From positions 1 through 40,807 of IMG/VR virus record IMGVR_UViG_3300028558_000050: 40,807 nucleotides of DNA, one strand, 5' to 3'. The position numbers and the translations under genes are program-made. This DNA comes from a virus. The notes under the pieces were generated by a model. It did no database searches. It had not been told where the DNA came from and worked only from the letters and a program-made list of their open reading frames with translations. This document shows, piece by piece, positions 1 to 40,807 of the stretch (position 1 is the stretch's first letter; every line of letters starts with the position of its first letter).

Positions 1-147
1 GTGGCCCGTCGCCTCGACTGCGACCCAATCGTTGTCGCCGTTGATGATCGAGGAGAACTTGAACGTGGCGGCGACGCGCGCGACGAACTGCGGGTAGGTG
101 TCCACGATCGTCTGGCGATCGCGCTGGCCGGGCGTCATGTTGGAGAA
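1..147. repeat. Left copy of terminal overlap (circular junction)
   Basis: Bases 1-147 are repeated at 40661-40807. I see two differences: position 19 is t here and c at 40679, and position 138 is t here and g at 40798. The portal gene reads through the joined ends in one frame, so this is an assembly overlap of a circular or circularly permuted molecule. It is not a true direct terminal repeat between genes. The first difference is silent in the portal gene; the second changes Met to Leu. Confidence 0.9.
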
Positions 148-306
148 GAAGAACGGCGCACCGTCCGGCAGGAACACCTGGCGCTCGCGCTCCCAGGTCT
201 GCCGGAAATTCGACGAGCCTGTGAACGCCGCCTGCGATCGCGCCACCAGCTCGGCGGCATCGGGCACCTGGGCGCCGCGCAGCGAGATCACCGAACCGTC
301 CGGCAT
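1..306 (-). CDS. Portal protein, N-terminal part (gene continues at the right end)
   Basis: This is the 5' end of the portal (head-tail connector) gene, cut by the window edge. The ATG is at 306-304, just past the stop of the preceding 89-aa gene (308-310). The first residues read MPDGSVISLRGAQVPDAAEL. Translation stays open to position 1 and continues in frame from 40660 down to 39278. Joined across the junction, the protein is about 562 aa, close to T7-type portal proteins (T7 gp8 is about 536 aa). The 102 codons here include the overlap shared with the right end. The portal forms the dodecameric ring at the head vertex through which DNA is packaged and ejected. The start is supported by the tight spacing to the upstream gene. 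Confidence 0.85.
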   Translation of the reverse strand, partial: MPDGSVISLRGAQVPDAAELVARSQAAFTGSSNFRQTWERERQVFLPDGAPFFFSNMTPGQRDRQTIVDTYPQFVARVAATFKFSSIINGDNDWVAVEATGH

Positions 307-307
307 G

Positions 308-577
308 TCAGGCTCCCAGCGTCTGCTTGAGGACGTTGGGCGAACTGCTGGCCAGCGCGTAGTCGGACACCAGGCCCTGGGCGCGGCTCGCGGCCGCCGG
401 GCTCGGCGATGCCGGCGCGCCGGTTTGCGTCTCGCTGCCCGTCACCGGCATTGTCGCCGGTGCGCGCGCGGCGGCGGTCGGCGCTGGGCTGTTGCTCCTC
501 GGTGCCGGCAGGCCGCTCCAGCCCATGTTCCGCATGAACGAGTTGAGGTCCGGATCGTCGAAGTGACCAGCCATCAT
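308..577 (-). CDS. Small Pro/Ala-rich protein upstream of portal, copy 2 (89 aa)
   Basis: This small late protein of unknown function lies directly upstream of the portal gene. The start at 577 overlaps the stop of the upstream gene as TGATG; GTG 580 and ATG 574 are alternatives. The middle (about residues 24-65) is low-complexity Pro/Ala/Ser/Thr. The C-terminus reads SDYALASSSPNVLKQTLGA, closely matching the C-terminus of the gene before it (TDYALAMKQPNTLKPTLGA). The two are therefore probably tandem paralogues that diverged at the N-terminus. Small proteins with a GRxSTILT...TLG-type tail occur next to portal genes in podoviruses and are sometimes compared with T7 gp6.7/gp7.3, which are ejected virion proteins. 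I infer a minor virion or tail-assembly role without proof. Confidence 0.7.
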   Translation of the reverse strand: MMAGHFDDPDLNSFMRNMGWSGLPAPRSNSPAPTAAARAPATMPVTGSETQTGAPASPSPAAASRAQGLVSDYALASSSPNVLKQTLGA

Positions 578-786
578 CACGCCCCGAGCGTCGGCTTGAG
601 CGTGTTGGGTTGCTTCATCGCCAGCGCGTAGTCGGTCAGGATCGTGGCGCTGCGGCCGGTCGCCAGGGCGTCGGCCTGGCGCTCCTTGCGTGCCGCCTCA
701 AGCTGGGCACTGTCGTCCTGCTGCGGGGGCGTCGGCGCGCTGCTCTGTTGCTGAGACGGCATTGAGGGGAACAGGACGCCGGCCAT
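577..786 (-). CDS. Small protein with GRSATILT...TLGA tail, copy 1 (69 aa)
   Basis: This is a 69-aa protein with a Gln/Ser/Pro-rich N-terminus, a charged helical stretch (residues about 25-43) and the C-terminal motif GRSATILTDYALA...LKPTLGA. The motif resembles short podovirus proteins found beside portal genes whose tails read roughly GRxSTILT...TLLG. The start ATG at 786 has a good ribosome binding site (ggagagga) 8-10 bases upstream. It begins inside the 3' end of the upstream 109-aa gene. The next gene (308-577) repeats the C-terminal motif, so the pair looks like a duplication. The role is unknown; I infer a minor structural or ejected protein from position. Confidence 0.75.
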   Translation of the reverse strand: MAGVLFPSMPSQQQSSAPTPPQQDDSAQLEAARKERQADALATGRSATILTDYALAMKQPNTLKPTLGA

Positions 787-1027
787 TTACATCGTCCTCT
801 CCGGGACTTTCGGGCTTTGAGGGTGCCGGGAGTGTCGCTTGCCATTGCACCGCCTGTCGGTCGCAAAAATGCGACATCTCGGTAAGGCGCTGCAGGTGGC
901 GGGTGGACATGCCGCCGGCCAGCTCGCTCAGCACTTTCCAGCTGATGCCCCACAGCCTGGCGCCGGCCAGCTGCGGGCCGAGCGGCTTGGCGTCGTCGAT
1001 CGCGACCAGGAGGAAACGAACCGTCAT
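698..1027 (-). CDS. Hypothetical protein downstream of TerL (109 aa)
   Basis: The start ATG (1027) overlaps the stop of the large terminase gene as ATGA, the usual coupling in this operon. Residues 1-80 look like a normal folded protein (motifs AIDDAKPLGPQLAGARLWGI and STRHLQRLTEMSHF). The last 30 or so residues are read from DNA that also encodes the ribosome binding site and N-terminus of the next gene (overlap 698-786). This long overlap is unusual here, so the tail may be dispensable. I recognise no domain. Its place between terminase and portal suggests a packaging or head-completion accessory role, which is inference only. Confidence 0.65.
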   Translation of the reverse strand: MTVRFLLVAIDDAKPLGPQLAGARLWGISWKVLSELAGGMSTRHLQRLTEMSHFCDRQAVQWQATLPAPSKPESPGEDDVNGRRPVPLNAVSATEQRADAPAAGRQCPA

Positions 1028-2652
1028 CGCCCGATGATGAGCGGACCAGACTGCGCGCGACCGCCGCGCTGCCGCCCACCACGATCGCCCGGCAGCAGGT
1101 TGCCGCCGAGCATGCCCTTGGACTGCAGCAGCTCCATCACGGCGTTGCCCTGCATCGACCGATCGCGGCCCATCGCCGCCTCGTAGCCGCCTTCCATCAG
1201 CGCCAGGTATTGGTCGGCGTCGGCAACGTGGCTTGGTTCGTTCTTCTCGGGCTCGAGGTCGTAGCGTTCGTCGCCGGTCACATGGAGCTTGCGGTAGCGA
1301 TAGGCGCCGTTGTAGGCGCGCCGCAGCTCCTTCACGTTCTCAGGATCGAACAGCCCGCGCGGCACGCCCTCCTCGACCGCCAGCGTGTCACGCACCGCCT
1401 GCAGGCGTGGCGTCAAGAGGTTGGTCGGCGCCGGCCGTGGCCGCATGTCGCCGGTCAGGCCGGCCGCCAGGGCAAAGCGATCCATCCAATGCGCGTCGTC
1501 GGGATCTTCCTTGTCGTTGCCGTGGAAGGCCGCCGGGTCGCCGTTGCCCCGGATATTCTTCTGGACCATGAACGGCATGAACCGCGGCGTGGCCAGCATC
1601 GCCGCCACCTCGACGCCAAACCGCTTCGGCCCAACTCCGTGGCGCGCGGCCACCACGTTGGCCAGGCGGCGAAGCTGGCCATCGCCCATGCGCTGGCCGA
1701 ACACCAGCGCCGGATCGAGGCCGGCATCGACGCCGTACAACAGCGTGCGCCGGTAGTCGGGCGTTATGACGCTCTGCGCGACCAGGGCGCGATCGTCGAA
1801 GCTGAACACCGGCAGGCCGTCGAGACGGCGGCCCCAGCGATTGAACATCTTTCGCTCGATCTCATGCTCGGGCATATCCTCCAGGATCAGCGGGTAGTAG
1901 CCGCGCGCCAGGTTGGCCAGGTTCTCCGCGTTGGGATTGAAGCGGCCGGGACCGAGCATCGCCGGCGGTTGCTCAAACAGGTGAACGCCGCGCTTGAAGT
2001 GTCCGCCGATCCAGAGCGCGTGCTGCCAGCTATCGACGATGCCGGCGTTGAGGTCGGCCCACCGGCCAGGCGCCACGACCTCCGCGTCGGCCGCGCGCGG
2101 GTAGCGGCCGATGCGCTGGCCGAACTTGACCCAGGCGATGCGCGGATGGTTCTGCCATTCGTTGAACCATACCCACGTCGCCTGCACGCCGGCGGCGAGG
2201 GCTTCCATGGCGTCCTCGCTCCAGTCGTCGCCAACCGCCATGAACAGCACTTCAAGGATCGCGCGCTCGCCGGTCGCCGCATCCTTCATGTCGATGACCT
2301 GCAGCGCCGGACCGCCCCGCGCCCCTGTCCAGGTGATGCCGCTTTCCGGGTCGTGCTGCGGCAGCCACTCAAACCAGCTCGGCAGGAAGTTGCCCCACAG
2401 CCGGCGGTAGTCGATCGACAGGACGACCAGGCGCGCACGGCGGACGCCGTCCGTCCACTTGTGCTGGAGGAAGGCGCCGGCCATCGCCTTCACGATCAGG
2501 GTTCCGGTCTTGCCCGAACCCGGTGGCCCCATGATCCCGACCATGGAACCCCACGCCCCGAAGGCGGTTGCAGCGACTGGACCTGGCGGCGACCAGGGAC
2601 GCAACAGAGTGGTCACGAGGCGAAGCCGGCTGGTTGGGAAAAAATCCTGCAA
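1024..2652 (-). CDS. terL: Terminase large subunit (packaging ATPase/nuclease)
   Basis: This is the packaging motor that pumps DNA through the portal and cuts it. Walker A is GPPGSGKT at residues 42-49. A Walker B-like segment VWFNE ends at Glu165. The C-terminal part begins near LLYGVDAGLDPALVFG and has the Asp-containing start typical of the RNase H-like nuclease domain. The 542-aa length is normal for the family. The start is uncertain. TTG at 2652 is the earliest plausible start in frame and has no clear ribosome binding site; GTG at 2616 is another option. The 138 bases between terS and this gene contain a short GC hairpin (about 2682-2697). It is followed by the 109-aa gene with an ATGA overlap. 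Confidence 0.92.
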   Translation of the reverse strand: MQDFFPTSRLRLVTTLLRPWSPPGPVAATAFGAWGSMVGIMGPPGSGKTGTLIVKAMAGAFLQHKWTDGVRRARLVVLSIDYRRLWGNFLPSWFEWLPQHDPESGITWTGARGGPALQVIDMKDAATGERAILEVLFMAVGDDWSEDAMEALAAGVQATWVWFNEWQNHPRIAWVKFGQRIGRYPRAADAEVVAPGRWADLNAGIVDSWQHALWIGGHFKRGVHLFEQPPAMLGPGRFNPNAENLANLARGYYPLILEDMPEHEIERKMFNRWGRRLDGLPVFSFDDRALVAQSVITPDYRRTLLYGVDAGLDPALVFGQRMGDGQLRRLANVVAARHGVGPKRFGVEVAAMLATPRFMPFMVQKNIRGNGDPAAFHGNDKEDPDDAHWMDRFALAAGLTGDMRPRPAPTNLLTPRLQAVRDTLAVEEGVPRGLFDPENVKELRRAYNGAYRYRKLHVTGDERYDLEPEKNEPSHVADADQYLALMEGGYEAAMGRDRSMQGNAVMELLQSKGMLGGNLLPGDRGGRQRGGRAQSGPLIIGR

Positions 2653-2790
2653 GAGGGGCGCAGGGCCGAGCGCGCGCGCATGGGGGCAAGGCCCCCCGCG
2701 TGGGTCCCATCCAGTCGCCGCGATCCTGCACCGTTTTCGCAGCGTCCGGCGGCCGTCGAGACTGCTACATAATCAGGCTGTGCCATGCCC

Positions 2791-3393
2791 CTAACCCTTT
2801 GAAGTGGCTTCAATAGTTAGCGTTTCCTGCGACTGGTCGGCATAGGACTGGCCAGCAGCAGCAGAGCTAAGCCGTTGAAATTCCAAGAGAACCGCCAACG
2901 GGTCGCCAGCCAGCTCGCGATCGCCAGCCGGCACAGGCGCCACGCTCAGGCCGATCGCCAGGTGCCTGGTCGCTTCCACTTTCAGCTCGGCCGGCATCGC
3001 CGACCAGAAGAACGGCAGCAGGCGCACCATCCAATCGCCTTGCTGTTTCCACACGTCCCAGGCTGTCGGCGCGCCCAGGCTCGTGGCCAGCGCCTTCGGA
3101 TCGGCGAATATGCGCTCCATGAGTTTCAGGCCCGGATCGCCGAAGCGCGAGCGAGCCCAGGCGCGCAGCTCCTCGGTCGCCTTGTTCCGCGATCCTGGCG
3201 GCCGGCCGGCCCCTCGCGCCTCGCCCTGGTCGCCGACCTGGTCGTCGTCCGGCATCCGGTCGCCCGGATCAAACAGCGAGAACTGCTCCCCGTCCGATCG
3301 CTGCAGCGCCTTGCCCAGCGCCTCGCCCAGGAGCGTCCTGGTCGCGCCGTTCTTCTCCTCTGGAGACCGCTTAGCCTCTTGATCCGCCGGCAT
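2791..3393 (-). CDS. terS: Terminase small subunit (putative)
   Basis: This 200-aa acidic protein starts the late operon directly upstream of terL, where the DNA-recognition subunit of the packaging terminase is expected. Residues 62-75 contain GRPPGSRNKATEEL, an AT-hook-like basic motif seen in many phage small terminases and suited to DNA contact. A helical core follows (GDPGLKLMERIFADP...). The ATG at 3393 is chosen over an upstream start at 3447 because the longer N-terminus (MLCCRSLQ...) is not protein-like and because a GGGGAA sequence precedes this ATG. The last codons contain a palindrome TTGAAG-TGG-CTTCAA (2799-2813), probably incidental. Function is inferred from position, motif and size. 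Confidence 0.78.
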   Translation of the reverse strand: MPADQEAKRSPEEKNGATRTLLGEALGKALQRSDGEQFSLFDPGDRMPDDDQVGDQGEARGAGRPPGSRNKATEELRAWARSRFGDPGLKLMERIFADPKALATSLGAPTAWDVWKQQGDWMVRLLPFFWSAMPAELKVEATRHLAIGLSVAPVPAGDRELAGDPLAVLLEFQRLSSAAAGQSYADQSQETLTIEATSKG

Positions 3394-3501
3394 ATTTCCC
3401 CGTTTTTTTATTCGCCGCGCGGGTTGAAGCGAGCGGCAACAGAGCAACAGAGCGGCAACACAGGTGGACGGCTAAGACATTGATATATCTACATAATATC
3501 T

Positions 3502-3655
3502 ATTGTTGCCATTGTTGCTGTTGTTGCCGGCATTCGCCTATGCACTCGCGCGCACACGCGCACACATAGAGCCACCGTCAACAACGGCAACAACGGCAAC
3601 AATGCCCCTAAGTGACTGGAAAGGCCGGTTATTCTTGTTGCTGTTGCTGTTGCCG
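3502..3655. repeat. GTTGCC/GTTGCT repeat cluster with a large inverted repeat
   Basis: The left arm (about 3503-3529) reads attgttgccattgttgctg and continues gttgttgcc. The right arm (about 3579-3605) is nearly its reverse complement, with about 24 of 27 bases matching. A third, direct copy lies at about 3635-3655. The AT-rich patch 3480-3505 abuts the left arm. Such iteron-like repeats beside an AT-rich segment are typical of replication origins, but they could equally be binding sites for a regulator of the divergent operons. Confidence 0.7.
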
Positions 3656-3794
3656 TCCCCCGACCTGGTCGGCAACAAAGCCTTGGCGCGCTCGATGCGC
3701 CGAGGACAGCGAGCATGCGCCGCAACTCATTGATAAGCAAAGGGTTTGGGCGTGCTTGGCTGCAGCATAGTGCGACATGCCGCCGCATCCCCTC

Positions 3795-3824
3795 TTGACA
3801 AAGGTGCCAATTTGTCACCATGAT
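3795..3824 (+). promoter_or_regulatory. Promoter of the ardC operon with overlapping palindromic operator
   Basis: TTGACA (3795-3800) is a perfect -35 hexamer. CATGAT (3819-3824) lies 18 bases downstream and matches four of six -10 positions. The inverted repeat TGACAAA-N8-TTTGTCA (3796-3817) overlaps the -35 and fills the spacer, which is a classic repressor position. The ardC start is 51 bases past the -10. The ligand could be the small Xre regulator at the end of the same operon, but this is inference. Confidence 0.6.
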
Positions 3825-3874
3825 TAGCGTCGACGCGGTTAATCCAACCGGTCGCAGCAGCAGAGGTAGCAACC

Positions 3875-4792
3875 ATGCAAAGCATCTACGACAAAATCAC
3901 CGGCCGGATTGTCCAGGCGATCGAGGCCGGCGCCAACGCCAAGGACTGGCGCATGCCCTGGCATCGCAAGGGCGCCAGCTCCGAGGGCATGCCCATCAAC
4001 GTCAGCACCGGCAACGGCTACCAGGGCGCCAACGTCCTGGTCCTGTGGGCCGAGGCTCAGGCGATGGCCTACGCCACCGCGAGCTGGGCGACGTACAAGC
4101 AATGGCAGACCCTTGGCGCGCAGGTCCGGAAGGGCGAACACGGGACCGCCTGCATCAAGTGGAAACAGGTCGAGGACCGCAGGCGTCCGGCGGACGCCAG
4201 CCAGGATGGCCGCTCGGTCATGGTCGGCCTCGGCTTCACAGTGTTCAATGCCGCCCAGGTCGATGGCTGGACTGGCGCCGAGGCGGCCGAGCCGCAGACC
4301 GACCTCACTCAGCGCCTCGCGCACGCCGACCAGGTCATCGCGGCCAGCGGCGCCACGATCCGCCACGAGGGCGCGCGGGCCTACTACCGTCCCAGCCAGG
4401 ACCTGGTCGTGCTGCCGGAACGGTTCCGGTTCATCGACACGAAGGAAGGCACGGCGACGCAGCGTTACTACAGCACCACGTTCCATGAGTTGGCCCACTG
4501 GACCGGCGCCGAGGCTCGTTGCAATCGCAGCCTGCGCGGCCGCTTCGGCGACGAGGCTTACGCCGCCGAGGAACTGATCGCCGAACTGTCGGCCGCCTTC
4601 ACCTGCGGCCGCCTGGGCATCGACAACGAGCCCCGCGACGATCACGCGCAGTACCTGGCGAGCTGGCTGAAGGTCCTGAAGAACGACACTCGCGCCATCT
4701 TCACAGCCGCCAGCCAGGCACAGAAGGCGACCGCCTTCCTCCTCGATCGCCTGCCGGCGCCGATCGCCGAGCCCCTGCCGTTGGCCGCCTAG
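3875..4792 (+). CDS. ardC: ArdC-like anti-restriction protein
   Basis: This 305-aa protein has the ArdC architecture. An N-terminal single-stranded-DNA-binding domain (about residues 1-130, beginning IYDKITGRIVQAIEAG with the W..PWH motif) precedes a zincin-like metallopeptidase domain. The zinc motif HELAH is at residues 204-208, followed by EELIAELSAAF, which supplies the third ligand. Proteins of this family protect incoming plasmid or phage DNA from host restriction. The ATG at 3875 follows AGAGGT. It is the first gene of a rightward operon with its own promoter, consistent with early expression on entry. The stop (4790-4792) is two bases from the next start. Confidence 0.88.
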   Translation: MQSIYDKITGRIVQAIEAGANAKDWRMPWHRKGASSEGMPINVSTGNGYQGANVLVLWAEAQAMAYATASWATYKQWQTLGAQVRKGEHGTACIKWKQVEDRRRPADASQDGRSVMVGLGFTVFNAAQVDGWTGAEAAEPQTDLTQRLAHADQVIAASGATIRHEGARAYYRPSQDLVVLPERFRFIDTKEGTATQRYYSTTFHELAHWTGAEARCNRSLRGRFGDEAYAAEELIAELSAAFTCGRLGIDNEPRDDHAQYLASWLKVLKNDTRAIFTAASQAQKATAFLLDRLPAPIAEPLPLAA

Positions 4793-4794
4793 TC

Positions 4795-5001
4795 ATGACC
4801 GACGCCATCGCCACCACCGATACCGACCTGCATCAGCTCCAACGCCTCGTGAACGACGCGCGGCCGAGCAGCACAACGGTCAAGGTCCCGAAGGAGGCGC
4901 TGCGGCGCCTCCTTCTCGATCATCACACGCTCTACACGACGTTGCGCGAGCGCGGCCGCTTGGTCGTGACCGCCGGCGCCGATCAGCGCAGCCTGCTATG
5001 A
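4795..5001 (+). CDS. Hypothetical protein (68 aa)
   Basis: This small protein starts (ATG 4795) two bases after the ardC stop and ends in an ATGA overlap with the next gene. It reads as a helical protein, with KVPKEALRRLLLDHHTLYTT in the middle. No domain is recognised and there is no signal peptide or membrane segment. The tight linkage to ardC suggests an early accessory function, possibly another host-takeover or anti-defence factor, but nothing in the sequence proves it. Confidence 0.7.
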   Translation: MTDAIATTDTDLHQLQRLVNDARPSSTTVKVPKEALRRLLLDHHTLYTTLRERGRLVVTAGADQRSLL

Positions 5002-5363
5002 CCGCCGCCTGGATCGCAGCGGAACGAGCCGACCACCTGGCGCGCGAGCGCCAGGTGACGTTCCTTCCCTACGCCGACGACCCGCGCGTACTGCTGGTCC
5101 GCCATGGGTCCGGGCGCGTGGTGACGTACAGCCTGGCCGAGATCGCGACCAGGCACGGCGCTAACCACGCCTATCGCTACCGCACGGCCGCCCAGGTCGG
5201 TCGGCAGCGCGGGCTCAGCGGCCAGCTCCTGGTCCAGCTCGTGCCTGGCACGCTCGGCGAGCCCGACGCCTACCAGGTGCAGGACACTGCGCAGATCACC
5301 GTGGTAATGCTCGGCCAGGAGCGCGCGGCCGATCCGCCGGCGCATCAGCCGAGGTTGCTATGA
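4998..5363 (+). CDS. Hypothetical protein (121 aa)
   Basis: This gene starts with an ATGA overlap on the previous gene and ends with an ATGA overlap on the next. The protein is a soluble alpha/beta-looking sequence (WIAAERADHLARERQVTFLP near the start, then PRVLLVRHGSGRVVTYSLAE). I recognise no family. It belongs to the ardC early operon by spacing and strand. Its function is unknown. Confidence 0.7.
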   Translation: MTAAWIAAERADHLARERQVTFLPYADDPRVLLVRHGSGRVVTYSLAEIATRHGANHAYRYRTAAQVGRQRGLSGQLLVQLVPGTLGEPDAYQVQDTAQITVVMLGQERAADPPAHQPRLL

Positions 5364-5668
5364 CGAGCGACGACCTGGCCACGCTGCTGCGCTGGCTCTA
5401 TGCGAACGACGACGGCAGCGGCTGGCTCCCAGCCGCTGCCCGATACTTGCGTCTGAACGAGCGCAACCTGCGCGGCATGCTGCAGCCGAACGGCGTGGCC
5501 ATTCCGCCCACGATCGCCGATGTAATCTGCATCCTGGTCGCCAGCCATTCGTTCCTGCGTGGCTGGCACGATCGCTGGCAGCAGCTCGACCTGGCTGCAC
5601 TCAGCGACTGGACGAGCAACAGCATCAACCAATGGCGCGAGGAGCTGCACCTTGGCAACGCTGCGTGA
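5360..5668 (+). CDS. Hypothetical protein (102 aa), possibly helix-turn-helix
   Basis: This is the fourth gene of the ardC operon, with an ATGA overlap at its start. Residues about 22-55 (GWLPAAARYLRLNERNLRGM then a short turn and PPTIADVICIL) resemble a degenerate helix-turn-helix, similar to small plasmid or phage DNA-binding proteins. The fit is weak. Its 3' end contains the ribosome binding site (GGAG 5641-5644) and the start of the Xre-type gene that follows. The product is unknown; a small regulator is possible. Confidence 0.65.
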   Translation: MTSDDLATLLRWLYANDDGSGWLPAAARYLRLNERNLRGMLQPNGVAIPPTIADVICILVASHSFLRGWHDRWQQLDLAALSDWTSNSINQWREELHLGNAA

Positions 5669-5828
5669 ACGGCGCCAGGCGATCGGCCTGACGCAGGACG
5701 AGCTGGCCCGCGAGCTGCAGGTCAGCATTCGCACGATCAAACGATTGGAGAAGCAGCCAGCGCTCGATCGCCTCTATGAGCTGGCGATCGAGGCGCTGAC
5801 TGTCAGGCTCAGCCAGCAGAGCGAGTAG
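5652..5828 (+). CDS. Small Xre-family transcription regulator (58 aa)
   Basis: This short protein consists almost entirely of a helix-turn-helix: LRERRQAIGLTQDELARELQ is followed by VSIRTIKRLEK. The pattern matches the Cro/Xre family (GLTQ.ELA..L.VS..TI...E). The start is TTG at 5652, chosen because GGAG lies seven bases upstream and the helix-turn-helix begins at once. No ATG in frame keeps a sensible N-terminus. It overlaps the end of the previous gene by 17 bases and runs tail-to-tail into the cupin gene (overlap 5809-5828). It may autoregulate the ardC promoter palindrome at 3796-3817, which is inference. Confidence 0.75.
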   Translation: MATLRERRQAIGLTQDELARELQVSIRTIKRLEKQPALDRLYELAIEALTVRLSQQSE

Positions 5829-6519
5829 CGCCCTCCAAAACCTCGCGCACGATCGACCAGAGCCGATGCGCCGGCCACTGCTTCCGGTCGAAATCCACAT
5901 CGGGACCTATTCCGATCGCGCACAGAGACTGCGCACCGTGTGGCCCTTCATAGGTCTTGCTCATGATTGTGGCCACGCGACCGTCACCACCTGGCTCCGT
6001 CGAGTGGAAAGCGTACGGCACAACCTCGTAGCTCTGGCCGGCCTTCACTTCCTCCAGCTGCACGAGCGACACACGCACCGCCACTCCAGGCAGCCAGGGC
6101 CGATTGCCATAGGGCGTGCGCTCGCCCTCATGCAGATAGGGCACGTGCGTCGCCCTCACCATGTCGTCCACATTGGTCACTCGATAGCTTCGATTGATCT
6201 GCACACCGACCAACACTTGCGAGGTGAACCCGAAGCGGTGGTTATGGATGCTGGAGTGCGCGAAGCAGCGCCGACGCGGGAGCTCTGGATGCCACACATG
6301 CAACCGCCTCCGATCGTCGCCAGCCAGCGGCACCTGGAGGAAACCAAGACCATGCAGCGTGATCGGCTCCTCGGTCGCCATGAAGACTTTGCCGCCCATC
6401 GCCTGTTCCGCCGGCGCTTCTTGAATACTAGCGTCCGACCGATCAGCGATGCCGATGCCTCCAGGCGGCACACGCCGTATCACCCCGTCAGCGCCGCCCT
6501 GTTTCAGAAATTCCGTCAT
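5809..6519 (-). CDS. Cupin-like phage protein of unknown function (236 aa)
   Basis: The central part resembles a cupin barrel. A His-rich metal-binding stretch (SSIHNHRFGFTSQVLVG, about residues 90-106) is followed by a second half with YEVVPYAFHSTEP and GRVATIMSKTYEG. These are the kinds of HxH and late-His motifs found in metal-dependent cupins, including dioxygenase-like proteins. The substrate is unknown. The ATG at 6519 has GGAG upstream. It is the last gene of the leftward replication operon and its 3' end overlaps the convergent Xre gene by 20 bases. A role in nucleotide or host metabolite modification is possible but unsupported. Confidence 0.65.
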   Translation of the reverse strand: MTEFLKQGGADGVIRRVPPGGIGIADRSDASIQEAPAEQAMGGKVFMATEEPITLHGLGFLQVPLAGDDRRRLHVWHPELPRRRCFAHSSIHNHRFGFTSQVLVGVQINRSYRVTNVDDMVRATHVPYLHEGERTPYGNRPWLPGVAVRVSLVQLEEVKAGQSYEVVPYAFHSTEPGGDGRVATIMSKTYEGPHGAQSLCAIGIGPDVDFDRKQWPAHRLWSIVREVLEGATRSAG

Positions 6520-6550
6520 AGTCCCTTCTCCTTCGCTGGGTCACTTCCCT

Positions 6551-8470
6551 TTACCCATCGACCTCGCCCAGCATGGCGTCGATCGGCACCAGCACGGCGC
6601 CCTCGGCGCCGGCCTCGATACGCACCTTGCGGCTGGTCGCGCCTGGCGTGCGCGCTGCGGACTGGCGCCACACACCGTCTTGCCACTTGGTACCGCGGAA
6701 CATGCGAGCCAAGGCGGCGTGGCGGAACGCGATCGCCAGGTATTCCTTGCCCTCCTCGCCGTCGATCCTGGACTGGATCACGGCCATGCCGTGCTGGCGC
6801 AGGGCGCGGCCGGCCTTCGATCGGTCGATGTGGTGGCCGTGGCGCTGCGCGAACAGCTCGGCCTCCTCTCCGCTGGTCGGGATGCTGGCCGCTGCGACGG
6901 CGCGCGCGCTGGCCCAATAGACCAGGTGACGCACCGTGAATTTCTGGCCGCGATCGTAGGGCTCCAGCTGGTACGTCCCCAGGTGGCCCAGCATCAGCTC
7001 ATGGTCGCGGCCGGCGATCGCCTGCCACTCGCGCAGACTTGGGATCAGCGGCGCGATCGTCTCCTCGACCACGTCGGGATGCGCCGGATCATCGCACATG
7101 GCGATGTGGCTCATGGCCAGCAGGAACCCGAACGTGTCCGCCGTCCTGGCCGAGAACTCCGCGCCGATCGGCTCCCACCAGGGCGCCAGGTGTTCCTCCC
7201 ACCTGGGCCAGGCCGAAATCACCCGCCGCCGCAGCGCCGCGCCGATCCGGCCGAGCTTCACAGGATCTAGCTTCGGCCTGGTCGCGCCCTTCGGCAGCTC
7301 GGCCAGCTCGAGCAAACAGAGCCGGCTGACATCTTGCGGCGGCAACGGCAGCACGTTGATCGAGGAGAACAGGAACGGCGCGTAGACGTTGAACTCCACA
7401 GCATGGTGATCGCTGCCGCCTCGGCGCAGCTGAGCACCGGAGGCGCTAATGCGCATTAGGTTGATGATGCTTTCCTTGCGCTCGTTGTTGGTCCCCGCCT
7501 CGACCTCATCGAGCGCGACCGGCAGCGAACGGAATTTCAGGGCCTGCCAGATGCCGGCGCCCGTGGCGTCGGCCGCCTGGATGATGCCGGCGCGGCCGCC
7601 CTGGCTGAGATAGATCAGCTCCTGCAGCGTTGACTTGCCGGTCGCCATGTCGCCCGTGATCCAGGCGCTCGGCCGCCAGCGCAGCGCGCCGCCGACCGGC
7701 GCCAGCGTGATCCAGCCCAGCATCAGCAGCGCATCGAGCCCGCCGCGCCGCCAGTTCCAGGACTGCAGCAGCGCCAGCAGCTCCTCGGCCGGGCCGCCCT
7801 TGCCCTGGCGCGCATCGCTAACCGCGCTCGGCCGCATCTGCTGCTGGCCGCGCGGATAGATCAGGTGATCGTGAACGCCCGGCGGCCGCTCGTAGAGCTT
7901 GCCGTTGTGATCGGCGACCAGGACGACGTCACCGCAATGGAACACCAGGCGGCCGGCCTCGTCCTTCCAGCCACCATCGCCGCGCACGCGCCCCGAAGGA
8001 TCAAACACCCCGTTCATCGACAGGTCGCCGCAGCGTGCGATCAGCGCGCGCTTGAGCAGATCGCGGTCGATGCCGTTCAACACGCCGCCCTCGCCGATCC
8101 GGCCAAAGTTGGCATCCGCCCAGCGTTGCGCGTGCGAGTGCTTGAACAGATCGTCCACGCCGTTCTGGCTGAGCTTGTCGGCATGCTTGACGACCAGCTG
8201 CTGCAGGGCGTCGAGGAAATAATACTCGCTGCCGTTGACGCCGATCGGCTTGACCGGGCAGTCGTCGCCCAGCTCGATATAGGCGCGCGGCGTCTTGGGT
8301 TCCTTGGCCTTCTTCTTCCGCCGGCCGCCTTGTCGCTCGTCGTCCTGGTCGGGCGCCGGCGTTGCCTCGCGCTTGGGTAGGGGCACCACCGTCTCGGCCT
8401 GGCGTTCACGCTCCTGGAACAGTCCGGCGATCCGCTTCAATGGATCGTCGTCGCCCGCCTGGTCCGCCAT
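6551..8470 (-). CDS. Phage replication helicase/P-loop ATPase
   Basis: This 639-aa protein carries a P-loop ATPase core. Walker A is GDMATGKST at about residues 273-281, and a Walker B-type ALDEVE lies about 40 residues later, followed by SIINLMRISASGAQLRRGG, like the arginine/sensor region of phage primase-helicases. The N-terminus (about 1-60) is charged and low-complexity with a KKKAKEPK stretch. The family fits helicases paired with Toprim primases in temperate phages. ATG 8470 overlaps the stop of the 44-aa gene as ATGA, which decides the start. With the Toprim gene upstream it should unwind and prime phage DNA. Confidence 0.82.
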   Translation of the reverse strand: MADQAGDDDPLKRIAGLFQERERQAETVVPLPKREATPAPDQDDERQGGRRKKKAKEPKTPRAYIELGDDCPVKPIGVNGSEYYFLDALQQLVVKHADKLSQNGVDDLFKHSHAQRWADANFGRIGEGGVLNGIDRDLLKRALIARCGDLSMNGVFDPSGRVRGDGGWKDEAGRLVFHCGDVVLVADHNGKLYERPPGVHDHLIYPRGQQQMRPSAVSDARQGKGGPAEELLALLQSWNWRRGGLDALLMLGWITLAPVGGALRWRPSAWITGDMATGKSTLQELIYLSQGGRAGIIQAADATGAGIWQALKFRSLPVALDEVEAGTNNERKESIINLMRISASGAQLRRGGSDHHAVEFNVYAPFLFSSINVLPLPPQDVSRLCLLELAELPKGATRPKLDPVKLGRIGAALRRRVISAWPRWEEHLAPWWEPIGAEFSARTADTFGFLLAMSHIAMCDDPAHPDVVEETIAPLIPSLREWQAIAGRDHELMLGHLGTYQLEPYDRGQKFTVRHLVYWASARAVAAASIPTSGEEAELFAQRHGHHIDRSKAGRALRQHGMAVIQSRIDGEEGKEYLAIAFRHAALARMFRGTKWQDGVWRQSAARTPGATSRKVRIEAGAEGAVLVPIDAMLGEVDG

Positions 8471-8604
8471 CACCACCACCCGATCGAGAACATGAGCAAG
8501 GCGAGCCAATCGACATAGCCCGAATAAGCTGTCGTCGCCGCCCGATCGGCGGCCGCGCCGCCGCAGGCGCCGATCGGCAGGCACACGATCAGTCGCACAA
8601 CCAT
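8470..8604 (-). CDS. Small membrane protein between primase and helicase genes (44 aa)
   Basis: This tiny gene fits exactly between the Toprim primase and the helicase, with ATGA overlaps at both ends. That strongly suggests it is translated. The protein has two hydrophobic stretches, VVRLIVCLPIGACGG and DWLALLMFSIGWW, joined by a short polar linker. It could span the membrane once or twice. No family is recognised. A membrane microprotein inside a replication operon could anchor or modulate the replication complex or inhibit superinfecting phage, but this is speculation. Confidence 0.55.
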   Translation of the reverse strand: MVVRLIVCLPIGACGGAAADRAATTAYSGYVDWLALLMFSIGWW

Positions 8605-9725
8605 CACGCCGCCCTCCCCATTTCCTTCAACACCGTGTTCCAGTCGTCCATGCCTGGCGGCGGATAGACGATGTGCAGCGTGCGGCCGGCGCCCGCGTGG
8701 CGTTCCTTGGCGCGCTCGATCGACGCGGCCGTGTTGATGTTGTCGCCGTCGTTCTCGGCCGCGATCGTCACGTCGGAGAAACACGCCGGCAGCTCGACCT
8801 CGACGAACCCGCCCACGCCGATCGCGCAGGCGATGCGCCTGGCCGGCATGACCAGCGCCAGGGTAAGCCCCGTCTCGATGCCCTCGGTCAGCAAGATCGC
8901 CGAACGCGGCGGCAGCTTCGGCCAGGGCAAGCCCTTCTTCACTTCGCCAGTCTGCGTGTTGACGCGGTTGCCGGCCCACAGCCGGATCGTGCAGCCGCGC
9001 CAGGAGCCCAGCACCTTCTTGCCCAGCAGCTCGCGGCCGTCCCTGCCCTCGCCATCGCTGGCGCGCAGGCGGTCCCAGCCATCGCTGCGCTCGACCAGGT
9101 AGGTACGATGCAGGCCGACCATCTTGCCCCTGGCATCGACGATCGCCGCCACCATCGCCGGGAGCTCGCGATCGAGCTGAGCGTTGTAGAGCGCCGGCAC
9201 GTAGCGCAGGCACCCCGGCATGCGGCCGAGCCGCACCAGGTTGCCCTGCAGGCGCCGATCGAGATAGCACCAGGCCGGCGAGCCTGGCTTGATGTCCTCG
9301 GATTTCTTGAACCAGGTGTAGCGCGCCCGGCCCTCGGCCGCCTCGCGCTCGCGCTTGTCCTTGGCGGCGTGCAGCCTGGCGCGCTGCTCGCGCAGCTTGC
9401 GATTGTCCTCGGTGTCCTCGGGCACCGTGCCGCCCAGGAAATCCTTGGCCCAGGCAATCGCCCGCCTCATGTCGTTGCCGGTGCGCAGGTAGGCGATCAG
9501 GCCCAGCGTGTCGCCGCCCTTGGTCGCGGCATGGTGGAACCACTTGCCGCGCTTGTGGCCGTACAGTCCGACCTGCAGGCTGTCGCCGATGCCACCGTCG
9601 CGCGAGCTGGCCGCGTACCACTGGCGGCCGCGCTTGGCGCCACCGATCAGCTCGGTCAGCAGCTCCTCCAGCCGATCGTTCAGCAGCTCGTTCAGGCGCT
9701 CGATCGACACCAAGGCCGGCACCAT
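8604..9725 (-). CDS. Toprim-domain DNA primase
   Basis: This 373-aa primase-like protein has an N-terminal zinc-finger-like region without obvious Cys ligands (LYGHKRGKWFHHAATKGGD, about 54-72), the pattern seen before Toprim domains in phage primases. The C-terminal Toprim domain has LLTEGIETGLTLAL (catalytic Glu) and IAAENDGD (acidic pair), and ends with MDDWNTVLKE. It should lay RNA primers for phage replication with the downstream helicase. The start is set at ATG 9725 because it overlaps the previous stop as TGATG; GTG at 9728 is an alternative. It ends in an ATGA overlap with the 44-aa gene. Confidence 0.85.
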   Translation of the reverse strand: MVPALVSIERLNELLNDRLEELLTELIGGAKRGRQWYAASSRDGGIGDSLQVGLYGHKRGKWFHHAATKGGDTLGLIAYLRTGNDMRRAIAWAKDFLGGTVPEDTEDNRKLREQRARLHAAKDKREREAAEGRARYTWFKKSEDIKPGSPAWCYLDRRLQGNLVRLGRMPGCLRYVPALYNAQLDRELPAMVAAIVDARGKMVGLHRTYLVERSDGWDRLRASDGEGRDGRELLGKKVLGSWRGCTIRLWAGNRVNTQTGEVKKGLPWPKLPPRSAILLTEGIETGLTLALVMPARRIACAIGVGGFVEVELPACFSDVTIAAENDGDNINTAASIERAKERHAGAGRTLHIVYPPPGMDDWNTVLKEMGRAA

Positions 9726-9913
9726 CACCAGTAGCCTTTGCCGCCCATCAGCAGGGCGCAGGCCACGAGGCAGCTGCCGAGCGCCAGCGCGGCAGCTGCC
9801 AGGACTGGATCGACCTGGTCGAAAAAGCGGCCGAGGGCACAGAGCCCCCGGCCGTCTAGGAGCCAGTCAATCAGGGGCATAGCCTGCCCACCTGCGCTGC
9901 CGCAGCTCGTCAT
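9725..9913 (-). CDS. Small membrane protein (62 aa)
   Basis: This short protein has one clear transmembrane segment, PVLAAAALALGSCLVACALL (about residues 36-55), after a polar N-terminal half. ATG 9913 overlaps the previous stop (ATGA), and its own stop overlaps the Toprim start (TGATG). Its place inside the tightly packed replication operon supports translation. No homologous family is recognised. Together with the 44-aa protein, it makes two membrane microproteins in this operon. Confidence 0.6.
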   Translation of the reverse strand: MTSCGSAGGQAMPLIDWLLDGRGLCALGRFFDQVDPVLAAAALALGSCLVACALLMGGKGYW

Positions 9914-10185
9914 TTCCATTCGTCGATCCACCAGAGGCTCAGCTGGTCGCGATCCGGCGCCGGCCGATCGGTGATGAACTCGGCGGCCGGCAGCTCGTCG
10001 ATCATGCGCGCGAGCCGCGCCGCGTCCGGCGGCCGCAGCTCCAGGCGCGCGATCGTGACCTCGCTCCACACGCCCTTGGGCGTGCCGTCGCTCAGCAGGC
10101 CCTCGATCAGCACGCCATTCGGACGGCGCGCCGCCAGCCGGGCCGGCCAGCCGTTGCAGTAGACGACGGGCCAGCGGCCGCTCAC
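9910..10185 (-). CDS. Hypothetical protein (91 aa)
   Basis: This is the second gene of the leftward early operon, starting with an ATGA overlap on the cro-like gene. It reads as a small soluble protein (RPNGVLIEGLLSDGTPKGVW in the middle, ELRPPDAARLARMIDELPAA after it) and ends in a Trp-rich tail (LSLWWIDEWK). No domain is recognised. Its position right after the Cro-like regulator suggests very early expression. Confidence 0.7.
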   Translation of the reverse strand: MSGRWPVVYCNGWPARLAARRPNGVLIEGLLSDGTPKGVWSEVTIARLELRPPDAARLARMIDELPAAEFITDRPAPDRDQLSLWWIDEWK

Positions 10186-10409
10186 CCGGCCGCCCTCCGC
10201 TTGGGCTCATCGTAGAAGTCGGCGAAGGTGACCTGGTGGCCGGTCGCCTCCATCACCCGCCGCATGTTCTCCTGGCGCGGGATGGTGCCCGTCTCCCAGC
10301 GCTGGATGGCGCTCGGGTAGATCGTTTCGCCACTCGTCTTGGCGTTCAGTAGCTCTGCGAACGCCGCCAGAGTGAGCTTGTTTTCCTTGCGATATTGCTG
10401 GAGTTTCAC
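10182..10409 (-). CDS. Cro-like Xre-family regulator
   Basis: This is a 75-aa helix-turn-helix protein: KLTLAAFAELLNAKTSGETI then YPSAIQRWETG, typical of the Cro/CI family (first helix, turn, recognition helix before RWE.G). It is the first gene of the leftward replication operon and diverges from the CI-like gene, the standard Cro position. The start is GTG at 10409. No in-frame ATG is better, and the nearby ATG in another frame stops at once. An operator-like half-palindrome (10416-10432) sits directly upstream and a perfect operator (10461-10479) lies in the promoter spacer, so Cro probably regulates itself. Confidence 0.82.
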   Translation of the reverse strand: MKLQQYRKENKLTLAAFAELLNAKTSGETIYPSAIQRWETGTIPRQENMRRVMEATGHQVTFADFYDEPKRRAAG

Positions 10410-10415
10410 AACATA

Positions 10416-10538
10416 TATCCCGTTTTTCGGTACGTGCCACGATACCTAGTAGGTGGCATATATCCCGAAAAACGGGTTAATGTCTAGTACGGTGACGTAC
10501 CCATTAACCCGAAATCTTGCCGAGCCGAATTATTCGGG
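10416..10538. promoter_or_regulatory. Operator cluster of the immunity region (left)
   Basis: Four related sites lie between the cro-like and CI-like genes. O1 (10416-10432) is TATCCCG-TTTTT-CGGTA. O2 (10461-10479) is TATCCCG-AAAAA-CGGGTTA, a perfect TAWCCCG-N5-CGGGWTA palindrome. O3 (10503-10514) is the half-site ATTAACCCGAAA. O4 (10525-10537) is CCGAAT-T-ATTCGG, a perfect palindrome of a related core. This arrangement matches a lambdoid OR-type control region bound by repressor and Cro. Confidence 0.72.
10457..10486 (-). promoter_or_regulatory. Promoter of the cro/replication operon
   Basis: On the minus strand, TAGACA (10486-10481, five of six -35 positions) is followed after 18 bases by TATATG (10462-10457, four of six -10 positions). 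The 18-base spacer holds nearly all of a perfect operator (10461-10479), so a bound repressor would block RNA polymerase. The predicted start is near 10450, about 40 bases before the GTG of the cro-like gene. Confidence 0.6.
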
Positions 10539-10557
10539 CGGCGCGCATATTCTGGTG

Positions 10558-10923
10558 ATGCCCCGTGGTCGCCCGCGCCAGTCGCCCATGCCCCAGATCA
10601 ACAACCGCATCCGACAGGAGCGGGAGAGCAAGGGCTGGTCGCTGGCCAGGCTGAGCAAGGAGACGCGGCCGCGCATCCCGGCGCAGACGATCCAGCGCCA
10701 CGAAACCGGCATCGCCCAGGTCGATCTCCTGCAGCTGGAAATCTATGCGATCGCGCTCGGCATCAAGCCCGAGGAGCTGATGCACGATGGCATGAGGATC
10801 AGCGCCGACGCTCGCGAGCTTCTGGCGCTGTACGACCGCATGACACCGCGCGAGCGCGAGCAGCTGGTGAAAGTGGCGCAGGCCTTGTTTATCGAGCCCA
10901 CGCCGCTGCGCAAGGCGAGCTAG
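10558..10923 (+). CDS. CI-like repressor (Xre family, no peptidase domain)
   Basis: This is a divergent partner of the cro-like gene. After an AT-hook-like RGRPRQ there is a clear helix-turn-helix: NNRIRQERESKGWSLARLSK then IPAQTIQRHETG. The remaining 60 residues are helical (ISADARELLALYDRMTPRER), with no LexA/S24 peptidase domain. Induction therefore probably does not use RecA-stimulated self-cleavage. The start is uncertain. ATG 10558 (121 aa) and ATG 10588 (111 aa) are both possible, and neither has a strong ribosome binding site. A GTG at 10453 would put operators inside the gene and is unlikely. It probably keeps the lysogenic state by binding the nearby operators. Confidence 0.75.
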   Translation: MPRGRPRQSPMPQINNRIRQERESKGWSLARLSKETRPRIPAQTIQRHETGIAQVDLLQLEIYAIALGIKPEELMHDGMRISADARELLALYDRMTPREREQLVKVAQALFIEPTPLRKAS

Positions 10924-10924
10924 G

Positions 10925-11170
10925 TTAGCGCGGCGCTGGCTGCGTCAGCCGGTCGTTTCGGCCGTAGTCAATCGTTCCATTGTTTCCCCCGTTGGTAGGC
11001 ACGTACACCGTTGTGGTGTTCGATTGCGCCGGCGCGGCCGGCGGGTAGATCGGCGACACTGTCGATGAGGGCCGAGCAGACGGGGCGACGTAGCGATCGA
11101 ACTGAGCCCAGGCAGGGCCAGCCAGTGTCACGATCGCCACCAAAGCGATGCACGCTACCGTTGTCCGCAT
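10925..11170 (-). CDS. Small secreted protein, possible lysogenic-conversion gene
   Basis: This 81-aa protein has a classic Sec signal peptide: MRTTVACIALVAIVTLAGPA then WAQ, with likely cleavage after Ala-Trp-Ala. The mature part is Pro/Ser/Thr/Asn-rich (SSTVSPIYPPAAPAQSNTTT) with no Cys. ATG 11170 is chosen over an upstream start (11215) because the signal peptide starts there and AGAGGAA precedes it. It lies alone on the minus strand between the CI-like gene (stop to stop, one base apart) and the parB-type operon. That is a typical place for a gene expressed in the lysogen that alters the host surface. Its function is unknown. Confidence 0.7.
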   Translation of the reverse strand: MRTTVACIALVAIVTLAGPAWAQFDRYVAPSARPSSTVSPIYPPAAPAQSNTTTVYVPTNGGNNGTIDYGRNDRLTQPAPR

Positions 11171-11226
11171 GTGTTCCTCTCGCTGTCTAATTGCGAACAC
11201 TCTAACAACCATCACCGACGATGCAC

Positions 11227-11301
11227 TTAACGTTTTCGGGATAAGTCGTTGAGCCTATCCCGTTTTTCGGGTTAATTCACTTGCTTCCGAATAACCCGAT
11301 A
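11227..11301. promoter_or_regulatory. Operator cluster of the parB/integrase operon (right)
   Basis: Three sites match the cro/CI operators. O5 (11227-11244) is TTAACG-TTTT-CGGGATAA. O6 (11256-11274) is TATCCCG-TTTTT-CGGGTTA, the same palindrome as O2 with the central A/T tract inverted. O7 (11287-11301) is CCGAATAACCCGATA, a variant half-site pair. A weak promoter-like pair, TTGAGC (11249-11254) and a TTAATT-type -10 around 11272-11277, would place O6 in the spacer. The same repressor probably acts here and at the cro promoter. Confidence 0.68.
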
Positions 11302-11360
11302 TGAGAGTAATTCCCTGGCGGCCACTTTCCGGCCGCTCTTGGACAAAGGGACTTACCCAC

Positions 11361-12944
11361 ATGGCAACACCATCCATCGCAGCGGTTGTGAAAGGCCGCA
11401 TGGCGCAGCTCGATCTCAAGGTAACGGGTATCGACGGCGTCGATCACGCCATCATCAGCCGGGTCCGCTCGGGCAAGCAGACCGACCTGAAATTCAGCGT
11501 GGCCCAGCAGATCGCCAAGGGCCTCGACCTCTCGCTCGACGAGCTGGCCGGCGCGCCGGCGTCCGGCGTGCGCACCCTGCCCCTGTGTGACCTGGTGCCC
11601 GATCCGAACAACGTGCGCACCCTATTCGATGTCACCCAGGACCGGCCATTCATCGACAGCATCAAGGAACATGGCCTGATCCAACCGCTCGCCGTCCGCC
11701 GCTACGAATACCCCGACAGCGGCAACCAGGCCTGGTTGATCGTGGCCGGGCACCGCCGCCATGCCGCCCTGGTCCATATCCACGGCACCAAGAGCCGGCA
11801 TCCGGTGCCGGTCATCGTCAAGGACCCGAAGCAGGAGCGCGAGCGCCTGGTGCTGCAGCTGGTCGAGAACATGCAGCGTGCCGACCTCCATCCCTGGGAC
11901 GTGGCCAAGGCGATCGCCGAGCTGGTCAACGACGGCGTCGGCACCGACGCGATCGCCGACGACATCGGCCGAGGCAGGCGCTGGGTCCAGGAAATGGCCA
12001 GCGTCGGCCGAGGCCTGCACGTCGGCGCGCGCAACGCGCTGATCGGCGGCCGCATCAGCATCAGCCAGGCGATCGCCCTGGCCGCCTGCAAGGACGAGAA
12101 GCAACAGAACGCACTCGTGACCAAGAGCTGCGACGGCAAGCTGAACGAGGACGAGATACGCGCGGCGATCGCCGACGCCAAGGAGGAGGCCAAGACGAAG
12201 GCCGACGCCGAGGCGCCGGTGCAGTCTCACATCGAGGACTTCATACCCAAAGCCGAGGGCGGCACCGCCAAGCGCAAGGACCCCAAGGTGTGCAGCACCT
12301 GGTACAAGTGGAAGGGCTCGCAGGGCTCGATCAAGGTACAGCTGCTGCGCTTTGCCGACACCCACGGCTACGTCAACAATGGCGACGAACGCTGGCGCAC
12401 CAAGACGGGCGGCGTCAGCTGGCATTGGTCCGCCAATCTCGACACCAAGCAGCGCGTCCGCGAGTACGACACGAACCACGAGGCCCTGGCCGCCGGCTTC
12501 ATCCATGGCCTGGAATTCGTCCTGGTCGGCGCCTGGAAAAGTGACGCGCGCACCCTGCGCTCGTTCGTCGAGTGGGCCTGCAAGAAGCTGGAGCGCGCTG
12601 GGATGGCTGCCGGCGATGTCCTCAAGCCGAAGGCGAAGATGCTCAAGGCGATCGACGACCGCTTCAAGGCCGAGCCCGCGCCCCCCAAGCCGGTGGCGCC
12701 GATCGACTTGGCTCAGGCGCCAGCGTGGGCCGCACCGATGGCAGATGCCCTGTTCATGTATCACAACGGACGACAGGCGTGGCTCTGCAAAGGATGGAGC
12801 CAGCTGACCCACACGATGGGTCGCACCAGCGGGGCGCAAAACTGGACCGCGCTCTACGATCGTAGCCAGTGGCAGGACGACCAGGATGGCAAGCCGTTCG
12901 ATTTCGGCTCGGCCGTCGTGCGCCTGGAAAAGGCGCCGTCATGA
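11361..12944 (+). CDS. Xre-ParB fusion regulator/partition-like protein
   Basis: This 527-aa protein joins two modules. Residues about 1-55 form an Xre-like helix-turn-helix (VVKGRMAQLDLKV...AIISRVRSGKQTDLKF...LDLSLDELA). Residues about 70-190 form a ParB/Srx domain with the box GHRRHAA and the downstream motif ENMQRADLHP. A KorB-like helix-turn-helix region (about 190-235) follows. The last 250 residues (from about 300) form an unrecognised domain ending QDDQDGKPFDFGS. ATG 11361 is preceded by AAGGGA. No ParA is present, so plain plasmid partition is doubtful. A transcriptional or recombination role is more likely. It leads the operon that ends with the integrase. Confidence 0.8.
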   Translation: MATPSIAAVVKGRMAQLDLKVTGIDGVDHAIISRVRSGKQTDLKFSVAQQIAKGLDLSLDELAGAPASGVRTLPLCDLVPDPNNVRTLFDVTQDRPFIDSIKEHGLIQPLAVRRYEYPDSGNQAWLIVAGHRRHAALVHIHGTKSRHPVPVIVKDPKQERERLVLQLVENMQRADLHPWDVAKAIAELVNDGVGTDAIADDIGRGRRWVQEMASVGRGLHVGARNALIGGRISISQAIALAACKDEKQQNALVTKSCDGKLNEDEIRAAIADAKEEAKTKADAEAPVQSHIEDFIPKAEGGTAKRKDPKVCSTWYKWKGSQGSIKVQLLRFADTHGYVNNGDERWRTKTGGVSWHWSANLDTKQRVREYDTNHEALAAGFIHGLEFVLVGAWKSDARTLRSFVEWACKKLERAGMAAGDVLKPKAKMLKAIDDRFKAEPAPPKPVAPIDLAQAPAWAAPMADALFMYHNGRQAWLCKGWSQLTHTMGRTSGAQNWTALYDRSQWQDDQDGKPFDFGSAVVRLEKAPS

Positions 12945-13246
12945 ACGCCTACGCCAAGGCCGCCATCGCCAGCCTGGCACCGACGACGGCGACGAGCGCC
13001 GACATCAGCCGCATGTTCAAGCGCAAGCCCGGCTGGTTCGATCACAGCCGCGTGCGCAAACGACTGTACGCCGCCGGCTTCCCGCATCCGGTGGACACTG
13101 GCCGGTGGTCGCTGGTCGCCGTCGTCAACTGGATCGCGAGCGCCGGCCAGAACCCGGAGAACGTGCCGCCCGATTTCAAGCCCACGCCTGGCAGGCGTGG
13201 GCCGAAGGGCGGCCGCCGGCAGAACGGGTACGCGGACCATGAGTGA
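12941..13246 (+). CDS. Putative excisionase/AlpA-like DNA-binding protein
   Basis: This 101-aa basic protein starts with an ATGA overlap on the ParB-type gene. Its centre (SADISRMFKRKPGWFDHSRV, then RKRLYAAGFPHPVDTGRWSLVAVVNWI) has the shape of a winged-helix DNA-binding domain of the excisionase/MerR/AlpA type, with a Phe-Pro turn and a final VVNWI helix. The C-terminus is basic (GRRGPKGGRRQ). Being in the integrase operon supports a directionality-factor role. An alternative is a plain regulator. Confidence 0.6.
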   Translation: MNAYAKAAIASLAPTTATSADISRMFKRKPGWFDHSRVRKRLYAAGFPHPVDTGRWSLVAVVNWIASAGQNPENVPPDFKPTPGRRGPKGGRRQNGYADHE

Positions 13247-13409
13247 TCCGCGCCCCGCCACCGACGACGAGCTGCGCCGGCACAAGCTGCCGGTCGATGT
13301 CCAGATCGGCACGGCCATCTTCCAAGTAGGCACGCCGCTGCTCACGATCATCGCCACCGCCCGCTACTGGATGGCGCGCGCAGAGGGCAAGGAGCCGCCC
13401 CCGGCATGA
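13239..13409 (+). CDS. Hypothetical protein (56 aa)
   Basis: This small gene overlaps the end of the excisionase candidate by 8 bases and the next start by ATGA. The protein has one weakly hydrophobic segment (GTAIFQVGTPLLTIIATA, about residues 24-41) that could touch or span a membrane, followed by a short Pro-rich tail. No family is recognised. It is one of five consecutive tiny genes before the integrase. Confidence 0.6.
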   Translation: MSDPRPATDDELRRHKLPVDVQIGTAIFQVGTPLLTIIATARYWMARAEGKEPPPA

Positions 13410-13642
13410 GCATCAATGACCGCCCGCCGCCGCGCCCCGCGCGGCCGGCCTTCACCGTCGATGACAAGAAGCGCCTGGAGCGCGAGCTGGGCGTCATCGC
13501 CGGCAAACTCAACTGCGTCGCCATCCAGGCCCGCGCCATGTGGGACGAGGGCGACTACACCGTGATCCTTGAAGCCGAGGCCGGCGCCGCCGAGGGCGAC
13601 GTTCAGCGCCTCAAAAGACGATTGAAGGAACTGAACAAATGA
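13406..13642 (+). CDS. Hypothetical protein (78 aa), helical
   Basis: This gene starts (ATGA) on the stop of the preceding gene and ends (ATGA) on the next. The N-terminus is Pro/Arg-rich (RPPPRPARP). The rest is helical and acidic, ending in a charged helix (AEGDVQRLKRRLKELNK). No known domain is seen. Strict coupling on both sides supports translation. Confidence 0.62.
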   Translation: MSINDRPPPRPARPAFTVDDKKRLERELGVIAGKLNCVAIQARAMWDEGDYTVILEAEAGAAEGDVQRLKRRLKELNK

Positions 13643-13794
13643 CCATCGCAGCTCGACGCGCCCGCATCCGCGCGCGCAACTTCGCCTCGTTCGCGGCGCC
13701 CTACGTCCTGGTCGCCATCACCATCCTAGGCTGCATGTACGCCGGCTCGCGCGTCGCCTCGATCGGCGCCAAGCTCGCGAGGGCCTGGCTATGA
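13639..13794 (+). CDS. Single-span membrane microprotein (51 aa)
   Basis: This gene is very short but fits exactly between its neighbours, with ATGA overlaps at both ends. The N-terminus is strongly basic (MTIAARRARIRARN). It is followed by one membrane segment (FAAPYVLVAITILGCMYAGS, about residues 18-37) and a short basic tail (IGAKLARAWL). This suggests a protein with its N-terminus inside the cell. Function is unknown. Confidence 0.6.
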   Translation: MTIAARRARIRARNFASFAAPYVLVAITILGCMYAGSRVASIGAKLARAWL

Positions 13795-14072
13795 GCATCG
13801 CCGAGGAAATCGCCAAACGCTTCGGCACCCGCTGGGGCGCCGCCATCCACGACCAGCTGCTGCCGCTGATCGGCAACAACAGCCTCCTGGCCGTGCGCGT
13901 CTACTTCACCTTCGACGCTCCCGGCAGCGGCATCCGCAGCGGCGAGGTCACGCTGCAGGTTGCCGCCGGCGCCAGCGCCCTGCTGCAGACCGCGATCGAG
14001 GAGCGCCTGGCCGGCCGCCTGGGCGTCACCCATCGAGAGACGCGCCAACGCGAAACCCCGAGGAAGTCATGA
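13791..14072 (+). CDS. Hypothetical protein (93 aa)
   Basis: This soluble protein sits directly upstream of the integrase, with ATGA overlaps at both ends. The N-terminal helix (IAEEIAKRFGTRWGAAIHDQ) is followed by a beta-rich part (LLAVRVYFTFDAPGSGIRSG) and a basic C-terminus (THRETRQRETPRKS). No family is recognised. Its position beside the integrase allows a role in recombination control, but nothing in the sequence shows one. Confidence 0.65.
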   Translation: MSIAEEIAKRFGTRWGAAIHDQLLPLIGNNSLLAVRVYFTFDAPGSGIRSGEVTLQVAAGASALLQTAIEERLAGRLGVTHRETRQRETPRKS

Positions 14073-15397
14073 CCTTGACCCCTCGCCTCCGCGTCGTGCA
14101 GCCTCGCCCACCGATGGCCAAGCTCGACGCCCCCTACATGCTGGTCCAGTCCAACAAGGATGGATCGGCGCGCTACTACTTCGCACCCAAGCAGCTCGAC
14201 CGGCGCGCCGGCTGGGCGACGGTGCGCCTGCATGACGAGTACGAGCGGCCGATCGCCGACCCTTTGAAGGCGGCCGAGGCGTGCCGCGCGATCGCCGCGA
14301 TCTACACCGCCTGGCGCCAGGGCGCGGCCGATGCCGGGCCGTGGCGCATCGACCGCCTGGGCCGCGTCGTCGATGACAAGAAGAAACGACGCGCCCCGCA
14401 GCGCCACTACAAGCCCGGCCAGATCGGCGCGATGGTCGCCGACTACCTGGTGCATGAGCTGTTCCTGGCGAAGGATGCCAAGACGCAGAAGGAATACCGC
14501 ATCTATCTCGGCCTGTTCGTCGAGAAGTTCGGCGACACCTACTGGCGCCGCCTGGCGCCAGGCGTCGTGCGCAAGTGGCTGCTGGCGCGCGGCCGCGCCG
14601 GCGGCTGGTCCGGCATGCACAGCTGCTACCGCACGATGCGCGCCTTCTTCGGCAAGGTGCGCCTCTGCTACGACAGCGTGGACCATCCTGGTTTCGTGCC
14701 GCCCGAGGCCAACCCGGTGGTCAAGCTCGACCTCGGCCTGCCGACCGTGAACCTGCTGCTGTGGCCGCGCGAGGCGATCGACGCTTTCGTCGCCATGGCC
14801 GACCAGGTCGGCGAGCCGTCGATCGGCGATGCCGTGGTGATGATGGCCTGGCTCGGCGTGCGCAAGCAGGACTGGCTGAGCTGGCCGGCCAACGTGTTCG
14901 ACCAGGAGCTGCTGGCCTTCCGCCAGGACAAGACGGAGCGGCCGCTGGTGCTGCCGTGGAAAAAGGTGCCGGCCCTCGCCGCGCGCGTGGCGTCCGCCGT
15001 GCGCCGGCGCGGCACGGTCACGGCCGCGACGTTCTTCCACGATCGCGACGGCCGCCCGTGGCGATCGCCGGGCACCTTCCGCAAGGCGTTCAACCGCCTG
15101 CGCGACCAGCTGAGCGCCAAGCATCCGGCCTTCGCCACCAACTACTACGTCGGCATCGACCCCGCGAACCCGCTGCAGCTGCCGACCGACAAGCTGACCA
15201 TGCGCACCATGCGGCACACCTGCATCACGTTGAACCATGACGCCGGCGTGCCGCGCGAGCTGATCCCCTCGATCACCGGCCACGAGCTGGCGACGATCGA
15301 CGAGGTGATGAAGTGCTACAACGCGCGCACCGCCGACCAGGCCGCAGCCGCGCTCACGATCCGCCTGGCCCACGAGGCGAAGGAGGCCGAGGGATGA
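14069..15397 (+). CDS. int: Tyrosine recombinase (integrase)
   Basis: This 442-aa site-specific recombinase should integrate the phage at the tRNA-derived attP that follows the gene. The C-terminal catalytic domain shows Arg265 in GVRKQDW, a candidate Lys288 (QDKT), RTMRH at 379-383, His405 in TGHE and the nucleophile candidate Tyr417 (VMKCY). The usual HxxR motif reads RxxR here, so one of the conserved His positions is replaced by Arg. The N-terminal half (about 110-220) has the core-binding features of the family (YKPGQIGAMVADYLVHELFL). It is last but one in the operon led by the Xre-ParB fusion. Confidence 0.9.
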   Translation: MTLTPRLRVVQPRPPMAKLDAPYMLVQSNKDGSARYYFAPKQLDRRAGWATVRLHDEYERPIADPLKAAEACRAIAAIYTAWRQGAADAGPWRIDRLGRVVDDKKKRRAPQRHYKPGQIGAMVADYLVHELFLAKDAKTQKEYRIYLGLFVEKFGDTYWRRLAPGVVRKWLLARGRAGGWSGMHSCYRTMRAFFGKVRLCYDSVDHPGFVPPEANPVVKLDLGLPTVNLLLWPREAIDAFVAMADQVGEPSIGDAVVMMAWLGVRKQDWLSWPANVFDQELLAFRQDKTERPLVLPWKKVPALAARVASAVRRRGTVTAATFFHDRDGRPWRSPGTFRKAFNRLRDQLSAKHPAFATNYYVGIDPANPLQLPTDKLTMRTMRHTCITLNHDAGVPRELIPSITGHELATIDEVMKCYNARTADQAAAALTIRLAHEAKEAEG

Positions 15398-15570
15398 GGA
15401 CCAACCGAGAGGCCAAAGCCGAGATACTGCAGATCGTGGCGCGACTTCGCGAGCTTGCGCCAGCCCTGCGCGGCGAGGGCATGACGGCATCTGATGCCAG
15501 TTTCAATCGCACGCTGCGCCACGCCGATGCCCTTGAGCGCATCGCCAAGGACCAAGCAGAACGAACTTGA
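15394..15570 (+). CDS. Hypothetical protein after integrase (58 aa)
   Basis: This small helical protein starts on the integrase stop (ATGA). It has two amphipathic helices (EAKAEILQIVARLRELAPAL and NRTLRHADALERIAKDQAER) and no recognised domain. It is the last gene before attP. The stop is at 15568-15570, right at the left edge of the attP region. Confidence 0.65.
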   Translation: MRTNREAKAEILQIVARLRELAPALRGEGMTASDASFNRTLRHADALERIAKDQAERT

Positions 15571-15843
15571 GTTGCATGTTTCAAGTCATAGGACCGAGGC
15601 ATAGGACTTTCGCCACGGTTCGTTCTCCTCTGTGGATTTCGTAGGGCACCGCTAAAACACTGGCCGGCTTGCGTTTCAGGATGGTGCCCCCGGTCCGAGT
15701 CGAACGGACACTCCCTTGCGAGAACCTGATTTTGAGGCGGTCGCGCGCCTTCACGGAAAAGCCCGCGCCGCCTGCATTTTGTGGCCCTGCCGGTCCTATG
15801 CCTTCGGCCGGTTTTCGACCGCTTTCCGGCCAATAGTTGCATG
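15570..15843. repeat. Arm-type repeats flanking the attP core
   Basis: CATAGGAC occurs at 15587-15594 and 15600-15607 (13 bases apart) left of the core, and inverted as GTCCTATG at 15793-15800 on the right. The second and third copies extend to the 10-base match GGCATAGGAC/GTCCTATGCC. AGTTGCATG occurs at 15570-15578 and again at 15835-15843, about equally far from the core. Symmetric short repeats on both sides of a core are what integrase arm-binding or excisionase sites look like. Confidence 0.65.
15682..15736 (-). other. attP: attP core: 3' part of a tRNA-Leu(CAA) gene
   Basis: On the minus strand this is the last 55 bases of a leucine tRNA. It shows the anticodon loop CTCAAAA (anticodon CAA), the 3' anticodon stem TCAGG, a long variable arm, and a perfect T arm (GTCCG-TTCGACT-CGGAC). 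The 3' acceptor strand CGGGGGC and ACCA follow. The 5' half of a tRNA is absent: upstream bases cannot form the anticodon stem. The identity ends in the anticodon loop, as is usual where a phage integrates into a tRNA gene and restores its 3' end. It lies 112 bases past the last gene of the integrase operon. Confidence 0.88.
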
Positions 15844-15845
15844 CC

Positions 15846-15877
15846 AAAAAAGAGGGCCGCCGGTTGCCCAGCGGCCC
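15846..15877 (-). terminator. Rho-independent terminator of the late operon
   Basis: Read on the minus strand, GGGCCGC (15877-15871) pairs perfectly with GCGGCCC (15860-15854) across a 10-base loop. Six T residues (15851-15846) follow after two bases. It lies about 80 bases past the last late gene (stop at 15957) and stops late transcription before it reaches attP and the integrase operon. Confidence 0.8.
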
Positions 15878-15956
15878 AAGTCTAGGGAGGAAACGCGCGA
15901 TCGGCGTGGAGCGCGATCGGCGCCTCGCTGGCCGTGATGAAGCGGCCAGGAGCTGG

Positions 15957-16187
15957 TTAACCTGGTCGTGCGCCCGGCGGCTTCCAGCCGCAGAGCTTCT
16001 TGCCCTTCTCGTTGTGGGTCACGACCAGGCGCTTGGTCGCCATCGTCAGCCTGTCGTCGGGGTCGAGGATGATCGGCTCGGCGATCGCGCAGAACTCGCT
16101 AGGGCTTGGCGCGGGGTCGGGTCCACTCGTTAGACAGCTCGTCAATGGCAGCATCGCTGCCGCCGCCAACAGTGATCGCCACGTCAT
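15957..16187 (-). CDS. Rz1-like outer-membrane spanin lipoprotein
   Basis: This 76-aa protein has a lipoprotein signal: MTWRSLLAAAAMLPLTSC, with lipobox L-T-S-C at residues 15-18. The mature part is Pro-rich at first (SGPDPAPSPSEFC), then has a short soluble domain (DRLTMATKRLVVTHNEKGKK). It starts inside the upstream Rz-like gene in another frame (89-base overlap), the typical arrangement of two-part spanins. It should sit in the outer membrane and, with the Rz-like partner, fuse inner and outer membranes in the last step of lysis. ATG 16187 is chosen over an upstream start (16256) because the signal peptide begins there. Confidence 0.75.
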   Translation of the reverse strand: MTWRSLLAAAAMLPLTSCLTSGPDPAPSPSEFCAIAEPIILDPDDRLTMATKRLVVTHNEKGKKLCGWKPPGARPG

Positions 16188-16335
16188 GGGCTTGCCTTTC
16201 TTCCTTCTGTGCCGCGTCCTGGTCCGCCGCCTTCTGCTCGGCCTTGCCGGCATCAATCTGCTGGCGGCTCTGGAACCATTCGGCCAGAGCCGCCAGCCCC
16301 TTGAGAACAGCGGCGGCGATCGCCGCCCAGCTCAC
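16099..16335 (-). CDS. Rz-like inner-membrane spanin
   Basis: This 78-aa protein has a short hydrophobic N-terminus (SWAAIAAAVLKGLAALAEWF) that can serve as an uncleaved membrane anchor, followed by a charged, helix-forming stretch (QQIDAGKAEQKAADQDAAQK and more) suited to a periplasmic coiled coil. It starts with GTG at 16335, overlapping the holin stop as GTGA. The Rz1-like lipoprotein gene begins inside it. Position after holin and endolysin and the overlap support the spanin assignment. Sequence similarity alone would not. Confidence 0.7.
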   Translation of the reverse strand: MSWAAIAAAVLKGLAALAEWFQSRQQIDAGKAEQKAADQDAAQKEERQAHDVAITVGGGSDAAIDELSNEWTRPRAKP

Positions 16336-16493
16336 GAGGACTTTTCGGGCAGGAAGATGCCCAACAGAGCCGCGATGCCCGCGCCGATCGCAGCCAGGCT
16401 ACCCTGGCCGATCGTCACGCCAACGGCAGCGAGCAGCCCCGAGAGGGCCGCGTAGGTGCTGGGCTCAGCCAGCCGTGCCTTGATCCAATCCAT
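16332..16493 (-). CDS. Holin (53 aa)
   Basis: This is a very small membrane protein with two hydrophobic helices, TYAALSGLLAAVGVTIG (about 13-29) and SLAAIGAGIAALLGIFL (about 32-48). It begins with a charged MDWIKARLAEP and ends PEKSS. That is the shape of a small two-helix holin, which forms the membrane holes that release or activate the endolysin. ATG 16493 has AGGAG upstream. The gene lies between endolysin and spanin genes, a standard lysis cassette. Confidence 0.78.
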   Translation of the reverse strand: MDWIKARLAEPSTYAALSGLLAAVGVTIGQGSLAAIGAGIAALLGIFLPEKSS

Positions 16494-16551
16494 TCTCACT
16501 TCTCCTTTGTCGCGCCGGTAAGAGGGAGCGAGGCCGGCGCTCTCCCCGCTT

Positions 16552-17313
16552 TCAGTCGGAGCGCACGAAATCGCAGGAGGCGACCATGCGGGTGCGCCGC
16601 GCCACCTCGTAGCCGTTGGCGCCGCCGTTCTCGTTGGTGTTGCCTTCGATGGTCCGCATGATGTCGCGGTCGGCCCACTCGACGATGCCGACATGGAGGT
16701 AGCCGTAGGCACCACCGCGCAGCAGGAACATCGAGCCAGGCGGCGGCGACCAGGCCGCGCTCCCCGGCACAAACAGTCCGCACCGCTTGGCGGCCGCCGC
16801 CACGGTCGGCACGAACAGGCACCAGATGCCTTCGATCACCAGGTCGAGAACCGGCCCCTTGCCGACCAGCTGCGCTGCGTCGTTCCACATCGTCGAGGCG
16901 AAGCCCTGGCACCAGGCGACCGACTGGCCCCGGCAGTAGTGGCGCACCCATGGTCCGCAGTTGTCGCCGCCGACCTCGCGCGCCTTCGCGGCCAGGTGCG
17001 CCTGGGCGAGGGCCACCACCGTCGCGCCGAACGTCGGGCCTGGCGTCACGAAGGCGCTGGCGGAAATCAGGTCGCCGGCCAGGTTCTTCCAGGTCGGAGC
17101 ATCGAGCGCGCCGAACTTCGGGCTGGTCTGTTTCCACACTTCGCCCTGGTAGGCGATCAACGCCGCCTCGGTGGCCGGGCCAAAGTCTCCGTCGATCTCG
17201 ACGCCGTGGCCCTTCAAGCCCAGCCATTCCTGCACGCGCTGGACGCCGATGCCCTTGGCGCCGCGCTGGATATTCAACGGGGCCTCGATCTCGCTTCGAT
17301 ACCTGTCGATCAT
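16552..17313 (-). CDS. Endolysin: peptidoglycan-binding domain plus CHAP/NlpC-like peptidase
   Basis: This is a 253-aa lysis enzyme. Residues about 15-80 form a peptidoglycan-binding domain (GVQRVQEWLGLKGHGVEIDG, then DFGPATEAALIAYQ). The rest is a papain-like amidase/endopeptidase domain. The likely catalytic Cys is Cys135 in AWCQGF, with His207 (GYLHVGI) and Asn225 (EGNTNENG). This type cleaves peptide cross-links of the wall. There is no signal peptide, so it needs the downstream holin. ATG 17313 has AAGGAGA upstream and starts three bases after the previous stop. An N-terminal wall-binding domain is common in endolysins of Gram-negative phages. Confidence 0.88.
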   Translation of the reverse strand: MIDRYRSEIEAPLNIQRGAKGIGVQRVQEWLGLKGHGVEIDGDFGPATEAALIAYQGEVWKQTSPKFGALDAPTWKNLAGDLISASAFVTPGPTFGATVVALAQAHLAAKAREVGGDNCGPWVRHYCRGQSVAWCQGFASTMWNDAAQLVGKGPVLDLVIEGIWCLFVPTVAAAAKRCGLFVPGSAAWSPPPGSMFLLRGGAYGYLHVGIVEWADRDIMRTIEGNTNENGGANGYEVARRTRMVASCDFVRSD

Positions 17314-17315
17314 CG

Positions 17316-17669
17316 TCAGCTCTCCTTGTTGCTCAGTCGTTCGTCGAGGCGGCCCAGCGTCTCGTGGATGCGGGCGAGCTCGCGGTTGATGCCTTCCTGC
17401 CAGGCACCGCTGCGCGCCTGGCCCTGCTGCAGCGCGCCGATACCGGTATTCAGCTCGTTGAACTTCTCGTAGCCGGGAAAGCTCTTGAGCTTTTCCTCGA
17501 CCAGGTCGATGCGATGGTGCGCGTCCTTGACGAGGTCGCACGACGCCAGCAGCTCGTCGCGCGTGGCGTACTTGTGCCGGCCGATCCAGGTCCAGACACG
17601 TTCGGCGCCGACCGCCACCGACAGGCCGAGCGCGCTCCACTCGACGATCGAGCCCCACTCGCTGCTCAT
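17316..17669 (-). CDS. Membrane-anchored coiled-coil protein (117 aa)
   Basis: The start ATG 17669 overlaps the previous stop as ATGA, which decides against a longer version. Residues about 9-30 are hydrophobic (WSALGLSVAVGAERVWTWIG). The rest is helical and charged, with heptad-like stretches (DLVKDAHHRIDLVEEKLKSF; GINRELARIHETLGRLDERL). This resembles DUF2730-type phage proteins near lysis genes. It might be a lysis accessory or a second spanin-like factor. The exact role is unknown. Confidence 0.65.
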   Translation of the reverse strand: MSSEWGSIVEWSALGLSVAVGAERVWTWIGRHKYATRDELLASCDLVKDAHHRIDLVEEKLKSFPGYEKFNELNTGIGALQQGQARSGAWQEGINRELARIHETLGRLDERLSNKES

Positions 17670-18019
17670 TCGCCGCGCCCGTAGCAGTTGATCGTCACCA
17701 GGGCCTGGTCGCCCGAGTTGCAGATCAGCGATATGTGAGTGAAGTGCGGCCGGTTCGGGATCAGCCACAGATCCTCGTCGGCCTTGTTGGAGGCGAGCGT
17801 GGCGTACTCATTGGCCTCGCCCACGCGAAACCAAACGTCCGCCGGCCCGCTCACCCTGACGGCCAGGATGTCGCCTGGCGCGCCTGGGATGGGCACTGGC
17901 GCGCTGGCCTGGTCAGTGACCACGATCGACAGGCCATCACCGCGGCGCAGCTCCAGCGGCACGCGGCTAACGTACAGCAGCCCGCTCTGACCGGGTTCCG
18001 GAACAGCGGTCATGTCCAT
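17666..18019 (-). CDS. Hypothetical beta-rich protein (117 aa)
   Basis: This is a small protein of beta-strand-like segments (GLLYVSRVPLELRRGDGLSI, DILAVRVSGPADVWFRVGEA, HISLICNSGDQALVTINCYG), reminiscent of a jelly-roll or sandwich fold. It lies between tailspike and lysis genes, in the late operon, so a minor virion or fibre-tip protein is possible. No family is recognised. It ends in an ATGA overlap with the coiled-coil gene. Confidence 0.65.
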   Translation of the reverse strand: MDMTAVPEPGQSGLLYVSRVPLELRRGDGLSIVVTDQASAPVPIPGAPGDILAVRVSGPADVWFRVGEANEYATLASNKADEDLWLIPNRPHFTHISLICNSGDQALVTINCYGRGE

Positions 18020-18026
18020 GTTCTCC

Positions 18027-18209
18027 TCACGGCTTCACCGATTGCGCATTGCCGTCGCCGTCATCGACGAACGGATACTCGGCGCCGATCGCCAGGTCGT
18101 GATCGGCCACGGCCGGCGGCGCATCGGGTTGAACGTGGTGGACGGCAGCGTCCGACGTCACGATGTCGCGCCGGGCGCCCACGAAGGTAATCGCGCTGAT
18201 CGTCGCCAT
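18027..18209 (-). CDS. Hypothetical protein (60 aa)
   Basis: This short acidic protein starts two bases after the tailspike stop (TGA-gc-ATG). It contains SAITFVGARRDIVTSDAAVH and a His/Asp-rich middle (DHDLAIGAEYPFVDDGDG). No family is recognised. A longer reading to 18425 would overlap the tailspike and is rejected. Its place in the late operon suggests a small structural or chaperone protein for the spike. Confidence 0.6.
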   Translation of the reverse strand: MATISAITFVGARRDIVTSDAAVHHVQPDAPPAVADHDLAIGAEYPFVDDGDGNAQSVKP

Positions 18210-18211
18210 GC

Positions 18212-20773
18212 TCACCCTAAGGTCCAGGTGCCGAGCGGCGCCACCGTGTAGCCGGTGTCCGATCGCCAGTTGACTTCCATGCGCGCGCCATTCGATCCGG
18301 AAACGATGAAGCCGCCGGCGCTCGACGAATTGTTCAAATTGTTGATGGTGCCGGTCGGCGTTTTGACCTTCGTGCCGATCGTCGGCGTCGCGCCGCCGGC
18401 ACCGGCGCCACAGAGGACGAGGCACTTGAAGCCCCGTATCGAATTACCCCCGCCGCTGTTCGGCGGCGGCAGCGTCAGATTGATGACCGTAACGGCGTTG
18501 GACGGCAGCCGGAAAACCTTGCCGCTGTCGGCGCTCGTCAGCACCAGGTCGGCGACCAAGTCGATGACGGTGTCGTTGTTGGGATAGCCGTCGTTGCCCG
18601 GCCCCATGAGCGTGCCGCCGGTGTTGTCGCTGATGTTCAGCGTGTCGCCGACCGAGCGCGAGTTGAGGACCTGGACGGTTGACTTGGCCGTCCGCACGAT
18701 GCCGGTGGTGCAGCCCTGCGTCAGGGCCTTGAGCTGGCCGGTCGCGACATGCGAGACGCCGGCCACCGTGTAGCTAAGGTCCTCGCCGCCAGCCGCCGCA
18801 GCATCGGCGATCGCCGTCTGGTTGCTGGAGAAGTGGAACGTGTTGGCGTCGTCCACCGCCACCGTCCACGGATTGGCGTCGATGTCGTTGTTGAGATCGA
18901 CGCCGGCCGTGACCTCGACCCCTGAAAAGGCGATCTGGTCGCCGTTGTGGAACGGGTGGCCAGGGAAGGCGGCCGACACGGTCTGGCTGTTCTTCGTGAA
19001 GGTGAAGCAGTCATCGGGCATCGACGCCGTGCTGTTCGACTTGCCACCGTCCACCTGGAAGCCCGTCGTGCAGCCGATCGCCGCCGCCTCGATGTCCATG
19101 TTGGCGCAGTCGAAGCTGCCGCCCAGGTCGCAGCCAACCGCACGCAGGCCCCGGCCGATGAAGTTGTCGGCGTCCGACTGGATCATAAAGCCGCGCCCTC
19201 GGCCGATCGCGGTCATGCCCTGCAGGGTGACGTTCTTGGCCACCGTGACGAAAAACTTGGTGCTGCCGTCGTCCTCGTCGGCCGGCGTCACGTTCTCAAG
19301 GATCACGTTCTGGTCGATGCCCAGGTCGCCGCCGCGACCATTGCCGTTGTTGCCGCTGCCGCCGCGATGGCGCACGCCGTTCGCGTGCGCCTTGCGGATC
19401 GTCCCGCTGACACGGATCAGCTGCGGCTTGGGGCCGCGCACGTCGATCGCGGGCTTTTGGTCGTCCATCGCCGGCGCGATGAACGAGCCGGCCGCGCCGC
19501 CGCCGGTGATGCTGGCCGCCGCCTGCACGCCCACGTCGATCGTGACGGTGTAGTAGCCGGCGTGCTTGACCACAGCCTTGACCGGACGCGACACGTTGAT
19601 GTTGGCGGCCGCGATGCCGCCGGTTCCCGTCAAGCCTGAGAACGTCGAACGCTGGCCGACATAGAGTTTCTGCGTGACGTTGAGGTCGATGGTGGTGCGG
19701 CCGTCCGCCACCGTCGTCACCGGATCGGCCGCCATCGGCACCGGCGCCGCGCGCATCTGGCCGACGCTGCCCATGCCCCACGCATCAACGTGGTGGTTCA
19801 TGAACAGCGGCCGCTCGCCCAGCTCGGGGTTGGTGTTCTGCGGCCCCTTGATGTCGGTGCCGTCGTTCAGGCAGTAGACGATCGTGTTGCCGATGTACGA
19901 CAGGTCGTTCTTGCCGCCAGGATGCCCGTTGTTCGTGCCATACCCAGGCACGTCCCAAATGTAATTGTCGGTGCAGTGAAAGTTGAAATTTGAATTGGTC
20001 TCGGCAGTCGAGGTCGTCTTGATGATGTAGCGCGGGTGCCCCTGGAAGCGCGAGTTGCCGATCCAGCAGGTCTTGCGGATGGCACAGTGGCTTTTCTTGA
20101 TCGACCAGATGCCGGTGTTGCGCCAGTCATCCATGATAACGGTGGTCAGTTCGCGATCGGCCCCCTCCCAAACGAAGTGCGCATTGGGCGCATAGTCATG
20201 GTCGCCGGTTTTCAGGACGAAGGTGCCGACGCCGCCCCGGATCATGCCGGGCCGCGTGCCGATATAGTCCATCGCCTTCTGGATTGTCGGGTGCGCGTCG
20301 ATCGTGCCCTGGTGAATGAAGCCGTTGAGGAACGTCGGGTCCGGGTCGTTGACCGCATCGAGCTTCCAGATCGAGCCGAGCAACAGCACGTTGGTATCGT
20401 CGATGATGGTAAGCGCCGCCCACGGATCGCCGCCGAACGGCAGGCCGTTCACGTTGTCGATCGTGCCATGCGTGGGATCGCGCAGCGGGCCGTAGACCGG
20501 CCCGGTGCCGGTCCAGTTGTTGGCCCGGTGCATGCGGTTGGTGGCGCCGTCCCAGCCGGCCGCGCGGCAGGTTGTCGGCTTCGCCGGGTCGAAGCTGTGC
20601 GGCTCGTAGGTCTCGACGGCAATCTGGTTGCCGGCGCCCTGGTAGATGCGCTTGATCCGTCGCACGGTGGGACTGTCCACCGGCGGCGAGATCAACGGCC
20701 GCCGGCCACGCGCAAAGGCACCGATGCAGCCAGGCGGCACATCGACGGCCGAGTGATTGCCCTTGCGCTTCAT
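18212..20773 (-). CDS. Tailspike, right-handed beta-helix type
   Basis: This 853-aa protein has features of tailspikes. Many Asn/Gly/Thr-rich short repeats (for example NVTLQGMTAIGRGRGFMIQS) fit a right-handed beta-helix like pectate-lyase folds. The N-terminus (about 1-50, with GRRPLISPPVDSPTVRRIKR) may attach it to the virion. A long middle part contains aromatic and acidic positions. The C-terminus (TGYTVAPLGTWTLG) may be the trimer tip. Such spikes bind and often cut host surface polysaccharide. The catalytic site cannot be assigned by eye. It is the largest receptor-binding candidate here and lies after three fibre-type genes. Confidence 0.78.
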   Translation of the reverse strand: MKRKGNHSAVDVPPGCIGAFARGRRPLISPPVDSPTVRRIKRIYQGAGNQIAVETYEPHSFDPAKPTTCRAAGWDGATNRMHRANNWTGTGPVYGPLRDPTHGTIDNVNGLPFGGDPWAALTIIDDTNVLLLGSIWKLDAVNDPDPTFLNGFIHQGTIDAHPTIQKAMDYIGTRPGMIRGGVGTFVLKTGDHDYAPNAHFVWEGADRELTTVIMDDWRNTGIWSIKKSHCAIRKTCWIGNSRFQGHPRYIIKTTSTAETNSNFNFHCTDNYIWDVPGYGTNNGHPGGKNDLSYIGNTIVYCLNDGTDIKGPQNTNPELGERPLFMNHHVDAWGMGSVGQMRAAPVPMAADPVTTVADGRTTIDLNVTQKLYVGQRSTFSGLTGTGGIAAANINVSRPVKAVVKHAGYYTVTIDVGVQAAASITGGGAAGSFIAPAMDDQKPAIDVRGPKPQLIRVSGTIRKAHANGVRHRGGSGNNGNGRGGDLGIDQNVILENVTPADEDDGSTKFFVTVAKNVTLQGMTAIGRGRGFMIQSDADNFIGRGLRAVGCDLGGSFDCANMDIEAAAIGCTTGFQVDGGKSNSTASMPDDCFTFTKNSQTVSAAFPGHPFHNGDQIAFSGVEVTAGVDLNNDIDANPWTVAVDDANTFHFSSNQTAIADAAAAGGEDLSYTVAGVSHVATGQLKALTQGCTTGIVRTAKSTVQVLNSRSVGDTLNISDNTGGTLMGPGNDGYPNNDTVIDLVADLVLTSADSGKVFRLPSNAVTVINLTLPPPNSGGGNSIRGFKCLVLCGAGAGGATPTIGTKVKTPTGTINNLNNSSSAGGFIVSGSNGARMEVNWRSDTGYTVAPLGTWTLG

Positions 20774-20775
20774 CG

Positions 20776-21003
20776 TCAGCCGCCGAAGGCGTCGCCGTCC
20801 TTGTAGCGTCCGGCGGTCGCCTGGCGGTAGTCGCCGCCGTCGTCGTGATGCCGCGCGATGAAGTCATCGACCTCGTAGGGCATGACCTGGTGCGCCACCA
20901 CCGTCACCATCTGCGTGACGGCATCGACCTTGACCACGTCCACCGCCGGCGGCACGGCCGGCTGCTGGCGAGGATCGCCGTCTACTACTGTGTCGTCGCT
21001 CAT
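20776..21003 (-). CDS. Hypothetical acidic protein (75 aa)
   Basis: This short acidic protein (DDTVVDGDPRQQPAVPPAVD; YEVDDFIARHHDDGGDYRQA) lies between a fibre-type gene and the tailspike. Its stop is two bases before the tailspike start. No family is recognised. It may be a small chaperone or spacer gene of the receptor-binding module, which is inference from position. Confidence 0.6.
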   Translation of the reverse strand: MSDDTVVDGDPRQQPAVPPAVDVVKVDAVTQMVTVVAHQVMPYEVDDFIARHHDDGGDYRQATAGRYKDGDAFGG

Positions 21004-21016
21004 GTCGTCGCTCCTG

Positions 21017-21667
21017 CTAGTTGGCCTTTGAGGCGTACCAAAGCTCCGCTTCCCGCAGCATCACGGTGTCTGTGCCGACCACCGTTAGGCCGCTGACCGT
21101 GAAGTAGAGGGCGTTGGAAATGTTGGAGATCGTGACCGCAGCGCCGTAGGCGTTGTTGCCGTTGCCCGAGTAGCCGATCGACGAGCTCTGGGCCGCGTTG
21201 TTGGAGAGCTGCTGCAGCGAGGTTGCCGACGCCACCCTGAAATCGAGATCGACCGCCATGGTGCGATTGGGCGCACTCATGATGCCCGCGCCGCTGTAAA
21301 GCTGGGTGTCCGAGGTCGTGCCCGCCGTGCCCATGCGGAACTTCATGTTGCCGACTTCGGCGGTCCCGCTCTTGGACATCGTCAGGCGCAGCCGCAGCCG
21401 ATCGCCAACCTGCAGGAGCGCGGCCGGAATTTGGTACTGAAACATGATCGTCTCAGCCGCGCCGCCGGTTCCGCTATCGGCGTCCAGGCTGGCGAGCAGC
21501 GCCTGGCCGTTGAGCGGCTTCCAGCGCGTGCCGTCGTCCTGGAGCGTGTTGCCCTTGGTCCCGAAGTTGGAGCAGAACGCCTGGCGGCCGATGATGCCGG
21601 CGGCCGGCAGGGACGCGAAGGCGTAGACGGGAATGATGCCGGAACCGCCGGCTGCGATCATGCTCAT
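21017..21667 (-). CDS. Putative fibre-associated/receptor-binding protein (216 aa)
   Basis: The protein is rich in Gly/Ser/Thr/Asn and beta-prone repeats (FRMGTAGTTSDTQLYSGAGI; SIGYSGNGNNAYGAAVTISN), typical of phage fibre tips and adhesins. ATG 21667 is preferred over a start at 21745 because the longer N-terminus is Arg/Pro-rich noise that overlaps the upstream gene. It ends in a Trp-containing tail (AELWYASKAN), similar in style to the upstream gene (TVWYTQS). The assignment as a host-contact protein is by composition and context only. Confidence 0.65.
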   Translation of the reverse strand: MSMIAAGGSGIIPVYAFASLPAAGIIGRQAFCSNFGTKGNTLQDDGTRWKPLNGQALLASLDADSGTGGAAETIMFQYQIPAALLQVGDRLRLRLTMSKSGTAEVGNMKFRMGTAGTTSDTQLYSGAGIMSAPNRTMAVDLDFRVASATSLQQLSNNAAQSSSIGYSGNGNNAYGAAVTISNISNALYFTVSGLTVVGTDTVMLREAELWYASKAN

Positions 21668-21677
21668 GTGCCCGCTC

Positions 21678-22130
21678 CTACGACTGCGTGTACCAAACGG
21701 TGCCGGACAGCTGGTTCGCGCCGGATAGATTGGCGACGAAGGCATTGCCGGCCGTCGTGATGTAGAGCGGGTTGCCGTCGTTACTCTCGAGGACGATGGC
21801 CGACAGCGACATTGCCCCGGTCAGGTCGGCGCCTCCCGTGCCGTCGCGGAACTTGATCGTGCCCGCCACGAGCGTGAGCAGGATGCGAAACACGCGGATG
21901 GTCTGCGCAGCTGCCAAGGCGACCAGGGTGTTGTCGCCGGCACCGGCCACGTCGATCTTGGCCCGCGAGTATGCGCTGGTCAGCGCCGGCGCCGCTGCCG
22001 GCTGTGGGGCGACCGGCAATGGCGTGGTCGTATCGACCGGCACCAGGAGGCCGCCCGCCGTGCGCTGATAGAGCTGGACCGGCAGGCGGGGGTCCTGCTG
22101 GTCGTTGGTAAAGATGGTCTGCGTCGTCAT
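21678..22130 (-). CDS. Putative fibre-associated protein (150 aa)
   Basis: ATG 22130 has a strong ribosome binding site (AGGAGGA). A Pro-rich linker (VDTTTPLPVAPQPAAAPALT) is followed by a beta-rich half (VFRILLTLVAGTIKFRDGTG; LESNDGNPLYITTAGNAFVA) that looks like a small jelly-roll or fibre head. It follows the main fibre gene and precedes the 216-aa fibre-type gene. No known family is recognised. A part of the receptor-binding apparatus is likely from context. Confidence 0.65.
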   Translation of the reverse strand: MTTQTIFTNDQQDPRLPVQLYQRTAGGLLVPVDTTTPLPVAPQPAAAPALTSAYSRAKIDVAGAGDNTLVALAAAQTIRVFRILLTLVAGTIKFRDGTGGADLTGAMSLSAIVLESNDGNPLYITTAGNAFVANLSGANQLSGTVWYTQS

Positions 22131-22138
22131 GTGTCCTC

Positions 22139-23722
22139 CTAGAGCGAGAGCCGCGCGGAAAGAGTGTTGAGCTGTGCGCCGGCCGCGACGCCGCCGGGGT
22201 TGCCGCTGCCGAACACCGTGGAGACGACGCCGGTGGCGTCCGTCTCCATGGCCTGCAGGTAGTGGAAGCCGAGCGACGGCTGGAAACCGCCGGCGGCGAT
22301 CGCCATGGCGTTGGTGCTCCAGGTCGTGCCGACCAAGGGCGGCGTGGCCACGATGCTGTCGCGGCCGACGCCGATGTAGTGGATGCCGGTCGAGCTGCAG
22401 AACGCCTCGCTGGTCACGGACGGCGCGACTTCGGCCAAGCCGTCGATGTAGCTGATCCGGTTGGCGTTGCTGGCGTTGAGGGCGCGCCAGACGCCCAGGT
22501 TGTAGGTCCACGATGCCGTGCTGTCCTGGCTCTGCCCGTTGACCTGGACGCGGTTGTAGGCGTTGAACACGCCCAGGATCGCGTTGCTGCCGCCGGCGCT
22601 CGCCGCCGGCATCGGGTTCCAGTCGATCTGCGCGGCGCCGTTGGAGCGCACCGTGCCGACATAGGTGCCGAAGTTCGCCGCCGGCCCGTTGGCGATCGCC
22701 TGCTTGTTGGTCCACAGCCCCTGCACGCGCTGCAGCTCGGTCGTGCCGGCGCCGGCGCCGCGCGCCGTGTCCGACGACCAGGCCGGCCCGCGCGTCAGGC
22801 GGATCGTGCCGCCGTCGTTCCACACGAACAGGTCATAGTTGCTGTTGTTGCCCACGGCCGCCGGGCCGGCCTTGTTGGTCGCCGCCTGCGTGGTGTCGTT
22901 CTGCAGCTCGGCGAACACCGTGGGCACCATCGACGCGCCGTCCCATATCGGCACGAGCTGGCCGACATACGGCGTGTAGTAGACGATCGTGCGGCCGGTC
23001 TGCGCCGCCGCCATCACCGGGGCGCCGGTCAGCAGCGTCAGCCGGCCCTGCGGCGGCGCCTCGACCTGCACCGCCGAGACGGCGCCGATCGCCGTCCGGA
23101 AAGTCGGCGCGTCGGCCAGGTTCAGCAGCCCCCGAACGAAGGCCGAGAAGCCGAGGTTGCCGAGGAACGCCGCCGCATTGGCATCGGCCAGGCGCGGGAT
23201 CAGCCACGCCGCCACCACCATGGCGCCAGGCGTGAGCGGCGCGCCGACCGTGAGCTGGCCCGCGATCGCGTCGAACAGCAACGCCATGCCTTTGCGGCTG
23301 TCGGGCGGCGGGATCACCAGCGCGTCGTCGTCGTCGAACGGGCTGGCCTGGATGGCACGGCGGAACAGGTAGCGCGCATGCGCGCCCAGGATCAGCGCCT
23401 GGTCGTAGCGATAGCCGCGCGCAGCCGCCGGCTCCTGCTTGAAGTCCGACGGGTCGGGAGCGCCGGACACTTCCGAGGGGAATATCTCCAGCGCCAGGAT
23501 CGAGCCGGCCGCGATCGCCGGCGCGCTGTTGAACACCACGGCGCCGCCGGCGGGATTGCCCATGCCCGTCACCTGGTAGCCTGGCAGCGCCAGGGCGTTG
23601 CCCAGGCTGTCGATCCAGGCCACCTGCATGTCGGCGGCGTTGAGGCAGAGGTTGTCGTAGGCGAACGACACCTGGACGCCGTTCGGCTCATAGGTCCAGC
23701 GGTTGGTCGTTTGTGTTCTCAT
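22139..23722 (-). CDS. Tail fibre with T7 gp17-like N-terminal anchor
   Basis: This 527-aa protein begins like T7-type tail fibres: TNRWTYEPNGVQVSFAYDNL, then WIDSLGN and IFPSEVSGAPDPSDFKQEPA. This is the region that binds the tail tube (compare the N-terminal domain of T7 gp17). The middle is helical and Ala-rich. The distal part is beta-prone (NDGGTIRLTRGPAWSSDTAR; YIDGLAEVAPSVTSEAFCSS), ending NTLSARLSL. ATG 23722 overlaps the previous stop as ATGA. It probably forms six trimers that scan the host surface; the two small genes that follow may add tip parts. Confidence 0.8.
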   Translation of the reverse strand: MRTQTTNRWTYEPNGVQVSFAYDNLCLNAADMQVAWIDSLGNALALPGYQVTGMGNPAGGAVVFNSAPAIAAGSILALEIFPSEVSGAPDPSDFKQEPAAARGYRYDQALILGAHARYLFRRAIQASPFDDDDALVIPPPDSRKGMALLFDAIAGQLTVGAPLTPGAMVVAAWLIPRLADANAAAFLGNLGFSAFVRGLLNLADAPTFRTAIGAVSAVQVEAPPQGRLTLLTGAPVMAAAQTGRTIVYYTPYVGQLVPIWDGASMVPTVFAELQNDTTQAATNKAGPAAVGNNSNYDLFVWNDGGTIRLTRGPAWSSDTARGAGAGTTELQRVQGLWTNKQAIANGPAANFGTYVGTVRSNGAAQIDWNPMPAASAGGSNAILGVFNAYNRVQVNGQSQDSTASWTYNLGVWRALNASNANRISYIDGLAEVAPSVTSEAFCSSTGIHYIGVGRDSIVATPPLVGTTWSTNAMAIAAGGFQPSLGFHYLQAMETDATGVVSTVFGSGNPGGVAAGAQLNTLSARLSL

Positions 23723-26700
23723 AGGCGGGGTGCCTCCTGCGGCGACAGCCAAAAGGTCTGCTTGTTCTCGCGCTGGATGCGCTGCTCGGTGCGGCGCAGG
23801 TAGCCAGGGCTCAGCGCCTCCTGGACCGGATAGAGCGCCAGGTACTTGAGCGCCGGCTGCAGCCACCACAGGTTCGCGAACGGCGTGTTGCTGGCGGCGA
23901 AGCGCAGGCCGTGGGCGGCCAGGCCGGGACCGTAGCGTCCGGCGGCCGCTCCCTCGGGATCGCGCGCCTGGGCGTAGAGGCTCATCAGATCCGATGCGGT
24001 GCCGAAGGTCGGCCCCGCCGCCGTCTCGATCGCCGACTGGCCGAAGCGGTTGAACTGGCCGAACGCATAGTCGCCCAGGATGCCGAGGCCGCCGCCCTGC
24101 ATCAGCGCGGCCGCCCAGGTGTTGGGGCTCGACGGATCGCGCGGGTTCTTGCCAGCCAGCAGCTCCTTGGCGCTCATTGCCAGGTAGCCCCACACGCCGA
24201 GCTGGAACGCCATGCAGGCGACGCGCGCCGTGGCCGACAGCCGGCCGCCCTCGCCGCCATGCAGGTCGCGGCCGATCGACCGCGTCATCATCGCCACCGA
24301 GAAGGACTTGAACTGCATGACGAAGCGCAGCGCCTCGCCCAGGTAGTCGCCGCGCTCGGTGCCCAGGTTGACCATCGCCCGCTCGCGCGCGCCTGGCGTC
24401 ACCACGGCATGATCGACGCGGTCGGTAATCAGCGCGGCATAGGCGCCGGCGACGCGATCGCGCGCCTCGCGCAGCACCCGCTCGGACGGGATCACGTCAT
24501 TTTCGATGTCGGTCGATCGCGCCATGAACTGGCCGAGCGGTATCTGGCGCACGTTCTCGGGCGTCAGGAACTCCACGCCGTCCTCGGCGGCATGGACAGC
24601 CGCGCTGCGCAGCACGTTCCAATCGGCCGGCGTGAGGCCGTACTGCGTCAGCGTGCGCTGTGTCGGGCGCGGCAGCGCCTCAAAGGCATGCTCGCGCTGC
24701 AGGGCGAAGTAGCGCGACAGCACCAGGCCGGCCGTCGTCTTGTGTGCATCGGTCCACCACGACAGGCCGTTGAGGCGGAAGAACAGCGCGGCGGCCCGGC
24801 TGATGCCGCCAGGTGGCGCGCTCTCGCCGCCGATCCGCGCCAGCACCGTCCCGCTCAGGCTCTCAAAGCCGACGCCCAGCAGGTCGGCGACGATGCGGCG
24901 CTCGCCCGATCGGCGGCCCCGGAACATGCCCTCCAGCATGTCGGCGTAGCCCTGCAGCGCGCCGCGTCCCTGGTAGCGCAGCTCGGCCGCCGCCGTCGCC
25001 ACGTCGCCGAAGCTCGACAGCATGGCGCCGCCCAGCCTGGCCATCGACTGCAGCACGCGGATCGAGGCCGCGCGCGACGCCAAGGTCGGGTTGGCGACCT
25101 GGCGCGCCGCGCCGGTCACTTCGGCCAGCTGCCAGTCCAGGCGCCGGCGCGTGACGGCCGTGGCCAGGGCGTTGTCGCCGGTGTTCTTCGCCTCGCGCAG
25201 CAGCTCGGAGCGCCACAGCTGGAACATCGCCTCGGGGTTGGTGCCGAGATTGCGCTGCAGCGATATGGCCGAAGCCGCGCCCTCGATCTCGCGGATGATG
25301 TTGTCGGCGACGCCGCCCTGGCCGTACTGGCGCTGATAGGCCAGCTCGTCCTCGGCCGACTTGAAATGCAGCTCGCGATGCGCCGCCCGTTTGCGCGCCA
25401 GGTTCTGCGGCCCGATCGCCGACATGAGGCCGCGAAACTCCTGGCTGTCGCCGCGCATCCAGGTATCGGCCGCGATCGAGTTGTAGATGCGGCGCAGGAA
25501 GGTGTCCGGATCGACCGGCCCACGGATGCGTTTGTCGTACTCGAACATGCGCTCCCACAGCTCGCCGATCAGGTCGGCAGCTCGCTCGGCCCGCTCGGCG
25601 AGCTGGGCGGCCAGCTCGACGCGCTCGGCCAGGTGCTGGCGCACCAGGTCATTTTCGATCGTGCGGCCGCGTCCGGCGGTCGCCTGGCGGTGCAGCTCGT
25701 CCAGGCGCTCGCGCGCACGGGTCAGCGCCACGCGCGCCTCGCCGAGCTGGCGGCCGCTCACGTCCTGGGTGCCGCGCTCGCCGAACAGCGGCGCCGCCTC
25801 GCGGCCGCCTTCCCTGGCCTTCTGCGCCAGGTCCATGTAGCGGCCGAGCGCATCGGCCATGGCCTTCCGCGCCTCCTCGATCTGGCCGGCGCTCTGCCGC
25901 TCGTCGGCCGACAGCCGGCGGCCGCGCGCCGTCGCCTTTTCGTCCAGCCGGTTCTCGCTGCGCAGCGCGGCCAGCGTCTCGCCCATCTCGGCGCTGGCGA
26001 CCATCGAATGGACGCGCACCTGGCGGCGTTCCTCCCGGAGCTGGGCCAGCAGCTCCTCCTGGCGCTGGAAGGTCTGCGCCTGGTCGAGGCGCGGCAGGAT
26101 GTCGGCGCGCCAGCGATCGTAGCCGGCCCGGCGCACGCGCAGGCTGTCGTGGCTCTGCCGGGTCACGTAGCCATCGAGTTTTCCTCGCCAGCCGCCGCTG
26201 TCGTTCTCCTGGCGGCGCAGGTCCTCGCGCACACGCTCGATCGCGCCGGCGATCGTGACGGCGTCAGGGTGCGCCGCCTCGCCGCGCAGCGCCTTCGCGA
26301 TGTCGAGTTCAAAGCTCGGCTCTGAGAACAGCCGCACCAGGCGATCGCCGTTGCCGAGGCGCCGCAGATCGGCCAGCAGCGCGCCGGCGCTGGTCAGGTA
26401 GATGCCGTGCGCCTCGGCCGCGACCGACTTGCGGCCGCCGGCGATCGGCGTGTTGATGCCGACCAGGCGCGCCTCCAGGGCGAGGCCCGCGTCCACCGTC
26501 TGCCGGGCGGCTGCCAGAAAGGACATGCCGTCGCGGTAGACCAGCTTGTTGCGGATCACCTGGCGCTGGGCGACCGCCTTCTCGATCTCGATTTGCCGCG
26601 CCACCGTGCGCGCCGCCGCCAGCCAATCGGCCGGGTAGCCCTCGGCGAACAGCCGGCCGCGCTCGGCGTCCAGGCGCTCAAAGAGCGCGTCAAATTCCTC

Positions 26701-26760
26701 GATCGTGATGCGCCGGCCGAGCGCCGTGGCGACTGCGGCCATGCAGTCCTGGAAGCTCAT
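23719..26760 (-). CDS. Large internal virion/DNA ejection protein (1013 aa)
   Basis: This very large helical protein is in the place of T7 gp16-type ejection proteins, just before the tail fibre gene. The N-terminal half is charged and coiled-coil-like (RRQENDSGGWRGKLDGYVTR; EELLAQLREERRQVRVHSMV). The second half has Ala/Gly-rich segments able to insert in membranes (ARLGGAMLSSFGDVATAAAE; AFQLGVWGYLAMSAKELLAG). It ends KQTFWLSPQEAPRL. I see no clear lysozyme motif. Such proteins leave the capsid first and form the channel for genome entry. ATGA overlaps at both ends fix the boundaries. Confidence 0.72.
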   Translation of the reverse strand: MSFQDCMAAVATALGRRITIEEFDALFERLDAERGRLFAEGYPADWLAAARTVARQIEIEKAVAQRQVIRNKLVYRDGMSFLAAARQTVDAGLALEARLVGINTPIAGGRKSVAAEAHGIYLTSAGALLADLRRLGNGDRLVRLFSEPSFELDIAKALRGEAAHPDAVTIAGAIERVREDLRRQENDSGGWRGKLDGYVTRQSHDSLRVRRAGYDRWRADILPRLDQAQTFQRQEELLAQLREERRQVRVHSMVASAEMGETLAALRSENRLDEKATARGRRLSADERQSAGQIEEARKAMADALGRYMDLAQKAREGGREAAPLFGERGTQDVSGRQLGEARVALTRARERLDELHRQATAGRGRTIENDLVRQHLAERVELAAQLAERAERAADLIGELWERMFEYDKRIRGPVDPDTFLRRIYNSIAADTWMRGDSQEFRGLMSAIGPQNLARKRAAHRELHFKSAEDELAYQRQYGQGGVADNIIREIEGAASAISLQRNLGTNPEAMFQLWRSELLREAKNTGDNALATAVTRRRLDWQLAEVTGAARQVANPTLASRAASIRVLQSMARLGGAMLSSFGDVATAAAELRYQGRGALQGYADMLEGMFRGRRSGERRIVADLLGVGFESLSGTVLARIGGESAPPGGISRAAALFFRLNGLSWWTDAHKTTAGLVLSRYFALQREHAFEALPRPTQRTLTQYGLTPADWNVLRSAAVHAAEDGVEFLTPENVRQIPLGQFMARSTDIENDVIPSERVLREARDRVAGAYAALITDRVDHAVVTPGARERAMVNLGTERGDYLGEALRFVMQFKSFSVAMMTRSIGRDLHGGEGGRLSATARVACMAFQLGVWGYLAMSAKELLAGKNPRDPSSPNTWAAALMQGGGLGILGDYAFGQFNRFGQSAIETAAGPTFGTASDLMSLYAQARDPEGAAAGRYGPGLAAHGLRFAASNTPFANLWWLQPALKYLALYPVQEALSPGYLRRTEQRIQRENKQTFWLSPQEAPRL

Positions 26761-28964
26761 CGGCCACCGTCCAGCTGGCAGCTCGCCAGCGCGTCGATCG
26801 CCTTGGCTTCCTCATCGAAGAAGCGGCCTGTTTCGTCGAAGATGGCGCGTGTGCCCTCGTCGTCGAGGGCGTGGCCGTAGTCGCGCAGGTCGTCGGCCAG
26901 GAGCTGCGCCGTGTCGCGCGCCTCGGCCTGCAGGCGCTGGTCGCGCGCGCTCAGCGCGTCGGGATCGGCGTGAAGGTCGGCGGCCTGCTGCCGCTCAGCG
27001 AACTCGGCTAGCCCTTCGCCGGCTCCTTGGGACCCTTGGGCTCCGTCGTCCCCCGCTCGTCGAAGTCCGGCACCCTCTGCCGCAGCACGATCCTGGCCTG
27101 GTCGATCAGCACCAGCTTGGCCACCTTCATCCGCTCCCCGTCCGGCAGCTCGCCGGCCAGGAGCGCCTTGCCCCTCGCCACTCTGGTCTGCAGCTCCTTC
27201 ATGGTCGGCATAGTACCGCTCCAGCTCCTCTAGCGTGACGGCCGGTATGTCCCGCTCGTCCGCCACCATATCAGTTTCGCGCGCGCCTGGCTCGACCTCG
27301 CGCGCGGCAATCTCGGCCTCGGCCGCCGCCGCCTCGGCATCAAGGCGATAGGCCAGCTCGGCGCTGGCGTCCGGCCCGAGCTGGTCGATGCGGTCCAGGA
27401 GCGACATCAGTTTTTGCGTGTCGCGATCCTGCGCCAACAGCCAGGCCAGGCGCCGGGGCTCCATGCCCTTGGTCTGGATGCCACGGTCCTCCAGGTCCTG
27501 GCGGAACGCCGCGAAATAGTCCTGCTGGACATGCCAGGCCTCGGTGTAGCTGTCCTCGGGGAAGTGCTTGCGCCGACCGCTCGCGTCCTCGATCAGCGCG
27601 TTGACGAAGGCATCGACATCGACCCCGCTGCCGGTCACCGTCTCCTTGCCGAAGCGGTAGCCGGCATCGTGCGCGGCCTGCGCCATGTGATCGGCCTGGC
27701 GGCCGTTCTCTTTCGTGCGCAGCATGCCGGGCTGGCGATGCACGTCCGCCGCCGTCAGCTCGGCCGCCTCGGGTGTGCCCTGGCGCAGGCCACCGCCCCG
27801 TCGCACGAAATCGCCCAGCGACTGCGGCCGCCTCAACGGCACTTCCGGCTCCCAGCCGCGCGACACGCGCGTCGCCAGCTTTAGGTCCTCCGCGCTCGGC
27901 TGGAAGCCCGCCGGCGGCCCGACATAGGGCAGCTCGCGGCCGCTGATCGTCTGCGCCTGCAGCTCGGGCACGACGGTGCGATGGTCCTGCTCGATCGCCG
28001 CCTTGATCGCCGGCCAGTTGGGATCGGCGGCCAGCACCGGCGTCACGTCCACCGGCTTGTCCTGGGCGAGCTGCGACACGGCCACGCGCATTGCCGCGTC
28101 TTTCGTCTCGGGTCGCAGCTGTTCCATGCGCTCGGCCACCGGCTGGCGCGGCGGCGGCGTCTCATCCTTCACCGGCTCCGACCAGGCACGAATTGCGGAC
28201 GGCTCCGCGCGAATGGCGGACGGCTCCCCGCGTGGGGCAGAGGGAGCCGTCCTGTCCGCGATCGGTGGAGGGGACCAGCGATCGCGGATGAAGCGGAAGC
28301 CCGCACCTGCGCCGTAGGCTGCGCCATGCAGCGCGACGCCGAGGCCTCCGCCGAAACCGACATTCATCAGCGTGTCGAGCATCGAATACTCGTCGCCGAG
28401 AGATCGACGATCGAGAGCAGCCAGCGGCTCCAGGAGCAGCTGGCCGGCACCGCCCTCGATCGCTCCACGCGCCAGCGTCGCACCGAACGCCGATCGCGCG
28501 GCCCATGTGGCGTAGCGCGCTTCACCGACCACCGGCACCAGGGCCGAGGCGATGTTGAGCGGGTCCGCCGCCATGGCCAGGAACTCAGCGCCACCACCCA
28601 GCAACCACGGCAGCGTGCCGTAGCCGCGCTCGATGCGGGCGCGCTTGAACACCGTTTCAGCCGCGCCCTGGCGGCGCTTCTCGCCGGCCAGCACGTCATA
28701 GGCGCCCTGCGCGATCGGCTGGTCGAAGCGCAGGCCGAGATCGCGGCCCTGGTCGGAGGCCTCCTGCGCCGTCAGCAGCCGCTCGCCGCGCGCGCGCGCG
28801 AACTCGTCGCTGTAGCTCGCCTGCACCACGCGGCCGGCCTGGCTGAGCGGGCCGGCGTTCCAGGCGTCAGACATAACCTCGCCCAGGTACTCGCCGAGGC
28901 CGGCGCGGTATTGGTCGATGCCTACGTCGCGCACCGTGCGGATCGGATCGAGGCCGAGGCTCAT
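26757..28964 (-). CDS. Internal virion/ejection protein with phage-shared domain (735 aa)
   Basis: This is the second large ejection-module protein, coupled by ATGA on both sides. The N-terminal part (1-230) contains hydrophobic helices (GYGTLPWLLGGGAEFLAMAA; GFGGGLGVALHGAAYGAGAG). A segment recurring in phage virion proteins follows (RPQSLGDFVRRGGGLR, then PGMLRTKENGRQADHMAQAA). Residues about 585-650 change to a Gly/Ala/Arg-rich composition (GEGQGAPGRRAAGRGADEGG) exactly where another frame encodes the nested 67-aa ORF. After that the acidic, helical style returns (LLADDLRDYGHALDDEG). A 21-base tandem repeat at 28190-28231 encodes the repeated EPSAIRA. Confidence 0.72.
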   Translation of the reverse strand: MSLGLDPIRTVRDVGIDQYRAGLGEYLGEVMSDAWNAGPLSQAGRVVQASYSDEFARARGERLLTAQEASDQGRDLGLRFDQPIAQGAYDVLAGEKRRQGAAETVFKRARIERGYGTLPWLLGGGAEFLAMAADPLNIASALVPVVGEARYATWAARSAFGATLARGAIEGGAGQLLLEPLAALDRRSLGDEYSMLDTLMNVGFGGGLGVALHGAAYGAGAGFRFIRDRWSPPPIADRTAPSAPRGEPSAIRAEPSAIRAWSEPVKDETPPPRQPVAERMEQLRPETKDAAMRVAVSQLAQDKPVDVTPVLAADPNWPAIKAAIEQDHRTVVPELQAQTISGRELPYVGPPAGFQPSAEDLKLATRVSRGWEPEVPLRRPQSLGDFVRRGGGLRQGTPEAAELTAADVHRQPGMLRTKENGRQADHMAQAAHDAGYRFGKETVTGSGVDVDAFVNALIEDASGRRKHFPEDSYTEAWHVQQDYFAAFRQDLEDRGIQTKGMEPRRLAWLLAQDRDTQKLMSLLDRIDQLGPDASAELAYRLDAEAAAAEAEIAAREVEPGARETDMVADERDIPAVTLEELERYYADHEGAADQSGEGQGAPGRRAAGRGADEGGQAGADRPGQDRAAAEGAGLRRAGDDGAQGSQGAGEGLAEFAERQQAADLHADPDALSARDQRLQAEARDTAQLLADDLRDYGHALDDEGTRAIFDETGRFFDEEAKAIDALASCQLDGGR
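27008..27211 (-). CDS. Nested ORF inside the 735-aa ejection-protein gene (67 aa)
   Basis: This ORF lies wholly within the large ejection-protein gene in another frame. Its product looks like a natural helical protein (MKELQTRVARGKALLAGELP; MKVAKLVLIDQARIVLRQRV) with a Pro/Lys/Glu tail. The host frame over the same bases is low-complexity. ATG 27211 has GGAG eight bases upstream (ctggagcggtact). It may be a true overlapping gene. It could also be the authentic downstream reading frame reached by frameshifting, or by an indel relative to the real gene. Function is unknown. Confidence 0.5.
   Translation of the reverse strand: MPTMKELQTRVARGKALLAGELPDGERMKVAKLVLIDQARIVLRQRVPDFDERGTTEPKGPKEPAKG
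28190..28231. repeat. Two 21-base tandem repeats in the ejection-protein gene
   Basis: Unit 1 (28190-28210) and unit 2 (28211-28231) differ at only two positions. On the coding strand they encode the repeated GEPSAIR / AEPSAIR in the Pro/Ser/Arg linker of the 735-aa protein. Such in-frame duplications often arise by slippage and vary between relatives. Confidence 0.7.
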
Positions 28965-31546
28965 GGCATGTTCCCGCCGGATTGCTGGAACGCCCGCGTG
29001 CCGAGCGCGCTGTAGTCGGGCCGCAGCCAGCGCGGCAGCAGGCCCGAATTGGGCGGCCCGTCATCGTGGCCCAGCTCGACCGGCAGCTGCTCGCCGCCTG
29101 GCCCGATCGCCGCGACCTCGCGCCGCGTCAGGTTGCGCGCAGCCTGGCGGTTGGCCGCGATCGTGTTGGCGCTGTCGAACGGCACCACCAGCACCTGGCC
29201 ATCGGCGAAGCGCACCGGCAGGCCAGGGCCGGCCATCAGGACCATGCCCTTGTCGTCGGCCGTGGTCATCCAGTAGCCGTTGCTGCGGATCGAGCGCACC
29301 AGCATGTCGCGCGCCTGGGTGTCGGTGATGCCCTTGTCGTGCGCCGGCGTCGCCAGCTCCAGCTTGGGCATGGCGTCGATCACCGTCTGCTGCGCGCCGC
29401 GCACGGCGGACGCCTCGGCCACCGGCAGGCCCTCCACCTTGGGCACGCGCACGGTGCCCACCGTCTCCCAATGGTCGAAGAACAACCGATCGGCGGCGCG
29501 CTGCGCGGCGCGGCCGTCGTCGCCCTCGCCGCGCATGGCGTAGAGCCGGGCCAGCTTCTCGATCGCCGTCTGGTACGTCGCCAGGAAGCGCGGCCCATCC
29601 GGCGCCTGGGCGAAGGTCGGTGCCATCGCCGAGACGGCCGCGCGCGTCGCCTCGTCGATCGCCGTCATGCGCTGCGGCCCCAGGACCTGCTTGGCCTGGT
29701 CCTCAGTGACCTTGAACGCCTCGGCGACCTCGACCTTGGGCAGGCTGGCGCCATCGGGCAGCGCGCTCAGCACCTGCACGTCCGCCGGCGCCGGCTTGCC
29801 GTGCCACAGCTGCGCCTGGACGCGGTCCCATTGGTCGCCGAACTGGCCACGCACCTGGTCCACCAGGTCGGCGCGGCTCTGGCCTTCGGCCGTCAGGAAC
29901 TTGGCGCGCATCGCCTCGGCCGCATCGTGCGGCAGGAGCTGCAGGCGATGTTCCGCCACGCCCTCGCGCCGCTGGGCGTCGAGCAGCGCCTGCCAGGCCA
30001 GGCGCCGCGTGTCGGCCGCCTGCGCCTGTTCGTTGGCGTCCTGGCTCGCCGTCTGCTTGTCGGCCGTCGCCAGCTGCTCGGCGATCGTCGGGTAGTTTTG
30101 CAGCGCATAGGACGCCGGGTCCTTGTCGCGCGCCGTGATCCTGGCCTGCAGCGCGGCATGCAGCGCGCGCGCCTCGTGCAGCTCGCGCGGCGTCGCCGTC
30201 GCGCGATCCTTCTCCATGTAGCCGTGCATCCGGCCGTAGCGCGCCTCGGCCTCGGCCGCGCTGCCATAGCTCGGGAACTGATCGAAGCCCTGCGCCTCGG
30301 CGAGCTTGATGGCCTCCTCGGGCGGCACGATCTTGCCGCCCCACACGGTCGGGATGTTGTAGGTCTTGCCGTCGCGTTCGACGCTCGCCTGGTAGAGCGT
30401 GGAGCGCGAGCCGTCCGGATTGGTGACGCCGCCAGGTCCCGCGACGTTGCCGAGGTGGCGCTTGTAGAGCGCCTGTTCCTGCGGCGTCAGCTTCATGTCG
30501 GCGTTGGCCTGGTTGTAGTTCGTCTCGTCGGGCGGCACGCTGCCGCGCTGCAGCTCGCCGATCCGCGCCTGTATCTGTGGGATCGTCTTGCCGCTGGTGT
30601 CCGTCTCGACGCTCTTGGCGAAGTCCCAGGCCTGCTTGATGCGCACGCCGATCGCTGACTTGTCGCCGCCGGCGCGGGCCATCAGCTGCTTGTAGCTGCC
30701 CTCGTCCGGCAGCTGGCCGGTCGCCGCGCCGGTGCGCAGGTCGGCGATGAACTCGCCGGCATCGGCGCGCAGCTCGGCGCGGGCCTGCACGCCCAGGCTC
30801 TCGGCGCGCTGCTGTGCCCGGCTGCGCAGCTCCACGCGCTGGGCCGCGTCGAGGTACTTGAATTTTTCCGTGTCACCGAGGGCCGCCACCGCGGCGCTCG
30901 GGTTGCTGCGGATCATCTCGCCGGCGAGCGCGGCATCGACGCGGCCGAGATAGGCCTTCTTGAACTGGCCTGCACCCAACGCCGTCACGTTGCCGGTGCG
31001 CACCGCGTCCTCGAGTTTTTTCGACACTTCGGCCTGGACCGCCTGGCGCTCCTGGTCGGTTTTCGCGAACACGCTGGCCGTCGCCATCTTGTCCAGGTCG
31101 TCGGCCAGGCCGGTTCGGAACTGCTGAATTTCTTCGGAACGTGCCTGCTGCTTCACCTGCAGCTGCATCGGCCGCATGATGGTATTGAAACGAATGTTGA
31201 AATTTTCCAGCGCCCGGCCAGGCAGGCGCTCGGCGGCCGCTGTGCGCACCTCATCGGCCTTGGCCTGGAACTTCGCCGCGCGGCTCTTGGTGTCGCTGTC
31301 CTGTTCCAGGGTGATGCGATGATCGGCCAGCGTGTCCTGCGCCTTGGTCAGCTCGTCGGAGACTTGCCGCGCCTCGCGCGCCTGGGCCATGTGATCGACG
31401 ACGTCACCCACCGCCGACAGGCCCCTGCCGATACCTTCCAGCGCGCCGGCGCCGCTGTTGATCGCGGCCGCGTCGAGACTGCCGAGCTGCGGTTCGCCAA
31501 CCGAGACGACGCCGCCTTGCACCTGGGCGAATGGAACACGGCTCAT
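28961..31546 (-). CDS. Internal virion/ejection protein (861 aa), gp15-like position
   Basis: This long helical protein is coupled by ATGA to both neighbours. The N-terminal third is coiled-coil-like (VDHMAQAREARQVSDELTKA; KKLEDAVRTGNVTALGAGQF). Residues about 352-447 match a small domain shared by many phage structural proteins: LTPQEQALYKRHLGNVAGPG, then SRSTLYQASVERDGKTYNIP, VWGGKIVPPEEAIKLAEAQG and GRMHGYMEKD. Gene order (gp14-like gene before, other ejection proteins after) matches T7 gp14-gp15-gp16. It probably forms part of the internal core and the periplasmic ejection tube. Confidence 0.74.
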   Translation of the reverse strand: MSRVPFAQVQGGVVSVGEPQLGSLDAAAINSGAGALEGIGRGLSAVGDVVDHMAQAREARQVSDELTKAQDTLADHRITLEQDSDTKSRAAKFQAKADEVRTAAAERLPGRALENFNIRFNTIMRPMQLQVKQQARSEEIQQFRTGLADDLDKMATASVFAKTDQERQAVQAEVSKKLEDAVRTGNVTALGAGQFKKAYLGRVDAALAGEMIRSNPSAAVAALGDTEKFKYLDAAQRVELRSRAQQRAESLGVQARAELRADAGEFIADLRTGAATGQLPDEGSYKQLMARAGGDKSAIGVRIKQAWDFAKSVETDTSGKTIPQIQARIGELQRGSVPPDETNYNQANADMKLTPQEQALYKRHLGNVAGPGGVTNPDGSRSTLYQASVERDGKTYNIPTVWGGKIVPPEEAIKLAEAQGFDQFPSYGSAAEAEARYGRMHGYMEKDRATATPRELHEARALHAALQARITARDKDPASYALQNYPTIAEQLATADKQTASQDANEQAQAADTRRLAWQALLDAQRREGVAEHRLQLLPHDAAEAMRAKFLTAEGQSRADLVDQVRGQFGDQWDRVQAQLWHGKPAPADVQVLSALPDGASLPKVEVAEAFKVTEDQAKQVLGPQRMTAIDEATRAAVSAMAPTFAQAPDGPRFLATYQTAIEKLARLYAMRGEGDDGRAAQRAADRLFFDHWETVGTVRVPKVEGLPVAEASAVRGAQQTVIDAMPKLELATPAHDKGITDTQARDMLVRSIRSNGYWMTTADDKGMVLMAGPGLPVRFADGQVLVVPFDSANTIAANRQAARNLTRREVAAIGPGGEQLPVELGHDDGPPNSGLLPRWLRPDYSALGTRAFQQSGGNMP

Positions 31547-32148
31547 CCTGTTGTTACTCCACCCGGCACCGCACCTGGCGGCGCGGCCCCTCCCGCTGGA
31601 CTGGACACATCGCCGCCGCCGCCCTCTCCCAGCAGGTCGAGCTGGCCCGCGATCTTGGCGCCGGCGCCAAGGGTCGTGCCGATCGCTGAGCCGATACCGC
31701 GCGCGGCGGCCGCGCTGCCGGCCTGGTCCTGGTTGACGGCGCCCATGCGTATCTGCCAGGCGCGCTCGTCGTGCTGGAACTTCACTTGCTCGGCCTGGAA
31801 CTCGTTTTCCTTGGCCTGCTGGTCCAGCAGCTCCAGCGGCGAGCCCTGGCTGACATCGACGCCGTTGCCGGCCAGCGCGGCGATCGAGCGGCCGCGATCA
31901 ATCGCGCCCTGGCGCTTCTGGCGCATGTAGGCCGTGATGCCCTGCTGCTGCTCCAGGTCAGCCTGGTTACGGAGCGCGGCGGCATTGACGCCGGCCTGCG
32001 CCGAAGCGGCCGCGCCGGCGCCGATCGCGCTAACGGCCGACACCGCCGCCCCGGCCACCGCCAGGCCAATGGCGACCTCCTCGATGCCGGTCCAGCAGGC
32101 GCCGAAGCGAGGACGGTGGACGCCATAAGCGGCGTTTCCAAAATTCAT
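31543..32148 (-). CDS. gp14-like internal virion protein B
   Basis: This 201-aa protein has an N-terminal hydrophobic stretch (IGLAVAGAAVSAVSAIGAGA) and the pattern NAAALRNQADLEQQ...YMRQKRQGAIDRG...SIAALAGNGVDVSQGSPLEL, then EFQAEQVKFQHDERAWQIRM. This resembles T7 gp14-family internal virion proteins, which are ejected into the outer membrane at infection. The C-terminus is Gly/Pro-rich (GEGGGGDVSSPAGGAAPPGA). ATG 32148 overlaps the previous stop as ATGA, so longer readings are shadows. Confidence 0.8.
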   Translation of the reverse strand: MNFGNAAYGVHRPRFGACWTGIEEVAIGLAVAGAAVSAVSAIGAGAAASAQAGVNAAALRNQADLEQQQGITAYMRQKRQGAIDRGRSIAALAGNGVDVSQGSPLELLDQQAKENEFQAEQVKFQHDERAWQIRMGAVNQDQAGSAAAARGIGSAIGTTLGAGAKIAGQLDLLGEGGGGDVSSPAGGAAPPGAVPGGVTTG

Positions 32149-32681
32149 CGCAGCAGCCCCCTTGCCAGGAGGGAGGGGCACCAGGCGGCGTGACAGGCGC
32201 GCTCCAGCTCGTAGAGCGCGATCGCGACGACGGGCGGCTCGTCGAATTTCGGGACCTGGTGGACGTAGCGCAGCATCGGCACCGTCTCGCCGCCGAAGCC
32301 CGTCGCCAGGCCGGTAAACACGAAGCCGAGGCGACGGATGAAGCGCAGCGCCTCGGCCCAGGTCGCGCGCACGATCGCGCCGATCGTCCGCACGCCGCGC
32401 TCGTGCGCCATCTGCATGCCCGCCTGCAGCGGGCCAATCACGAAGCGCCAGACGCGGGCCGGCGCCGCCTCGCGCTTCCAGAAGAACGCCAGGCCGTCGC
32501 CCTTCACGATCTCGACGACGCCGCCCAGCGCCAGCAGCTGCTCGCCGTCCCACAGCGTGCGCACCGCCGCCGCGTTCTGCCGGTGCGCCAGGCGCGCCAT
32601 CTCCCAGCAGCCGCGCACATGCGGCGCGTCGCCGGCGTCCGCCGGCCGCTCGGGATCGGTCCAGGGTCGCAGCTCGATCAT
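32145..32681 (-). CDS. gp13-like protein with GNAT-type fold
   Basis: This 178-aa protein lies between the gp12-like tail tube gene and the gp14-like gene, the exact T7 gp13 position. It shows GNAT-like features: DGEQLLALGGVVEIVKGDGL (strands), FVIGPLQAGMQMAHERGVRT (loop and helix), then TWAEALRFIRRLGFVFTGLA, like the neighbour-related helices of acetyltransferases. T7 gp13-type proteins (DUF2833) are needed for correct core and ejection-protein assembly. Acetyltransferase activity is not implied. ATGA overlaps on both sides set the ends. Confidence 0.76.
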   Translation of the reverse strand: MIELRPWTDPERPADAGDAPHVRGCWEMARLAHRQNAAAVRTLWDGEQLLALGGVVEIVKGDGLAFFWKREAAPARVWRFVIGPLQAGMQMAHERGVRTIGAIVRATWAEALRFIRRLGFVFTGLATGFGGETVPMLRYVHQVPKFDEPPVVAIALYELERACHAAWCPSLLARGLLR

Positions 32682-35071
32682 GGCTGCACATGCGGGGCGT
32701 AGGCATGCGCCACCAGGAGCTGCACGTTGAGCGGCATCGGCCGCGTCTGGCGGACGGCGTATTGTGGCTCGCGCGTCCACTCGCCGGCGGTCTGCAGCTG
32801 CTTGATGCCGCTGGTCGGCGTCGGCGGCCGCATCGGCGTCGCCGCCTCGCCGACCTTGTAGGTAAGCACCGGCTCCCAGCGCACCTTTTCGTCCTCGCGC
32901 TCGGGCACGCTCGCGACCTGGCCGCCCACCGAGTTGAGGACGCGCAGCTTGATTTCGTTGACGCGGCCCCAGCGTCCCTGGCCGATCACCGGCGACGGCC
33001 CAAGATCGACCGGCAGGCTGACCATGATGCCGACATAGGGGAAGCCCACGCGAACCTCCCAGCCCGGCACGGCCAGGTCGATCGCGCCGTTGACCACCTT
33101 CGCCGGCGCCAGCACGTTGCCGTCGCTTACCGCCGTCACGTAGAGGCCTTCGGCGTGGTCGAGGCCTGTCACGCGCTTGACCGTGAGGCCCCACGATCCG
33201 CTCCAGATCGCGTTGCCGCTCTTGAACGCCTGGCGGATGCTGCACACCGCTTCGGTCGCCGAGTTGATCGCCGTTATGACCGCGACGCCGGTGCGCCATA
33301 CCGGCTGGCCGCGCAGCGTCGGGTTGCGATCGAGCCAGCGCGCCTTGATGAAGTCGCCGACATTCGCCCCGGTGAAGGCGAACCCGCCGCTGACGTTCGA
33401 CAGCTGGAACAGCACGCCGTCGCCGACCTCGGCCTGGCCAGGCGTCAGGTCGGCCGTGGGCGTGTTGTTGAGCTGCTGGCTGCAATCGAGCCAGCACTGG
33501 TTTTCGGCCGGCGTGAACCATAGCGCCGGCCGGCCCATGCGCTCGATCGTGCGCAGCGTGCGGCCCGGCAGCTCGCGCTTGACCACCGCCCACAGCTCGT
33601 CGTGGGTCGGACCGACCAGCGTGCAAATGCTGACGACCTGCGGCTCGTCGGCCGCCGGGTTCGCCATGACGCCGTCGCCGTCGATTTGATCGTCGAGGGC
33701 CGGCACGCCCAGCACATGGCGATGCCAGCCCAGCACGTTCTCCTTGGGCTCGTAGATCGCGCCGGCGAGCTGGTCGTTGCCGCGTATCGTCCAGATCGTG
33801 CCGAGCGGATTGGCCTGCCAGGCGAGCGCCTGGAAGCCAGGGCTATCGGGCGCCAGCCACGCCATGTGGCTGGCCAGCAGCGTCAGGTTGTCGGCGCCGT
33901 AGTTGGCGAACCGAATGTCATAGACCAGCGAGCGGATATTGAGGCCGTAGCGATCGACGAACACCACGGCCGCGCCGGTGTTGATCGGCTCGATGCCGGC
34001 CTTGGCGCCGTCCGGCGAGATCGGCTTTTGCCACACCTGCGTCGGCGTGATCGCGACGCCGGTGCTGTCGCCGGACACGCGGTTCTCGCCGCCGCCGGTC
34101 AGCGCGATCAGGTCGTTGCTGACGCCGAGGCCAACGACGCGATCGACGCCCTCCTGGCCGAGCGCGTAGGCGTAGGCGCCGTCGTCGGTCAGCGGATCGC
34201 GCGGCGCGAAGTCGTCGAAACCGGCGATCGCGCTGCCGTCGATGCGGTCGGGGATCGCCGCCGGGCCGCCCAGGACCAGGCGCTGCTCATGGATGCGCGC
34301 CACCTTCGGCCAGCCCAGGCGGTTGCTGTAGAGGCCCAGGCGCCAGTCGCTGTAGTCGGCCGCGCCAGGTGCGGCGCCGGCCTGCGCCGTGGCGACGACA
34401 TGGGTGCTGTCCGTAACCGTCTTGACGATGAACCACGCCCAGCTGCCGCCGGCCTTGATCCGGATCAGCCGGCCCTCGTCGCCGGCGCCGAACGGTTCCT
34501 TGCCGGCCGCCCAGCCCACCGCCTCGATCGGATAGTCGCTGCCGGTCGGCGCCGAGAGGCGCAGGATCAGCGTCGTGTCGGCGTTCTCCTTGCCGTAGGG
34601 ACCGTCGATCAAATCGAACACGGAGAAGGTCCACGTTTCCAGGTCGTGGCGCTGGATCGTGAAAATTCCCCGGTTCTCGTGGACGATGAACAGGAAGTCG
34701 GCCGACTGGCAGTAACCCAGCAGGTCCAGCTCGTCGGCCGGAAACGGCGTCACCACCTCGACCGGCAGGCCCGTGGTGCGATCGGCGACCTGGCCGAGCG
34801 TGTGCCAGAAGCGGGCGTAGAGTTCGCCCAGCTCGATCACGTTGCCCTGTTCGTCGGAGAAGCGGAACCGGCGCAGCAGGCAATCCTTGCCGGTGTCCTT
34901 GGGGAAGCCCATCAGCTCAAAGCCGGGGCGAAACGTGTACATGCCGGTCGTCGTCAGCAGGAAGTTTTCGAGCCGCACGCAGCCGTTGCCGTAGCGCGCC
35001 GTGTCGGGCCGGCCCCAAAAGTCGGGGCTCACCTCGCCGGCGGTCAGGTTGGTCAGGCCGACATTCGGCAT
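32678..35071 (-). CDS. Tail tubular protein B/nozzle (gp12-like)
   Basis: This 797-aa protein starts with the typical opening of the T7 gp12 family: LTNLTAGEVSPDFWGRPDTA, then YGNGCVRLENFLLTTTGMYT and FRPGFEL. This is followed by many beta-strands, including RLVLGGPAAIPDRIDGS and LIALTGGGENRVSGDSTGV. The protein forms the tubular nozzle of the short tail, below the gp11-like adaptor, and holds the fibres. It starts four bases after the previous stop with GAGG upstream (gaggtgatgggATG). The length is close to T7 gp12 (about 794 aa). Confidence 0.9.
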   Translation of the reverse strand: MPNVGLTNLTAGEVSPDFWGRPDTARYGNGCVRLENFLLTTTGMYTFRPGFELMGFPKDTGKDCLLRRFRFSDEQGNVIELGELYARFWHTLGQVADRTTGLPVEVVTPFPADELDLLGYCQSADFLFIVHENRGIFTIQRHDLETWTFSVFDLIDGPYGKENADTTLILRLSAPTGSDYPIEAVGWAAGKEPFGAGDEGRLIRIKAGGSWAWFIVKTVTDSTHVVATAQAGAAPGAADYSDWRLGLYSNRLGWPKVARIHEQRLVLGGPAAIPDRIDGSAIAGFDDFAPRDPLTDDGAYAYALGQEGVDRVVGLGVSNDLIALTGGGENRVSGDSTGVAITPTQVWQKPISPDGAKAGIEPINTGAAVVFVDRYGLNIRSLVYDIRFANYGADNLTLLASHMAWLAPDSPGFQALAWQANPLGTIWTIRGNDQLAGAIYEPKENVLGWHRHVLGVPALDDQIDGDGVMANPAADEPQVVSICTLVGPTHDELWAVVKRELPGRTLRTIERMGRPALWFTPAENQCWLDCSQQLNNTPTADLTPGQAEVGDGVLFQLSNVSGGFAFTGANVGDFIKARWLDRNPTLRGQPVWRTGVAVITAINSATEAVCSIRQAFKSGNAIWSGSWGLTVKRVTGLDHAEGLYVTAVSDGNVLAPAKVVNGAIDLAVPGWEVRVGFPYVGIMVSLPVDLGPSPVIGQGRWGRVNEIKLRVLNSVGGQVASVPEREDEKVRWEPVLTYKVGEAATPMRPPTPTSGIKQLQTAGEWTREPQYAVRQTRPMPLNVQLLVAHAYAPHVQP

Positions 35072-35075
35072 CCCA

Positions 35076-35663
35076 TCACCTCGGGATGAAACCGCCGCCG
35101 AGGCGGGATCTGACGAAGCTGTCGGGTGCCACGCGCTTGACGACGCCGGCGCGGCCGTTGTCCGTCTTGGCGTTGGCCAGGGCCTCGGCGACGTCGTCCT
35201 TGCAACGTTTGCGGATCGCCTCGCTCGCCTCGATCGGCGTGCAGATTTTGTAGGCCAGCAGCGCGCCCAAGTAGGCGCAGAAGTAAGCCGAGAAACGGCC
35301 GATGTCGCCGCCGCGCTGGACGCCGATCAACGTCACGCTCGGCTGGTCCGTCGTGATGCAGCCAGGCCACTCGTCGAAGTCGTCGCGCGGCCGTATCTCA
35401 AACACGCGCACGCAATCAGGCGGCATGACGAACGCGAACCGGCGATCGGGGTCCGGATTGTCCGCCGCCTGCTTGGCGGTCGGGTTCGGCCAGCTCTTGC
35501 GCGCGAACTTCCAGGGATGCGCGGCCAGCGCCTCCTCCAGCGCCAAGGCCCACATGGTCTGGATCGCCTCGGCCATACGGCCAGGCGCGCCGTCGATGTT
35601 CTCGACGAACTCGCCGTTGTGCGCGGCGATGGCCAGGTTGGCGATGTCGGACTTGGTTGCCAT
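35076..35663 (-). CDS. Tail tubular protein A/tail adaptor (gp11-like)
   Basis: This 195-aa protein has T7 gp11-family features: an N-terminal helix (KSDIANLAIAAHNGE), then WALALEEALAAHPWKFARKS, the segment FAFVMPPDCVRVFEI, and a second helical half (FCAYLGALLAYKICTPIEAS). These proteins ring the portal and carry the nozzle. Its length equals T7 gp11 (196 aa). ATG 35663 has only a weak ribosome binding site. It lies between the cement protein and the gp12-like protein, the expected order. Confidence 0.88.
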   Translation of the reverse strand: MATKSDIANLAIAAHNGEFVENIDGAPGRMAEAIQTMWALALEEALAAHPWKFARKSWPNPTAKQAADNPDPDRRFAFVMPPDCVRVFEIRPRDDFDEWPGCITTDQPSVTLIGVQRGGDIGRFSAYFCAYLGALLAYKICTPIEASEAIRKRCKDDVAEALANAKTDNGRAGVVKRVAPDSFVRSRLGGGFIPR

Positions 35664-35744
35664 GGTTCAGCTCTGTGCTGCAGGTGCGGCGACGCGGGGG
35701 AAGGGACTAACCACCGCCGCGCCGCCGCTGCCCTGCAAACCAGG

Positions 35745-36179
35745 TCAGGCCCGCAGGACGTTCCAGTGGAGCCGGAACTTGGTGGCGGCCGTCGGGGCAC
35801 CGCCACCGATCGTCACCTGCAGCTCGCGGTCCTGGGTCAGGACGTAGCCGAGGATGCCGTTGACGCGGGTGCTGTTCTGGCCAGCTGCGTTGGCGGCGAT
35901 CGCCGCCGAGTAGCGGCCAGCCGAACCGTCGTCGCCGATCTGCAGCGTGACGCCGGCGCCCATGGCGTCGAAGTCGAGGGAGAAGCTGATGAAGCGATCG
36001 CCCTTCTTCAGCGCCTTGCTCGGCCCCATGATGACGATGTCGTTTTGCGCCGCGCCTGCGGGCACCACGAAGTCGTCGTAGAAGGAGGCCATCTTGCCGC
36101 CGCCGTCGCCGCTGGAAATCGGCACCGGCGCCGTGCCCGGCTGCGAGGCCAGGTTGTTCGTACCACGTTGAGTTGCCAT
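35745..36179 (-). CDS. Bbp16-like capsid cement/decoration protein
   Basis: This 144-aa protein directly follows the major capsid gene. Its sequence (SFYDDFVVPAGAAQNDIVIM; FISFSLDFDAMGAGVTLQIG; ELQVTIGGGAPTAATKFRLH) is beta-rich and fits a jelly-roll. It resembles the Bbp16 cement protein of Bordetella phage BPP-1, which binds the capsid lattice from outside. The flexible N-terminus (ATQRGTNNLASQPGTAPVPI) may clamp neighbouring capsomers. ATG 36179 has AAGGAG upstream. The family assignment is by resemblance and position. Confidence 0.72.
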   Translation of the reverse strand: MATQRGTNNLASQPGTAPVPISSGDGGGKMASFYDDFVVPAGAAQNDIVIMGPSKALKKGDRFISFSLDFDAMGAGVTLQIGDDGSAGRYSAAIAANAAGQNSTRVNGILGYVLTQDRELQVTIGGGAPTAATKFRLHWNVLRA

Positions 36180-36212
36180 GTCGTCTGTCTCCTTGGAGGG
36201 TGGTCAAACGAC

Positions 36213-36235
36213 CGCCGGGCGCTAGGCGTCCGGCG
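36213..36235 (-). terminator. Hairpin between capsid and cement protein genes
   Basis: CGCCGGGCGC pairs with GCGTCCGGCG over ten positions (one G-T pair) with a three-base loop. It is in the 71-base gap after the major capsid gene. No T run follows, so it is more likely an attenuator or RNA-stability element than a full stop. It could set the capsid to cement ratio. Confidence 0.45.
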
Positions 36236-36250
36236 ATCGCCCGAACGCGC

Positions 36251-37183
36251 TTAGGGCGCGGTCGTGATGCACTTGATGGCGACGACGCCGCGATCGAGGC
36301 GCCGGGCGGCGCCGCAATCCATTTCGGTGGTGATGTCCCACTCGCGCTTTTCGCCGTTCCACCACACGTCGCCGGTGATGCCGCCAGGCGTCCAGCGGCG
36401 GATCGCGCCCTTGACACCCATCAGGACGGTGCGGGTGTTGGCGCCGCCGGTGCCGTCGCCGGTGCCGTAGGTCAGCATGCGCTGCGACAGCGTGCCGTCC
36501 TCGTCGTAGAGATCGCCGAGGCGGTAGAAATCGACGAGGCCGTACCGCTTCACGATGCCCTTATCGCGCACCATTTCGGTCGTGTAGTCGCGGCTCGACA
36601 CCTGGAGGACGTTCTTGAACGTCTCCTCCTCGGCCTCGGTCCACAGGCACCAGATACGATCGTCGCGCTTCATCTGGCCGTACCGCTGCAGGTAGGCCAC
36701 CGCGTCGTCGTACTTCGACAGCGTGAACCCGGCATTGCCGTCAGCGAGCGTGCCGGCACCGGGGAAGTTGTTGGCCGTCGAGAAGGTCTTACCCGAGTAG
36801 GCAACGGCGGTCGCTGCGGAGATCAGGATTTGATCCTTCTGCCGCTTCGCTGCCGCGACCTGGGCCTGCGCGATGCCGGTTGTCGGATCGACACGCATGC
36901 GCAGCTTGTCCGACGTATCGACGGCGACCTGGTTGTAGTAGGGGTCGCTGAACACCCAGCGGCGCCGGGTGTTGACCTGGGACTTGGTCAGGTCGGTGTT
37001 GCGCGTGTCCTTGCGCCGCATCGTCGTGACGCCAAAGAAGTCCTCGGACTTGCTCTCGACGCCGCTTTCGCTGTCCTCGATGCAGAGGCCTTCGGTAACG
37101 GCCTCCTCCTGCTGCGCCCAAAGCTCGATCGACTCCGAATACTTCGAGGTCATCGCATTGGCGAGCTCTTGCTGCTGGCTCAT
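36251..37183 (-). CDS. Major capsid protein
   Basis: This 310-aa protein has the size and composition of podovirus major capsid proteins and lies in the canonical place between scaffold and tail genes. It starts SQQQELANAMTSKYSESIEL. The middle contains RRRWVFSDPYYNQVAVDTSD, and TGIAQAQVAAAKRQKDQILI is followed by TLSKYDDAVAYLQRYGQMKR. These match the family seen in BPP-1-type and related phages, whose capsid protein has an HK97-like fold. It assembles on the scaffold protein and the mature shell is held by the cement protein. ATG 37183 has GGAG upstream. A stable hairpin lies 200 bases upstream. Confidence 0.88.
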   Translation of the reverse strand: MSQQQELANAMTSKYSESIELWAQQEEAVTEGLCIEDSESGVESKSEDFFGVTTMRRKDTRNTDLTKSQVNTRRRWVFSDPYYNQVAVDTSDKLRMRVDPTTGIAQAQVAAAKRQKDQILISAATAVAYSGKTFSTANNFPGAGTLADGNAGFTLSKYDDAVAYLQRYGQMKRDDRIWCLWTEAEEETFKNVLQVSSRDYTTEMVRDKGIVKRYGLVDFYRLGDLYDEDGTLSQRMLTYGTGDGTGGANTRTVLMGVKGAIRRWTPGGITGDVWWNGEKREWDITTEMDCGAARRLDRGVVAIKCITTAP

Positions 37184-37385
37184 TGTCGCTTCGCTCCAAA
37201 TCAGGTGAGCGAACCGAGTTCCGTATCTCTCCCGCTTTTCCGCCCCGGCCGACGCAGGAACCGCGCCCGGATTGCAAGTCTGGCAGAAGCCTTGCGGCCC
37301 CTGTTCTCGGCGTGTCGCGCGACGCCTGGCACGGCCGCTTTACGTCTCGGCGCGACGTTCGCGAGGGCTTTGATCGGCGGCTTGT

Positions 37386-37413
37386 GGCGGCCCGGCCAAA
37401 TTGCCGGGCCGCC
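37386..37413 (-). promoter_or_regulatory. Stable hairpin upstream of the major capsid gene
   Basis: GGCGGCCCGGC (37386-37396) pairs perfectly with GCCGGGCCGCC (37403-37413) around a six-base loop, giving an 11-bp stem. It lies in the 254-base gap between the 103-aa gene and the capsid gene, the longest gap inside the late operon. No T tract follows. It may be an attenuator or RNase barrier that raises capsid mRNA, perhaps combined with an internal promoter that I could not identify. Confidence 0.55.
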
Positions 37414-37437
37414 CGTTACCGTTCGGTCTTGCTCTCG

Positions 37438-37749
37438 CTAATCCTTGTTGCCGCTCCCGGCCTGGCGCAGCGACGCCGGCCCCTTGCCGGCCTCCGCGCC
37501 GTCGTTGCCCTCGGCGCCCTCGGCGCCAACCTTGCCGGCATCGTCCGCCGGCTCGTGCTGTTGCTGTTGCTGCGGCGGCGCCGGCCGGTGATCGCGGCGG
37601 CCGGTCGTAACCCACTGAAAGATCAGGTCCGCCACGCCCTCGACGTTGTGGCCACGGCCGGTCAGCTGCGCCTGGCGCAACGCCATGTCCATGCAGTAGA
37701 GCCGGATTTCAGCGGGGCTAAGCCCGCCCTTCATTTCGCCTGGCTTCAT
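37438..37749 (-). CDS. Small head-assembly-region protein (103 aa)
   Basis: This protein has a folded N-terminal half (SPAEIRLYCMDMALRQAQLT; EGVADLIFQWVTTGR) and a disordered, Gln/Gly/Ala/Glu-rich tail (PPQQQQQHEPADDAGK). It sits between scaffold and capsid genes. Small genes here are common in podoviruses, but their function is mostly unknown. ATG 37749 has GGGGA upstream and its stop precedes the hairpin region before the capsid gene. Confidence 0.68.
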   Translation of the reverse strand: MKPGEMKGGLSPAEIRLYCMDMALRQAQLTGRGHNVEGVADLIFQWVTTGRRDHRPAPPQQQQQHEPADDAGKVGAEGAEGNDGAEAGKGPASLRQAGSGNKD

Positions 37750-37764
37750 CGTTCGTCCCCTTCG

Positions 37765-38709
37765 TTACCGCCGCGAGCTGTCGAAACCGGCCTTGATGTC
37801 GGTCAGTCGATCCCACTTCGCCTTGGCGGCCTTGTGTTCCTTGTGGTTCGGATCGCGGATCGCTGCCGCGATGTTCGGGTCGGCCTTCATCTTGTCGAGT
37901 TCGGCCTGGGCCTGGGTCTTGGTCGTGATCTGGAGCGTGATGCCACCGCCCTCCGGATCGTCGCCATCCGTCGCGATCGCGTGGCCGATCTTGAGGAACA
38001 GCTCGTTTGCTTCCTTGGCGCCGATCGCGCCCTTGATCGCCTTCAAGGCCTCGGGGGCGACGCCCAGCGCCTGGCTGGCGCGGTTGACGATGTCGAGGCT
38101 GGCGGCCGCCTTGCCGCCTTGCGCCGCAGCAAACGCCTCCTCGCCCTGCTGCAGCTTGGCCTCGACCGCCTTCTGGTGATCGCCGACCACCTTGGCCATC
38201 ATGCCGTTCCAGCTGCGCACGATCGTCTCGGCGCCCTTCTTGGTGACGCCTGCTTTCGGGAAAATCTCCCGCGCGAAGTTCACCATGTTGGCGTCAGGCT
38301 CGACGTTGTCGAACTTGAAGTCGCCGTAGTCCTTGGCGTCCTTCGGCACGCCGATCGCGTGATAGAAGCTCTGCACCGCCTCGGGCGTGGCGTCCTCGCC
38401 TGGCAGCGCGATCCGGCTCCTGCCCACCAGGTCGTCCAGCTCAAAGAGCTTGGCGCCGATGTCGCCTGGCCCCTTGGGGTTGAAGGTCATCAACCGCTCG
38501 CGCTGAGCTTCCGGGAATTGCGCCAGGAACCCTGGCTGCTGCGTGCCGCCAGTGCCACCACCAGCGCCGCCACCAGTCCCGCCGGTGCCACCACCGCCAG
38601 CGCCGCCAGTCCCACCGCTACCGCCAGTGCCGCCGCTACCGCCAGCGCCACCGTCGCCGCCCGTCCCGCCGCCGTCATTCGGCGCGAGGTAAATGCGCTT
38701 AAGCAGCAT
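37765..38709 (-). CDS. Scaffolding protein
   Basis: This 314-aa, acidic, helical protein is upstream of the major capsid gene, the position of phage scaffolds. After LLKRIYLAPNDG comes a Gly/Thr/Ser low-complexity stretch (about residues 11-56, repeated GGTGG/GGSGG). A helical core then follows (EAQRERLMTFNPKGPGDIGA; SWNGMMAKVVGDHQKAVEAK) and a charged C-terminus (HKEHKAAKAKWDRLTDIKAG), which in scaffolds binds the capsid shell. It starts inside the 3' end of the 65-aa gene (overlap 38699-38709). It should be lost from the mature head. Confidence 0.82.
   Translation of the reverse strand: MLLKRIYLAPNDGGGTGGDGGAGGSGGTGGSGGTGGAGGGGTGGTGGGAGGGTGGTQQPGFLAQFPEAQRERLMTFNPKGPGDIGAKLFELDDLVGRSRIALPGEDATPEAVQSFYHAIGVPKDAKDYGDFKFDNVEPDANMVNFAREIFPKAGVTKKGAETIVRSWNGMMAKVVGDHQKAVEAKLQQGEEAFAAAQGGKAAASLDIVNRASQALGVAPEALKAIKGAIGAKEANELFLKIGHAIATDGDDPEGGGITLQITTKTQAQAELDKMKADPNIAAAIRDPNHKEHKAAKAKWDRLTDIKAGFDSSRR
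38540..38682. repeat. Gly-codon microsatellite in the scaffold gene
   Basis: About 140 bases of imperfect trinucleotide/hexanucleotide repeats (GCC/ACC/GCT units on the + strand) encode the GGTGG/GGSGG run in the scaffold N-terminus. Such tracts are prone to length change by slippage and are flexible linkers in the protein. Confidence 0.75.
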
Positions 38710-38896
38710 TGGACCGCTTCCCGCTGATGATCGCCTGGCACGCGGCCAGGCTGTCCTGGCGCGCCTGCTCGCCGGCGGCGCTGAGATGCAGCGCCTCGGG
38801 CATCGCCTCCAGCAGCGCCTTGTGCGCGACGGCCAGCTGCTTCAGCTGCTGGCGGGTCGATGGCTTGAACTCGTTTGGCATCTTGTCGTTTGACAT
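38699..38896 (-). CDS. Hypothetical protein (65 aa)
   Basis: This short helical protein begins SNDKMPNEFKPSTRQQLKQL and ends AACQAIISGKRSNAA. It starts at ATG 38896 and overlaps the scaffold start by 11 bases. A longer version (to 38992) would overlap the Bbp19-like gene and is rejected. It lies among head genes, so a small head-assembly role is possible. No family is recognised. Confidence 0.65.
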   Translation of the reverse strand: MSNDKMPNEFKPSTRQQLKQLAVAHKALLEAMPEALHLSAAGEQARQDSLAACQAIISGKRSNAA

Positions 38897-38909
38897 GGTC
38901 AGTCCCTTC

Positions 38910-39281
38910 TCAGTCCTCGGTGTGTTCGGCGACGCCGCCGCCGGGTGTGGCCGGTGGCAGCGGCCCGTCGATCGCGGTCGCGAGCGTGGCAACGTCCGGC
39001 GGACGTTGGGCGCGCGGAAAACGGAAGGCGTCTATCCGCTGCCAGACACGAAACATGCCGACCGCCTGCGCTGTTTCGTGAAACGTGCCCCGCAGCATCG
39101 CCGTGCGCATGCCGCAGAAATCCGAGAGGTCGTTCTTGACCATCGCCTGGTCGTCCCGCGACGGGTTGCCGTCGAACACCGCCTGGTAGGCGGCGGTCAG
39201 CGCCTCGGTGGCGCGATACCGGGTGTTCTCGGCATCACCCAAGGCAGCAGCGACAGAGCGCGTGTCGTGCGGCTGGTTCAT
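38910..39281 (-). CDS. Bbp19-like protein (123 aa)
   Basis: This gene directly follows the portal gene (ATGA overlap). Its core (AVFDGNPSRDDQAMVKNDLS, then GTFHETAQAVGMFRVWQRID) matches the small helical family named after Bbp19 of Bordetella phage BPP-1, which carries a structured unit of about 60 residues with a conserved F..TA...G....W pattern. The role of the family is not well defined; its position between portal and scaffold suggests head assembly. The tail is Pro/Gly-rich (GPLPPATPGGGVAEHTED). Confidence 0.62.
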   Translation of the reverse strand: MNQPHDTRSVAAALGDAENTRYRATEALTAAYQAVFDGNPSRDDQAMVKNDLSDFCGMRTAMLRGTFHETAQAVGMFRVWQRIDAFRFPRAQRPPDVATLATAIDGPLPPATPGGGVAEHTED

Positions 39282-40807
39282 GCGGCCGCCTGGAGCTGCT
39301 GCGGCTGCACGAAACCGGACAGGCCGGTGCCGGCGTTCTTGACCGCCGTGGTCACGTCCTTGGCCTGGTCAAGCTGCATCTTCTGCATCGCCGCCTTCTG
39401 GTCGGCATCGAGCAGCGCCGCCAACTCCTTGGGCGGCGTGATGAGCCTTTCCGGAACACCCAGGATGCGCGCGCAATACTGCACGCCTTCGATGACCTTG
39501 ATGGCGTGCCGCGCGCCAGGATCGACCTGGACCGCCTGGACCAGGATCGACATGGCCTGCATGAAGGCGCGCACCTCGGCCAGGCGGCTCGCGCGTTCCA
39601 GAGGGTTCTTGAACTTGAAACTGAGCGTGAGCTTGTGCGCCGCGCGCGGCGGCCTGGGCAGGCGGCCCTGGCGCCCCATGATGCTGGCGATGTGGCCGAG
39701 GAAACGCGCGGTCGGCGCGAACAGCGGCACGATCAGCGGCACGGTGCCCCGGCTCTGTTCCTCCTGCAGGCCGACGATCTGGCCGTCGAGCATGCGCGGC
39801 TCGCGCGGCAGCGTGTAGAGGTCCTTGCCGAAAGCGCGATCGAGCGAGCCGTAGATGCCGTCGCGCAGGAACTCCATGCCGAGGTCGGGCCGGCCCTCGC
39901 TTTTCATGTAGCGGATCGGATCGTTGGCCCGCGTCAGCAGCTCGGACTTTACCACCATCGCGCCCTCGGGCTCGTTGGTCGGCGGCGTGATGACGCCGTC
40001 GTCCGGCAGCAGCATCACCGGGTCGATGGCCTTTTCCATCGAGCGGATCACCGCGACGCGCACGCGCTGCGCCATCAAGGCTTCTTCCAGCGCCTCGTCG
40101 CCGCCCTCGCGGCCGTAATTCTCGCCGGGCCGCATGCGACCACGGAACGCCTCGTAGCTGCGACTGCTGCGCCAGGCGGCCTGGACCAGGACCTTTTCCT
40201 GCTCGTTCAGCCAGACCGACAGGTAGCGCCGCTTGGTCGGCACCTGGTCGGCCTCGGTCGGCGACCAGCCGGGGTTCTCCAGCAGCGCGTGGATGAACGT
40301 GAAAGGCCGGTCGCGCCCGATGACACTCTTGGCCGCATCCGTCACCGCATCGCCCAACAGCTTGTTGGGAAACTTCTTCGCCCACTCAGCGGCGCTCAGC
40401 GACTGGCGCCAGAAATGCGTGTCGGGCTCGTGGCCGGCGCCGGCCTCCCAGGCGCTGTCACGCATCGGCGAGCAGCGCACGATCGGCAGCTGGCCCGGCC
40501 GATCGCCGCCGTACAGGCGGCCGTTGCCGTAGACCTCGCGCTCCAGGAGCATCGCGAAATACTGTTCCAGGAAGCCGGTCGAGGGATCGGTCAGGCCGCC
40601 TAGCAGCGCGTCACGATACTGCTCGGCCCAGGTCAGCGTGGTGGGGTCCTTGGCGCCGTCGTGGCCCGTCGCCTCGACCGCGACCCAATCGTTGTCGCCG
40701 TTGATGATCGAGGAGAACTTGAACGTGGCGGCGACGCGCGCGACGAACTGCGGGTAGGTGTCCACGATCGTCTGGCGATCGCGCTGGCCGGGCGTCAGGT
40801 TGGAGAA
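39278..40807 (-). CDS. Portal protein, main part (5' end continues at window start)
   Basis: This is the major portion of the podovirus portal or head-to-tail connector (509 codons here; about 562 aa when joined with the N-terminal part at 1-306). Recognisable stretches are LEQYFAMLLEREVYGNGRLY, then LNEQEKVLVQAAWRSSRSYE, DGQIVGLQEEQSRGTVPLIV, LSFKFKNPLERASRLAEVRA and a Gln/Ala-rich tail (FVQPQQLQAAA). These match the T7 gp8/PF12236-type family. It binds the large terminase during packaging and the gp11-like adaptor later. At the right edge the frame is open and continues into 147 and upward across the junction. The overlapping Bbp19-like start follows. Confidence 0.9.
   Translation of the reverse strand, partial: FSNLTPGQRDRQTIVDTYPQFVARVAATFKFSSIINGDNDWVAVEATGHDGAKDPTTLTWAEQYRDALLGGLTDPSTGFLEQYFAMLLEREVYGNGRLYGGDRPGQLPIVRCSPMRDSAWEAGAGHEPDTHFWRQSLSAAEWAKKFPNKLLGDAVTDAAKSVIGRDRPFTFIHALLENPGWSPTEADQVPTKRRYLSVWLNEQEKVLVQAAWRSSRSYEAFRGRMRPGENYGREGGDEALEEALMAQRVRVAVIRSMEKAIDPVMLLPDDGVITPPTNEPEGAMVVKSELLTRANDPIRYMKSEGRPDLGMEFLRDGIYGSLDRAFGKDLYTLPREPRMLDGQIVGLQEEQSRGTVPLIVPLFAPTARFLGHIASIMGRQGRLPRPPRAAHKLTLSFKFKNPLERASRLAEVRAFMQAMSILVQAVQVDPGARHAIKVIEGVQYCARILGVPERLITPPKELAALLDADQKAAMQKMQLDQAKDVTTAVKNAGTGLSGFVQPQQLQAAA
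40661..40807. repeat. Right copy of terminal overlap (circular junction)
   Basis: This is the second copy of the 147-base overlap with positions 1-147. It lies inside the portal coding sequence. The unique genome length implied is about 40,660 bases. The two mismatches suggest that slightly different template molecules (population variants or read errors) were joined at the ends. Confidence 0.9.

Follow-up and report, generated by a model that had tools for sequence, protein, structure and literature searches.

An Xre-ParB protein of a temperate podovirus as a candidate regulator of the lysogeny and integration arm

The window analyzed here, the 40,807 nucleotides of the IMG/VR virus record IMGVR_UViG_3300028558_000050, carries at 11361..12944 (+) a gene, xre-parB, for a protein of 527 aa that combines a probable Xre helix-turn-helix (HTH), a ParB_N and an HTH_ParB domain and an unrecognised C-terminal region. 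In our preferred reading, to which we give a probability of about 0.5, this orphan ParB-fold protein, encoded by a temperate podovirus that integrates, regulates transcription of the lysogeny and integration arm and does not serve partition. Its ParB core would load at a specific DNA site, close there into a clamp that binds an NTP, most likely CTP, and then slide, the loading and sliding being modelled on KorB, VirB and Noc. The fused Xre domain and C-terminal region might supply another contact with DNA or a surface to which a partner binds. We infer by analogy the nucleotide, the loading and action of the clamp, its DNA site, the protein that binds the operators and the direction of the effect (repression or activation). 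The intact ParB boxes, the lack of both a ParA and a ParA-binding motif, the attP site, the shared operators and the similar gene orders in other elements all argue for the regulator reading.

Phages commonly encode orphan ParB-like proteins, most of which have no known job in the published work consulted. This locus offers a concrete case in which a ParB clamp gene is tied to an immunity switch by operators and to integration by its operon; if the regulatory role is true, phage lysogeny decisions would involve nucleotide-gated sliding clamps in addition to repressors and peptide signals. The claim is a modest one, because the relatives are few and the function is read from sequence.

The ParB core of Xre-ParB

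The open reading frame was found to be real, since its ATG is conserved and the protein of its closest relative, encoded by IMG/VR 3300028563_000068, likewise begins MATPSIAAVVK. The two proteins are 77% identical end to end, with the same start ATG and the same neighbouring genes. The initial annotation had recognised a ParB core by its GHRRHAA and ENMQR motifs, and both these motifs and the profile searches confirm it: ParB_N (Pfam PF02195; aa 70-172, E 1.6e-9, 38.1 bits against a cut-off of 26.3) and HTH_ParB (Pfam; aa 175-273, E 3.9e-6) are both above their cut-offs. The core (codons for aa 70-273, 11568..12179, +), which has both profile and structure matches, also passes TIGR00180 parB_part, the model of the ParB/RepB/Spo0J core (E 1.4e-21, 77.1 bits against 58.45). 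It remained below the curated cut-offs of the Noc model TIGR04285 (79 bits against 315) and of the PRTRC ParB model TIGR03734 (57.2 bits against 278.6). Boxes I, II and III of the nucleotide pocket are intact (QPLAV at 108, GHRR at 130 and ENMQR at 169), with GHRR in box II in place of the commoner GERR.

By sequence, Spo0J, Noc and CTP-bound ParB come nearest among solved structures. With 16 related sequences, AlphaFold2 gave a model that is confident for approximately residues 66-284 only (pLDDT around 90) and that matched structures of Noc, ParB-CTP and KorB with E values of 1e-11 to 1e-9, while the use of 2 sequences only gave a mean pLDDT of 37.6. The description of the second HTH as KorB-like held in part: the model gave matches to KorB structures at 1e-9, but the Pfam KorB domain PF08535 gave no match to Xre-ParB at E<=1. 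The likeness to KorB is thus one of fold only, and HTH_ParB is the better name.

The same fold could in principle belong to an enzyme, a nuclease or phosphotransferase that uses ATP or another substrate and does not act as a clamp. The ParB/Srx fold includes the ATP-binding Srx and SerK, Srx structures match the Xre-ParB model at 3e-3, and about half of the nucleotide-binding proteins covered in a 2025 survey used ATP or GTP (PMC12704722). However, the three boxes (I, II and III), like the HTH_ParB that follows them, are of the ParB type, and the single-domain enzymes of the fold are without these, which makes an enzyme highly improbable. A point that does count against the regulator reading is that, according to section 9 of the same survey, the NTP specificity of the ParB-CTPase fold cannot be predicted from sequence or by AlphaFold3 (PMC12704722).

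A probable Xre domain and an unrecognised C-terminal region

Residues 5-64 are probably, if with weak statistical backing, a Cro/C1-type (Xre) HTH (codons for aa 1-65, 11361..11555, +). HTH_3 matched aa 26-62 with an E value of 0.052 in the whole protein and of 0.0019 when the N-terminus was searched alone (18.6 bits, below the cut-off of 23), and no match to Xre proteins was found in a profile search of the PDB. The N-terminal HTH is the least secure element of the initial annotation: HTH_3 is below its cut-off and the pLDDT of the segment is low (about 40-60), but the model places helices where they are expected (6-16, 25-36, 42-55 and 59-62), and a homologue encoded by an Azospirillum phage-plasmid has an HTH_26 match at the same place (E 0.0026). 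The alignment of that homologue with Xre-ParB begins within the HTH domain, at residue 26. The statistical weakness of the Xre call is a second point against the regulator reading. A recent duplication of the phage's own CI-like protein was also considered as the source of the domain and is unsupported, since the two gave no alignment.

The C-terminal region (aa ~290-527; codons for aa 290-527, 12228..12941, +) had been called unrecognised, and this was borne out by the lack of any Pfam match and of any tblastn match in phages and plasmids, even at E=10. Its ~240 residues are common only to the IMG/VR 3300028563_000068 relative, with 65% identity over the aligned stretch, and scans of viral contigs and genomes retrieved that relative only. 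Against PHROGs, the sole match was to phrog_19604 (0.0015, of unknown function), which the protein of the relative does not give. Structure prediction had been proposed for this region; AlphaFold2 with 16 sequences resolves the core (~66-284) and leaves the C-terminus unresolved, hence we make no claim about its fold.

In the Pfam search, Xre-ParB gave no match to PF23552, the canonical domain by which ParB dimerises through its C-terminus, although a Dolichospermum phage ParB has this domain. As dimerisation matters for a clamp, this argues against the clamp part of our proposal.

Two operator arrays, in the immunity region and upstream of xre-parB

The genes upstream of xre-parB form a divergent immunity region, with a Cro-like Xre regulator of 75 aa (10182..10409, -; HTH_3, 6e-7) and a CI-like Xre repressor of 121 aa (10558..10923, +; HTH_3, 3.3e-7; phrog_3 transcriptional repressor, 4.3e-8). 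The start of the CI-like gene at 10558 is a predicted one; its open frame begins at 10453, within the first of two operator arrays. This array 1 (10416..10512) lies between the Cro-like and CI-like genes and consists of an imperfect site (10416-10434), a full site (10461-10479) and a half-site (10505-10512). Array 2 (11236..11299), directly upstream of xre-parB, has a full site (11256-11274) flanked by half-sites at 11236 and 11292. The two arrays resemble the two three-site operators of lambda.

The full site is a 19-bp operator, TAACCCGAAAAACGGGATA, which at up to 3 mismatches occurs at two sites only in the window and never in shuffled sequences. All 8 of the TAWCCCGW half-sites of the window fall within the arrays (10416-10512 and 11236-11299). 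In comparison, dinucleotide shuffles of the window contained a mean of 1.1 and a maximum of 6 half-sites, never more than 2 of them within 100 bp, and shuffles of the intergenic segments alone contained at most 1. An unsupervised 7-mer count of the two intergenic regions retrieved the same elements (TATCCCG and TAACCCG, four times each), with no further copies in the 40.8-kb window. Both arrays, with three sites each, are recognisable in IMG/VR 3300028563_000068, some of the sites being degenerate, and a single stray half-site occurs elsewhere in the relative's contig. A search for palindromes across the window returned many GC-rich ones that arise by chance; only the CCCGAAAAACGGG family is at once repeated, intergenic and conserved. 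A sigma-70 promoter scan found none, and a rough test for shared 7-mers in the immunity regions of VarioGold, Aval and the Azospirillum element found no comparable array.

Because the promoter region of the parB-xis-int genes carries the operators of the Cro/CI switch, expression of xre-parB would be tied to the choice between lysis and lysogeny. Most simply, the CI/Cro pair would control the promoters at both arrays, with Xre-ParB as an alternative binder. CI/Cro binding accounts for the operators as well or better, which is a further argument against the regulator reading, since Xre-ParB may then not bind them.

Were Xre-ParB to bind them, it could be a single-chain counterpart of KorA-KorB, in which the Xre domain would read an operator and lock the fused sliding clamp onto it. 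A clamp loaded at one array would then reach and silence the other immunity promoter, ~0.8 kb away. In plasmid RK2, KorB is likewise a ParB-fold regulator, matched here by structure at 1e-9, and is a sliding clamp turned into a repressor, but its DNA-binding partner KorA is a separate protein, whereas Xre-ParB has the HTH on the same chain and other operators (PMC11790492). VirB, a CTP-dependent anti-silencer, is another ParB-fold clamp that regulates transcription (PMC10770331). We regard the single-chain version as quite improbable; if true, a sliding NTP clamp, and not DNA looping, would couple integration to the lysis-lysogeny switch.

Between the CI-like gene and array 2, the other strand carries a small ORF (10925..11215, -) that begins like a signal peptide (MRTTVACIALVAIVTLAGPAWAQ). 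It is divergent from xre-parB across array 2, is conserved in IMG/VR 3300028563_000068 (7571-7855) and is a possible lysogenic conversion gene.

The parB-xis-int operon and the attP site

As first annotated, xre-parB heads the integrase operon. An ATGA overlap joins it to the gene of a putative Xis of 101 aa (12941..13246, +), whose GFPHPVDTGRWSLVAVVNWI motif we take to be AlpA/excisionase-like and which had no significant Pfam or PHROG match. Three small overlapping or closely spaced ORFs of high GC3 (13197-13409, 13406-13642 and 13791-14072, all +) lead from there to the tyrosine integrase (14069..15397, +; phrog_1 integrase, 2e-10).

Past the integrase lies an attP core (15681..15736, -). 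It corresponds to the 3′ half of a tRNA-Leu(CAA), beginning at the anticodon loop and reaching CCA, which is the usual form of attP for a tyrosine integrase that targets a tRNA. In Phyllobacterium, a complete, ARAGORN-confirmed tRNA-Leu(caa) adjoins an integrase, and the attP core could be aligned to it; the exact attP sequence was found in none of the other viral contigs. By its gene content and attP, the phage is equipped for chromosomal integration. The conserved two-array operator, the attP in tRNA-Leu(CAA) and the ATGA-coupled Xis-like gene that completes the parB-xis-int operon are new here.

Adjoining attP, at 15839-15906 (-), a full-length match to the suhB/mmgR sRNA of Rfam was observed (RF00519, 49.9 bits, gathering threshold 41), with a terminator-like hairpin. 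We take suhB/mmgR to be an alphaproteobacterial family, hence this match hints at an alphaproteobacterial host, which the virus probably has.

The gene order makes it possible, from that order only, that Xre-ParB aids integration or excision, either by binding the attP/int region or by helping Int and the Xis-like protein to build the intasome. Its gene is the first of the parB-xis-int operon, with the ATGA overlap, and in VarioGold, Aval and the Azospirillum element, too, int has a ParB gene nearby. However, no operator repeat was found near attP, and Serratia phage Eta has been reported with a ParB homologue but without an identified integrase gene (PMC7556043). An accessory factor of this kind is, in our estimate, unlikely. 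Transcriptional regulation by a spreading clamp and a part in lysogeny, both put forward by the initial annotation, are the best-supported of its options, the operator arrays and attP adding independent support; the missing ParA from which it had argued is not distinctive.

The missing ParA and the case for partition

The initial annotation had stated that there is no ParA and named a ParA gene elsewhere in the genome as a refutation. Neither PF13614 nor PF01656 had a match within the virus record, which may be a fragment, as no terminase was recognised among the ORFs searched in the IMG/VR contig. A regular-expression search for the ParA-binding motif [LFI]G[KR]G[LFI], as defined in the survey (PMC12704722), showed that it is missing from Xre-ParB. 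As an argument for novelty, the lack of ParA fails on its own. Among 20 viral records selected for the peptide VAGHRRHAA, the record of the IMG/VR 3300028563_000068 relative included, none has a ParA and 16 have a ParB relative detectable with Xre-ParB. The same survey describes orphan ParB-CTPase-fold proteins as widespread on mobile elements, phages and prophages, often as domain fusions, and as binding CTP, ATP or GTP (PMC12704722). The missing ParA is thus ordinary and not distinctive.

Xre-ParB could still load phage DNA and use a host ParA or SMC, for instance to segregate unintegrated DNA. Besides the ParB homology itself, a precedent exists in the Eta prophage, suggested to be maintained as a plasmid through its ParB and host factors (PMC7556043), and the lack of ParA covers the virus record only, so that a host ParA is possible. 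Against such a role, there is no ParA gene or ParA-binding motif, and the attP in tRNA-Leu(CAA) together with the integrase points to chromosomal maintenance and therefore to no need for partition. The Azospirillum phage-plasmid also has its weak ParA-like match by repA, about 10 kb from its Xre-ParB gene. We consider partition or DNA organisation a distinctly unlikely function.

Comparison with known ParB-fold systems

Xre-ParB shares with the orphan proteins of the survey the ParB_N and HTH_ParB domains, the lack of ParA and of the ParA-binding motif, the encoding by a mobile element and the fusion of extra domains (PMC12704722). It differs from them in that phage operators would control its gene, and the available sections of the survey name no fusion to its probable N-terminal Xre-type HTH or to its C-terminal region (PMC12704722). 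With Noc and ParB/Spo0J, which provide its best sequence and structure matches, it has the core domains in common; unlike them, it has no canonical C-terminal dimerisation domain and no ParA partner, and it lies in a phage operon.

ParB-fold proteins recur with the lysogeny arm of other elements, which supports the regulator reading. The ParB gene of VarioGold (Variovorax) and that of Aval (Acidovorax) have the repressor on one side and an AlpA/MerR-like gene and integrase on the other, but the integrase is on the other strand, unlike here, and the VarioGold ParB has no N-terminal HTH match. The 54.9-kb phage-plasmid of Azospirillum thermophilum (NZ_CP029360.1) has its Xre-ParB gene after HTH regulators and before an integrase, and differs in carrying repA and the weak ParA-like match elsewhere. 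No significant similarity of the C-terminal region to the Azospirillum and VarioGold proteins was found. In the SP-beta yopM-yopR lysogeny operon, Xre, XerC-like and ParB_N_Srx (YopQ) proteins occur together (PMC8612738); the likeness is one of gene content, the Xre and ParB_N_Srx proteins being separate there. The published accounts consulted give no demonstrated role in the lysogeny arm for the ParB-fold proteins of these four elements.

NZ_CP029360.1 is recorded as "plasmid unnamed5"; its terminase, tail genes, repA and integrase make it look like a phage-plasmid instead.

Other features of the virus record

The virion genes resemble those of phages such as SPN1S and Ab31 in being of podovirus type. 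Two ORFs among them are large (853 aa at 18212-20773 and 861 aa at 28961-31546, both -) and had no PHROG match at E<=0.001.

An ArdC-type antirestriction protein (ArdcN and zincin metallopeptidase) is encoded at 3875-4792 (+). Its presence bears on whether Xre-ParB might act early on entry, protecting or organising the incoming DNA or countering host defence, like plasmid ParB-like proteins. The best plasmid matches include an IncFII ParB adjoining antirestriction and psiB genes and a Novosphingobium ParB with ssb and antirestriction genes nearby. However, the ArdC gene of the window is about 7 kb off and outside the parB operon, and the links of xre-parB are to int and to the immunity operators, so that we hold an early-entry function to be very unlikely.

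The stretch 3583-8573 is 97% identical to positions 1-4988 of IMG/VR 3300028563_000068, but the stretch 8604-14514 is only 86% identical, a step that suggests a recombination boundary near 8.6 kb.
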